A stretch of DNA of 44,825 nt, taken from the IMG/VR virus record IMGVR_UViG_3300044957_001200, positions 1-44,825 of that record. One strand, given 5' to 3'. This document shows positions 1 to 44,825 of the stretch, in pieces (within the stretch, counting starts at the first letter, position 1; each line of letters opens with the position of its first letter). Source of the DNA: a virus. The position numbers were made by a program, and so were the translations under genes. Under the pieces are notes generated by a model. The model was not told the DNA's origin. It was given only the letters and a program-made list of their open reading frames with translations, and did no database searches.

Positions 1-1
1 T

Positions 2-514
2 CATCTTAAAGATGAAGTAAGTGGAATATTTGTAAGAAATTTAAATATAGATAGTAATTTTCCTATAGTTGCCTCTAATCTTGTATATAATACTGGGAAT
101 CAAACTATAAGTGGAGTTAAAACTTTTAATATTGCACCAATTTTAAGTGGAAATAATTTAATAACAGGAGTAGATTTATCTCAAGTAAAAGATTTTGGTC
201 AAACAATTAATATTAATACTAATACTATTAATTTAGATTTAAATACTTCTAGTTATTTTTTGATTCCTTTAACTGGCAATATAACAACAATAAATATTAA
301 TAATCCAAAATCTATTCCTGAGATAACTAGTTTTGTGTTGCAACTTTCTGGAGATGGAACAATAAGATCTATTGTTTGGCCAAATTATTTTAGATGGCCA
401 GGAGGTACTGCACCTATTATTACTAGTACTCAAGGAAAAATTGATACACACACTATATTCTCATATAATGGAGGAATTGAATACTTTGCATTTCCTGCTG
501 GTTTTAATTCATAA
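2..514 (+). CDS. Tail fibre / virion structural protein, C-terminal part (5' truncated)
   Basis: The reading frame is open from base 2 to the TAA at 512-514, so this is the last 170 residues of a gene that starts outside the window. Early on it contains the segment NTGNQTISGVKTF, a repeat type common in phage tail fibres that present stacked beta-structure. The last 90 residues are beta-rich, Gly/Thr/Trp-containing and hydrophilic (IVWPNYFRWPGG and a Gly-Gly turn near the end), as in the C-terminal caps of marine-type tail fibres. A later ATG at 260 is internal and is not the start. The next gene follows after two bases. A tail fibre or receptor-binding role is inferred from composition and position beside a tail-fibre-chaperone-like gene; no enzymatic motif is visible. 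Confidence 0.7.
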   Translation, partial: HLKDEVSGIFVRNLNIDSNFPIVASNLVYNTGNQTISGVKTFNIAPILSGNNLITGVDLSQVKDFGQTININTNTINLDLNTSSYFLIPLTGNITTININNPKSIPEITSFVLQLSGDGTIRSIVWPNYFRWPGGTAPIITSTQGKIDTHTIFSYNGGIEYFAFPAGFNS

Positions 515-516
515 TT

Positions 517-960
517 ATGAAATACTGTTATATACAAAATAATAATGTTGAGCAAATGGTAGACCCATTACCTACCCAATGGAGAAATATTAGCAACATG
601 TATGTGTTGCCAAATGAGGAGTTAAAAAAACATGGATGGCTTCCAGTGAAGGAAGTAGGGTATGATGGTACTTTAGATTTAGGATTTCATATTTACCCCG
701 ATTATGTATTATTAATAAAACAAGATGAAGTTCCCCAGATCGATAATGAACCTTCCCCGGAAGAAGAGTGGCAAAACATTAGAAATGAAAGAAACCATTT
801 GCTTGCGGAAACTGATAAATTGGTACTGTTTGATGTGTATGAAAAGTTTAGCCAGGAACAACAACAACAAATCAAAAATTACCGGCAACAACTCCGAGAC
901 ATACCCCAGACTTTTGAGGAGCCAAATTTAGTAGTTTGGCCGCATAAACTATGGGATTAG
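517..960 (+). CDS. Phage tail assembly chaperone-like protein (Phage_tail_APC type)
   Basis: 147 residues. The C-terminal 65 residues match the pattern of the Phage_tail_APC family (PF16778): W-x2-IR-x-ERN-x-LLAETD, then an acidic and Gln-rich helix, then YRQQLRDIP and a final VVWPHKLW. In the family this element sits next to tail fibre genes and is thought to help fibre assembly or attachment. The N-terminal 75 residues are aromatic-rich with no recognised domain. The gene starts two bases after the preceding fibre stop with no clear Shine-Dalgarno sequence, so it is probably translationally coupled. Its last 10 bases overlap the RCC1 gene. The family match is read by eye, but the RDIP...WP signature is distinctive. 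Confidence 0.8.
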   Translation: MKYCYIQNNNVEQMVDPLPTQWRNISNMYVLPNEELKKHGWLPVKEVGYDGTLDLGFHIYPDYVLLIKQDEVPQIDNEPSPEEEWQNIRNERNHLLAETDKLVLFDVYEKFSQEQQQQIKNYRQQLRDIPQTFEEPNLVVWPHKLWD

Positions 961-3900
961 CTAAAAAAACATTAACCTCACAAGCCCGAGGTAATCGTAA
1001 ATTTTATTTTGGATGGGGGCTAAATTTTACAGGTCAATTGGGTTCTGGTGATACGGTATCTAAATCTTCACCCACCATACAAGGAGTCTCATTGCTTCAG
1101 ACATGGAATAAAGTATATGTGGGTAAATTTTCGACTGCAGGTAATTCATGGAATATAGCAATAGATAGTAAAGGATTATTGTATTCTTGGGGGCTTAATA
1201 CTTCGGGTCAATTAGGAAGACCTATTAACCGGTCTTCTCCGGTACAAATAGGAACCAGCAGTTGGACGGCAGTGGCCCGAGGAATTAGTCATTCCCTGGC
1301 CATCCGTCAAGATGGTGGTTTATTTGCCTGGGGGGATAATAGACAAGGTCAATTAGGTGATGATACTGTTATTTTTAGACAGTCCCCGGTACAAATAGGA
1401 ACCAGCAGTTGGACGGCGGTGGCCGGTGGATTTAGTCATTCCCTGGCCCTTCGTCAAGATGGTAGTTTATTTGCCTGGGGGGTTAATAGTTCGGGTCAAT
1501 TAGGTGATAATACCACTATAAACAAATCATCTCCGGTACAAATAGGAACCAGTAGTTGGACAGCCGTGGCCGGAGGAGGTGTTCATTCCCTGGCCCTTCG
1601 TCAAGATGGTGGTTTATTTGCCTGGGGAAGTAATAGTTCGGGTCAATTAGGTGATAATACCGTTATAAACAAATCATCCCCGGTACAAATAGGAACCAGC
1701 AGTTGGACAGCCGTGGCCGGAGGAGCTAGTCATTCCCTGGCCCTTCGTCAAGATGGTGGTTTATTTGCCTGGGGAGGTAATAGTTCGGGTCAATTAGGTG
1801 ATAATACCGTTATAAACAAATCATCCCCGGTACAAATTGGAACCAGCAGTTGGACAGCCGTGGCCGGGGGTAGGTATCATTCCCTGGCCCTTCGTCAAGA
1901 TGGTGGTTTATTTGCCTGGGGGGTTAATAGTGACGGTCAATTAGGTGATAATACCACTATAAACAAATCATCTCCGGTACAAATAGGAACCAGTAGTTGG
2001 ACAGCCGTGGCCGGAGGAGGTGTTCATTCCCTGGCCCTTCGTCAAGATGGTGGTTTATTTGCCTGGGGGTTTAATAGTGTGGGTCAATTAGGTGATGGTA
2101 CTGTTATAAGCAAATCATCCCCGGTACAAATTGGAACCAGCAGTTGGACAGCCGTGGCCGGAGCTTATCATTCCCTGGCCATCCGTCAAGATGGTGGTTT
2201 ATTTGCCTGGGGGGCTAATACTTTTGGTCAATTAGGTAATAATGAATCACAGGTTTACCCAGGTCAAATAGGAACCAGCAGTTGGACAGCCGTGGCCGGA
2301 GGACTCAGTCATTCCCTGGCCCTCCGTCAAGATGGTGGTTTATTTGCCTGGGGAGGTAATGGTTTTGGTCAATTAGGTGATGGTACTGTTATAAGCAAAT
2401 CATCTCCGGTACAAATTGGAACCAGCAGTTGGACAGCCGTGGCCGGAGGAGCTAGTCATTCCCTGGCCCTTCGTCAAGATGGTGGTTTATTTGCCTGGGG
2501 AGGTAATAGTTCGGGTCAATTAGGTGATAATACCGTTATAAACAAATCATCTCCGGTACAAATTGGAACCAGCAGTTGGACAGCCGTGGCCGGTGGGGGT
2601 ACTCATTCCCTGGCCATCCGTCAAGATGGTGGTTTATTTGCCTGGGGATATGGTGGTTCGGGTCGATTAGGTGATGGTACCACTATAAGCAAATCATCCC
2701 CGGTACAAATAGGAACCAGCAGTTGGACGGTGATAGCTGCCAACAATAGTGCAAGTATGGCCATTCGTCAAGATAAAATGTTGTTTGCCTGGGGGGTTAA
2801 TACTTCGGGTCAATTAGGTGATGGTACCGCTATAAGCAAATCATCTCCGGTACAAATAGGAACCAGCAGTTGGACGGTAATAGCCGCAGGTCAAGCTGGT
2901 GGTACAAGCATGCAATTTTTTGCCATTGATATTAATAATTTTTTATATTCTTGGGGGACCGATACAGCATTTTTATTAGGAAGACCTATTAATCGGTCTT
3001 CTCCGGTACAAATAGGAACCAGCAGTTGGACAGCCGTGGCCGGAGGATTCAGTCATTCCCTGGCCCTTCGTCAAGATGGTGGTTTATTTGCCTGGGGGGA
3101 TAATAGACAAGGTCAATTAGGTGATGATACTGTTATTTTTAGACAGTCTCCGGTACAAATAGGAACCAGCAGTTGGACAGCCGTGGCCGGAGGAAGTAGT
3201 CATTCCCTGGCCATCCGTCAAGATGGTGGTTTATTTGCCTGGGGGCTTAATACTTCGGGTCAATTAGGTGATGGTACTGCTATAAACAAATCATCTCCGG
3301 TACAAATAGGAACCAGCAGTTGGACGGCAGTGGCCGGGGGTAGGTATCATTCCCTGGCCATTCGTCAAGATGGTGGTTTATTTGCCTGGGGGCTTAATGG
3401 TTTGGGTCAATTAGGTGATAATACCACTATAAACAAATCATCTCCGGTACAAATAGGAACCAGCAGTTGGACAGCCGTGGCCGGAGGAGCTAGTCATTCC
3501 CTGGCCATCCGTCAAGATGGTGGTTTATTTGCCTGGGGGTATAATAATTCGGGTCAATTAGGTGATAATACCACTATAAACAAATCATCTCCGGTACAAA
3601 TTGGAACCAGCAGTTGGACAGCCGTGGCCGGTGGGGGTACTCATTCCCTGGCCATCCGTCAAGATGGTGGTTTATTTGCCTGGGGATATGGTGGTTCGGG
3701 TCGATTAGGTGATGGTACCACTATAAGCAAATCATCCCCGGTACAAATAGGAACCAGCAGTTGGACGGCAGTGGCCGGAGGAGCTAATCATTCCCTGGCC
3801 CTTCGTCAAGATAAAATGTTATTTGCCTGGGGGCTTAATACTTCGGGTCAATTAGGTGATGGTACCGTTATAAACAAATCATCTCCGGTACAAATAGGAA

Positions 3901-4103
3901 CCAGCAGTTGGACGGCAGTGGCCGGAGGAGCTAATCATCCCCTGGCCATTCGTCAAGATAAAATGTTATTTGCCTGGGGGCTTAATAGTGTGGGTCAATT
4001 AGGTAACAATTTAAGTAATTTGTTCCCTCATAGAATAGACAACAGAAGCTGGACGGCAGTGGCCGCAGGAGCTTCACATCATATAGCCATAGCTGCAGTA
4101 TAA
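951..4103 (+). CDS. RCC1-repeat beta-propeller protein, probable receptor-binding/adhesin component
   Basis: 1050 residues made almost entirely of RCC1-type repeats. I count 21 copies of the blade core (hydrophobic-x-WG-x-N-x2-GQLG), most in a 49-residue unit with SPVQIGTSSWTAVAGG, HSLA(L/I)RQDGGLFAWG and GQLGD. RCC1 propellers usually have seven blades, so 21 motifs would make three propellers. Residue variation is concentrated at two loop sites per unit: the two residues before HSLA and the four after WG. The gene begins inside the preceding chaperone-like gene (ATG at 951) and is much richer in GCC, CCG and GGG codons than the flanking phage genes, a sign of transfer or recent internal amplification. 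There is no signal peptide or catalytic motif. Binding to a surface ligand is inferred; alternatives are a decoration protein or a secreted adhesin. Confidence 0.85.
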   Translation: MGLAKKTLTSQARGNRKFYFGWGLNFTGQLGSGDTVSKSSPTIQGVSLLQTWNKVYVGKFSTAGNSWNIAIDSKGLLYSWGLNTSGQLGRPINRSSPVQIGTSSWTAVARGISHSLAIRQDGGLFAWGDNRQGQLGDDTVIFRQSPVQIGTSSWTAVAGGFSHSLALRQDGSLFAWGVNSSGQLGDNTTINKSSPVQIGTSSWTAVAGGGVHSLALRQDGGLFAWGSNSSGQLGDNTVINKSSPVQIGTSSWTAVAGGASHSLALRQDGGLFAWGGNSSGQLGDNTVINKSSPVQIGTSSWTAVAGGRYHSLALRQDGGLFAWGVNSDGQLGDNTTINKSSPVQIGTSSWTAVAGGGVHSLALRQDGGLFAWGFNSVGQLGDGTVISKSSPVQIGTSSWTAVAGAYHSLAIRQDGGLFAWGANTFGQLGNNESQVYPGQIGTSSWTAVAGGLSHSLALRQDGGLFAWGGNGFGQLGDGTVISKSSPVQIGTSSWTAVAGGASHSLALRQDGGLFAWGGNSSGQLGDNTVINKSSPVQIGTSSWTAVAGGGTHSLAIRQDGGLFAWGYGGSGRLGDGTTISKSSPVQIGTSSWTVIAANNSASMAIRQDKMLFAWGVNTSGQLGDGTAISKSSPVQIGTSSWTVIAAGQAGGTSMQFFAIDINNFLYSWGTDTAFLLGRPINRSSPVQIGTSSWTAVAGGFSHSLALRQDGGLFAWGDNRQGQLGDDTVIFRQSPVQIGTSSWTAVAGGSSHSLAIRQDGGLFAWGLNTSGQLGDGTAINKSSPVQIGTSSWTAVAGGRYHSLAIRQDGGLFAWGLNGLGQLGDNTTINKSSPVQIGTSSWTAVAGGASHSLAIRQDGGLFAWGYNNSGQLGDNTTINKSSPVQIGTSSWTAVAGGGTHSLAIRQDGGLFAWGYGGSGRLGDGTTISKSSPVQIGTSSWTAVAGGANHSLALRQDKMLFAWGLNTSGQLGDGTVINKSSPVQIGTSSWTAVAGGANHPLAIRQDKMLFAWGLNSVGQLGNNLSNLFPHRIDNRSWTAVAAGASHHIAIAAV
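1236..4014 (+). repeat. Tandem 147-bp RCC1-coding repeats
   Basis: About 19 tandem units of roughly 147 bp (49 codons), nearly identical at DNA level, including silent positions. Some units are larger-scale duplicates. The block with LGRPINRSSPVQ followed by the DNRQGQLGDD unit occurs near 1208-1392 and again near 2980-3150. The GYGGSGRLGDG unit occurs near 2640 and again near 3675. The ASHSLAL/GNSSGQLGDN unit occurs near 1725 and again near 2450. This indicates recent unequal recombination or gene conversion. Confidence 0.9.
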
Positions 4104-4126
4104 TTTGAAATTTTTACAGATTATTA

Positions 4127-4132
4127 TATAAT
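4127..4132 (+). promoter_or_regulatory. TATAAT box 12 bases before the glycosyltransferase start
   Basis: TATAAT lies exactly 12 bases upstream of the ATG at 4139, with no Shine-Dalgarno sequence in between. The same hexamer at the same distance precedes the sulfotransferase gene at 5172. It could be a -10 box for a nearly leaderless transcript, or merely an AT-rich unstructured translation start. Confidence 0.35.
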
Positions 4133-4138
4133 AGTAGT

Positions 4139-5155
4139 ATGCATTTGATTGATCAACAATTGAATCTCATGATACGAGGACGGTTTAAAGAGGCATGGCA
4201 AATTAGTCAAAAATTAGAGGAAACTGAACCAGACAATCTCCGTCACATGTTCAACCGGGCATGGTTTATCATCCACCAAGGTGATTTTCAAAATGGATTT
4301 AAATTATTGGAAGCAGGTCGTCATGTGGGGGTGTATGGAGGTGAGTTTCTTACTCATAAAAAACCTATTTGGAACAATCACGATATCACCAATAAAACTG
4401 TGCTGATCAATGGAGAGGGAGGGTTGGGGGATGAAATTATATTTGTACGATTTGCCAAAGAAATACTTGCCCGCAAAGGCAAATGTATAGTGGTGTGCTC
4501 ACCTCATTTGAAAAGTCTGTTTCAACGGGTCCCGGGGGTTCATCATGCCATTGATCCCACTCAAATAACCAGTGTTGAATTTGATTATTGGATACCTGGA
4601 TTTAGCACTTCCTGGATTTTTGGACATACCCGAGATACCATTCCCAATGAACCTTATATTTTTCCCAACCCCTTGAGCGTGACCAATTGGAAACAAATTA
4701 TAAAGTCAGATAAATTTAAGGTGGGTATTAAGTGGAGTGGGAATCCCAAGTATGAGCATCAACAGTTCCGGTACTTTCCTCCACAAGATTTAGTTAATAT
4801 TTGCAATCATGAAAACATACAATTTTATAGTTTACAAAGAGATAATGATACCTTGGAATTACCCCCTCACATTACTGATCTTCAATATCTATTGATTTCC
4901 CTGGAAGATACCGCCGCCTGTATTGCCAACCTGGATTTAGTGATAACCTCTTGTACCAGCATTGCCCATCTTGCCAGTGCCATGGGCAAACCCACTTGGG
5001 TGGTAGTACCTATTTTACCTTATCATATTTGGGCTTATGGAGACAAACATTCTCCGTGGTACCAAAAATCCACTCAGGTGTTTAGACAGAAAAAATTTGG
5101 TTGTTGGAAAAAACCTTTTAAAGAAATTGAAAAAAAATTGAAAACCTTGGTCTAG
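4139..5155 (+). CDS. TPR-glycosyltransferase, GT9/heptosyltransferase-like GT-B fold
   Basis: 338 residues. Residues 1-65 look like tetratricopeptide-type helices. A GT-B N-domain begins near residue 86 with the Gly-rich loop NGEGGLGDEI at 91-100, the usual start of TPR-linked GT9-like transferases. The second Rossmann half starts at VGIKWSGNP (195-203). The sugar-nucleotide-binding end is LVITSCTSIAHLASAMG (267-283), followed by PTWVVVP. Such enzymes move a sugar from an activated donor to a glycan or protein; donor and acceptor cannot be read here. The neighbours (sulfotransferase, GT25, methyltransferase) suggest a small pathway decorating a virion protein or host glycan. The start is chosen as the first ATG after the RCC1 gene, 35 bases downstream. 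Confidence 0.75.
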   Translation: MHLIDQQLNLMIRGRFKEAWQISQKLEETEPDNLRHMFNRAWFIIHQGDFQNGFKLLEAGRHVGVYGGEFLTHKKPIWNNHDITNKTVLINGEGGLGDEIIFVRFAKEILARKGKCIVVCSPHLKSLFQRVPGVHHAIDPTQITSVEFDYWIPGFSTSWIFGHTRDTIPNEPYIFPNPLSVTNWKQIIKSDKFKVGIKWSGNPKYEHQQFRYFPPQDLVNICNHENIQFYSLQRDNDTLELPPHITDLQYLLISLEDTAACIANLDLVITSCTSIAHLASAMGKPTWVVVPILPYHIWAYGDKHSPWYQKSTQVFRQKKFGCWKKPFKEIEKKLKTLV

Positions 5156-5159
5156 ATAT

Positions 5160-5165
5160 TATAAT
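5160..5165 (+). promoter_or_regulatory. TATAAT box 12 bases before the sulfotransferase start
   Basis: TATAAT followed by AATAAT lies 12 bases ahead of the ATG at 5172, the same spacing as in front of the gene at 4139. No Shine-Dalgarno sequence is seen. This is a possible -10 element, or a shared AT-rich translation start context. Confidence 0.35.
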
Positions 5166-5171
5166 AATAAT

Positions 5172-5957
5172 ATGAAGACCCTTTATTTTGTGGCCGGTCT
5201 GCCTCGTTCAGGGAGTACCATGATAATTAATCTGCTAAAACAAAACCCCCAGGTAGAAGGATATGCGGTGAGCTCCTTGAGTTCGTTGATTGCCAATATT
5301 ATTGCCAATTGGAATAATATGGAAGCCAATCGTGAATTTCCCGATGAAAATGCAAAAATAAATGTATTGAAAGCTGTTTTAAATAATTATCATAATGCTT
5401 CTAGTAAAGAAATAGTTTTTGATAAAGACAGAATGTGGGTTACCCAGATTGGATTGCTTAAAAAACTATTACCTTATGATATTAAAATGTTGTGTCCGGT
5501 AAGAAGCCCAGCGGAAATTATTACTTCTTTTGAAAAGATTAAAAGGAATAACCCCCTTTCAGTGGTTGCCGGAGACACCGGAGGATTGACCATTGCTGCC
5601 CGGGCATTATACTACTCTGGACCAGCTGGTATTTTAGGTCTGGCCCATGCAGGCATTAAGGATGCATGCATTCAAGGTCACAAAGACAATATGTTATTTG
5701 TTGATTACAATAGATTTTGTAATAGTCCCAAGAGTCAAATGAAAAGAATATATGATTTTTTTCAACTGCCTAAATTTGAACATAATTTTAAAAAGATAGA
5801 ACAAACCGAGACTTATAATGATCTGGCCACCAGTTTACCCGATCTACATAAAATAAAACCGTCGGTGGATAGAACTGTGACTAACTGTGTGGAGTATATC
5901 GGATTGGATTTATACGAGCAGTATAACCGGGAAATCTTCTGGGATGCATGGATATAG
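5172..5957 (+). CDS. PAPS-dependent sulfotransferase
   Basis: 261 residues. The N-terminus has the 5'-phosphosulfate-binding loop GLPRSGST (residues 9-16) directly after the first beta-strand. The 3'-phosphate-binding strand and helix appear as VRSPAEIITSF (110-120), with Arg111 and Ser119 in the usual R-x7-S spacing. Length and motifs fit the Sulfotransfer_3-type family, which transfers sulfate from PAPS to a hydroxyl or amine of a glycan, peptide or small molecule. It lies between two glycosyltransferases and its last 10 bases overlap the next gene, so glycan sulfation is the likeliest job. It is a cytosolic enzyme with no signal peptide or membrane anchor. The acceptor is unknown. Confidence 0.85.
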   Translation: MKTLYFVAGLPRSGSTMIINLLKQNPQVEGYAVSSLSSLIANIIANWNNMEANREFPDENAKINVLKAVLNNYHNASSKEIVFDKDRMWVTQIGLLKKLLPYDIKMLCPVRSPAEIITSFEKIKRNNPLSVVAGDTGGLTIAARALYYSGPAGILGLAHAGIKDACIQGHKDNMLFVDYNRFCNSPKSQMKRIYDFFQLPKFEHNFKKIEQTETYNDLATSLPDLHKIKPSVDRTVTNCVEYIGLDLYEQYNREIFWDAWI

Positions 5958-6652
5958 TGAATAGTTTAGATTTTAAATTTAATCAAGATATAGATTCAGC
6001 CCATATTATTACCATAAAAGGTAATAAGGTATCTGAAAAATACGCACAAAGGTGTGCGGAATCTTGTAACCAAAACAACATACCCTATTATTTTCATGAT
6101 GCTTTTAGCACGAAAAACGACCATATTGTCGTGCCTAATAATCTAAAAAAACAAACCTGGATACAGTGGATTAAAAAAATGAATCAATGGCTTACTCCCT
6201 CGGAGGTGGCATGCTTTTTAAGTCATGTATCGGTTTGGGCGAAATGTGTTGAATTGGATAAACCTATTATTGTGCTGGAACATGATGCAATCGTTATTAA
6301 ACCCTACAAGACCCATAAAGCATATAACTGTATTGCTTATTTGGGATGTAAATATCAATTGGAAAGAAATGATACCCGTATGATTTACGGACAACTTAAT
6401 CCTAATTACCGGTTTATGTATTGTGCCCATGCTTATGCCATTGACCCGTATGTGGCAAAAAATATGTTATCCCAGGTTATTAAATACGGAATTACCACTT
6501 CTTTGGATGCTTTTATCCGGGGAGATATTTTTTCTATTCTACAAGATGACATATATGCATATGATGAGGGTCCGGTTTCTACCATTCAACACCCTACCTT
6601 TAACAACCATGAAGAAAACGAAAGAAAATATCTCAACTGTTTTAGTTCCTGA
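5948..6652 (+). CDS. Glycosyltransferase family 25-like protein
   Basis: 234 residues. Near the N-terminus is a strand for nucleotide-sugar binding (AHIITIKGN, 18-26). The core signature LTPSEVACFLSH (82-93), then W and C, then DKPIIVLEHDA (104-114), matches GT25 / LPS-biosynthesis transferases, where an acidic pair after the strand binds the metal-donor complex. Here the usual E-D reads E-H-D, so the metal-binding geometry should be checked. Later AHAYAIDP (residue 159 onward) fits the family's C-terminal half. The ATG at 5948 overlaps the sulfotransferase stop. It probably adds a hexose to the same glycan that its neighbours modify; the acceptor is not known. Confidence 0.75.
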   Translation: MDIVNSLDFKFNQDIDSAHIITIKGNKVSEKYAQRCAESCNQNNIPYYFHDAFSTKNDHIVVPNNLKKQTWIQWIKKMNQWLTPSEVACFLSHVSVWAKCVELDKPIIVLEHDAIVIKPYKTHKAYNCIAYLGCKYQLERNDTRMIYGQLNPNYRFMYCAHAYAIDPYVAKNMLSQVIKYGITTSLDAFIRGDIFSILQDDIYAYDEGPVSTIQHPTFNNHEENERKYLNCFSS

Positions 6653-7232
6653 ACACAACCAACTAAACATGGGGTGTGGATACCGTAAGCTGTTAGACTA
6701 CTGGAATGTGGACATCTGGAAAGACTGTAACCCCGATCAGGTATTGAATTTTGAACAAACTCCTTGGCCCTTTAAGGATAGTTTTTTCATTAAAATTAAT
6801 GCTGACAGTATACTCGAACATCTGGGGCAAACTCCTCAAAAATTTTTGGAGATTATAAAAGAAATGTACCGTGTTAGTGTACCGGGGTGTGTATGGACTA
6901 TATTGACTCCTCATCACCGGTGTGATAATTTTTTTAATGATTTTACCCATGTACGAATTATAACGGAAAATACTTTTAGAATGTTTGATCAAGTTTTAAA
7001 CGAAAATACTAGAAAAAAGAAATTAAGTCATAGTCTTCATGGTATTCAAAACGGGATAGATTTAGAGGTCTTGAGCGCCGATTATGATATAACAAGTATT
7101 TTTCAAAATATGGTAAAAGACGGTATGTTAGGTGCACGGCAGTTAAACATTGATTTAAATACAAAGAGTAATGTGGCAGAAAGTTTACGCCTACAAATTA
7201 AGGTACATAAACCTGGCAGGGCTGAAAAATAA
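6609..7232 (+). CDS. SAM-dependent methyltransferase (class I, MT11/12-like)
   Basis: 207 residues when started at the ATG at 6609, which overlaps the GT25 gene by 44 bases. An upstream ATG at 6423 in this frame lies deep in the GT25 gene and gives a non-homologous leader. Motif I is LNMGCGYRKLLDYWNVDI (residues 19-36), followed by the acidic residue of strand 2. The motif WPFKDSFFIKINADSILEHL then resembles the 'P(F/W)xDxxFDxVxxxxxLEH' element of small-molecule and sugar methyltransferases, followed by R-V-x-x-P-G-G-like RVSVPGC. It probably caps or modifies a sugar made by the preceding enzymes. It is the last gene of the G+C-richer module; the AT-rich neck genes follow after 65 bases. Confidence 0.75.
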   Translation: MKKTKENISTVLVPEHNQLNMGCGYRKLLDYWNVDIWKDCNPDQVLNFEQTPWPFKDSFFIKINADSILEHLGQTPQKFLEIIKEMYRVSVPGCVWTILTPHHRCDNFFNDFTHVRIITENTFRMFDQVLNENTRKKKLSHSLHGIQNGIDLEVLSADYDITSIFQNMVKDGMLGARQLNIDLNTKSNVAESLRLQIKVHKPGRAEK

Positions 7233-7280
7233 GTATTATTTTAGTTTAGCATAACCTATATTAATATTACTCCTAAAATA

Positions 7281-7288
7281 GTGTAATT
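7281..7288 (+). promoter_or_regulatory. Putative phage promoter motif GTGTAATT
   Basis: The motif AGTGTAATT lies 17 bases before the ATG at 7298. A second partial copy, TAGTGTACT, touches the start codon. This gene has no clear Shine-Dalgarno sequence, so the transcript could be leaderless. The same octamer precedes six other genes in the window. Confidence 0.5.
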
Positions 7289-7297
7289 TAGTGTACT

Positions 7298-7810
7298 ATG
7301 ACTACTAAAATTGTTGATATAGCAGATGAGCTTTTTCATGAACTTGGCGAGCCAGATGATATAAGCGTTCCTTCTATAGCTTTTTGGCTAAGAACCAATA
7401 TTGGTTCATTAAATGTGCTTTTAAATAAACCTTATACTATTAATCAATCTTCTCTTGAAGTTGAAGATACATCAACAGATCCATTTAATATAAATGAAAA
7501 AGTTATTTTTAAGAAATTATATACAATACATTATTATGATCGCCAATTAAGAAAAACTCTTGTGAGCGTAAATCTTGATAGTGTTGTTAGTATTTCAGAT
7601 GAAGGCAGTTCTGTAACAAAAGTAAATAAAAATGAACTTAGCAAAACTTTTGCTAGTATTAAAAAGCAAGAAATGCTTGAACTATCTGATATGCTTAAAG
7701 CCTATTCAACAAATGAAATTACTCCTTTGCAAGTTGCAGGAGACGACACAATTCCTGGATTATCAACCGGAGGAGATCAATCTGTTAATACTTATAATAG
7801 GTCAATCTAA
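7298..7810 (+). CDS. Putative head-tail connector/adaptor-type protein
   Basis: 170 residues. The N-terminal 45 residues form a helical start with an acidic stretch and SIAFWLRTNIGSLNVLLN, a pattern seen in small phage neck or adaptor proteins that precede the head-closure gene. The middle is mixed and the C-terminus is polar and Gly/Ser-rich. It opens a run of four overlapping genes (7298-9718) in the classical position between head genes and the tail tube gene, which is the main support for a neck role. The stop overlaps the next ATG at 7810. The family assignment is tentative, because no catalytic or diagnostic motif is present. Confidence 0.4.
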   Translation: MTTKIVDIADELFHELGEPDDISVPSIAFWLRTNIGSLNVLLNKPYTINQSSLEVEDTSTDPFNINEKVIFKKLYTIHYYDRQLRKTLVSVNLDSVVSISDEGSSVTKVNKNELSKTFASIKKQEMLELSDMLKAYSTNEITPLQVAGDDTIPGLSTGGDQSVNTYNRSI

Positions 7811-8253
7811 TGCCAAGTCTTCTTTCAGATATAGAGATAACAAATGCCACAGGAGTAATGGGTGATCTTTTTGACACTTTCTCTAGACCAATAGTAGTAT
7901 ACAAAGAACCTAAAAAGATAATTAATCAAGTCTCTACAAATAGCCTTCCTGGATATGGTGAAGCTGCAATTAAAACAAATATTACTTATATTCCAGTTAG
8001 CGGAACTTTTGATGCTAAAGTAAAATATAATCCAAAACAAGAACTTGAATTATTGCCAGAATTAAAAAGCAGAGTTAGTAAAGGGATTGTTAAGATTAGA
8101 GTCCAAAGAGAAGCCAGAGATTTTATAATGCAAAATGGCAAAACAGAGAGAATAGTTATTGATAATAAACCATTTAATGTTGTTACAGATGATACAATGA
8201 AGCGTTTTCTTACTTCTGAATATTTTGTATTTTTTTTAGAGGCTGCATCATAA
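7810..8253 (+). CDS. Putative head closure/stopper-type neck protein
   Basis: 147 residues, mostly predicted beta-strand. Near residue 20 is FDTFSRPIVVYKEPKK, reminiscent of the short strand-rich openings of head-closure proteins that sit between adaptor and tail completion genes. The rest alternates hydrophobic and charged residues with no membrane segment or cysteine. Start and stop overlap both neighbours by one or a few bases, indicating one translationally coupled operon with 7298 and 8253. Function is inferred from size, fold pattern and gene order only. Confidence 0.4.
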   Translation: MPSLLSDIEITNATGVMGDLFDTFSRPIVVYKEPKKIINQVSTNSLPGYGEAAIKTNITYIPVSGTFDAKVKYNPKQELELLPELKSRVSKGIVKIRVQREARDFIMQNGKTERIVIDNKPFNVVTDDTMKRFLTSEYFVFFLEAAS

Positions 8254-8870
8254 TGAGATTAAAATTAAATAAAAACCAATTGTCTAAATCAATCTCAAAT
8301 AATCCAAGAGTAGTTAAGATTATTCGTGAACAAGTAAAAGATCTTGTTGAAGAATATGTAGAGAAAAATAAGCAGCAAATGATAAATGAATTTGAAAATC
8401 ATCCTGTTACCAAAGAAATTGAGGCGGGGCCAGAAGCTTCCAATATTTCTAATACTCTTGGCGGTGAAGGCAATCTTTTTAGTTATATTGGTTTTAATGA
8501 TGGGAGTAATCCAACTGAAATCATAAAAGATATTCTTGCTAATGATGTTAGAGTAGACAATAAGCCAACTATTACTGCTACTGGCAAAGATTTAAAAATA
8601 AGTTTTCCAATATCTGGGCCAACATTAAATGAGATAGAATCTGTTACGCCTATGCCATTTGAAGGAGGTCGTAGTTGGGTTAGAGGTATAGAAAAAGGTA
8701 TATCTGGTTTTAGCTATTATATATTTAAAAAATATCTTAAAGGAAGTCGTTCTGGAACAGGGCTTCAAACAGAATCTGAAATTAGACCTGGCTCATTTAA
8801 GCCAACATCATATATGTCAACTATTTTAAAGAAATTTTATTCAAAGGTTAACGCTAAGTTTAATGTATGA
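8253..8870 (+). CDS. Putative tail completion / HK97 gp10-like protein
   Basis: 205 residues. The first 50 residues are a charged helix (KIIREQVKDLVEEYVEKN). The next segment holds NTLGGEGNLFSYIGF, then a beta-rich part and a basic C-terminal helix (SYMSTILKKFYSKVNAKF). Size, the helix-loop-beta order and the place two genes before the tail tube fit tail completion proteins of the HK97 gp10 class. The similarity is weak by eye, so an unclassified neck protein remains possible. It overlaps the next gene by four bases. Confidence 0.4.
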   Translation: MRLKLNKNQLSKSISNNPRVVKIIREQVKDLVEEYVEKNKQQMINEFENHPVTKEIEAGPEASNISNTLGGEGNLFSYIGFNDGSNPTEIIKDILANDVRVDNKPTITATGKDLKISFPISGPTLNEIESVTPMPFEGGRSWVRGIEKGISGFSYYIFKKYLKGSRSGTGLQTESEIRPGSFKPTSYMSTILKKFYSKVNAKFNV

Positions 8871-9718
8871 AACCACAATTTGAAAATGTTTTAATGAGCA
8901 GCATGATTCTTTGGTTTGATCATACATTGGTCAAAAAAGGTGAAGCATTTTCTAATCATGTCAGTAATTTTTATCCTATTACAAATATATATAATGGTTA
9001 TTATACTTATGGTGCACCATTTAGAAATCTAGTAAGAGATGAATCTATAATTGAATCTAATATTATAAGTGGAGTTTATATTAATAATACATTTATTACT
9101 ACTGGTCAAAGTGGTCTTGTGGCTATAAATGCAGATCAAGGACAATTATATTTTGATAGCGATCAATCATCTCATACAATAAGTGGAGCATATGCTGTTA
9201 AAGACTATGGCGTATATCTTACTAATGAAAATGAAGAAAAGATTTTATTTGAAACTAAATTTAATTTAAATCCAAAAACTATAGAAAGCCCCACAGGATT
9301 ACCAATTAATGCCCAAACTTATCCTGCAATATATCTTAAAAATAATGGTGGCAACAATGAGCCCCTTGCTTTTGGTGGTTTAGATAGCACCAACATTAAT
9401 GTAAGAGCTATAGTAATATCAGACTCTATATTTAGTATGGATGCAGTAACTAGCATATTTAAAGATGTGGTCCGTACATATATCCCTCTTATTCAGCCAA
9501 ATGAAATGCCCTTTAATAGCTTAAATGGCTTAAAATCTGGCTATAATTATGATCTTTTAACCACAGGCAGAGCTGGTAGCTCTAATAGCGTATATATAAA
9601 AAATATATATATTAGCAAAAATGTGGCTAATAGAAGTCAATATCAAGATCTTAACCCAGATGCAATATCATCTTTTATTGATTTTGAGCTTGAAATATAT
9701 AGATACCCAAGATCATAA
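8867..9718 (+). CDS. Virion protein of unknown function before the tail tube gene (tail terminator position)
   Basis: 283 residues, beta-rich, with many Asn, Ser and Tyr and no cysteine. I do not recognise a family. It begins with an ATG overlapping the preceding stop and is followed by a 64-base gap carrying a promoter-like motif for the tail tube gene. The position, last of the neck block and immediately before the tube gene, is where tail terminator genes often lie, but it is longer than a typical terminator. Repeated strands with ISG and TTG turns resemble the beta-sandwich proteins near 37523-40168, so a tube- or tip-associated structural role is also possible. Confidence 0.45.
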   Translation: MKPQFENVLMSSMILWFDHTLVKKGEAFSNHVSNFYPITNIYNGYYTYGAPFRNLVRDESIIESNIISGVYINNTFITTGQSGLVAINADQGQLYFDSDQSSHTISGAYAVKDYGVYLTNENEEKILFETKFNLNPKTIESPTGLPINAQTYPAIYLKNNGGNNEPLAFGGLDSTNINVRAIVISDSIFSMDAVTSIFKDVVRTYIPLIQPNEMPFNSLNGLKSGYNYDLLTTGRAGSSNSVYIKNIYISKNVANRSQYQDLNPDAISSFIDFELEIYRYPRS

Positions 9719-9749
9719 ATAAAAAATAAGTATAAATATCAAAAAATAA

Positions 9750-9757
9750 GTGTAATT
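9750..9757 (+). promoter_or_regulatory. Putative phage promoter motif GTGTAATT (tail tube gene)
   Basis: GTGTAATT begins 33 bases before the ATG at 9783, with a good Shine-Dalgarno sequence (AGGAG) between. A tandem copy of the flanking text lies 20 bases upstream (AAAAAATAAGTATAAATA), and TATAAATA at 9731-9738 equals the T4 late promoter consensus. Either element could direct high expression of this gene. Confidence 0.5.
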
Positions 9758-9782
9758 AAAGTAGATATAGGAGAATTTTAAT

Positions 9783-10886
9783 ATGGCAAGAAATAGAATC
9801 ATTTATCAATCTGAAGCCCTTTATGCAGGACCAAGTCCAGCAACGGGCAATCATTTTACAGATCAAGAAAATTTGAGTGGCAATTTAGTTAAACAATTAC
9901 ATCGTGTTCAAAGCGCTAATTATAGTTTTAATATTGCTCGTCAAGACGTTAATCAATTTGGTGAGCTAGCAGCTATTGATCGAGTGATCCTAGAATCCCC
10001 AACAGTTTCTCTTGATTTTAGTTACCTACTAAATAGTTTAGCAAACGAAGAGGAACTTGGTTTCGCTCCGCTAGATGGCACTTCTTCTTGTATTTCTGGT
10101 ATCTTAAACAAAACTCAAGACGAAAGAAATTATTTTATTCGTACAGTAAGTGAAGGCGTAGATGCTCTAGGAGTTGCTACTGGCGCAGCTAATCAAAGCG
10201 TTATCGGTATTGGCAACGGATTTATTAGTTCTTATTCTACAGAAGGTTCTGTTGGTAATTTCCCAACAGTCACAGTTAATATAGAAGCTCTTAATATGGC
10301 TTTTGACGCAGGAACTACGGGCAATCATGTTCCAGCAGTTAACCCAACAGATGGTTCTAAGATTACTGGCGTTAAATATGCTTTACCAACCGTTGTAAGT
10401 TCAATTGGTGCTGATAGCGTTAGTGCTCTTCGTCCAGGAGATATTACTCTTGATCTAGGAGCATTTGCAACTGATGATGACGGTGGTGCAAAAATTAGCG
10501 ACGCCAAGATTCAAAGCTATACATTAAGCTTTGATCTTGCTCGTGAACCCCTCCAGAAGTTAGGCAGCAAATTCGCATTTGCTCGCGAAATCACATTCCC
10601 AGTAACCGTAATATTATCTGTTGACGCATTACTTGGTGATTTAACTACAGGAAATCTATCAGATATCGTTACATCAGATAAGAATTACGATTTGAGTGTT
10701 TCCCTCAAGAATCCAACTGATTCTACAGTTGCAGCAAAATACACTCTTAAACGAGCTAAACTTGATAGTCAAGAATTTAGCAGTTCTATCGGTGATAACA
10801 AATTGGTAACATTAACATTCTCTTCTCAAATTGGCGGTCCAAATCAAAATGATCGTGGATTGTTCATGAGCGGAGTTAAAGATTAA
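9783..10886 (+). CDS. Probable major tail tube protein
   Basis: 367 residues, beta-rich, Ala/Gly/Ser-rich, without cysteine clusters or membrane segments. The N-half has ANYSFNIARQDVNQFGELAA and then LDFSYLLNSLAN. The C-half repeats the same pattern with IQSYTLSFDLAREPLQKLG, ending in strands and LTFSSQIGG. Two such halves match the tandem tube-like fold that I also see in the plus-strand proteins at 37523, 38365 and 39197. A promoter-like motif, an AGGAG ribosome site and a strong terminator make this a single-gene transcription unit, as expected for a very abundant protein. Codon use also shifts toward C-ending codons compared with its neighbours. It would form the hexameric rings around the TMP. 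Confidence 0.7.
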   Translation: MARNRIIYQSEALYAGPSPATGNHFTDQENLSGNLVKQLHRVQSANYSFNIARQDVNQFGELAAIDRVILESPTVSLDFSYLLNSLANEEELGFAPLDGTSSCISGILNKTQDERNYFIRTVSEGVDALGVATGAANQSVIGIGNGFISSYSTEGSVGNFPTVTVNIEALNMAFDAGTTGNHVPAVNPTDGSKITGVKYALPTVVSSIGADSVSALRPGDITLDLGAFATDDDGGAKISDAKIQSYTLSFDLAREPLQKLGSKFAFAREITFPVTVILSVDALLGDLTTGNLSDIVTSDKNYDLSVSLKNPTDSTVAAKYTLKRAKLDSQEFSSSIGDNKLVTLTFSSQIGGPNQNDRGLFMSGVKD

Positions 10887-10913
10887 TATATAGATAGATA
10901 AATAATTAGACTT

Positions 10914-10950
10914 AATACCCCGTCAAGGTAACTTGGCGGGGTATTTTTTT
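10914..10950 (+). terminator. Strong Rho-independent terminator after the tail tube gene
   Basis: A 13-bp stem (10915-10927 with 10932-10944, one G-T wobble) closes a GTAA tetraloop and runs into seven T residues (10944-10950). The stem core is CCCCG/CGGGG. It lies 28 bases after the tail tube stop and just before the next promoter-like motif. Confidence 0.95.
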
Positions 10951-10951
10951 A

Positions 10952-10958
10952 GTGTAAT
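10952..10958 (+). promoter_or_regulatory. Putative phage promoter motif GTGTAAT
   Basis: The motif starts directly after the terminator T-run and 33 bases before the ATG at 10985, the same distance as at 9783 and 38365. The spacer carries two AAGG-type ribosome sites. A promoter is needed here because the terminator should stop upstream transcription. Confidence 0.55.
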
Positions 10959-10984
10959 ATAAGGTAAGGAAAAAGGTAAATATT

Positions 10985-11215
10985 ATGGAAAAAGGTGACC
11001 CAAAATTAAGGGAATACGTGCTATTCCAATTTCGTAGAAAAATAACAAATTTATATAAACATTGTTTATTTATTCTTGAAGATGCTGTAAATTCTCAATA
11101 TAATATGGATAATGAATCATATCAAAAATATCGTAAAAGAATACTCGATCACGGAAACGATACGATTCGTGAAATAGAAGAAGAATTAGAAAAATTTGAT
11201 TTTAATTTAAAATGA
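10985..11215 (+). CDS. Small helical protein of unknown function
   Basis: 76 residues, almost wholly helical and charged, with one Cys, ending in an acidic coiled-coil-like segment (REIEEELEKFDFN). No family is recognised. It is the first gene after the tail tube terminator and shares an ATGA stop-start overlap with the next gene, so it belongs to the operon leading to the TMP. The ribosome site is AAGGAAAAAGG. Its position suggests a tail assembly or regulatory accessory protein; it could also be unrelated to the virion. Confidence 0.6.
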   Translation: MEKGDPKLREYVLFQFRRKITNLYKHCLFILEDAVNSQYNMDNESYQKYRKRILDHGNDTIREIEEELEKFDFNLK

Positions 11216-11487
11216 AAAAAATGATTTTTAAATATTCAGAAGAAGCTGTTATTCGTAATAATCTTGAATTACAAACTATTCAAAGATCTCTTAAAGAATA
11301 TGGAGTATTAAAACCTACATTTGAAGTTGTAACAAATCCAAATTTTTTAAGTAAAAATTATGATAGATGGCATAAGGATAAACAAAATAAATTTATATCT
11401 TTGCTAGGAGGCAGAGTGCAATTTAAAAAAATAAAAAAATATATAGAATCAATTGAAAGGAATAAGGAATATGAAAAAGCTATTTGA
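11212..11487 (+). CDS. Small basic protein of unknown function
   Basis: 91 residues, rich in Lys, Asn and Ile, with predicted helices at both ends and a short aromatic centre (NYDRWHKDKQNKF). No motif or membrane segment is recognised. Translation is coupled to the preceding gene through ATGA, and its last 17 bases overlap the ATG of the next gene at 11471. A tail assembly accessory role is only an inference from the operon. Confidence 0.6.
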   Translation: MKKMIFKYSEEAVIRNNLELQTIQRSLKEYGVLKPTFEVVTNPNFLSKNYDRWHKDKQNKFISLLGGRVQFKKIKKYIESIERNKEYEKAI

Positions 11488-12268
11488 ATTTATGGTACCA
11501 AAAGAAGTTGAGATTGAAGAAATTGAGACTTCTAAAAATGAAAAAGGTGAAGAAGTAAAAACTACTAAAAAGGTTAAAAAGAAAGAGCAAGTTAAGGTTT
11601 TTCTTCGTAAACCAACACGCGCGCTTTTTGATGAAGCAGAATTATTTTATGGAGTTCGCTTATCAGAAGGAATTAAAGCTGGCTTGTTAACTAGAGCTTT
11701 ACTATCTAAAAGGTTTACAAATGATGGTGGAGTACTTAGCGAAGAAGAAAAAAATGTATACGCCACACTTTATGTAGCTTTATTTGAAAGACAAAATGAA
11801 TTTCAAAAGCTTAGCATTAAAGACGAATCTGAAAGAACAGAACAAGAAAAAATAAGATATAAAGAAGTCGTAGGAGAATTAACTGAGTTAAGGACTCAAA
11901 TTCAAGACTTTGAAACAGCTCAAGCAAGTCTTTTCGATCAAACAGCAGAAAATAGAGCAAGAAACAAAACCATCTTATGGTGGGTACTACAATTAGCTTA
12001 TGCTTTTGATGAAAAGGGAAGAGAATATCCTTTTTTTGGAGAAGGAGATTATTATTCAAAGATTAAAGTTTACGATAATATCGAAGAAAATGGAACGGAT
12101 TTTGAAAATCTTGTATGTCGTAAATTAGCTTATTTCGTAAGCTTTTGGTACGTGGGTCGCGCATCTTCTCAAGAAGAATTTGAAAAACTTGCTGCAGCTA
12201 CGTTAGAAGTAGATGAACCTCTAGTAGAATCAAAAGGCGAAATAAAGATTACAGATAAGAATGAATGA
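11471..12268 (+). CDS. Putative tail assembly chaperone (gpG-like position)
   Basis: 265 residues when started at the ATG at 11471, which has a clear AAGGAATAAGGA ribosome site; an upstream TTG at 11453 is less likely. Residues 10-40 are a Lys/Glu-rich linker (EEVKTTKKVKKKEQVKV). A folded helical region follows, with FLRKPTRALFDEAELFYG, coiled-coil-like Glu/Gln helices, and a C-terminal part with Trp and Tyr residues and LAYFVSFWYVG. Soluble helical proteins at this position, between tail tube and TMP, are usually chaperones that hold the TMP during assembly. The stop overlaps the next start (ATGA). The usual programmed frameshift is not visible, because the next frame is closed immediately upstream. 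Confidence 0.5.
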   Translation: MKKLFEFMVPKEVEIEEIETSKNEKGEEVKTTKKVKKKEQVKVFLRKPTRALFDEAELFYGVRLSEGIKAGLLTRALLSKRFTNDGGVLSEEEKNVYATLYVALFERQNEFQKLSIKDESERTEQEKIRYKEVVGELTELRTQIQDFETAQASLFDQTAENRARNKTILWWVLQLAYAFDEKGREYPFFGEGDYYSKIKVYDNIEENGTDFENLVCRKLAYFVSFWYVGRASSQEEFEKLAAATLEVDEPLVESKGEIKITDKNE

Positions 12269-13275
12269 TAGATCCAAACCTAAAGATTATTTTTTCTGAA
12301 ATAATCAAAGGATATTCTAAAAAGAATATCGAAGGTATTGGGACTTTATTTTTTAAGCATATAAATAATCAAGATTCTGCTGATATTGATATATATCATG
12401 AGCAATTTTTTGAAAAAGCGAAAAGCATGGGTTTGCCTACAGCTAAACAACAAGAAGAATATTTAATAAAAGAAGGATTATGGTCTGAAGATAAAAATAA
12501 AAAAATTATAGAATTAGATAAATTTATATCAAATTTAAAAACGACTAAAAGTAAACTATTTCTTAAAGCTCAAATTGATCAAATTAACACCGAGATTGAT
12601 AAAAATGATGCAGAATTAAAAGCTCTAAAATATGAAAAGAAAGATCTTATAGGATATACTGTAGAAGAATATGCTGCAAAAAAAATAAATGAATACTACA
12701 TGTATGTTTCTTTATTTGAAGATGAAAAGCTTCAAAATAGATTCTTTAAAAAAGAAGATTATGATGAATTAGACAATAAAGATATAGTTTTATTAATTAG
12801 AAGTTATAACGAAGTTAATGATAAATTTAATGATAGAAATTTAAAAAGAATTAGTTTAGCTGGATATTTCTCTAATATATTTTATCTTAGCAATGATGAT
12901 CCATATATTTTCTATGGAAAACCGCTAGTTGAGTTAAGTTTTTATCAAATAGAATTATTTAGTTATGGCAAATATTTTAAAAGTATTATTAGCAATGCAA
13001 AAACAAAACCACCATCATATCTAATGGCTGATCCAGAAGGTCTAATAGAATGGTTTGAAGGAAGCAAAAATGTTGAAAATGTTCTTAATAAGAATAGCAA
13101 ATTAACTCAAAAAGATAACATCGCTTCGTCTATTGTAGGAGCTACAGAAGAAGATCTTAAACGTTTGGGTATTAAAAATGAAGACAAATCTACAGATATT
13201 AATTTAGCTAAAGAAGCATCTAAAAAGGGTGGCAAATTAGATATGCAAGACCTTATTAAATTGCATGGATTATAA
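12265..13275 (+). CDS. Putative tail assembly chaperone / TMP partner, unknown family
   Basis: 336 residues, helical and highly charged. Residues 75-130 form a coiled coil (KKIIELDKFISNLKTTKSK, then ELKALKYEKKDL), preceded by EEYLIKEGLWSEDKNKKI. The C-terminus is Lys/Asp-rich and probably flexible. It is translationally coupled to the previous gene by ATGA and is the last gene before the TMP, where the second (T-like) chaperone of long-tailed phages lies. It would keep the very large hydrophobic TMP soluble and recruit tube subunits. The family is not recognised; the role rests on gene order and helical content. Confidence 0.45.
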   Translation: MIDPNLKIIFSEIIKGYSKKNIEGIGTLFFKHINNQDSADIDIYHEQFFEKAKSMGLPTAKQQEEYLIKEGLWSEDKNKKIIELDKFISNLKTTKSKLFLKAQIDQINTEIDKNDAELKALKYEKKDLIGYTVEEYAAKKINEYYMYVSLFEDEKLQNRFFKKEDYDELDNKDIVLLIRSYNEVNDKFNDRNLKRISLAGYFSNIFYLSNDDPYIFYGKPLVELSFYQIELFSYGKYFKSIISNAKTKPPSYLMADPEGLIEWFEGSKNVENVLNKNSKLTQKDNIASSIVGATEEDLKRLGIKNEDKSTDINLAKEASKKGGKLDMQDLIKLHGL

Positions 13276-13316
13276 GAGATAATATTATATACTTGCCTAA
13301 TATTTTTCCAATAAAT

Positions 13317-13324
13317 GTGTAATT
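13317..13324 (+). promoter_or_regulatory. Putative phage promoter motif GTGTAATT (TMP gene)
   Basis: The motif starts 28 bases before the ATG at 13345. The following text (TATAATAGGAAAAAGG) is nearly the same as after the motif at 38332, including the ribosome site, suggesting a duplicated promoter-leader cassette. Confidence 0.5.
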
Positions 13325-13344
13325 TATAATAGGAAAAAGGCATT

Positions 13345-16300
13345 ATGGCTCAAAATATTGGCGAGGCGCAGATTAATTTATCAGTTAATACTTCCCAAAT
13401 GGAAAGGGAAGTTTCAGCTGCGTTAAAAAGACTAGAAAGTAGAGGTTTTAATTTAGGTCAAGGAATTAATTCTAGAGCTTTTACTCAACCTCTGGGTCGT
13501 ATTACTGGGGCAGCAAATGAGTTCCAAAAGTCATTGGACGCTTCAAATGCTCGTGTTATTGCATTCGGTGCATCTGCAGGAGCTATTTACAATGTTCAAA
13601 GAGCCTTCACAGCTTTAATATCTAGCACTATAGAAGTTCAAAAATCTTTAACAGATATTAATGTCATATTAAATGCTGGCACAAAAACATTAAGCCAATT
13701 TGGAGATCAATTATTTGAAATAGCTAAAAACAGTGGTCAAACATTTGCTACAGTAGCCACAGCAGCTGGAGAACTTGCTCGTCAGGGTTTAACTTTAGAA
13801 CAAACATTAAAGAGAACAAGCGATGCATTAATTTTAGCTCGTCTTTCTGGTTTAGATGCAGCTTCAAGCGTAGAAGCTTTAACAGCTTCAATAAATTCTT
13901 TTAATAATTCAGCTTTAGATTCTACTCAAATTGTAAATAAATTAGCTAGCGTTGATGCTGCATTTGCAGTAAGTTCTGCAGATCTTGCTGAAGCCTTAAA
14001 ACGAGTTGGTAGTTCAGCGCAAGATGTAGGAGTTAGTTTCGATGAATTATTAGCTATTGTTGCTAGCGTTAATCAAACTACCGCGCGAGGTGGAGCAGTT
14101 ATCGGTAACTCATTAAAAACTATTTTTACTAGAGTTCAAAGAACTGATGTATTAGATCAACTAGAAGGTTTAGGTATTGCTGTTAGAGATCTGCAAGGAA
14201 ATACAGCTCCAGCGATTCAAATTTTAACCGGTCTTGCTACTAAATTCGATCAATTAGGAGCAGCTCAAAAAGCTCAAATTGCAGAGTTGGTCGGCGGCGT
14301 ATTTCAAATTAACGTATTAAAAGCTGCATTAGGAGATTTAAGTAAAGAATATTCAATTTATGGAAATGCTTTAAAAACAGCTACAAATGCGGGTGATGAG
14401 GCTATTAGAAGAAATGAAGAATTAAATAAAACTTTAGCGGCTCTATTAAATAAAACTTTTGCAAATCTTACTAAGGTTGGAAGTGAAATCGGCGCTTTAT
14501 CATTTCAACCAGCCATAGAAAAAGTTTTAGGAGGATTAAATACGGCTTTAGAATCATTTGATGTTAAGGGAGATAGCATAGGAAGTAAAATAGGAAAAGG
14601 AATTTTTGATGGTATTGGATCTTTTATCTCTGGTCCAGGATTAGCTTTATTAATTGGAGTATTTGGAAAGATTTTTCTTAATCTTGCTAAATTTACTACT
14701 GACGCAGTTAAAACCGTATTAGGCTTAAATAGAGAAGCTCAAGCTCAAGCCCAGATACAAGAAAGAATAAACGCTATTTTATCTCAAAATCCGGCTTTAG
14801 TTCAAAATATTTTAAATAAACAAGTATCTCTTTTGCAGGTAGAAAAAGATATTCTCACTGTAATACAAGCTCAAACTCAAGCTCGCCAACAATCTACCGC
14901 AATAGCTGCGACACTTTCTCGTGGTTTAATGTCTCGTGGAGTAACATCTGAAAAAGGCGTTATTAGAGCAAAAAGCCAAGGTTTTATTCCTAATTTTAGC
15001 GCAAATAAAGAAATAATGGGAGCAATAGCTGGCGGTTATATGCCAGGAAAAATTCGTTCTATGAATATCCCTAATTATGGAAGAGTTACTTATAATAGCG
15101 CTGAAGAAGTAAAAAAATTCGAAGGATTAAAACAGCCTGGAATTATGCCTCCAGAAAGTAGCGAAGCTGGCAAGAATTATAAACAAAAATTTAAAGATAA
15201 ATATGGAATTGATCCTTATGCTAGTAGCGGATTTATTCCTAATTTTGCAGGTAGACCAACTACTCAAGCTCAAACAGACATAATGATAAAAAAAGGATAT
15301 GTAAAAGCTAGTGGTAATGAATTAAAACAATATTTAGATACAAAAGAAGGCAAAATAGAAGGGGCAAAATTAGGAGTTGTACCACTATATGGATCATATT
15401 GGGTGCCAGAATCAAAATATAATAAATTAGTTTTTAATTCTAAAAAATATTTAGAAGATACCGCAGCAAAAAAAGGAAGACTATATGAAAAAGGTGGAGG
15501 TAAAATAAGAGATTATGTATTGGTATATCCTGGATTTAGTAATGCAGATATGTCTTTTCCAACTATAGGCAAATCTAAAGATGGTAAACAAGTTGGTTTT
15601 TATGCAGTTCCATTTCCAGGGGAATTAAAAAGTAAAAAAAATTCAATTATAGGTCCAGGTATTTATGGAAATGCAATTAATGCTTTAGTAGATTCGTCTT
15701 CTAACTTTTTAACTGGTTTAGCGGGAGTTAATCCAGAGATTATTAAAAAAGCGCAATTTAAAAGATATTTAAAAAGTAACATATCTCAAGATCAAATTGG
15801 TACAATAGTTGGTAACGCTTTTGAAGGAGGAATTTTAGCTGCGTTAAATATAGTTCCATCTGATCGTACTCGTGTTTTAGATTTAACTAGTAAAGAATTA
15901 CAGCAGCTAGGAAAAACTTTTAAAAATCCAGTATTAGATAATGAGAAATGGAAAGGAGGAGATTTTAAAAATTCTCTTTCCCTTGACAATAGAAATAGCA
16001 TGGCTGAAAAAATTATTACTAACAGCATGGAAAAAGCTCTTGGATTTATACCTAATTTTTCTCCATTAAAAAGAGCTTTTGAAACAGAAAAAAATCTTGG
16101 TGGTCAGCCTACTTTAGATTATAAAGAAGGACTTGGATTATATGTCAGAGATAGAGCAACTCAACCAAATTTCGCAGCAGTAATGAAAGACCATCCAGAG
16201 GGATTACAGAAAGCAATTAAAAACTCCAAAAATATGCAAGGTTTAGTATCAAATGGATTTGTGCCTAATTTTGCTCCAGCCGGTTTTGATCCAATGACTT

Positions 16301-19300
16301 TATTTTTTACAATGCAAAGTTTTATGGGAATGGGCCAGAATACTATGGATCAAGCTGTAATGCAAGAAGAAAGAAATAAATTGGCTAGAATTTTAAAAGA
16401 AAGAAGAGCTGCTCAACAATTATTAGCTCAAGCAGAAAAAGCAGAAGTTAAAGATCAAAAATTAATTACAACGCTTACTCAAGAGAAAGCAGAATTTGAA
16501 GCAGCAGAAAGTCGTCAAAGAGCTTCTATGGAAAATCAAATGGGCGTATTTGCGAGAAATCCTAGAGGTCGAATTGTTGGTGGAATAGGCGGAGCAGCAG
16601 GAAGATTTATGGGGAGATATGGAACAGGAATAGCGTTAGCTGCGCCATTACTTTCTGGCGTAGCTAGCGAATTTGTTGGAGATGATGTTACTCGTGGAGG
16701 TAGAGCAACTAAAGCTGGAGTAACAGGTCTAGGTACGGTAGCTTCTTATGCTGGAATAGGAGCAATGGTAGGAAGTGCTATACCAGGTTTAGGCACAGGA
16801 GCAGGAGCTATAATCGGTGGCGGGTTAGGAGCAATTTCTGCTGCAACTACCGCGATTAAAGAATTTAATGACATAATGCCAGAATTAAAAAATAGAGCAG
16901 AAAAAGCTCAAGAAAGTTTAAATAATGTAAATTCTGCAACTCAGTTGCTTTCTACATCTTTAGAAACTCTTTCAAGTATCCAAAATAATACAAGTTTGAG
17001 CACGGAACAAAGAGTAAGACTACAAGAAAAAGCAACGGAAGATCTTGCAAGTAGTATAGCAAAATTAAATGAAGCTCTTCCAGGAGCAGGGGCTGAAATC
17101 GAGAATCTTTATCGTAAAGTTGGAGATACCTCCGAATTAAAAACTAAAATTTCAGAACTTCAAGCAGAAGCTCAAAAATCTTCTCAAGCAGTAATATCTG
17201 GCACAAGAGTAGTTTCAAGCTCGAAAAAAATAGAAGATTTGCTTAGCCCAGGAATGTTTAGTCCTTCTCAGTTATTAAGATTATCTCCCAATATTGATTT
17301 GAGAGATTTACAAATTGCAAATGAAAAACAATTAAAACCAACGGAAAGAAGACAATTAAATGAAGACGTAAGGATTGGTGCAGAAAGTGTGGCTGGATTA
17401 TTTAATAATTTAAGTAATACGGAAAGAAATATTCAAAGTTCAAAAATTCAAGAATTAATAAATACTTTTAATTCTAAAGGTCTTTCAGGATTAAAAGATC
17501 TTATATCGGGACTTGTAAAAAATGGAGAAGACGCAGCTTATATTTCGGAAATACTTAATGAAATTAATCCTGATACTTTAGAGAGATATTTTAATAAATG
17601 GTTAGAGCTACAAAAATCTGCAGAAAGAACAGAAAAATTAATAGCAGAAACAAATGCAGCATTTGCTAGAGGAGAAATGCCTATAACAAGAATAGAAGAC
17701 TTACAAAGACAATTCGCTATGCCTGGAGGAATTACTCCTGCCGCTTTAGGAAGAATAGATTTTAATAAGATGGAACAAAATTTAAGTGGTCAAAAAAATC
17801 AGAATTTTGCTGAACAATTTGCTACCGGATATAGAGAGTTGAGTGATTCGTTGGGATACGGAGCAGATAGAATAAAATATCTCAGTGAATATACTCAGCA
17901 AGCAGCAGAGATACAAAAAGATTGGAATAATGGTGCAATATCAACAACTCAAGCTTTTGAAAGATTAAAAATAGCTATAGATAAAATTGAGTTTGAAAAA
18001 AATGCGCCATTTATGTTTTCTGGAGAAAGAGCTCAAGCAAGACAAGACATATTAGAAAAACAATTAAAACAAGGTAATTTTGCAGAAGGGTTAGATCCTC
18101 TTAATTCTTTCTTTGATCGCTTTGGAGATAATGCGGCTACGACTGCAGATAAAATTAATAAATCTTTTGGTAATCTAGCTGAAAATTTACAAACCGGATT
18201 TGAAGACGCTTTTGGAGCATTTGTCGATGGAACAAAAACCGCAGATCAAGCTTTTAAAGATATGTTACTTAGCATATCTCAACAAATTATTAAGGAACAA
18301 TTTAGTATTGGTATGCGTGGTCTTATAGGCGCATTTACAGGTGGAGGTGGATTTGGATCTGCAGGTGGAGGAAATAGTGGTGGATTTTTAGGAGGAATAT
18401 TTAACAGTATATTTGGCGGTGGCAAAGCTAAAGGAGGATTAATTAAAAAATATAGTGGTGGCGGTTATGTAGATGGCGGGAGTGGAGTAAAAGATGACGT
18501 TCCAGCTATGCTTACAGATGGCGAATATGTATTAAGAAAAAGCGCTGTTAATAAATATGGTATAAATGCTCTAAATATGCTTAATCAGGGCGGAATGATA
18601 AAAGGATATGGTGGTGGGGGTGGAATACAAGCAATGGGTATCCGAGGCGCAGATAGAAGCGCTTCAACATTTATTGAAGAATTATTTTTTCCCAGAAATG
18701 ATGTATCAAGTTATTTAAACGATAGATTTTTACAAGCTAATAACAGAATGGTGTTTAGAGGAGGCAAAGGTGGAAAAATGTTAAGTATGCCCATTCCTTT
18801 TACAAAATCTTTACAAGGAGGAATACCAGTTACCGGTAAAGCTTTACATGCTACTCCACATTTTCAACAGGCCGCAGGATATGCAAACAGTGCGCTTGCT
18901 ATGCGATTCCAGAACGTAGCAGGAAAACTATTTTATGTTAGTGGATCAGAAGATAATGTACCATTTGCATCAAAAGCAAAGACGGTTCAAGCTTTTTCAG
19001 GTTTAGAAAAGCGGCTTGTAATGCGTCCTGGTATGGGAGGATCTGTATATTCGCAAGCTATGGGCTTAAAAGTATCTGGAGTAAAATTAGGAGATTATTT
19101 CGATGCAAGAGTTTCAGATAAAGTCCTAAATAATTTACCCTTATATCAAAGACAGCTTACTTCACTTTCACAATATGATGGACTAGAATTAAATGCTATG
19201 GGAGGAAGAAAAGATCGAACATTTTTAGTAATGAGAGATAAAGCTGTAAACATGCCAGCATTTCTTAGAAGACAAATAGATAGAGAAATTAAAGACGCAA

Positions 19301-22300
19301 AAAGATCTAATCCAAATTACATGGATAAAGCTGCAAGAGGTCGTTATTTTGATTCTTTAAAAAGCGCTAAAAATGCAAGAGGCATGGGACCTACATCTGC
19401 ATTTCTTGATGATGTAAGAATGGCCTGGAGTTTACAAAAGCCTATAGAAGTTTCAAAACCTGGTACAACACCAACTATTTCTCCCACTATGAGCTCTGTA
19501 GCAAAACCTTCTTTATTTAGTAGAGGATTAAAGCCACTTGGCAACCAAAACATAGATTATTTCTCAGACCCTAACAAATTTTACAGGGTTGTGCGCGGGC
19601 AAGATGTTTACGATGATATCGTAGAGTCACAAAAAATTAGAACGGCAGGTAGTCCAACATATCGGGGAGCTGATTATGACCCAACGGCATCGGGAAAAAT
19701 TAGACTAGATGGTAGGCCAACTACGTTTCCGTCTTTCGCCAAGGGACAGGCAAGCATGAGCTATGCTTCAGGTGATCCGAATCACTACATTATTGAGACT
19801 GGGGATAAATCACTACAACCCTCTAAAATGGGAAGACACGGCAAAGCCGGTACTCATTTCCCGACAGATGAAGCTGGAAACCATTTAAAAGAAATGGATG
19901 CCAAAAAAACCAAAATATGGAAACATATTGGGGGAGGTCAATACAAACCAGTATCCCCAAGGCTTCAAAAAATTGGGAAATCGCTTTTGGGTTTAGGCAA
20001 CAATGTTGCCAAAGGACTAGCCACAAGATTTGGTAGTCCTTTATTAAAGACAGGAGTCAAAATGCTTGGAGTTGCAGGAGGAATATTTGGTAATCTTGAT
20101 TTATTTGATCAATCGATGGCCGAACTAGGATATTTTCCTGGCGGTGGAAATAATATCTTGTCTAAAGGTGGCAGAATTAGAGGTTATGCAACAGGTGGAA
20201 GTATTAACAGTCTGCTTGTAAATCAATATGATTTTTATGGAGCAGCTGGAGAAAAATTAAATGAATATTATATGCCCGAAGCATTCAAAACAACGGTTGG
20301 TTCTCCAAAAGAATTAGCTAATGTACCAGCATTAACAGGAAGATTTAATATATCAGATCTTCTAAGTTCAAGAGCTGTAACTGATGAGAATAATCCAATG
20401 AATGCTCTTAGAACTCAAAGATTTCTTGGTATGCAAAGTTATCAAGAACAAGTAGCAAATTTTAAGACTGGATATAATGAACAATATCGTCAAGTAGAAG
20501 AACAGAGAAAAGAAGCTCAACGCTTAGCAGACGAAGAGAACGCGAGAAGAATGGCAGCTTATAATCAACAAAGAATGGGAACTCTTATAGGAGGATTATT
20601 AAGCGTAGGATTTTCAGCGGTCTCACCATTTTTAGGAGGCATGGGAGGAGGTGGAGGTTTTGGAGGAATATTTGGAGGAATACAGAACATAGCTCAAAAT
20701 GTTGTTCAAGGAATCTTTAGTGGCGCTGGTCAAGGCGGTGGATCTCAAACAATGAGCGCTTTTCAAAAAGAGATGATAGCTAAGCAGAACGAACAAGCCA
20801 TAACTTCGTATCAAAATTATGGATTTAATGATTTTAGAAAACAAGCAAATCTTTTCCCTCAATTTGGTAATCAAGGAGGGTTTGGAGGCGGTATGGGAGG
20901 TGGATCAAATTTTTTACCAACTTCAAGCATAGGTGGATTTCAATTTGGAGTTGGGTTAGGTGCTCCAGCAGGTTTTCAAACTTATACTCAAAATGCACAA
21001 CAAGATTACCTCTTAAATTTTGCTTCACCAGTAACACCGATTGCTCCTGGTCGTAATAATTTAGTTTACGATTTCTTAAATCAAAATACAAATCCATTTG
21101 GCTATAGCAGAGGATATGCAAAAGGTGGATTAATTAGAGGTTATTTTGATGGAGGTGGAGCAAGCAAATATATTACTCCTGATCAACTCGATCTTCCTAT
21201 AAAAGGAAATTTTGGAGAAACAACTACATTAAGACAATTAGGTTTGACAACTAATAGTACTTATGCAGATTTAAATAAAATGAATCAACAAGCTTTTGGA
21301 GGAGGATTTAATAGTCCAGAAGTTATGCAATTTGTGTCCATGATAAGTAGTATGTCTGGATTACCAGGAGGTGGATTTAATAGAATCACTGGAGTAAATG
21401 ATCTATATCATATGACTAGAAGAGCTCCAGACACATCTCATAGAACAGGATATAAAGTAGATTTTACATTAAAAGGCCAAAATAAGTTTTACCAAGAGCA
21501 AAAGAGCATGATAGTAGATAATTTAGAAAAAGAATATGGACTGCAGGCTGGAGCAGATTATGCATTAAATTATGAAGGAATTGGAACTCCTGGTTCTACA
21601 GGAGAACATTTTGATGTTCAATTAAAAAAATCAGGAGTTAAAAAAATAAGAATGATGAATATGGGTATTCCCGCAGATAATACTCAGATCGCGGGCATGA
21701 TCCTAAGTAAAAAAGCTGTAGCAGAATATCTAAATTTACCTCTAAATGCACCTTTTCCTGGAGCAAATACAAATACTATAGCTGGAACGAACATATCCAC
21801 TGTTGGTCCTCAAGCTAATCCTTTCACTAACACTAATCCTATTACTCGCTATCTTACTCCAGACGGACCTACTCGTTCAAATATGCCATATGTTGGTAGT
21901 CAAGGATCTATGACGAATGCGCCTAGCTATATTACTCGTTCTGCTATCCCATATGGACCTACACGTTCAGACATGCCATATGTTGGTAGTAGAGGGTCTA
22001 GAATAGGTACACTAGCTTCGCAAATGCCTATGGGAGGAATGCCAACAACTCAAATCCCTGATGTATCTATAGGCCCTACTAAAAGCCCCATCATGTACAG
22101 CATGGGCGAGGATATTATAACTTCGCCTAGAGTAGCGCAACCTCCGATAACAACTAATGCAAGAGCAACTACGCAAAATTTTGCTAAAAAAGTTAGTGAA
22201 TATTTTCGTGATCCTTTAGGTATACTTCCATCTGGTGGAGGATTGGGGAAAGGAGCAATTCCTACTATCTCAAAAGGTCCAGGCAATATTCCTATAATTG

Positions 22301-23511
22301 GACCTCAAGTTAATGCGCCTACAACATCGCAAAGAGGTGGATTACCCTCTACCCAAGTTAATATACCAGGAGCAAACCAAACTCCGCTTGATCTTAATGA
22401 TCCTATAATTGCAGAATATGTAAAAAGTCAGTCTCAGCTTTTTGAAGAAGCTGCTCAGGCTTCAATGATGCAACTTCCATATTTCAGAGATTTAAGAAAT
22501 ATGGTAGATATGGCGACAGGAAATGCTCCAAATCTTTATCAAAGTGTTGGAAGTCTATATGATGTAAAAAATAAAGGAGATTATGGTAAATTAGCCGCAA
22601 GATTTTCTTCATTCTACGGGAATAATTTCAAGAATAGATATTCTTCATTTGGAGAAAAAGGATTTAATAATTATTTAAATTACATTGGCGCAAGTCCATT
22701 CTCATCTCTCTCTCAATTAAATGCTTTTAAATTTCCAATGACTCCAAATACATATAGTCCATTTGCATTTGGTAGTAGATATTTTGGTGGATTTGGCGGA
22801 ACAGGATATCAATCTGGATTTAATTCTTTTGGAACTCCTTTTAGTAACTGGTTTTCGACTGGCAGTAGATTAGGCATAACTCCAAGCTGGGCAAGTAGGG
22901 CTATTGGAGGTATGATATATGGAGGAACATCTTATAAAGATGATGTTCCAGCAATGTTAATGGGTGGCGAATATGTTATTCGCAAAGATATTGTAGATAA
23001 GATGGGCGAGCCCTTCTTTAATCGTCTAAATAGAGGACAAGTTCAAGGGTTTGCAGAAGGAGGACCAGTAGGTACTAATTTACCATCAGTTGGTATGGAT
23101 CAAAATACCCAGCAAGATAATTCAAGAAATCAATTTGTAGAATCAATTACTAAATTAGTTAAATCTCTAGAGCAATTGAATAAAGGCATTGAAGAGCAAA
23201 ATAGAGAAACTAAAACTCAAAACGAAGGAGCAACTGATACTACAGAATCTGGTGGAGGTGGAGTTACAAATAATATTAATATAAATGTTAACGTGGATCA
23301 AAATGGAAAAACAACAAATTCAACTACACAAGAAGATCAAGGCTCTGGAACAAATCAAGAAACAGATCAAGAAAAATTCAAGAAGACTATGGAAAGATCT
23401 AGAGTCCTTGCGGAATTACTAAGACAACAAGTATTGAAAGTTATCGTTGAAGAACAACGTCCAGGTGGAGTATTATATCAAGGTAGCAAAGGAAGAGACT
23501 TAGGACGTTAA
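13345..23511 (+). CDS. Tape measure protein with inserted enzyme-like domains
   Basis: 3388 residues, the largest gene. Residues 1-400 match the TP901-type TMP core (helical, Ala-rich, with RGGAVIGNSLKTIFTRVQ near 247-264). Four GFIPNF-type motifs follow at 546, 629, 900 and 971; the last reads GFVPNF. Residues about 1085-1172 are a Gly/Ala-rich hydrophobic stretch suited to membrane insertion, then long helices to about 1680. The C-terminal third is Gly-rich and holds repeated GG-x-I-x-GY motifs (near 1695, 1750, 2275, 2595) and two DDVPAML-x2-GEYV(L/I)RK motifs (1717 and 3199). Between these linkers sit two ADP-ribosyltransferase-like regions (about 1765-2230) and an M15-like peptidase (about 2680-2775). 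It sets tail length and is ejected into the host. At 0.15 nm per residue the upper tail length is about 500 nm, less the globular inserts. Confidence 0.92.
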   Translation: MAQNIGEAQINLSVNTSQMEREVSAALKRLESRGFNLGQGINSRAFTQPLGRITGAANEFQKSLDASNARVIAFGASAGAIYNVQRAFTALISSTIEVQKSLTDINVILNAGTKTLSQFGDQLFEIAKNSGQTFATVATAAGELARQGLTLEQTLKRTSDALILARLSGLDAASSVEALTASINSFNNSALDSTQIVNKLASVDAAFAVSSADLAEALKRVGSSAQDVGVSFDELLAIVASVNQTTARGGAVIGNSLKTIFTRVQRTDVLDQLEGLGIAVRDLQGNTAPAIQILTGLATKFDQLGAAQKAQIAELVGGVFQINVLKAALGDLSKEYSIYGNALKTATNAGDEAIRRNEELNKTLAALLNKTFANLTKVGSEIGALSFQPAIEKVLGGLNTALESFDVKGDSIGSKIGKGIFDGIGSFISGPGLALLIGVFGKIFLNLAKFTTDAVKTVLGLNREAQAQAQIQERINAILSQNPALVQNILNKQVSLLQVEKDILTVIQAQTQARQQSTAIAATLSRGLMSRGVTSEKGVIRAKSQGFIPNFSANKEIMGAIAGGYMPGKIRSMNIPNYGRVTYNSAEEVKKFEGLKQPGIMPPESSEAGKNYKQKFKDKYGIDPYASSGFIPNFAGRPTTQAQTDIMIKKGYVKASGNELKQYLDTKEGKIEGAKLGVVPLYGSYWVPESKYNKLVFNSKKYLEDTAAKKGRLYEKGGGKIRDYVLVYPGFSNADMSFPTIGKSKDGKQVGFYAVPFPGELKSKKNSIIGPGIYGNAINALVDSSSNFLTGLAGVNPEIIKKAQFKRYLKSNISQDQIGTIVGNAFEGGILAALNIVPSDRTRVLDLTSKELQQLGKTFKNPVLDNEKWKGGDFKNSLSLDNRNSMAEKIITNSMEKALGFIPNFSPLKRAFETEKNLGGQPTLDYKEGLGLYVRDRATQPNFAAVMKDHPEGLQKAIKNSKNMQGLVSNGFVPNFAPAGFDPMTLFFTMQSFMGMGQNTMDQAVMQEERNKLARILKERRAAQQLLAQAEKAEVKDQKLITTLTQEKAEFEAAESRQRASMENQMGVFARNPRGRIVGGIGGAAGRFMGRYGTGIALAAPLLSGVASEFVGDDVTRGGRATKAGVTGLGTVASYAGIGAMVGSAIPGLGTGAGAIIGGGLGAISAATTAIKEFNDIMPELKNRAEKAQESLNNVNSATQLLSTSLETLSSIQNNTSLSTEQRVRLQEKATEDLASSIAKLNEALPGAGAEIENLYRKVGDTSELKTKISELQAEAQKSSQAVISGTRVVSSSKKIEDLLSPGMFSPSQLLRLSPNIDLRDLQIANEKQLKPTERRQLNEDVRIGAESVAGLFNNLSNTERNIQSSKIQELINTFNSKGLSGLKDLISGLVKNGEDAAYISEILNEINPDTLERYFNKWLELQKSAERTEKLIAETNAAFARGEMPITRIEDLQRQFAMPGGITPAALGRIDFNKMEQNLSGQKNQNFAEQFATGYRELSDSLGYGADRIKYLSEYTQQAAEIQKDWNNGAISTTQAFERLKIAIDKIEFEKNAPFMFSGERAQARQDILEKQLKQGNFAEGLDPLNSFFDRFGDNAATTADKINKSFGNLAENLQTGFEDAFGAFVDGTKTADQAFKDMLLSISQQIIKEQFSIGMRGLIGAFTGGGGFGSAGGGNSGGFLGGIFNSIFGGGKAKGGLIKKYSGGGYVDGGSGVKDDVPAMLTDGEYVLRKSAVNKYGINALNMLNQGGMIKGYGGGGGIQAMGIRGADRSASTFIEELFFPRNDVSSYLNDRFLQANNRMVFRGGKGGKMLSMPIPFTKSLQGGIPVTGKALHATPHFQQAAGYANSALAMRFQNVAGKLFYVSGSEDNVPFASKAKTVQAFSGLEKRLVMRPGMGGSVYSQAMGLKVSGVKLGDYFDARVSDKVLNNLPLYQRQLTSLSQYDGLELNAMGGRKDRTFLVMRDKAVNMPAFLRRQIDREIKDAKRSNPNYMDKAARGRYFDSLKSAKNARGMGPTSAFLDDVRMAWSLQKPIEVSKPGTTPTISPTMSSVAKPSLFSRGLKPLGNQNIDYFSDPNKFYRVVRGQDVYDDIVESQKIRTAGSPTYRGADYDPTASGKIRLDGRPTTFPSFAKGQASMSYASGDPNHYIIETGDKSLQPSKMGRHGKAGTHFPTDEAGNHLKEMDAKKTKIWKHIGGGQYKPVSPRLQKIGKSLLGLGNNVAKGLATRFGSPLLKTGVKMLGVAGGIFGNLDLFDQSMAELGYFPGGGNNILSKGGRIRGYATGGSINSLLVNQYDFYGAAGEKLNEYYMPEAFKTTVGSPKELANVPALTGRFNISDLLSSRAVTDENNPMNALRTQRFLGMQSYQEQVANFKTGYNEQYRQVEEQRKEAQRLADEENARRMAAYNQQRMGTLIGGLLSVGFSAVSPFLGGMGGGGGFGGIFGGIQNIAQNVVQGIFSGAGQGGGSQTMSAFQKEMIAKQNEQAITSYQNYGFNDFRKQANLFPQFGNQGGFGGGMGGGSNFLPTSSIGGFQFGVGLGAPAGFQTYTQNAQQDYLLNFASPVTPIAPGRNNLVYDFLNQNTNPFGYSRGYAKGGLIRGYFDGGGASKYITPDQLDLPIKGNFGETTTLRQLGLTTNSTYADLNKMNQQAFGGGFNSPEVMQFVSMISSMSGLPGGGFNRITGVNDLYHMTRRAPDTSHRTGYKVDFTLKGQNKFYQEQKSMIVDNLEKEYGLQAGADYALNYEGIGTPGSTGEHFDVQLKKSGVKKIRMMNMGIPADNTQIAGMILSKKAVAEYLNLPLNAPFPGANTNTIAGTNISTVGPQANPFTNTNPITRYLTPDGPTRSNMPYVGSQGSMTNAPSYITRSAIPYGPTRSDMPYVGSRGSRIGTLASQMPMGGMPTTQIPDVSIGPTKSPIMYSMGEDIITSPRVAQPPITTNARATTQNFAKKVSEYFRDPLGILPSGGGLGKGAIPTISKGPGNIPIIGPQVNAPTTSQRGGLPSTQVNIPGANQTPLDLNDPIIAEYVKSQSQLFEEAAQASMMQLPYFRDLRNMVDMATGNAPNLYQSVGSLYDVKNKGDYGKLAARFSSFYGNNFKNRYSSFGEKGFNNYLNYIGASPFSSLSQLNAFKFPMTPNTYSPFAFGSRYFGGFGGTGYQSGFNSFGTPFSNWFSTGSRLGITPSWASRAIGGMIYGGTSYKDDVPAMLMGGEYVIRKDIVDKMGEPFFNRLNRGQVQGFAEGGPVGTNLPSVGMDQNTQQDNSRNQFVESITKLVKSLEQLNKGIEEQNRETKTQNEGATDTTESGGGGVTNNININVNVDQNGKTTNSTTQEDQGSGTNQETDQEKFKKTMERSRVLAELLRQQVLKVIVEEQRPGGVLYQGSKGRDLGR
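18640..20040 (+). other. ADP-ribosyltransferase-like double insert within the TMP
   Basis: Codons about 1766-2232 of the TMP interrupt the usual Gly-rich C-terminal text. The first part has MVFRGGK (Arg1805), then ALHATPHFQQAAGYAN and LFYVSG. The second part has FYRVVRGQ (Arg2081), then PSFAKGQASMSYASG (Ser2137/Ser2139) and HYIIETGD (Glu2151). That order, Arg on the first strand, then an STS-like strand, then a downstream Glu, is that of ART-fold toxins. The second part is visibly richer in G+C than the rest of the gene. The fold call is by eye and is not proof of activity. Confidence 0.5.
21370..21670 (+). other. M15-like peptidase domain within the TMP
   Basis: The segment SHRTGYKVDF gives His2699 and Asp2706 in the H-x6-D spacing of M15 peptidases (VanX, endolysins). 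TGEHFDVQ gives a second His at 2755. Together these would bind zinc. The catalytic Glu is not clear (Glu2754 is adjacent to the His instead of three residues before it). Likely role: local peptidoglycan cutting during DNA injection. Confidence 0.6.
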
Positions 23512-26500
23512 ATATTTTCGTCATTAATAAAAGCGAAAGTTTGAGATAAAACATCTCCGCTTTTATCTACAAGATGAATTTTAATAGCGAACATATTACC
23601 ATTCTTAATCCAAGAATTATAATCGTTAGCTATTTTTTCGAATAATTGTGTTCCTTTTTTAGAGAATGAAAAATCAGGTATAGATAAGTAGATTGGATAT
23701 GTTTTAACAATATCATCAAAAGTGTAAGAATCAATTAAATCTGAGCCTTTCCATGTAATATCATTTATATTATAAATATTTTTCATATAAATTAATATTT
23801 TATCTAATCCAACATTATGCTCGGGATAGCATACTATTCCAAAACTAAATCTATTAGTTGATATTGTTGGTTTCTTATATTTTATTTGATGAACTGATTC
23901 GCTATAATCTAAAACTTTATATCTCCATGCTGCAGATCCTAGAACGTAATTTGTAGTTCCATCTATTTTACCAAAAGGATAGTTATTTTCTGTTTGATTA
24001 GCTATAAATTTAGACAATATATAAAATTGTTTATATGGTGCTCTAAGAGTTATTGGATTAATATCTTGAACGCAGCAGCCTTTAGTGCAATCCATGTTAT
24101 TATTTAATATCGTATATGGACATTCTTTTAATATGCTAAATTGATTATTATCTAAATTCGTGGCTAAGAGATAAATATCTCCAAAGAAAGGAACATCATC
24201 TGGATCTTCAACAAGTTTAAATTTAGTAGGATAGACTAAAAATGATATCATTTTTTTTGAATCAACGATATTTTTTTGATCTATTATTACTCCATCTAAA
24301 ACTGGATCTGTATCTACACCGCAAGAAGATACAAATTTTGCTACAAAATAATGATAATTTACTCCATTTATTTCTTTTATACCTTTTTCTAATATTGTAT
24401 CTGTTCCAGATATCCCTTGTATAATAAAGTCTTCTGCATCTGGTATATCTAATATAAATTCTATTATTGCATAAGCATCATCTTTTTGGATTCCTGCACG
24501 AATAAATTTAACTGCTAATATATTTTTGGCTTTAAAATAATTTAAATCATAATTTACGCTTTTAAAATCAGCAGTATTTGGAGATTGTGCATCTCCAATA
24601 TTACCAGGATCATAAACCCCAAGATAACTTTCACTGCCATAAATACCAGAGCTTGGCACATCTTCTGGAGTTAAAAACGCATAGCTTGCATTACTTATAT
24701 ATTTATAAGAATCTAAACATCTATAAGTAGTTTTATATTTATCTCCAAGCAAAAAGTTATTATTTTCTTGAGCATTCGATAATGGAAAATAATCAAAAAA
24801 TTCTGGTCCAGAAGCTAATCCATCGTATTCAAAATCTAACATTCTTGCACCACCTTTTTTAAGATAGAGATCTCTATAATTTTGATTAGGCCAAGCTATA
24901 TAAGGAAGACTTTCTGGAGTAAAAAAGTAAACTAAACCTTGATAACTTGCCGCAATTATAGAAGTATAATTTTTTGTATCTTTTATAAATTTATTTAAAG
25001 TAATATATTTACTAATTAATTCTGTATTTTGAATATAATATTCTAAACCTTCATTTGTAAATCCTATTTCGCTAAGATAAGCATACAATGAATATGACTG
25101 TAAAGCGTTTAAGTAATATATTCTTGCAGAGAAAATGTTATCTCTTAATAAAGGACTATCTGGATTTAAATATGTTGTTATTCGGTATTTCGTTTCAGTT
25201 TGAGAATCGATTAATTCAACAGAGTAATTTTTCTCTGTATTGTTTTCTAACTTATCTAGATTTTTTAAGAATATAAAATCATCAGAATAAACTTTATTTT
25301 GTTTAATATTGATGTTTTGTTCGTATTTTTGAGGAATAATTACTATAGCTTCTAGGCCAATATCAACAGGTAATAAATCTCCTTTTATATCAAAAGTGAT
25401 TTTATTCTCATCCACTCTTTTATAATTTTTAAACATTTTACTAACATGATCTCTAGATATTGTATTATGTTGTATTTTAACTATTCTATACCCATCTTGA
25501 TTTGTATACCTTTCTGGATCATCCTTTTTATTTATATTTCCACCAGCAGAAGAAAAACCATCTTCGTCAATCGCCTCGCTAGTTATATAATATGAATTAT
25601 AATGCCCTGGCTCACTTATTCTGACATAATTAGTTGGTATTTCTCCAGTAGTTCCAGTTAAATTTAATATTTTATTAAAAAATGAACCTGTCGTATCCAT
25701 GTCTGGATTAAACAATATTGTATTTTCATCTGAAGTACCTTGGATATATTTTGTATTAGAAGTTAAAAATGCACTATAATTACTACTATAATCAAAAATA
25801 AAATATCTATTATTATCAGAAGATATCGATGAATATTCTGGAGAACGAACTATATTTACATCAGAAATAGAAATACTTTCATTTACAGAAAAATCTTTAT
25901 TTACAGAGTTGCCAACTGATTGAATTGCATAAATATCATTTGATGAATTTCTTAATATAGTTTGATCAAAAAGGATACCGCTATTATTATCTATGGCTGG
26001 GATTACTCTGTTATATATTCTTGTATATTTATTTTTGAAATACGGGGCAAAATCTTTATATAAAAAACCTTGATTATTGATATAATCTTGAGTTGTTGCA
26101 GAAGAGTAATTCAACTGATATCCTAATAAAGCATAAGGTTCATTTAAAGTGATTGTGCTAGCATTATCGCATAATCGCATATATCCACTAGTATAATAAT
26201 TTAAATTCTCTAGACTAACTTCTTTTATTAAATTTTGATAAGGAATTATTCCGGTAAATAGAATTCCAGAAGATTCTAATCCCATATTATTTTTAGAAAA
26301 AATAGTTAAATAGTGCATGCCTGTATTTTTAGGAATATAGTAGAAATACTGATCCGTTTCTAAAACAGGCAACTCTTTTATTAAAAAGTTGACTGGATTA
26401 CTATTTGGCTCGAGATTATAAGTATAATCACTAAGATATAGATTATATGTTTCTATATTTTCTATATTATTAATTGGGTTTATCCTGATCTTAAAGCCTT

Positions 26501-26564
26501 GAGTATTTTTTGTGATATTAATTATATCTATCTCTGTAGAAGGTAATGTTGTTGGATTACTCAT
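23508..26564 (-). CDS. Large tail tip/fibre protein downstream of J, unknown family
   Basis: 1018 residues, beta-rich, with many Asn, Tyr, Ser and Ile. The N-terminal 100 residues look like a fibronectin-III-type sandwich (TQGFKIRINPINNIENIETYN and FYYIPKNTGMHYLTIFSKNN). The middle and C-terminus have no recognised domain. A Cys-rich spot (CTKGCCVQ, about residue 830) could bind metal or form disulfides. It starts directly after the J stop with no gap and is last in the minus-strand tip operon, so it probably attaches to J as a receptor-binding or side-fibre protein. Its stop codon shares TTAA with the convergent TMP stop. No signal peptide or transmembrane segment is seen. Confidence 0.65.
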   Translation of the reverse strand: MSNPTTLPSTEIDIINITKNTQGFKIRINPINNIENIETYNLYLSDYTYNLEPNSNPVNFLIKELPVLETDQYFYYIPKNTGMHYLTIFSKNNMGLESSGILFTGIIPYQNLIKEVSLENLNYYTSGYMRLCDNASTITLNEPYALLGYQLNYSSATTQDYINNQGFLYKDFAPYFKNKYTRIYNRVIPAIDNNSGILFDQTILRNSSNDIYAIQSVGNSVNKDFSVNESISISDVNIVRSPEYSSISSDNNRYFIFDYSSNYSAFLTSNTKYIQGTSDENTILFNPDMDTTGSFFNKILNLTGTTGEIPTNYVRISEPGHYNSYYITSEAIDEDGFSSAGGNINKKDDPERYTNQDGYRIVKIQHNTISRDHVSKMFKNYKRVDENKITFDIKGDLLPVDIGLEAIVIIPQKYEQNINIKQNKVYSDDFIFLKNLDKLENNTEKNYSVELIDSQTETKYRITTYLNPDSPLLRDNIFSARIYYLNALQSYSLYAYLSEIGFTNEGLEYYIQNTELISKYITLNKFIKDTKNYTSIIAASYQGLVYFFTPESLPYIAWPNQNYRDLYLKKGGARMLDFEYDGLASGPEFFDYFPLSNAQENNNFLLGDKYKTTYRCLDSYKYISNASYAFLTPEDVPSSGIYGSESYLGVYDPGNIGDAQSPNTADFKSVNYDLNYFKAKNILAVKFIRAGIQKDDAYAIIEFILDIPDAEDFIIQGISGTDTILEKGIKEINGVNYHYFVAKFVSSCGVDTDPVLDGVIIDQKNIVDSKKMISFLVYPTKFKLVEDPDDVPFFGDIYLLATNLDNNQFSILKECPYTILNNNMDCTKGCCVQDINPITLRAPYKQFYILSKFIANQTENNYPFGKIDGTTNYVLGSAAWRYKVLDYSESVHQIKYKKPTISTNRFSFGIVCYPEHNVGLDKILIYMKNIYNINDITWKGSDLIDSYTFDDIVKTYPIYLSIPDFSFSKKGTQLFEKIANDYNSWIKNGNMFAIKIHLVDKSGDVLSQTFAFINDENI

Positions 26565-29500
26565 TTAAACATTGTCTCCTAAATTATATTTAGTTTCATC
26601 ATATTGCAAGGCAGTTATTTTATATCTATATTCTTCTTGCTCCTCAATATCTAAGATTCTAAATTTCTGTGTTTTATCCATATAAGGTTCTAATGACGCT
26701 CCTGGATATTTAACTCCTGGATCGCTAATTCCAGAAACACTTGGACTTTTATTATAATCGTAATTCTCTGGTTCTATTTCTATAGTCCAAACTGTATTTT
26801 GCATTAACGTATGCTCTGTATCGTCTAAAGATTGACCTCCAAAATCAATCTTGGTATATCCCTCAAAATTACCAGTAGTTTCTATCGTCACATAATTACC
26901 AAAAACATTTGTGTCAGTTGGATCAAGAATCGAGTAATTTGATTCAAATTTTATTGTTTGAATCTGCTTTTTTCTTATTAAAGACGTGTCTAACCCTGAA
27001 ACCAATGTCTTTTGTCCATCTGGCTTTGCTACGGTAAATGGGCTATTATTATCTGCAGAAAATTCTAAGACCGCATTTCCTGTTTCTGTTCCTATCTCAA
27101 TATTTCCTGCTGGAGTTAATACGTTAAAATTACATCCGTTTATAGCTTGTAAAAATCCAGATATATCTTCGTACTTAATATCTAAAATTGCATAATTTTT
27201 ATTTAATACGTATGTTCTTCCTCCTAAAATTTTATTTTGCCTATTCTGGTCTTGTATAAAAACTATATCTCCAGGCTTCAAATACATCGCGGGTAAACTC
27301 GTTTCAAAAGTAACTAATTCTGATTCTAGATTCTCTGATAACAAAGTCCATTTCCCTAATCTTTCAGCCTGACCTTCGCTTGTGCATCCAAAGGCACTAA
27401 CTTCAATTTCTTTTATCCCAAATCTAATTAGCCCTTCTCTACTCTCTACATATTTTACTGCAGGTTTATAAAAATTCTCTTTATCATTATATCTGACTAA
27501 CGCTACATTTCTTCTAACTCTTTTACTAGTATTACTATATGTAAATTCTCCATCCTTTACATTACTATTATTAAATATATACAATGGATCTTTTGGTCTA
27601 TCTTGAGAAGTAAATATTAATCCGGCATTATAGAAAACTATTGCTCTAAAAATACTTGCCATATCATTAACAACTTTATAAGCGTCTTCTCTGGTGCTAA
27701 TGAGTACATTACAAGTAAATCTTGGCTCTTTTCCATCTCCTGTTCCTCCCGAACTGACTAATTGATCACAATATTTTGAAATTTCATATAAAGTCCATTT
27801 ATCTGTTAGGTTTGGATCTACATATTTTCCTAATCCATATCTTCTATTAGTAATTAAATCATAAAAACACCAAGCAGGATTATCTGTCCATCCTAAATTA
27901 AAATTTCCATCCCAAATACCATCATAAGTTCTAGAATAAGGATTATAATTACTGGGGATTTTTACTTTTAACAATCTTGTGTCATAGGCTCTTTGTGGTA
28001 TACTAGTAAAATACCTAGAATCAAAAGTGGTTAAAATTCCAGCTGTATGGGGTAAAACAAGAAAATCATCGTAAATTTCAGTAATAGAATCTATTGCACT
28101 TCTTACTACTATATTTGGATCAACGCTTTCATCATAAACAGGCTCAATTTCTATCTCCCATCCAACAGTTGTTGATCTTGTGTATCTATTTAAACCTGTC
28201 CATTCAAATGTTTCGATATAAGGTCCTTGATTTAATTTACCTGCGATTGTTAACGTAGCGTAATCTCTAGCTTCTCCTACTAATAGTCTTTGTCTTTTAT
28301 CTTTATAATCTTGTAAAGAAGCTCGAAAATCACGTTGCAACTTATTAACATCGTTAGCGTATGTTGTATATATCTTACCATCATGTCTATGAGAATAAGT
28401 TGTTCTTCCATTTATGAATTCAGTAAAGTTTGCTGGTTTTCTTTTATATCCGTCTGGACCAGATCCACCTCCAGGACTATCAGGGGGCCAGAATAAACCC
28501 AAAACATCATATTCTTTACTAAAAACTGTATTATAATATTCTTCTTCGCTTATTGTAAATGCTCCTGATGAACTTCCTGTATAATTTGGATTAGGGATTA
28601 ATGTGACTTGTTTTCCTACATTTGGAATATAATCTATTCTTTTTAAATAAAGATAAAAAGTCATTTCCTGTCGATCCATTCTACCGCTGACTGAATTTTT
28701 TGAAGCATCATCGGCGCTTTCCCAAATGGTTAGATCAACAATACTTTTAAATAAACTTAAAGCTTTTAGATGGAGTCTTAAACCATATAAATCTTTAGTA
28801 AGAATTGTTAAAGATTTTTTATAAGTTCTAGAACTTCCATCTTGGAATTTTCTTCTACCAAAAAGTCTTGTTCCAACAATTTTCGTACTAGTTAACCTTC
28901 TGGGCATTTTTATTTTAGATAATAAAGTATTTGCATTTTCATCATATAAAGACACCGTATCAAGATATTGCCCATTGTTTACTTTTCTTGCGTAGAATGG
29001 TTCTTCTAATTTTATATTTTTTAATTCATTTAGTCTTGTATGTCTTGGGGCTGAATCACCATAATCATATGCGAGTCTAATAAATTCAAAATTTAAACTT
29101 CCCTTAGCTGGATAAGTATTATCTGCTATAGGTATCTCATTCCAATATACAGATCTTAATAAAGAATCTGGTCCTTGATATTTAATTATTTTAACTCCAT
29201 TTTTATAACCTATATCTCCTATTGTTGCTCCTGGATTAGGGACTATTTCATAATCTACAATACCTTCGATAGGACCTTCTCCAAGAACGTCTAACAAAGA
29301 TATATTTGTTAAAGAAGTTATGCCTATATCTTTTGTATCTTTTAACGTATTTCCATATCTAAAACCATACCGATCTATTTGTTGTCTATCTCCCACTCTA
29401 CTTACTAAAGTGTGACAATTCCTTGGAATCGAAGAGCTTGGTAATGTATAATTATCGTTCCATGTTCTTGTCCCTTTTCTGACGCCACCATATCTATTAT

Positions 29501-31958
29501 GAACAAAAATTCCTTCTGCAATATAATTATGATATTTCTCTACTTCAAAATTATATACTTTTTCAAAACCGTCGTGCTCCATCTTTAATATTTTTAATTT
29601 CTTTTTGTTGAATGTATACAAATGCTCCCCAACTTTTATATCTAAAAGAAGCTTATATTCATTATTATCAGTTAAAAACGGGTGACATTTTGTACATCTT
29701 ATTTGTGATCCATCTTCTAAAGTCACTTTAGTTATAGGTTCAAGATCTTGACCTTCATCAAAAATTTCTGATATTTTAGAAATTTTTAAATCTTGAGTTT
29801 TATCATCGTAACCATACACTTCATCAGACTGTTTTAACTCTTCTATATTTTTTAATCCATAAGGAGTATAAATTTTTGTTCCAGCTGGAAAGCATGTACT
29901 TGAATAAGTGCATGTATACACATCTCCAGCTCTTGTTGTATATGTGCCTATGAACATACTAAATCTATCTGATCTTAAATTAAATGCGCAAGTATCTGCC
30001 ATTTGTACATAAAATGGATATGTCCCATTTCTATTGGGAATGCCATTTGGATACTTCAAAAGATTACTTTTTGATAATCGTGTTGTTGCTGTTGGGGAAC
30101 TCGTTTCTAAAGAGCCTCCTGTAAAGATAACTTGATGCTCTATTTGTGTTGGACTAATAGTTATTGTTGGAACATTTTCAGCTTGATTAGCGCTAATAGA
30201 GTTTTTGACCGTACTTGTTGCTATGACTGTTAGATTCTCTACAAAAGGAGTAGAAGCTGGACCACTAGAGTTAGCATCTGGAGTATAGCAAACATTTCCA
30301 AGAAGATCTACTTGATTTACAGAAGCGTATCTTATAGCATAGTTTCCTAAGATTGATATGCTAAATTCTGGTTGTATTAAAACTCCAGAGACTCTTCTTG
30401 CCCTTGCGTTTGCAGCGGTTGGATCATCAATGTTAAGCCAGAAGCAACTTTCAGATTCTACTCCTTGCCCAGGAGAAAAAGTAGTATCTGGTATAGATCC
30501 ACCAATATTTGTAATTCCGTCTGGTTTTCCATTTTTTCTTATGGTCTCAAATTCATTTATGCTTATTTTTTTAAAGCTTAAAATTTCATCTCCAGCGCTT
30601 CTTAAATTTAAAATAATTTTATTGTTTTTAATAATATCAAAATTCCAGGAAGGCAAATTTAATCGACTTGGATAACTATTCGCCCCTGTAGGTCTATTAT
30701 CTTTAGTATACGGATTAAAATTAAATGTTAATGTGACTTTTGAACTAGATCCTTTAGCGTTAGAACAGCTTGCGTAAGCGTAAAATGTACCCGCATGCCT
30801 TGGAATTCCTGTAATAGTTTTACTAGTAGAATTAAAAACTAAACCTTCAGGTAAAGAAGAGACAGCTAAAATAGTATGTTTATTATTTAGTCCGGCTAAA
30901 GTTTGATTTCCAATTGCAGTTCCTACCGTACCACTATAAGTTTTAGCAGATATAGTTGGTAAAACATCTGTGGTCTTCTGCTCGCCATATAGTATAGATA
31001 AATTAAAATTTTTTCTATTTCCTGCGTCTGAATTTGGACCATAGATTATAAAACTTAAAGTTGAAGTTTTTATATCTGCTTCGACATTAAGAGCTACTGT
31101 TCCAGTAATAGTTTTAGTATTCGGATTCCATACTAATCCTAAATTTTGTAAGATATTTAAAGAGTTTGCATCTAAACTAGCGCTATACTGATTACTAGGC
31201 AAATTAGTAGTTAAACTATAGCCAAAAGCTTGCCCTCTAAATGCATGAACTGTTGGTGCACTATTTACATATATAGGATCATTCCCATATTGATCCTTGC
31301 TTTTTATTGTTAAACTTTTAAAAGCTTTAAACGTTTCTAATCGAGTTGTTTTATTTTTACCACTGCCTACGCTTATATATCTATTCCCATTTAATATGGA
31401 TTCAATAATACCCGTATAATATCCAACATAGTTAATTAAATTTTTTTTAAATTCTATAATCGTACTATTTGTTCCTACGAATCTCAACCTATCACTAGAA
31501 TTTAAATCTGCTAAAATTCCAAAATCAGTATAATTTAATGATGATACCACTTGTTCTAATTCGACATTAAAAGAAAAAGCAGATCCGTACTTGGCTGTTG
31601 TTGTTGCAGAACTTAAAATAGCTGAAGGAGTTGGATTTACGCCAGGAGTGCCATACATGACTAATCCATTCACAAGACTCCATACAAACCAAAATCCATT
31701 TCCTCTATCAACTCCGTCTATATTAATTTGATTATTAGATGATTCTGGTAAAGGATTAGGGTAAGTTGTGCTTGCAGAAAATATTGGATTATATGCATCT
31801 ACTAAATCTGACACATCTGCTAAAGTTATATCTGTTGAACTAGGTTTGCCTACATCATTATAAACTGTATATCCATCATAAGAAATACCATTTTTTCCTC
31901 TCCAGGAAACTCCTTCGATATATTTATTTGGATCACAATCTTTACATTTTTTTGCCAT
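26565..31958 (-). CDS. J: Lambda J-like central tip protein with N-terminal Ig-like part and Hint domain
   Basis: 1797 residues. Residues 1-688 are beta-rich and include He_PIG-type Ig domains (about 330-410: SLPEGLVFNSTSKTITGIP, then AGTFYAYASCSN). Residues 689-821 are a Hint/intein-like domain. From residue 822 comes the J core, with LLDVLGEGPIEGIVDYEI near its start, beta domains, a Phe/Tyr-rich middle, and a C-terminal pair ending in KFRILDIEEQEEYRYKITA and YDETKYNLG, as in lambda J. J forms the tail tip and contacts the receptor. Placing a self-cleaving domain exactly between the Ig part and the J core suggests processing into two chains. The start is 3 bases after the I stop. The expected M-L-K-I-J order is kept on this strand. 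Confidence 0.88.
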   Translation of the reverse strand: MAKKCKDCDPNKYIEGVSWRGKNGISYDGYTVYNDVGKPSSTDITLADVSDLVDAYNPIFSASTTYPNPLPESSNNQINIDGVDRGNGFWFVWSLVNGLVMYGTPGVNPTPSAILSSATTTAKYGSAFSFNVELEQVVSSLNYTDFGILADLNSSDRLRFVGTNSTIIEFKKNLINYVGYYTGIIESILNGNRYISVGSGKNKTTRLETFKAFKSLTIKSKDQYGNDPIYVNSAPTVHAFRGQAFGYSLTTNLPSNQYSASLDANSLNILQNLGLVWNPNTKTITGTVALNVEADIKTSTLSFIIYGPNSDAGNRKNFNLSILYGEQKTTDVLPTISAKTYSGTVGTAIGNQTLAGLNNKHTILAVSSLPEGLVFNSTSKTITGIPRHAGTFYAYASCSNAKGSSSKVTLTFNFNPYTKDNRPTGANSYPSRLNLPSWNFDIIKNNKIILNLRSAGDEILSFKKISINEFETIRKNGKPDGITNIGGSIPDTTFSPGQGVESESCFWLNIDDPTAANARARRVSGVLIQPEFSISILGNYAIRYASVNQVDLLGNVCYTPDANSSGPASTPFVENLTVIATSTVKNSISANQAENVPTITISPTQIEHQVIFTGGSLETSSPTATTRLSKSNLLKYPNGIPNRNGTYPFYVQMADTCAFNLRSDRFSMFIGTYTTRAGDVYTCTYSSTCFPAGTKIYTPYGLKNIEELKQSDEVYGYDDKTQDLKISKISEIFDEGQDLEPITKVTLEDGSQIRCTKCHPFLTDNNEYKLLLDIKVGEHLYTFNKKKLKILKMEHDGFEKVYNFEVEKYHNYIAEGIFVHNRYGGVRKGTRTWNDNYTLPSSSIPRNCHTLVSRVGDRQQIDRYGFRYGNTLKDTKDIGITSLTNISLLDVLGEGPIEGIVDYEIVPNPGATIGDIGYKNGVKIIKYQGPDSLLRSVYWNEIPIADNTYPAKGSLNFEFIRLAYDYGDSAPRHTRLNELKNIKLEEPFYARKVNNGQYLDTVSLYDENANTLLSKIKMPRRLTSTKIVGTRLFGRRKFQDGSSRTYKKSLTILTKDLYGLRLHLKALSLFKSIVDLTIWESADDASKNSVSGRMDRQEMTFYLYLKRIDYIPNVGKQVTLIPNPNYTGSSSGAFTISEEEYYNTVFSKEYDVLGLFWPPDSPGGGSGPDGYKRKPANFTEFINGRTTYSHRHDGKIYTTYANDVNKLQRDFRASLQDYKDKRQRLLVGEARDYATLTIAGKLNQGPYIETFEWTGLNRYTRSTTVGWEIEIEPVYDESVDPNIVVRSAIDSITEIYDDFLVLPHTAGILTTFDSRYFTSIPQRAYDTRLLKVKIPSNYNPYSRTYDGIWDGNFNLGWTDNPAWCFYDLITNRRYGLGKYVDPNLTDKWTLYEISKYCDQLVSSGGTGDGKEPRFTCNVLISTREDAYKVVNDMASIFRAIVFYNAGLIFTSQDRPKDPLYIFNNSNVKDGEFTYSNTSKRVRRNVALVRYNDKENFYKPAVKYVESREGLIRFGIKEIEVSAFGCTSEGQAERLGKWTLLSENLESELVTFETSLPAMYLKPGDIVFIQDQNRQNKILGGRTYVLNKNYAILDIKYEDISGFLQAINGCNFNVLTPAGNIEIGTETGNAVLEFSADNNSPFTVAKPDGQKTLVSGLDTSLIRKKQIQTIKFESNYSILDPTDTNVFGNYVTIETTGNFEGYTKIDFGGQSLDDTEHTLMQNTVWTIEIEPENYDYNKSPSVSGISDPGVKYPGASLEPYMDKTQKFRILDIEEQEEYRYKITALQYDETKYNLGDNV
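29496..29894 (-). other. Hint / bacterial intein-like domain in the J-like protein
   Basis: 133 residues (689-821 of the J-like protein). It begins with catalytic Cys (CFPAGTKIYTP), has the block B motif T-K-C-H, and ends with YHNYIAEGIFVHN, giving the penultimate His and terminal Asn. The next residue is Arg instead of Cys, Ser or Thr. It therefore resembles A-type bacterial intein-like domains, which cleave or splice inefficiently, and has no homing endonuclease insert. Confidence 0.9.
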
Positions 31959-31961
31959 AAA

Positions 31962-33278
31962 TTAAATTGATAATGAGTTATCGCTCATTGAATTCCCTTG
32001 AATATCTTGAATATTTATGGGATATCCGTGATGAGTAAAATAAAAACTTTTTGTAGGATAATTTTTTTCTGATGCTCCTGCGCCAATTGGAGCTTTTCCA
32101 TCGCTTTCATATTTATTTGCTCTTGATTGAATTCTGTATATTTGATCATACGAACTAAAAATTTGTTGACTACCTATGATTAATCTGCCATAACCTATTG
32201 GTACTGGTCCTCCCTCTCCAATTGTATTTACTGGACCATTAAAAGTGTAAGATGGTTCTCCTCCTCCAGTATCTGGAGAAGCTTCGAAATCTGCTGAAGG
32301 ATTCGCTATTTGTTGCGGGCTAACCATAGGTGGTGGTTTCATTAACAGCATAGAAACTCCTAAAGCTACTAATCCTAAAATGGCTGGAGCTAACATGCCT
32401 AATATACCTAATGAACCTCCACCAGAAACTGGAGCTAAAATTATAGCTAGGAATACCGCGAAAACACTTTTAAATCCACTTCCACCGCCTCCTCCTTTAG
32501 CTCCTCCACCTTGTTTTCCTCCTCCTCCATTATGCACAAAAATATTACTAGCTATGTATGTATGATTTTTCATCACATGAAAATTATAAACTTTTTCATT
32601 TCCATCTTCTTCTATTCTTTCAATAGGCATTACGTCTCCACTTTTATGAATTAGAACATCTCCAACTTGAAAATTTTCAAGAGGAGTAAATCTATTATAC
32701 TCATTAAAAAACCAGTGATTTCCTGTGCTTCTAATTACTGATCCATCCCATAACGTAATTTTTAAAATTTTATTATTTTCATGTTCAAAAACTTTCTCAA
32801 TTATGTCAATTTGTATATTTTTATCTTTATCAAAAGAATATATTTCGTCTCCTTCTTTTAGGTCTTCTATATTTTTTTCACCTTGGGGTGTGGAAATTTT
32901 TGTTCCAGCTGGAAAACATCCTTGCGCACCACCACCGCCTCCTCCACCCGCACCTTCTACGATAGGGATAATATCAATAGTTTTTAACGTTGATCCAAAA
33001 TCCATAAACATTTCAGACTCAGATAATCTTGCAAAATGTTTTTTATTAACGTCTTTATAATTGAGAGGCATTTCTTCCGCTTTAGGAACCCACAAAGGTC
33101 TATGATTAATTAATATTTCATATTTTGCATTCTTTTCAGATTGATCTATAAAAAGTTTTGTTAGCTTTTTTGTGTTAGCTTCTATAGCTCGAAAAGCTTC
33201 TGCAACGCTAGAGACATTTAAATCCCATTCTTCGCCAATCTCTTGACCTAAATATCCATGTAATTTAACTTTAACCAT
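31962..33278 (-). CDS. I: Lambda I-like tail assembly protein with inserted Hint domain
   Basis: 438 residues. Residues 1-110 match the lambda I family (MVKVKLHGYLG, then SSVAEAFRAIEANT). A poly-Gly run leads to a 130-residue Hint domain (121-250), then another Gly-rich run and a hydrophobic segment (about 268-318, VFAVFLAIILAPV and LGLVALGVSMLLM). The C-terminal part has PSYTFNGPVNT and GGPVPIGYGRLIIGSQ, the usual second half of I-type proteins in front of J. The gene overlaps the K gene by 8 bases and lies 3 bases before J. I-type proteins assist tip assembly; the hydrophobic segment may insert into or cross a membrane at ejection. Cleavage by the Hint domain would separate the two halves. 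Confidence 0.85.
   Translation of the reverse strand: MVKVKLHGYLGQEIGEEWDLNVSSVAEAFRAIEANTKKLTKLFIDQSEKNAKYEILINHRPLWVPKAEEMPLNYKDVNKKHFARLSESEMFMDFGSTLKTIDIIPIVEGAGGGGGGGAQGCFPAGTKISTPQGEKNIEDLKEGDEIYSFDKDKNIQIDIIEKVFEHENNKILKITLWDGSVIRSTGNHWFFNEYNRFTPLENFQVGDVLIHKSGDVMPIERIEEDGNEKVYNFHVMKNHTYIASNIFVHNGGGGKQGGGAKGGGGGSGFKSVFAVFLAIILAPVSGGGSLGILGMLAPAILGLVALGVSMLLMKPPPMVSPQQIANPSADFEASPDTGGGEPSYTFNGPVNTIGEGGPVPIGYGRLIIGSQQIFSSYDQIYRIQSRANKYESDGKAPIGAGASEKNYPTKSFYFTHHGYPINIQDIQGNSMSDNSLSI
32529..32918 (-). other. Hint / bacterial intein-like domain in the I-like protein
   Basis: 130 residues (121-250 of the I-like protein). It has the N-terminal Cys (CFPAGTKISTPQG), block B T-G-N-H, and the C-terminal block NHTYIASNIFVHN. 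The next residue is Gly, so the splicing nucleophile is missing, as in the J-like copy. The two domains are clearly homologous but diverged in the middle, so they are not a recent duplication. Confidence 0.9.
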
Positions 33279-34017
33279 TCATGCGCTCCTTATACCTCAA
33301 AACATAACTAGTATGTTTCTTGAAGAAGTTATCATATATATTTACACAAGAAAAAGAATTAAAAGGCTGATGCAAGATCAATCCATCTCCTATATATACT
33401 GCCGCATGCGTAGGGAATTTATCTGAAACTCCAGGAAACATCATCATAATTCCGTCTGATTTATTCAATTTTACTGATTTATCTAATTTGATAAAACCTT
33501 GATTTTTGAAATTAATTTCGTATAAATCTTTTATATCTTCTAAATGTCTTGGATAAATTAAATCTCGAGGAAAATTAATTTTAACCTTTTCCTCTTTTAA
33601 TGCATATTCTTGCATTAATGTAAAACAATCTGACTTGCCCAAGACAAATGGTCTTCCTATATATGGATTACTTTCTTTATTTGGAGAGTAGAAGTTGAAC
33701 ATATTATATTTTACATTATATAATATATAATGAATATTATAAACATTGCTATTATTTTTATCAATCTCACTAAAATCAACACTTTCATTAACGTGTGAAT
33801 GATAACAAGCAATAATTTTACCTAAATTTGAACAATTCAAATAATCTTGTGGAGATATTATAAAATTATTACTTCTATTTTCTGCTCTATTCTTGCATGG
33901 ATATATATCAAATTTATATTCTTTAGATTTGAAGTATATAAACCCACAGATTTCTTCATGAGCTTTTCTAATTGCAAGATCTTTAATGTAATTTTTAATT
34001 TGGGGGTTAAACTCCAT
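33271..34017 (-). CDS. K: Lambda K-like tail protein: JAMM plus NlpC/P60 peptidase
   Basis: 248 residues with two domains. Residues 1-110 are a JAB/MPN metalloprotease: Glu22 and H73-x-H75-x7-S83-x2-D86, the exact JAMM spacing. Residues 120-248 are an NlpC/P60 peptidase with catalytic Cys131 (GKSDCFTLMQEYA) and His204 (THAAVYIGDG). In lambda-like phages K sits at the tip and is thought to cut peptidoglycan, and may also process a tail protein. Both active sites look intact. The gene follows L by 4 bases and overlaps I by 8. The JAMM domain next to two Hint-bearing proteins makes it a candidate partner in tip processing. Confidence 0.9.
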   Translation of the reverse strand: MEFNPQIKNYIKDLAIRKAHEEICGFIYFKSKEYKFDIYPCKNRAENRSNNFIISPQDYLNCSNLGKIIACYHSHVNESVDFSEIDKNNSNVYNIHYILYNVKYNMFNFYSPNKESNPYIGRPFVLGKSDCFTLMQEYALKEEKVKINFPRDLIYPRHLEDIKDLYEINFKNQGFIKLDKSVKLNKSDGIMMMFPGVSDKFPTHAAVYIGDGLILHQPFNSFSCVNIYDNFFKKHTSYVLRYKERMNG

Positions 34018-34021
34018 ACAT

Positions 34022-36331
34022 TTATGGTCCTTCCATGCTTCGCTGAGATTGGAATTTCCCTTCTACAGATGGAAATCCACCAAATGGCAAAACTCCAACT
34101 AATTGAGTACCGTCGGCAGCTAATGGAGCTCTGATTTGAAATTTTAATAAAGTATCAGGGATACTTTCATTTGGTCCAAACATATGATTTATCGCTAAGG
34201 TTTTTGTTTCAAAATTTATATTATCTTTCCATCTTAGTCTACATCCAATTAGAGTTTTAGAACATGTATCTGATTCCCAATACTCGAAATTTGGAGGAGA
34301 ATTTATTAAATCTGCCGTATGATTTTGTTTGCATACAAAATAATATTTTATTTTATTTTTTTCTATATGAATATAATTTCCATATGCATAATTTACTCCT
34401 TGTTGCCAAGCATCTCTATCAATCCAGTTGCCTTGTCTATATTGGGTAAAAGTTGAATCAGAACCATTTGCTACCGGCGGAGCACTTCGCAATCCTCTGC
34501 ATGATTGAGATAAAGAAACGCTAACTCTTGATACTCCATCTGATCCCGCTGTACTATTTGGATTTATCACAGAATTAACTATCCCATATACCCCAGAATG
34601 CATTTCATTTAATCTATCATGCCTCTCATATACACACCCTTCACCTCGATATGTAAATGGGCAATTTTTAGATAGAAGGATTCTTCCTGGTAATTTAACT
34701 CCTTCTATATCCAATAATGAAGCTAACTCATAAACAACATTTTGAGAGTCTTCTTGAACTTTCCGATCAATGTAATATATATCTGGCGTTAATTCTACTT
34801 CATAAATATCAATCTTCTTTTGATTAATTTGATCTAAATAATCTCTTGCCATATTTTGATATGAAGTATATATTTGAGTTGTATTTGAGATAGTTAATTC
34901 TTCTGTTATATAATCCGTTGCAATTAAATGAATATTTTGAGTTTGTAATGCAACATTATTGCCCGTATGAGTTGCAACAAATGTACAACCGCTAGAACTA
35001 ATATCTTTTAAATATTGATTATACAAGAATCCCGCGCTTCCCCAACTATTAAATAATATTTTTGGAGTATTAGAGAATATTGTGGGAAAAATGATGTTAT
35101 ATTCTCCAGAGGTAGATACGCCAAAATTAGGATTTAATTTTAATGCAACCAGTTTTGTATTCTCATTTGAATACGGATTAATTCCAGTATAATTCCCGCT
35201 TGGAATTGTTAAATAATTAATTTCAAAATTATTATTTAAAGGTTTAGAAAAAGCTGCACTAAAACTAGTGGATGTTTGGGTAGATATAGAATAATTAAAT
35301 CTTTCTGCTATGGTTTCATTATTTGATTTTAAAGAAATAAACGTAACTAATTTAGAGCCATCTTCAGAAAATGTAACGGGATAATTTATAGTAGAACTAG
35401 ATGTATTATTAAAAGATATAGAATTAAAATAACATAAAGCTTTTATCGTTGAATTTGAATTTATTTTTTTAAATTCTTTTTCAACATTAGGAATTATGCT
35501 AGTATACGTATTATTCGCAGGAATAATGAAAACATCAGAAGAAAACACATCTATTACATCGTCAGTTAGATTTATATCTTCATTTACAAATAGATTGAAA
35601 AAGTCTAAAGAATTTAAATGATAATTATACTTTTGAAGATTAATTTCTAAAGTTTTTAACCTATCGTCTGTTCTTAAACATGTAAAAACCTTATTAGAAG
35701 TCTGTATAGGCTTTACTCCGTAAATTAACCATTTGGAGAATCCTATTGGTAATCTCTCTAAAGATCTCACAGTTAATACTTCTCCATCTCTTGACGCCCA
35801 TGGAGTATCTGAGAAAGTATTAAATGGATTTACTGCCGCTGGAAAATTGTCTGGACTTAGATATCTAACAAAAGTTTTTCTTCTTGTAACTTTTGAGCCG
35901 ACTATATCTTTCAGCTCTTGAATCTGCATTCTTATATATTTATAAAAAGAATTAAATTCATCATCTAAAAACTGACTAGAAAATTTTACTTTCGGAGTTG
36001 GAATTGTTCCATTAGAAGTTATATCAAATTGATCTCCATAGACAGGAAATGGAAAGTAAAGATTTCCTCTCCATTTTATAATTCCTCTATTAATATGAAA
36101 AAGATTAAAATCATTATGAATTCTTATCACACCATCTTTAACTGGGCCATTTCTATTTGGGTATAAGATCGTCGCAGGTTTAATTTCATTTAAATCTATT
36201 TCATATAAAAATATAGGGGTTGTAGGCTCAATCTCATGGATATGAGAATTAATAGATCTTTGAGCTTCAAGGGCTTGAAGAAAGTATTCGCTAGCCTGTA
36301 CAACTTGATTAGGACTTGATCCCATTCCCAT
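34022..36331 (-). CDS. L: Lambda L-like minor tail protein with Fe-S cysteines and chitin-binding-like insert
   Basis: 769 residues, about three times the length of lambda L. The C-terminal third carries the L signature: ELASLLDIEGVKLPGR, then C557-x8-C566 (CPFTYRGEGC), C690-x6-C697 (CSKTLIGC) and finally LPFGGFPS. Those four Cys spacings equal the [4Fe-4S] ligands known in lambda L. Between the two pairs (about 640-690) is a carbohydrate-binding-like module (AWQQGVNYAYGNYI, YYFVCKQNH, then P and EYW). Residues 210-530 are an extra beta-rich insert without a recognised family. L joins the tip to the tube. Both it and the M-like protein begin MGMG. An AGGAG-type ribosome site precedes the start. 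Confidence 0.85.
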   Translation of the reverse strand: MGMGSSPNQVVQASEYFLQALEAQRSINSHIHEIEPTTPIFLYEIDLNEIKPATILYPNRNGPVKDGVIRIHNDFNLFHINRGIIKWRGNLYFPFPVYGDQFDITSNGTIPTPKVKFSSQFLDDEFNSFYKYIRMQIQELKDIVGSKVTRRKTFVRYLSPDNFPAAVNPFNTFSDTPWASRDGEVLTVRSLERLPIGFSKWLIYGVKPIQTSNKVFTCLRTDDRLKTLEINLQKYNYHLNSLDFFNLFVNEDINLTDDVIDVFSSDVFIIPANNTYTSIIPNVEKEFKKINSNSTIKALCYFNSISFNNTSSSTINYPVTFSEDGSKLVTFISLKSNNETIAERFNYSISTQTSTSFSAAFSKPLNNNFEINYLTIPSGNYTGINPYSNENTKLVALKLNPNFGVSTSGEYNIIFPTIFSNTPKILFNSWGSAGFLYNQYLKDISSSGCTFVATHTGNNVALQTQNIHLIATDYITEELTISNTTQIYTSYQNMARDYLDQINQKKIDIYEVELTPDIYYIDRKVQEDSQNVVYELASLLDIEGVKLPGRILLSKNCPFTYRGEGCVYERHDRLNEMHSGVYGIVNSVINPNSTAGSDGVSRVSVSLSQSCRGLRSAPPVANGSDSTFTQYRQGNWIDRDAWQQGVNYAYGNYIHIEKNKIKYYFVCKQNHTADLINSPPNFEYWESDTCSKTLIGCRLRWKDNINFETKTLAINHMFGPNESIPDTLLKFQIRAPLAADGTQLVGVLPFGGFPSVEGKFQSQRSMEGP

Positions 36332-36355
36332 ATTATAAATTCTCCAATATTTTCA

Positions 36356-36946
36356 TTATGCAGAAACTTCTTCAAGTTTTGCTCGAACAGAATAGTTTTC
36401 TTTAAATGTAAAATTAGTTTCCCATTCTCTGCAAACATATTTTGTTCTATATGTTTGTTCAGAATAAATATCTCCAGGATTATAAGCGAAAGCTTGTACT
36501 CCGGCTCTTTGTTTTAAAAAATGTATAATTGCTCTAGCTTCTCGAGAAGTCCTCTGATCAAAGTTTAATTGAAGAGTTTTTAAATCTGGATTAATACTTT
36601 TAGCGATTCTTTGTTCATATCCGTTTCCAAATCTTATTGTTGTTACGCTAGGTTTATGCTGAATAGTAGATGTATAAGAAGGAATCCAAACAAATTTTGT
36701 AATTCTTATATCACTAGATAATGTAATTATTCCTCCCCAATATTCATTTCCAGAAATTGTATCTGGCTCGCTCTGTGAGGTTTTAAAATGATCTTTAAGG
36801 CAATACCAAAAATATCCTTTATATTTTACAATATCATTTTTTAAAAAATTATGCCCCAATGATTTATTTGCCCATTGAACCATGGGATCATTAATAGATC
36901 CCGTATCTTCTTGTCTTAAATCAATTTTTGGTAAACCCATTCCCAT
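36356..36946 (-). CDS. M: Lambda M-like minor tail protein with N-terminal carbohydrate-binding-like module
   Basis: 196 residues. The C-terminal 115 residues match the Phage_min_tail (M) family: FVWIPSYTST, then VTTIRFGNGYEQRI, INPDLKTLQLNF, FLKQRAGVQAFAY, and CREW near the end. The N-terminal 75 residues are an extra module with W, NDIVKYKGYFWYCLKDHF, P and EYW, the aromatic pattern of CBM5/12-type chitin-binding modules. M proteins help join the tube end to the tip. The module would let the tip bind a polysaccharide. The gene precedes L by 24 bases. The ribosome site is AAGGGA. Confidence 0.82.
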   Translation of the reverse strand: MGMGLPKIDLRQEDTGSINDPMVQWANKSLGHNFLKNDIVKYKGYFWYCLKDHFKTSQSEPDTISGNEYWGGIITLSSDIRITKFVWIPSYTSTIQHKPSVTTIRFGNGYEQRIAKSINPDLKTLQLNFDQRTSREARAIIHFLKQRAGVQAFAYNPGDIYSEQTYRTKYVCREWETNFTFKENYSVRAKLEEVSA

Positions 36947-36962
36947 ATATTTTTCCCTTTAG

Positions 36963-37457
36963 TTATGAACTATAATTTAAGATCTTGTCAATTAAAGTAC
37001 TCATGTCTCTTAAAGTAATTTTCGCTTTGTGACCTTTTTTATAATACAAGAGTATATCTGCAGGGCTTAATTGGTCTGTTGTGATATTAAACCTATTCTT
37101 TGCCCATTCAAATGCAAATTTCATATTTTCTATCTTTAGATCATCAACTTTCTCTATCTTATCTACGAGTAATTCGCAATAAAATATATTGCCGTCTGGT
37201 CTATGTAGATTATATTTTGTAATTTTATCAACATTAGGTATTTCTGGGTGAAGATATTCGGGAAATTCAGCAATATCATTTGAATTTAATCTTCTTATAA
37301 AGACAACTTTTTCAATAGACCCATCTTGATTCTTTTGAATATGATATAGATTATTCTCTATATACCACGTTAGCCAATCTTTGAAACAGTAAACCTTTGT
37401 TTCTTCGACATTCTCGGCTAGTAAGAATGTATATAATTCTTCATATATTCCTTGCAT
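36963..37457 (-). CDS. Protein of unknown function, first gene of the inverted tip operon
   Basis: 164 residues, soluble, helical with beta parts, two Cys and several Trp and Tyr. The N-terminal segment has CFKDWLTWYIENN; the centre has IPNVDKITKYNLHRPDGNIFY. I do not recognise a family. It has its own promoter-like motif (37490-37483) and a strong AAGGAG site 8 bases from the ATG, so it is well expressed and leads the M-L-K-I-J operon. It could be an assembly factor or acyltransferase-like enzyme, but no catalytic motif is certain. Confidence 0.65.
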   Translation of the reverse strand: MQGIYEELYTFLLAENVEETKVYCFKDWLTWYIENNLYHIQKNQDGSIEKVVFIRRLNSNDIAEFPEYLHPEIPNVDKITKYNLHRPDGNIFYCELLVDKIEKVDDLKIENMKFAFEWAKNRFNITTDQLSPADILLYYKKGHKAKITLRDMSTLIDKILNYSS

Positions 37458-37482
37458 AAACCTTGCTCCTTTTATATTAGTA

Positions 37483-37490
37483 ATTACACT
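37483..37490 (-). promoter_or_regulatory. Putative minus-strand promoter for the tail tip operon (AGTGTAAT)
   Basis: Reads AGTGTAATTAC on the minus strand. The G of GTGTAAT lies 32 bases before the ATG at 37457, nearly the standard spacing of the plus-strand copies. It is the only copy of this orientation that I noticed, exactly where a promoter for the seven-gene minus operon is needed. Confidence 0.6.
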
Positions 37491-37497
37491 TAAAGGG

Positions 37498-37505
37498 GTG
37501 TAATT
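37498..37505 (+). promoter_or_regulatory. Putative plus-strand promoter GTGTAATT, divergent from the tip operon
   Basis: The motif lies 25 bases before the ATG at 37523. It is back to back with the minus-strand copy, 7 bases away, so this 65-base gap is a compact divergent promoter. AGGTATAAGG supplies the ribosome site. Confidence 0.55.
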
Positions 37506-37522
37506 ATTATCAGGTATAAGGT

Positions 37523-38329
37523 ATGTTATCTAGATTTACAAGAGAATTCAATAGAATTTATATTAATGATGTGCCTATCACAGGGGCGCAATCTATTGCT
37601 GCCAGTTATGATCTACCAATAGAAAATGTCAAATATCTAGGATGTAATAATAATCATTTAAATACAGTGCCTATAGGAATGTTCGTGGGAGCTTTAAATT
37701 TGGAATCTTTATTTATTAATACTGATCAATTTATAGAGTATACAGGTGAAAAAGCAGCAAATTTGAAGATTCAATACGACAAAAATACATTTGTAATGAA
37801 TAGTGGCTACCTGGCAGAATATCAATTTTCATGCGGAGTAGGTACAATACCAAATCTAGCTACAAAATGGAACTTTTATAGTGATTTTGGTAATGCTTCA
37901 TCTTCAAAATTACCATTCGTTATGGAAGAGGGTAAATTAAATATAGTTAATCCTGGAGATATAGAAATTAACTTTAGCGAATTAGAATCGGAGAAAATAA
38001 ATAATTTAAATATAACTATTAGATCGAATAGGCTTCCTATTTTCGATGCAACTTCTATAAAACCCGTAGATGTTAAACTCCAATATCCTATATCAATAAC
38101 AACAAGCTTTTCAATATCTTTGCATGATTATAAAAATAAGAGCTTATTTGATTATCCCGTTAAAGAAAATATATATAATTTTGACATTAATTTAAAGAAA
38201 AATAATTCGTCTACTATAGTCAATTCGTTTAATATAACTGATGCATTATTAGTCAAAGAAGATTACAATACTGATGTAGACGGAAGCGCTCTAATGCAAT
38301 TAACTTATGAAAGCACTATCTCAAGATGA
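37523..38329 (+). CDS. Tail tube-like/distal tail structural protein A
   Basis: 268 residues, beta-rich, with few Cys and no membrane segment. The opening IYINDVPITGAQSIAASYDLP then YLGCNN, and a later half with EYQFSCGVGTIP and IEINFSELES, follow the same strand pattern as the next two proteins: a residue pair before a Ser/Ala-Ser-Tyr strand, then a Tyr-x-Leu-Gly turn. I read these as tube-fold paralogues forming distal tail or baseplate rings. It has its own divergent promoter-like motif and ends in a short inverted repeat before the next promoter-like motif. Evidence is pattern-based; a plain fibre-anchor protein is the alternative. Confidence 0.5.
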   Translation: MLSRFTREFNRIYINDVPITGAQSIAASYDLPIENVKYLGCNNNHLNTVPIGMFVGALNLESLFINTDQFIEYTGEKAANLKIQYDKNTFVMNSGYLAEYQFSCGVGTIPNLATKWNFYSDFGNASSSKLPFVMEEGKLNIVNPGDIEINFSELESEKINNLNITIRSNRLPIFDATSIKPVDVKLQYPISITTSFSISLHDYKNKSLFDYPVKENIYNFDINLKKNNSSTIVNSFNITDALLVKEDYNTDVDGSALMQLTYESTISR

Positions 38330-38339
38330 TAGTGTAATT
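38314..38339 (+). promoter_or_regulatory. Inverted repeat merging into a GTGTAATT promoter-like motif
   Basis: CACTATC (38314-38320) and GATAGTG (38328-38334) form a perfect 7-bp stem around a 7-base loop spanning the stop codon of the gene at 37523. The last bases of the stem are the first bases of GTGTAATT (38332-38339), 33 bases before the ATG at 38365. The stem could be a weak terminator or an operator; the T-run is poor. Confidence 0.45.
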
Positions 38340-38364
38340 TTAATAGGAAAAAGGAATAAGGAAT

Positions 38365-39195
38365 ATGTCTAGAATATACTATGATCAATGTGAGGTGAGG
38401 ATCAATAATACTGGGGTATTAGCAATATCCGCAAGTTTTAATTCAGATATAACTATGGGGCCTGTTTATACTTTAGGCAAAAGAAAACCATTTAAAAAAC
38501 AGATAACTACAGGACCAAGTTCAAGCACATTTCAAATATCATACTTAATAAACCCAACTGGTGATCCAGCTTTTAATACAGTTAAAGAAATCAAAAATTT
38601 TATTTCTGCTCCTCAGAACTATAATGGTGTTAATATAGGATTTGCAGGGGTTAGTGGTCAGAAATGTTATTTAAATAATTATAGCCTTAAAGTAGAACCT
38701 AATAATGTAATTACTGCTCAGGCCAGTTATATAACTTATGAACCAATAATAACGAACTCTTTGTTCCCTGTTCCTAGAGATTTGACTAATCCCAATAACG
38801 CTTCTGCGGATAGCATTGCTCATAGTTCAAAAACAAATTTAATTTCTGGAAGAAATGTATTTGCTAAAGGAACCGCAAGCGAATTAACTGCAGATTTATA
38901 TAATTTAACATATACATTTAGCTGTAATTTAACGCCAATTTATGTTTTAGGTCAGCAAACTCCTGTAGAGGTTAAACCTATTAGAGCTCAAGAAACTGTA
39001 AATATGACAGAAAGTCTATTTACAAAATTAGTTTATACTGGAGAAAATATACCTTTAAGAATACAAATGTCTGGACTTTTAGATTCAAATAGCTTTACAA
39101 TAGAAATGCCCGACGCATTTATTAATAATTCTACAACAGAATCAAATCTGGATGATATAATAAGAGCGACTAAAACAATAGTACAATATTACTAA
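38365..39195 (+). CDS. Tail tube-like/distal tail structural protein B
   Basis: 276 residues. Two tandem beta modules are visible. The first has VLAISASFNSDITMGPVYTL-type text, a GKR basic turn and STFQISYLINPTGDP (about 17-70). The second has LTYTFSCNLTPIYVLGQQTP (about 182-201) and ends with FTIEMPDA. The same order occurs in the probable tail tube protein at 9783, so this is likely a tube-fold paralogue forming an adaptor ring at the tail end. The ribosome site is doubled (AGGAAAAAGG, AAGGAA). The next gene starts one base after the stop. There is no enzymatic motif. Confidence 0.55.
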   Translation: MSRIYYDQCEVRINNTGVLAISASFNSDITMGPVYTLGKRKPFKKQITTGPSSSTFQISYLINPTGDPAFNTVKEIKNFISAPQNYNGVNIGFAGVSGQKCYLNNYSLKVEPNNVITAQASYITYEPIITNSLFPVPRDLTNPNNASADSIAHSSKTNLISGRNVFAKGTASELTADLYNLTYTFSCNLTPIYVLGQQTPVEVKPIRAQETVNMTESLFTKLVYTGENIPLRIQMSGLLDSNSFTIEMPDAFINNSTTESNLDDIIRATKTIVQYY

Positions 39196-39196
39196 T

Positions 39197-40168
39197 ATGT
39201 TTTACAATGGAAAAAATGTAAATCTACAAATAAATAATCAATCGATTATTGCATCCGAAGCTCAAATGTCATATGAGGCTCAAATATCTCCATATTTAGA
39301 AATCGGTCAGAGGTATTCGGATGAAGTTAGACCTAATAATTCTATTCAAGGGTCTTTGAGTTTTAGTTATTATTATACTGGTGTAGATCCAATAAAAAAT
39401 CTATTAAATTTAGACGAAGCCGTTACTTTTAATTTAGGAGGTATTCAAGAACTGGGCTATATTAAAAGCTATAATGCTAGATTTGCTCCACACAATCCAG
39501 TCATTTGTACAACTGAAATTATATTTTTTAGAACTCCAACAGGAAATTTTATTCCGACATATGATCATATTGATTTTTCAAATTCTGTTGTGCATATTAA
39601 TGAAATAAGCATTACTAACTTTAGCAATCAAAATTTAACTGGATCTTATTTAAATGCAAATTATACTTATACAACAGATATTCGACCTGAAATATATATT
39701 GGAGATATAGAAGAGAGAAGAGGAGTTTTTGGTCCAAAAGAAACTACTTTAACAATAACTTGTGATAATTTAAATCCTTTAGTAGAAATATCTGGATCAA
39801 AAGTCGGTGTTGTATTAGGTACGGCTCCGTTTGGAACTTCTTTAATTACTCAGGGTTATGGCGTAACTGGATTTTTAACGAAAAAAGCATTTCAAGTTAG
39901 AGCAGAAGAATTTTTAACAAATGAATTAACTATAAAACAATATAATGTGATTGAAGAAGCTACGATTTCTGGTTTTTCTCCTACGTCTGGCCGTTATAGA
40001 GATAAAATACAGATCTCCGGAAATAATTTTCAATATGTTGCTCAAGTTTTTTTTGGAGAATATGAAGCGGATAATTTTACTATTTCTAATAATAATTATA
40101 TTACTGCGACTGTTCCTCGTATCAAAAACGCTACTAATCAACAAATAAGGATGCTAACTTTAGCATAA
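39197..40168 (+). CDS. Tail tube-like protein C with a C-terminal, apparently split IPT/TIG domain
   Basis: 323 residues. Module one: QSIIASEAQMSYEAQISPYL with an IGQR turn and GSLSFSYYYTGVDP (about 15-65). Module two: LNANYTYTTDIRPEIYIGD with TTLTITCDN (about 152-190). From residue 252 an IPT/TIG (Ig-like) domain begins: TISGFSPTSGRYRDKIQISG, then FQYVAQVFFGEYEA and ITATVP. The ORF stops at IRMLTLA, before the last strand of that domain. A matching strand (GLIVSTEFFKYIPPNP) opens the next ORF in the -1 frame. So this is either a tube-like to IPT fusion broken by a frameshift, or two chains that share a domain. Confidence 0.6.
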   Translation: MFYNGKNVNLQINNQSIIASEAQMSYEAQISPYLEIGQRYSDEVRPNNSIQGSLSFSYYYTGVDPIKNLLNLDEAVTFNLGGIQELGYIKSYNARFAPHNPVICTTEIIFFRTPTGNFIPTYDHIDFSNSVVHINEISITNFSNQNLTGSYLNANYTYTTDIRPEIYIGDIEERRGVFGPKETTLTITCDNLNPLVEISGSKVGVVLGTAPFGTSLITQGYGVTGFLTKKAFQVRAEEFLTNELTIKQYNVIEEATISGFSPTSGRYRDKIQISGNNFQYVAQVFFGEYEADNFTISNNNYITATVPRIKNATNQQIRMLTLA

Positions 40169-40173
40169 AATAT

Positions 40174-41880
40174 ATGGGACTTATTGTATCGACAGAATTT
40201 TTTAAATACATACCTCCTAACCCAAAGATTACTTCTACATCTAGCCCAACAGGAGACTTAGGTCAAGTTATATCAATTTATGGTGAAGATCTAGATTATG
40301 TTGATAAGCTGTTTTTTGCTGGAGAAAGTTTAAATTTTGCGCTAATTAACGGAACACAAAGAATGGATTTTGTAGTTCCTTCAAATCCAGATACAGGAGA
40401 ATTAATTATAGCATCTAATAGTTTTGAAATTACAGGTCAAAATAATTTACCATTTTTACCTATATTTACTTTCGAGGATTTTGATCCTAAAAATGGTTCC
40501 GAAGGAGATGTAATAAATATTACTGGAAAAGTTTTAACATCTATAACAACTGGTGCCATTTCTGCAATACCAGTTCTAGATGATATAGATTATTATTTTA
40601 GTGGAGAAACAAATACATTTACAATACCTATGTCTACTAAGAGTGGAATTGCAGAAGTGAATTTAGTTCAAAATTTTAATTTAGCGTCCGAAATAAATAA
40701 TTTTAAAATATTAAATATAAATAATTTTAATTATAGTAGCGGAAGATCAATAACTGTTAAATATGATGTTCCTGTAAATTTATATAAAAAATATTATGAA
40801 AATCATCTTTTTTCTACATCAGGAATAATTAGTTCTGGTTTTCAATTTTTTAGAACCGGAATATTATCTGGATCATCTACTTATACAATTGATTTGCCTT
40901 ATAAATATTCAGACACTGATTATGCGGTCTTTTATAACATTGTTCAAACAGGATTAAATTACAATGATAGTTATATAAGCAATAAGACTACGGGATCATT
41001 TAATATAAACATAAATAATACTCTTGAATATGATGCGGATGTTAATGTATTTTTATTTAAAAATAGTGGATTCATATTTGATTCTGGATTTTTCGAAAGA
41101 AATTATGTAGATGTTACTCCCAATTACTCTAGTCAAACAATTTATCTTGATCCAACTAATAGAGTAGACAGCAATCTTTATCCTCCTTTTATATTTTCAA
41201 GTATAGAAAAAATTAATGCAATTGATATTGGAACAACTTACGTTTCTGTAAATTTATATAATTTGCAAAAAAATTATTTTGAATTAAATATCCCTAATGC
41301 AAGCAATAATAAAAATTTTCGTTTAAATTATTTTACAATTGCAAATACAGGAATAAATTTATCTACATTCACTTATAATGGAAATTCTTCATATTATAAA
41401 AAAGTTTATTTACTAACTGGAGATGCTAACGCTTTTCAAGAATCGATTCCATTATCAAATTTAATAATATACAATAAAAATAAAATATCTTTCGAACTTC
41501 CATCGACAAGTTATTATATAAATGGAAAAATTAAACTAATAAATAGCGCTCAAATATCAAAAATTTCACAAAATAATTTTATAGAGACTCCTTCTCCTTC
41601 AGCCGTATTGCCTAACAGCGGATATAGAGGTACTAATGTAATGATCCAAGGAAAAAGTTTCAAAAAACCAATATTAATTGATAATCCATATCAATATGAT
41701 AGTTGTTTTGTGCGTTTCAAATATTCTGATAATATTTATCCAGAAAGTAAAAGCACATTTCAAACATCTTTTAGAATTATAGATAAAGATTTATTGAGCG
41801 GATCTATTCCTTTAAATAATATACCTACAGGTAAATATATTATACAGATGATTTCTGAAGATGGAGGACTTTTCGAATGA
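40174..41880 (+). CDS. IPT/TIG-repeat tail protein (probable continuation of the preceding protein)
   Basis: 568 residues. The first 16 residues look like the last strand of an IPT domain, followed at once by a second IPT domain (ITSTSSPTGDLGQVISIYG, then YVDKLFFAG and MDFVVPSNP), a third (FEDFDPKNGSEGDVINITG), and a long beta-rich part with NTG and SSG turns. Near the end is another IPT start (SPSAVLPNSGYRGTNVMIQG). The ATG at 40174 is 5 bases after the preceding stop, with no ribosome site. The end shares ATGA with the next ORF, and again the last IPT strand seems to be encoded there. It probably forms an extended Ig-chain of the tail fibre. Confidence 0.65.
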   Translation: MGLIVSTEFFKYIPPNPKITSTSSPTGDLGQVISIYGEDLDYVDKLFFAGESLNFALINGTQRMDFVVPSNPDTGELIIASNSFEITGQNNLPFLPIFTFEDFDPKNGSEGDVINITGKVLTSITTGAISAIPVLDDIDYYFSGETNTFTIPMSTKSGIAEVNLVQNFNLASEINNFKILNINNFNYSSGRSITVKYDVPVNLYKKYYENHLFSTSGIISSGFQFFRTGILSGSSTYTIDLPYKYSDTDYAVFYNIVQTGLNYNDSYISNKTTGSFNININNTLEYDADVNVFLFKNSGFIFDSGFFERNYVDVTPNYSSQTIYLDPTNRVDSNLYPPFIFSSIEKINAIDIGTTYVSVNLYNLQKNYFELNIPNASNNKNFRLNYFTIANTGINLSTFTYNGNSSYYKKVYLLTGDANAFQESIPLSNLIIYNKNKISFELPSTSYYINGKIKLINSAQISKISQNNFIETPSPSAVLPNSGYRGTNVMIQGKSFKKPILIDNPYQYDSCFVRFKYSDNIYPESKSTFQTSFRIIDKDLLSGSIPLNNIPTGKYIIQMISEDGGLFE

Positions 41881-44825
41881 GCGTATTTTTCACAATACAA
41901 TCTGCTCAACCAGTAATAACTTCTTCTACAGGCGTTTTAGCTATAAATGGAGAAACTATTTTTATATCTGGAGAACAATTTAAGAAAAATATTATCGCTA
42001 TTTCTGGAGAAAATATATATAATCCTGGTTTAAATTTTTCTATTAATGGGCTTAGTAATCAAAATGTATCGGGAATCAATAACACTATTGGAGACGATGT
42101 CGTTGGATTTACTTTGTCTGGGCTTACATCGTCAAAATATAAAATATATGTTTATAATGATGCAGATGTCTCTAGCAATTATATTAATTTAAAAATTTTA
42201 GATCGGCCTTCTATTAGTGGTTTTGACGATGTTAATGTGTTACCTGGACAATATGTAAGAGTTTCTGGTTCTAATTTTCTTCCAGGTGCAAATATAACAT
42301 TTATTGATGTCAGTGGAAATAAAGTCACCCCATCTTTTCAAGAAACTGGTTTATATAGAGTTACAGGAGCTCAAATTCAAAATTATGGATCAGGATATAA
42401 TGTAGGAGATATATTTCATTTACAAGGTTTAAAAAATTATAATTCAAATTCTTATGCAGTATTTACTGTTACCACGACTGGTATAAATGGTTCTTTAGGA
42501 AGTTTCAATATAAATAATTCTGGTATTTTTACCGTACCTAATCAAAGTTCAGGAATAGAATTCACTCCTAATAACGGGACAGGAACAAATGCGTTGATTG
42601 ATGTATCTTATGAGAAATATGAAAATACAGGAACAATAGAATTTTTAGAATTTCAAGTCCCATATAATATAAGGAAAAATCAAAGCGGTATTGTAGAAAA
42701 TCTTAAATATAGAGGCGTTACTAGCGGAGCAAAATTTAGTAGTTTTTATATCGCAGGATATCCAAACATATATGGATTTTATCCTGAGACTGGACAAATA
42801 GAAACAACGCAGATTTTATTAAGCGGTGATAATTTATCATTTGTCCAAGAAATAAAAATTGGAGATCAAAAAATAATCCCTCCTTTTAACATTATACAAG
42901 ACACAGGAATAATATTTAATATACCTAATTATAGTTCTTCAAATTATGTTACTTTATCTGGACAGTATGGAGTAGATAAAAGCAGAAATATTTTAAATAT
43001 TTTCTATCCTCCAGTTTTAGCTAGTGGGTTTACTCCAAATGATGTTCTCGCTGGAACAGGAACTCTTGTCAATATAAGTGGAAAATATTTACAGCGTATT
43101 AATTATATTAATCTTGGACAACCAAATATTTTAAGAAAAGACATAACAGTAAATGCTAATGCAGATAGAGCATCATTTATTTTACCCAATAATTATACTA
43201 CCACATCTCTTCGTATATTTTCTGTAGATTTTCCAGATTCTGGTACATTAATAGAATCTCCTAGTTCAAATAATCTTTTGATTTCTACAGTCAGGCTATC
43301 GGAAAATAATGTTAATATAAGATATTTGTCCGGTATACAAGGAGCAAAATATTTAGATGAAATAGAAATTTATAGTTCTAGCGGAACTTCTGGAGATTAT
43401 GGTAATTTAACAAACTCAGATGTATTTTTCTTGGGTATTACGGGCCATGTTGACGCAGCAAATGATTATTTAATAAGTGGAATCAAATTAAAAAATTCTG
43501 CTACAGGAATTAGATTTAGAGTTCCAAGAGAAGTAAGAAATCCTCAAGCAAGAATTAGGATAAAAAGAAATCGTTTTGGTGAAAGCTATATATTGCCTTC
43601 GAATAAATCTATTGATATTTTACCAACTATACACAGCTGTTCTTCTTCAAATACTCTATATAATAATTTAGGATATATTACTATTTCTGGAATTAATGCT
43701 TCTAACGCTAATTTAATTTATTTTAGTGGTTATCCTGGTACTCAAAATTTATTAGGATATAAAGAAATAAGAAATTTTCCATTAGAAATAGTAAGCAAAG
43801 ATTTAACTCAAATAACTGGTATCAATGGAGTAGGAGGAAATAATCTTAATGGATATTCAATTTTTGAAGCTAAATTAGGTGGAGATATCACTGGCTCTGG
43901 AGAATTATTTTTATTTAATAACTATTATGATACTGGGATTGGATATGAAGATTTAGTAATTACTAAAAATAAAAATGTAAGAGTAGCTGCTATAAGCGGA
44001 TTTAGACCACCTAATTCAGATATATTTACTAGTCCTGCATATGTAACTACTCCATTAGAAAATGCATTTTTTTACCAAATACAGACTAATTCTAGGACTA
44101 CAAGATTTGAATTTTCTGCAACTACAATTTCTGGTGTTGGAGAGGGAGATTGGCCTACGGGTTTAGAAACATATCTAAATAGCGCTAATCAAATCTTTGG
44201 TCAGCCATTAGTCGGAGGAATCTATTACTTAAAAATTAGAGCTTTGGATGGTGAAAGACCAAATGAAGGAATGATATTGAACCTTGCAGTTGGATATTCT
44301 GGCAGATCATTAAGTGGTCCAGGCATTACTTACAGGGGTCCTTGGAGATATGGAGTTGGATATGTTGGTAGTAATTTAAGAAGAGATGTCGTTAAATATT
44401 CAAGAGAAGGAGTAAATTATTGGTACGCAGCTTACACAAATATAGATTCGGAACCTCAAGCTGGTAATCCAAATTGGATACCGTTTACTAATGAATTTGC
44501 AGCAACAGCAACTCAAATATTATTAGCTGAAGAATCAAACATTACCGAAGCGTTAAATATAGGACAAGAAGGTATTCCAAGTGGATATATAAAAACTGTT
44601 AATGATAAAAATGTAGATGAAGGAAGTGGCTTCTTTTTGGGTTATGATAATAGATATAATTTTGGAAAACCAAAATTTAGGGTTGGAAATCAAGATAGTT
44701 ATATAAAATTTGATGGAGAAGGCTTAGATATTTTAGGTCCTTTATCTGGAGTCATAACAACTTCTAAAAATATTAAGAATGCGAATAATATTGTAGAGGC
44801 TGATTCTTCTGTGGCCCTAGGAATT
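41877..44825 (+). CDS. Large IPT/TIG-repeat tail fibre protein (3' truncated by window end)
   Basis: 983 codons are open from the ATG at 41877 to the last base, with no stop. It starts with a strand that completes the preceding IPT domain (SVFFTIQSAQPVITS). Further IPT-type repeats follow: GETIFISGEQF; ISGFDDVNVLPGQYVRVSGS; ISGDN-like ILLSGDNLSFVQEIKIG; and TPNDVLAGTGTLVNISG. Residues about 820-870 form a carbohydrate-binding-like module (DVVKYSREGVNYWYAAYTN, then Pro and NWIPF), like those in the M- and L-like proteins. FRVGNQDSYIKFDGEGLDI, near the visible end, resembles the C-terminal fibre-attachment region of J-type proteins. It is probably a central fibre or receptor-binding protein. 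ATGA overlap couples it to the previous gene. Confidence 0.75.
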   Translation, partial: MSVFFTIQSAQPVITSSTGVLAINGETIFISGEQFKKNIIAISGENIYNPGLNFSINGLSNQNVSGINNTIGDDVVGFTLSGLTSSKYKIYVYNDADVSSNYINLKILDRPSISGFDDVNVLPGQYVRVSGSNFLPGANITFIDVSGNKVTPSFQETGLYRVTGAQIQNYGSGYNVGDIFHLQGLKNYNSNSYAVFTVTTTGINGSLGSFNINNSGIFTVPNQSSGIEFTPNNGTGTNALIDVSYEKYENTGTIEFLEFQVPYNIRKNQSGIVENLKYRGVTSGAKFSSFYIAGYPNIYGFYPETGQIETTQILLSGDNLSFVQEIKIGDQKIIPPFNIIQDTGIIFNIPNYSSSNYVTLSGQYGVDKSRNILNIFYPPVLASGFTPNDVLAGTGTLVNISGKYLQRINYINLGQPNILRKDITVNANADRASFILPNNYTTTSLRIFSVDFPDSGTLIESPSSNNLLISTVRLSENNVNIRYLSGIQGAKYLDEIEIYSSSGTSGDYGNLTNSDVFFLGITGHVDAANDYLISGIKLKNSATGIRFRVPREVRNPQARIRIKRNRFGESYILPSNKSIDILPTIHSCSSSNTLYNNLGYITISGINASNANLIYFSGYPGTQNLLGYKEIRNFPLEIVSKDLTQITGINGVGGNNLNGYSIFEAKLGGDITGSGELFLFNNYYDTGIGYEDLVITKNKNVRVAAISGFRPPNSDIFTSPAYVTTPLENAFFYQIQTNSRTTRFEFSATTISGVGEGDWPTGLETYLNSANQIFGQPLVGGIYYLKIRALDGERPNEGMILNLAVGYSGRSLSGPGITYRGPWRYGVGYVGSNLRRDVVKYSREGVNYWYAAYTNIDSEPQAGNPNWIPFTNEFAATATQILLAEESNITEALNIGQEGIPSGYIKTVNDKNVDEGSGFFLGYDNRYNFGKPKFRVGNQDSYIKFDGEGLDILGPLSGVITTSKNIKNANNIVEADSSVALGI

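What the first reader, a model, noticed from the sequence alone, without database searches (positions are those of the whole stretch)
13345..23511. Tape measure protein as a modular carrier of enzyme cargo
The sequence shows a TMP core followed by repeated short linkers: GFIPNF-type at residues 546, 629, 900, 971, and GG-x-I-x-GY / DDVPAML-x2-GEYV in the C-terminal third. Non-TMP-like globular regions sit between them: an unknown domain at 635-895, two ART-like regions at 1765-2230, and an M15-like peptidase at 2680-2775. TMPs are ejected with the DNA. The inference is that this one delivers effectors into the envelope or cytoplasm, with the linkers as boundaries or processing sites.
Basis: partly seen in the sequence, partly recalled or inferred. 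Interest (0 to 1): 0.85.

Follow-up and report, generated by a model that had tools for sequence, protein, structure and literature searches.

The report
Phage tail protein with swappable cargo
The giant "tape measure" protein inside this uncultured phage's tail carries interchangeable, enzyme-like cargo domains that related phages gain, lose and swap at short repeated linker sequences, which suggests that the protein sent ahead of the DNA also delivers a customisable set of effectors into the bacterium.

Summary
The 3388-aa ORF at 13345-23511 is a tape measure protein (TMP). G[FY][IV]PNF sits at residues 546, 629, 900 and 971, as reported (0.0004 expected).

The modularity claim holds up strongly. 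Of 58 complete TMPs found by their N-terminal core alone, all carry two or more GFxPNF motifs. In 63 non-redundant members, 200 inter-motif segments form 67 families in shuffled order. Near-identical pairs switch modules exactly at the motif: one pair (98% core identity) differs by one 176-aa cassette; another, 94.6% identical in DNA over 7.3 kb, loses alignment at the last codon of GFIPNF.

In the window, a 519-aa insert sits between duplicated GGxIxGY linkers; three relatives have the empty site. Relatives carry Pfam-significant enzymes in such slots: staphylococcal nuclease, glucosaminidase, L,D-transpeptidase fold, GNAT.

The window's own modules are less certain: one PD-(D/E)xK-like and one M15-like, by conserved residues only. 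The two "ART-like" regions are unproven. Cargo evolves about tenfold faster than core at similar dS.

Delivery is inferred from TMP biology. Linkers are recombination boundaries; proteolytic processing has no support here. I found no such phage TMP family described. Best filed as a tail-borne variant of "polyvalent" effector proteins.

The parts
13345..14964 (+). TMP core, residues 1-540 (PF10145 at 127-314)
   Evidence: Pfam and PHROG TMP; 40-97% identical over 500 aa in 55 relatives, PF10145 in 56 of 56
14980..14997 (+). GFIPNF joint 1 (residues 546-551)
   Evidence: present in this position across the family
14980..15228 (+). 83-aa mini-module between joints 1 and 2 (family F2)
   Evidence: 21 members in the non-redundant set
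15229..16041 (+). cargo module A, residues 629-899; nuclease-like: E827, D846, D873-x-K875 (family F1)
   Evidence: E827 and D846 invariant, K875 at least 90% in 24 sequences; F1-like in 45 of 85 TMPs; AlphaFold pLDDT 76, pTM 0.65 but no significant fold match
15229..15246 (+). GFIPNF joint 2
16042..16059 (+). GFIPNF joint 3
16042..16254 (+). 71-aa mini-module (family F0)
   Evidence: 40 members
16255..16272 (+). GFVPNF joint 4 (residues 971-976)
18493..18531 (+). DDVPAMLTDGEYV (1717-1729), C-terminal motif common to many TMPs; first copy
18589..18609 (+). GGMIKGY linker (1749-1755), left border of the B insert
18610..20166 (+). cargo slot B insert, residues 1756-2274; absent (empty site) in L008, L014, L018
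18637..19464 (+). module B1 (1765-2040), ART-like by eye only
   Evidence: 57% identical piece in L005, dN/dS 0.62; no family or fold hit
19543..19974 (+). module B2 (2067-2210), ART-like by eye only; absent in L005, stand-alone gene in another phage
20167..20187 (+). GGRIRGY linker (2275-2281), right border of the B insert
21124..21144 (+). GGLIRGY linker (2594-2600), left border of slot C
21157..21684 (+). cargo slot C, residues 2605-2780, M15-peptidase-like (H2699, D2706, H2755)
   Evidence: triad conserved in L005 and L018; 28% match to Erwinia phage Joad protein annotated putative endolysin; same slot holds GH73 in L012 and YkuD in L014
22939..22977 (+). DDVPAMLMGGEYV (3199-3211), second copy near the C-terminus

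Best explanation
This is a TMP whose conserved core and helical body do the usual work of setting tail length and opening the channel, and which also carries exchangeable effector cassettes. Cassettes between GFxPNF joints (slot A), between GGxIxGY linkers (slot B) and in the C-terminal third (slot C) ride inside the tail tube and leave with the TMP ahead of, or with, the DNA. Slot C in this phage and its near relatives appears to hold cell-wall enzymes acting in the envelope (M15-like here). Slots A and B hold nuclease-like and possibly modifying-enzyme domains that would act at the inner membrane or in the cytoplasm to take over the host or block defence. The linkers are in-frame joints: short repeated DNA plus a tolerant peptide turn, where homologous recombination adds, removes or swaps a cassette without breaking the TMP. 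Shown: TMP identity, modules, boundaries, swapping, enzyme families in relatives, fast evolution of the cargo. Inferred: packaging in the tube, ejection, refolding, target compartment, catalytic activity of the window's own modules.
For: TMP core. Shuffled modules: 200 segments in 67 families with varying neighbours. Unbiased core-selected set: 58 of 58 have the joints. Pairs with 60-70% core identity share any detectable slot-A cargo in only 28-48% of cases. Exact cassette gain or loss at the joint (L042/L043) and swap at the joint (L041/L049) in near-identical backbones. SNase module dS 0.03 against core dS 0.32, so the module moved recently. Empty site for the window's B insert. Pfam enzymes above curated cut-offs: SNase, GH73, YkuD; GNAT E 6.7e-8. 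Cargo dN/dS 0.40-0.62 against core 0.04 at similar dS. Joint pair found in 24 viral contigs and in none of 257 Gb of cellular genomes. Literature: TMP with peptidoglycan hydrolase aiding infection (PMC1796659); lambda TMP is labelled by inner-membrane ManZ during injection (PMC13190303).
Against: No virion proteomics or injection data. The window's own modules have no significant family or fold match, and the ART assignment remains unproven. Most C-terminal thirds of other members have no Pfam hydrolase, so the envelope/cytoplasm ordering is seen only near the window. All data come from metagenome contigs with no cultured member and no known host.
Confidence: 0.66

Rival explanations
1. The inserts are structural: spacers that tune tail length or tube filling, with no catalytic role in the host.
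For: TMP length sets tail length in other phages (PMC1796659 cites lambda and TP901-1); total length in this family runs from 1758 to over 4400 aa; small repeated mini-modules F0, F2 and F4 have no enzyme signature.
Against: Pfam-significant enzymes, invariant E/D/K in 24 divergent module A sequences, and unrelated domains in one slot. Fast cargo evolution with dN/dS below 1 does not look like a spacer.
Confidence: 0.12
2. The modules are selfish passengers: nuclease-encoding cassettes that drive their own spread through phage TMP genes, in the manner of homing endonucleases, tolerated because the joints keep the frame.
For: Many modules are nuclease-like (E-D-[DE]xK motif in 81 of 146 segments against 18.5 after shuffling), SNase, ParB-like (weak). 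Nuclease genes lie at borders of genetic exchange in other phages (PMC10448857, title and abstract only).
Against: Non-nuclease enzymes (GH73, YkuD, GNAT) also occupy slots, and tandem modules of different kinds stack up in one TMP.
Confidence: 0.1
3. GFxPNF and GGxIxGY are protease sites, and the cargo is cut out of the TMP during assembly or entry and acts as separate proteins.
For: Some TMPs are processed (PMC1796659 discussion); motifs sit at module borders.
Against: No protease tied to the motif was found, and the motif's position is explained as an in-frame joint by the DNA evidence. Not tested experimentally. It is compatible with cargo delivery and is a rival only to the joint reading of the motif.
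Confidence: 0.1

Closest known systems
Polyvalent proteins of phages and conjugative elements (PMC5512222, PMC9503650)
   Same: Many disparate effector domains in one long polypeptide, carried with the DNA; nucleases, peptidases and ARTs among them.
   Different: Those papers tie the phage ones to heads, portal or MuF and never use the word 'tape'. Here the carrier is the TMP, with defined GFxPNF joints.
Sle1- and Tme-type effectors of contractile injection systems (PMC13277306)
   Same: TMP-related N-terminal part with variable, exchangeable C-terminal functional domain; packaged inside a tail-like tube.
   Different: They belong to bacterial nanoparticles and are described with one variable C-terminal domain; no repeated joints with tandem internal cassettes are described.
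Peptidoglycan-hydrolase motifs in TMPs (mycobacteriophage TM4 Mt3, PMC1796659; enterococcal phages PMC10194240)
   Same: Enzyme domain inside a TMP that helps DNA entry; comparable with slot C.
   Different: Single cell-wall enzyme motifs; no shuffled nuclease, GNAT or other cargo at repeated joints.
Mosaicism of phage proteins by fragment shuffling (PMC10684548)
   Same: Tape measure proteins were over-represented in sequence-level mosaicism.
   Different: That study says it could not confirm genuine recent mosaicism in TMPs. This family gives clean recent cases.

Membership tests
Phage tape measure protein | PhageMin_Tail / TMP profile in the N-terminal part | tested here: met
   PF10145 E 8e-30; 56 of 56 relatives
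Phage tape measure protein | Position among tail genes | tested here: met
   Lambda-like M, L, K, I tail-tip homologues at 31962-36946, same region, opposite strand
Polyvalent (multi-effector) protein | Several disparate enzymatic domains in one polypeptide | tested here: inconclusive
   Window: nuclease-like and M15-like by conserved residues only. Relatives: SNase plus PD-(D/E)xK-like plus others in one TMP, e.g. L043
Polyvalent (multi-effector) protein | Delivered into the host with the DNA | not testable with these tools
   inferred from TMP biology (PMC13190303, PMC1796659)
PD-(D/E)xK nuclease (module A) | E, D, (D/E)xK catalytic residues conserved | tested here: met
   E827 and D846 invariant, K875 at least 90% in 24 sequences
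PD-(D/E)xK nuclease (module A) | restriction-endonuclease-like fold | tested here: inconclusive
   AlphaFold pLDDT 76, but no Foldseek match with E up to 0.001 in PDB or BFVD
ADP-ribosyltransferase (modules B1, B2) | ART fold or a significant match to any ART family | tested here: inconclusive
   no match in Pfam or PDB; structure prediction failed, pLDDT 35
M15 peptidase (slot C) | SxHxxGxxxD and C-terminal His zinc ligands | tested here: met
   H2699, D2706, H2755 kept in the window, L005 and L018
M15 peptidase (slot C) | significant match to an M15 profile or structure | tested here: not met
   none in Pfam or PDB, so it is called M15-like only

The most novel reading that the evidence does not exclude
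A large uncultured phage lineage uses the tape measure protein as a programmable effector train. Cytoplasm-acting enzymes sit between GFxPNF joints and envelope-acting enzymes sit in the C-terminal part, so the order of ejection matches the order of compartments. The joints act as recombination sites that let phages exchange single effectors in frame, like a tail-borne polymorphic effector system aimed at the host cell.
Probability: 0.45. Interest if true: 0.87.

Novelty: new variant of a known kind. Interest (0 to 1): 0.74.

Why it matters
Injected phage effectors are mostly known from heads (T4 Alt, MuF fusions, polyvalent proteins). If the TMP is a second, tail-borne route, then more than 500 uncultured viral contigs with this core hold a readable catalogue of early-infection effectors, each delimited by a simple sequence motif. 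The motif gives a direct way to list, clone and test candidate anti-defence and host-takeover domains. The near-identical pairs also bear directly on whether tape measure proteins undergo genuine recent domain swapping, a point left open in PMC10684548.

Tried and rejected
ART identity of 1765-2230: profile searches of Pfam, PHROGs and PDB found nothing, and the AlphaFold model from three sequences is unusable, so no fold search was made with it. Nuclease fold: no Foldseek hit in PDB or BFVD, kept at motif level. Profiles of sibling nuclease-like (F5) and ART-like (F7) families found nothing significant in PDB. Host: a genome-contig scan found no relative and the paired joint pattern occurs in no cellular genome; cultured phages share only the generic TMP core at 22-31% identity, so the host stays unknown. 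A C-terminal survey for hydrolases in 38 relatives found only one glucosaminidase, so the envelope-slot rule is not general; that scan also did not list the YkuD domain found when the L014 segment was scanned alone, so it under-reports. Papers naming the GFIPNF motif: none in the library. A first clustering that lumped 114 segments through the shared linker was redone with coverage limits.

Full report
WHAT IS THERE. The ORF at 13345-23511 encodes 3388 aa and is a tape measure protein by Pfam PF10145 (residues 127-314, E 8e-30) and by many PHROG TMP profiles. DDVPAMLxxGEYV occurs at 1717 and 3199 and GGxIxGY at 1749, 2275 and 2594. PHROG TMP profiles also match at the two GEYV sites. I read this as a usual TMP ending near residue 1750, followed by a C-terminal extension of about 1640 residues that closes with a second copy of the same ending. 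An identical protein is encoded in a second metagenome contig and its C-terminal half in a third, so the arrangement is not one assembly's error.

CLOSEST RELATIVE. L005 (81% identity) has core and most body segments 80-100% identical but drops to about 49-76% at 650-900, 46-62% at 1750-2050 and 50-60% at 2600-2800. It lacks the region around 2063-2262 altogether. At similar silent divergence (dS 0.60-0.86), dN/dS is 0.04 in the core, 0.11 in the body, 0.07 at 2290-2590 and 0.05 near the C-terminus, but 0.40, 0.62 and 0.44 in module A, module B1 and the M15-like module. The cargo thus evolves about ten times faster in protein sequence than the carrier over the same time, yet below neutrality.

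A FAMILY OF CARRIERS. A scan of viral contigs with module A gave 78 loci. Each has one TMP-sized ORF carrying the motifs, the first usually near residue 545 or 627. The N-terminal 500 residues of 56 of them are 40-97% identical to the window, and all 56 match PF10145. Of 58 complete TMPs among the 80 returned, all have two or more GFxPNF motifs. So the joints are a constant feature of this TMP lineage and are not an effect of how I searched. The paired joint, searched with one exact pattern, occurs in 24 viral contigs and in none of the 257 Gb of cellular genome contigs.

MODULES AND THEIR BORDERS. In 63 non-redundant TMPs, 200 inter-motif segments fall into 67 families, 26 with several members. 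Families such as F3, F5, F7 and F9 appear next to three to five different neighbours. Ends of local alignments between TMPs lie within 10 residues of a motif in 33% of non-redundant endpoints against 16% (sd 1.1) when interior motifs are placed at random, and none of 500 placements reached the observed value (endpoints are not fully independent). TMP pairs whose cores are 60-70% identical share any homologous slot-A cargo in 28% of cases by single-sequence search, and in 48% when all F1-profile matches are counted as shared.

RECENT SWAPS. L042 and L043 are 94.4% identical in DNA over 9.5 kb up to TMP residue 1348, just after GFIPNF, and resume at 1515, just before the next GFIPNF. L042 holds one extra 176-residue cassette and the frame is intact. 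Both joints of L042 share AAAGGTTTTATACC.AATTTTGCTG, which is also the single joint of L043. L041 and L049 are 94.6% identical over 7.3 kb until residue 632, the last residue of GFIPNF, and then carry different modules. Between L042 and L043 the core has dS 0.32, but the SNase module has dS 0.03 and the F13 module 0.04, so those modules were exchanged after the backbones split. PMC10684548 reported sequence mosaicism of TMPs but could not confirm genuine recent cases; these look like such cases.

THE WINDOW'S OWN SLOTS. Slot A (629-899) is family F1: over 24 sequences down to 22% identity, E827 and D846 are invariant and K875 is at least 90% conserved, with D or E at 873 in most, a PD-(D/E)xK pattern. 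The predicted structure is fair (pLDDT 76, pTM 0.65) but matches nothing significantly, so this stays nuclease-like. Slot B is a 519-residue insert between two GGxIxGY linkers; L008, L014 and L018 have one linker and no insert, and L012 carries a different insert. The insert has two parts, the second absent from L005 and found as a stand-alone 256-aa gene (48% identity) beside a probable amidase in another phage. The ART label for both parts rests on reading the sequence only and could not be supported. Slot C (2605-2780) has the M15-type H-D-H residues, kept in L005 and L018, and matches a 2561-aa Erwinia phage protein annotated as putative endolysin. The same slot carries a GH73 glucosaminidase in L012 (E 1.8e-18) and a YkuD domain in L014 (E 1.3e-9), both above Pfam cut-offs, which makes a cell-wall role for slot C likely in this group.

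ENZYMES ELSEWHERE. Module F6 is a staphylococcal nuclease domain (E 2e-9, above cut-off). One module matches GNAT acetyltransferase (E 6.7e-8; which member was not resolved). Families F5 and F8 keep E-D-(D/E)xK residues, and F7 has an R-S-E-like layout by eye. Most modules have no known family.

HOW IT MOST LIKELY WORKS. Shown: a TMP with a conserved core, in-frame cassettes, exchange at the joints, enzymes among the cassettes, fast cargo evolution. From the literature: TMPs leave the tail and reach the inner membrane (lambda TMP is labelled by ManZ fusions, PMC13190303), and a cell-wall enzyme inside a TMP can help DNA entry while being dispensable (TM4, PMC1796659). Inferred: cassettes travel stretched in the tube, refold after ejection, cell-wall enzymes act in the envelope, nuclease-like and modifying enzymes act at the membrane or in the cytoplasm. 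The position rule for cell-wall enzymes is seen only near the window; a survey of 38 C-terminal parts found one hydrolase.

COMPARISON WITH WHAT IS KNOWN. Polyvalent proteins (PMC5512222) and virion-borne ARTs (PMC9503650) are the same idea with a head-borne carrier; neither paper mentions tape measure proteins. TMP-derived effectors with a reprogrammable C-terminal domain exist in contractile injection systems (Sle1 and Tme, PMC13277306). No paper in the library holds the string GFIPNF. I file this as a new variant of a known kind: a tail-borne, cassette-joined polyvalent effector carrier.

LIMITS. All members are metagenomic and the host is unknown. Contig chimerism cannot be excluded for any single pair, but the same joint recurs in dozens of independent contigs with open frames. 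The papers library excludes most subscription journals and bioRxiv, so absence of the motif there is weak evidence of novelty.

Noticed in passing
951-4103 (+): 1050-aa protein made of RCC1 repeats (Pfam RCC1 E 1e-209) with GC 0.43 against 0.28-0.37 elsewhere in the window; possibly recently acquired.
   Followed up: no
4139-7232 (+): Glycosyltransferase-9-like (weak), sulfotransferase and glycosyltransferase-25 genes in a row within the structural region, the last overlapping another long frame at 6423-7232.
   Followed up: no
23508-36946 (-): Lambda-like tail-tip genes (M, L, K, I homologues) lie on the opposite strand, convergent with the TMP; the TMP stop overlaps the end of the 23508-26564 gene by 4 bases.
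   Followed up: no
L092:7923-8693: Stand-alone 256-aa homologue (48%) of the window's module B2 beside a probable amidase gene in an otherwise different phage: cargo modules also circulate as free genes.
   Followed up: partly
L198:1-2328: Erwinia phage Joad 2561-aa protein (JOAD_230, 'putative endolysin') has an M15-like part resembling slot C.
   Followed up: partly
L029, L032, L036, L038: Related TMPs of 3500-4450 aa with seven to nine joints spread over the whole length, with a second zone of joints beyond residue 2200.
   Followed up: no
18106-18429 (TMP residues 1588-1695): Weak phmmer match (E 6e-4) to a DnaJ chaperone, 6jzb, over a Gly-rich stretch; probably composition-driven.
   Followed up: no

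Follow-up and report, generated by a model that had tools for sequence, protein, structure and literature searches.

Two Hint domains interrupt the adjacent tail tip proteins I and J encoded by the IMG/VR virus record IMGVR_UViG_3300044957_001200, and both keep a complete set of catalytic residues while lacking a nucleophile at the +1 position. Judging from their sequences, both are probably active self-processing domains that resemble A-type bacterial intein-like (BIL) domains and act mainly by cleavage, with some BIL-type splicing; we put the probability of this reading at roughly 0.55. All positions below are those of the window, the 44,825-nt stretch of the record that was analysed, in which K, I and J lie on the minus strand.

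The tail tip genes are found in the lambda-type order K-I-J: a JAB and NlpC protein K, a ubiquitin-like I with a plug half, and a TipJ-type J. Gene K (33271–34017) encodes a JAB peptidase together with an NlpC/P60 domain, and both Pfam matches (Prok-JAB and NLPC_P60) are above the cut-off. Gene I (31962–33278) encodes a protein of 438 amino acids, a homologue of the lambda tail assembly or insertion protein I that is interrupted by a Hint domain. Amino acids 1–115 match the tail assembly protein family phrog_32 (E=5e-24) and amino acids 299–373 match the tail protein family phrog_4554. The N-terminal half (amino acids 1–108, 32955–33278) is ubiquitin-like according to the phrog_32 match and to the order of strands and helices in a model of moderate confidence. 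It is followed by a Gly-rich linker (amino acids 109–120, 32919–32954, the EGAGGGGGGGAQG region), by the Hint domain of 130 residues (amino acids 121–250, 32529–32918) and by a Gly/Lys-rich linker delimited in the alignment of I homologues (amino acids 251–270, 32469–32528, beginning GGGGKQGGGAKG). The hydrophobic C-terminal half (amino acids 271–438, 31965–32468) is a homologue of the lambda/T1 plug, with profile matches to the tail proteins 8iyk_I, 9l9p, 25vf and 9e7m.

Gene J (26565–31958) encodes a central tail fibre or TipJ homologue of 1797 amino acids, which matches phrog_31 and phrog_2589 at E<1e-120 and the NCBIfam family lambda_TipJ at E=3e-71. It begins with a clade-specific N-terminal extension (amino acids 1–688, 29895–31958), in which there is a weak match to the Ig-like family He_PIG (E=0.004, below the cut-off); this extension is absent from the J proteins of the Hint-free relatives L138 and L139. 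The Hint domain of 133 residues follows (amino acids 689–821, 29496–29894), then a group of beta strands (about amino acids 822–872, 29342–29495) and the lambda-like core (about amino acids 873–1797, 26568–29341), which is defined by Pfam, phrog and NCBIfam matches. Elsewhere in the window a tape-measure-like protein of 3388 amino acids (PF10145) is encoded at 13345–23511 on the plus strand, the strand opposite to that of L, K, I and J, and its gene is convergent with the gene after J.

The two Hint domains together span 29496–32918, exactly where an earlier note made from the sequence had placed them, and the residues agree with that note's description of two intact domains without a +1 nucleophile. 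With the domain junctions marked by slashes, the I domain reads GGGGGGGAQG/CFPAGTK...VHN/GGGGKQGGG and the J domain CTYSST/CFPAGTK...VHN/RYGGVRK. In Pfam the I domain matches PT-HINT (E=1e-10) and the J domain Intein_splicing (E=1e-11), both above the cut-off. The NCBIfam family intein_Nterm is above its cut-off in both domains, and intein_Cterm is above in J and just below in I. The two share 48% identity, and no further copy was found when the J Hint was used to query the 44.8-kb record. Each has Cys1 and a block B TxxH motif (TxxNH in I) and ends in His-Asn; the next residue is Gly in I and Arg in J, and no endonuclease is present in either. The AF2 model of the I Hint has a pLDDT of about 63–93, and the J Hint is modelled at high confidence with an intein/BIL fold.

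Searching viral contigs with protein I yielded 24 loci, which with the window represent 16 distinct lineages and form a small set of phages, all uncultured. Across an alignment of 14 I and J Hints, some of which are only about 35% identical, Cys1, the block B TxxH and the C-terminal HN do not vary. The +1 residue is Gly in every I and Arg, Gly or Met in the J Hints; Cys, Ser and Thr are absent from this position in all 16 I and 9 J Hint lineages.

In sequence, the nearest match of the I Hint is the Clostridium thermocellum BIL domain of PDB entry 2lwy (E=2e-11 with a single sequence, 9e-18 with a profile). Its fold gives 2lwy (E=3e-12, TMt 0.86) and the Tetrahymena BIL2 structure 6y75 as the first two matches, ahead of all inteins. 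The J Hint is harder to place, as the gp41-1, DnaB and BIL structures score alike. Several features of A-type BIL domains are present: the Hint fold, the C1, TxxH and HN motifs, a +1 position not restricted to Cys, Ser or Thr, and an endonuclease-free length of about 130–140 residues. According to PMC7765530, A-type BIL domains lie in variable parts of proteins that are not conserved. The insertion points seen here, the Gly linker in I and a loop in J, are variable, yet I and J are themselves conserved tail proteins. Inteins usually sit in conserved motifs of their host proteins; canonical class 1 mobile inteins were considered and rejected, there being no +1 nucleophile, no endonuclease and no insertion in a conserved motif.

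The I Hint is retained in all 16 lineages, with C1, TxxNH, NHTYIA or close variants of it, and HN. It splits the Gly linker that separates the ubiquitin-like half from the hydrophobic half. Most I proteins have Gly at the -1 position, and in the alignment the GG(G/A)GK segment that follows the domain is invariant in the group, including a Lys at +5. In L135, L138, L062 and L063, whose I proteins are Hint-free, a short Gly linker stands where the Hint would be, and Lys is missing from most of the Hint-free linkers compared. A Gly/Ser-rich linker of about 140 amino acids occupies this position in the I proteins of L137 and L139, and likewise in that of L136.

The C-terminal half of lambda I forms a trimeric plug in the lumen of the tip. 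When profiles are compared, the I Hint ends at a point corresponding to about residue 96 of the lambda protein. Protein I of lambda and T1 has a ubiquitin-like beta-grasp N-terminal half followed by a Gly linker, and in 2006 it was predicted that the JAB domain of K cuts I at the ubiquitin-like domain's final Gly (PMC1779556). Lambda I has been modelled only from residue 101 (PMC11101478) or as residues 135–223 (PMC10721106), and T1 gp34 as residues 92–163 (PMC11945409); the N-terminal half of lambda I, unseen in these virion models, may simply be mobile.

We propose that in both proteins Cys1 would form a thioester with the preceding residue and the terminal Asn would cyclise, releasing the C-terminal flank. 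The main outcome would be cleavage at one or both ends of the Hint, accompanied by some BIL-type splicing, with cleavage dominant because there is no Cys, Ser or Thr at +1. In I, a cut at the Gly linker would free the hydrophobic plug half from the ubiquitin-like half, a step that K's JAB peptidase has been predicted to perform in lambda-type phages. The active-site residues of both the JAB and the NlpC domains of K are intact in the alignment of all 16 lineages, which rules out the Hint as a replacement for JAB; since JAB is intact in every lineage, the Hint would add to it. In J, the surface loop just before the core would be nicked, and the N-terminal extension would probably be held in place by strand pairing and not by the chain.

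The J Hint sits within the last beta domain just before the core, in a loop that varies in both length and sequence. In the J model there are confident strands before the Hint (residues 141–146) and after it (residues 294–299, 309–314 and 320–333), with a pLDDT of 81–90 up to residue 333 that falls beyond this point. Strand pairing across the Hint was judged from DSSP and the pLDDT of the model, and it suggests that the strands on the two sides form one domain that ends just before the core. On this model a clean border between an Ig part and the core at the J Hint is ruled out, as strands that appear to belong to a single domain lie on both sides. The proposal that both Hints lie at domain borders therefore holds for I, where the Gly linker is such a border, and only approximately for J, whose Hint is placed in the variable loop.

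Nine of the 16 lineages have the J Hint and seven are without it. Six of the latter (L008, L011, L012, L013, L014 and L016) encode a Hint-free J as one fused frame, so the J Hint cannot be a step required for J maturation across the group; it is dispensable. In L010, J is encoded as two frames (L010:7890–7990). The upstream frame, J_N, ends ...GDVYSCRYT and is followed by in-frame TAG and TAA stops, AAGG and an ATG, from which J_C begins MGYGNLRL.... Compared with the window J, the break removes exactly the position of the Hint: the stop precedes the Hint N-junction by two residues, and the start of J_C (MGYGN) aligns to the residue after HN (RYGGV), the position at which the C-terminal cleavage product of the Hint would begin. 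The split is seen in one assembly only, but a sequencing error is unlikely, as two in-frame stops and a ribosome-binding site would be hard to explain in this way. That L010 has two genes for J, separated at the Hint junctions, makes a broken J plausible, and the six lineages with a fused, Hint-free J indicate that J can do without such a break.

The trees of the J Hint and of the J core mirror each other, which indicates that J Hints were inherited with J and that the two Hints have been adjacent since before the group diverged; this bears out the earlier view that they are homologous and have long been kept side by side. On a tree of K, I (without its Hint) and J, parts of which are weakly supported, the J Hint requires four losses if it is ancestral (Dollo) or two Fitch changes, for example one loss and one regain. 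No decayed J Hint was seen among the lineages compared. Pairwise dN/dS is about 0.04–0.26 for the I Hint and 0.08–0.31 for the J Hint, and both domains are thus under purifying selection. This shows that the Hint must work when present; selection alone does not imply that it is of benefit, because a dead Hint in an essential protein would be harmful. The retention of all catalytic residues, together with purifying selection, makes some form of self-processing by the I and J Hints very likely.

The main rival to cleavage is that BIL-type splicing prevails, which we consider possible though rather doubtful. After cyclisation of Asn, the amine of Gly+1 in I or of Arg+1 in J would attack the Cys1 thioester and the flanks would be joined; the Hints would then be near-neutral passengers, kept active because unprocessed I and J would be non-functional. 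The pattern of conservation would be the same if the Hint spliced well. Gly at +1, and at -1 in most I proteins, would sterically favour aminolysis, and the C. thermocellum BIL with a non-nucleophilic Ala at +1 reportedly splices as well as self-cleaves (Dassa 2004), but a +1 nucleophile is found in none of the 16 I and 9 J lineages and there are no signs of an endonuclease or of mobility. The fused, Hint-free J proteins resemble a spliced product, whereas the J of L010 has the broken and not the joined form. Clean loss of the J Hint several times, with no decayed copy, is what a passenger might show, but the I Hint has never been lost, and insertion in a Gly linker and a variable loop is not the usual intein placement. 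Self-processing mainly by cleavage is the best explanation because the catalytic residues are invariant, the +1 residue is non-nucleophilic, the nearest structures are BIL domains and dN/dS is low, and because the I Hint is kept throughout, the J of L010 is split, the N-terminal half of I is unmodelled in lambda and T1 virions and cleavage at this site was predicted in 2006. From this we infer the activity of the Hints, the preponderance of cleavage over splicing and a role in tip assembly.

It is improbable that the I Hint instead transfers the ubiquitin-like half from the thioester to a lysine or another amine. It would then be an ATP-free dispenser, forming a conjugate with Lys+5 of I or with a lysine of another tail protein, which the JAB domain of K could edit. 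Tetrahymena BIL2 lies between ubiquitin-like domains and is reported to splice with formation of an isopeptide bond to Lys and to release the ubiquitin-like domain as a dispenser would (PMC8616854, PMC9200820). Protein I shares the order of ubiquitin-like domain, Gly and BIL, and BIL2 structures are among the closest matches in both fold and sequence; the RGG end of the ubiquitin-like domain, a feature of BUBL proteins, is absent from I, in which this half ends EGAGGGG.... The invariance of Lys+5 in the group, and its lack in most of the Hint-free linkers compared, would suit conjugation, but the aligned proteins are related, so the invariance does not represent many independent events, and a Lys in a Gly linker could have other reasons. 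The J Hint, moreover, follows no ubiquitin-like domain. It is very improbable that the Hints are unreactive folded spacers in the tip, as the missing +1 nucleophile might suggest, since A-type BIL domains function without one and inert spacers need neither the Cys1, nor the block B Thr and His, nor the terminal HN that are invariant down to about 35% identity.

Beyond this group, in the uncultured phages L062–L064 and L067 a Hint with Gly-rich flanks is found at the N-terminus of J shortly before the core, with an I gene adjacent. Unlike the window, these phages have a Hint-free I and a J without the N-terminal extension of about 690 amino acids. The +1 residue is Thr in L062 and L064, and in L067 it is Gly, with an insertion within the Hint. 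At least one further phage group has thus acquired Hints in the I/J region; the entry there may have been independent, although the L062–L064 and L067 branches are long. In the phage collection no record covers a Hint with I or a Hint with J; the arrangement was not found among the cultured phages searched, in which Hint matches occur only in other contexts, helicases included. The core of the L064-group J is matched by 1374 phage records, none of which covers 80% of Hint plus core. A host and prophage search of bacterial genome contigs found no relatives of I, a DNA-pattern scan of bacterial genome contigs returned only other kinds of protein, and a scan with the J alignment added no lineage. 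The open-access literature that was searched contains no description of an intein or Hint domain in either protein I or protein J.

The searches also returned large proteins of candidate-phyla bacteria (L207, L209, L211, L213 and L215) with a Hint whose C-terminal junction reads HN/(D/Q/E)KG, just after which is a segment that may be of the alpha-2-macroglobulin type. L214, a Legionella MAG, and L070 have single proteins with two tandem Hints. In the window itself, a protein of 1050 amino acids with RCC1 repeats (951–4103, plus strand; 19 stretches, E=1e-209) is possibly a receptor-binding or fibre protein, and a sulfotransferase-like gene (5172–5957) lies near it.

If the Hints act as proposed, the tail tip would be built with intrinsic protein self-processing, a step that none of the open-access papers searched describes for phage tails. 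The I Hint lies at the JAB cut site predicted in 2006 and would give an independent handle on whether the plug can enter the tip only once the ubiquitin-like half has been removed. The J alleles (with a Hint, split into two genes, or fused) amount to a natural experiment that asks whether a break in J ahead of the core is tolerated.

The C. thermocellum A-type BIL 2lwy (Amitai 2003; Dassa 2004) shares with the window domains the Hint fold, a length of about 130 amino acids, C1, TxxH, HN and the absence of an endonuclease; the window Hints differ in being a paralogous pair in the tail tip proteins I and J of a syntenic K-I-J cassette. Mini-inteins such as gp41-1, DnaB and DnaE share the fold and motifs, whereas the window Hints have no +1 nucleophile and lie in a variable loop or a linker and not in a conserved motif. 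In Tetrahymena BUBL1 BIL2 (6tmm/6y75) the BIL domain directly follows a ubiquitin-like domain, as it does in I and not in J, but I is a phage tail protein and not a poly-ubiquitin chain, and no second ubiquitin-like domain follows its Hint. The pairing in I is reminiscent of the Tetrahymena loci and would mean that this architecture arose twice. The I proteins of lambda and T1 type, which occur with K and J in the same order, have the same ubiquitin-like half, Gly linker and hydrophobic plug half. The 2006 account describes a Gly linker alone at this site, and the word 'intein' does not occur in it (PMC1779556), whereas in the window I the same linker holds a Hint domain of 130 amino acids.
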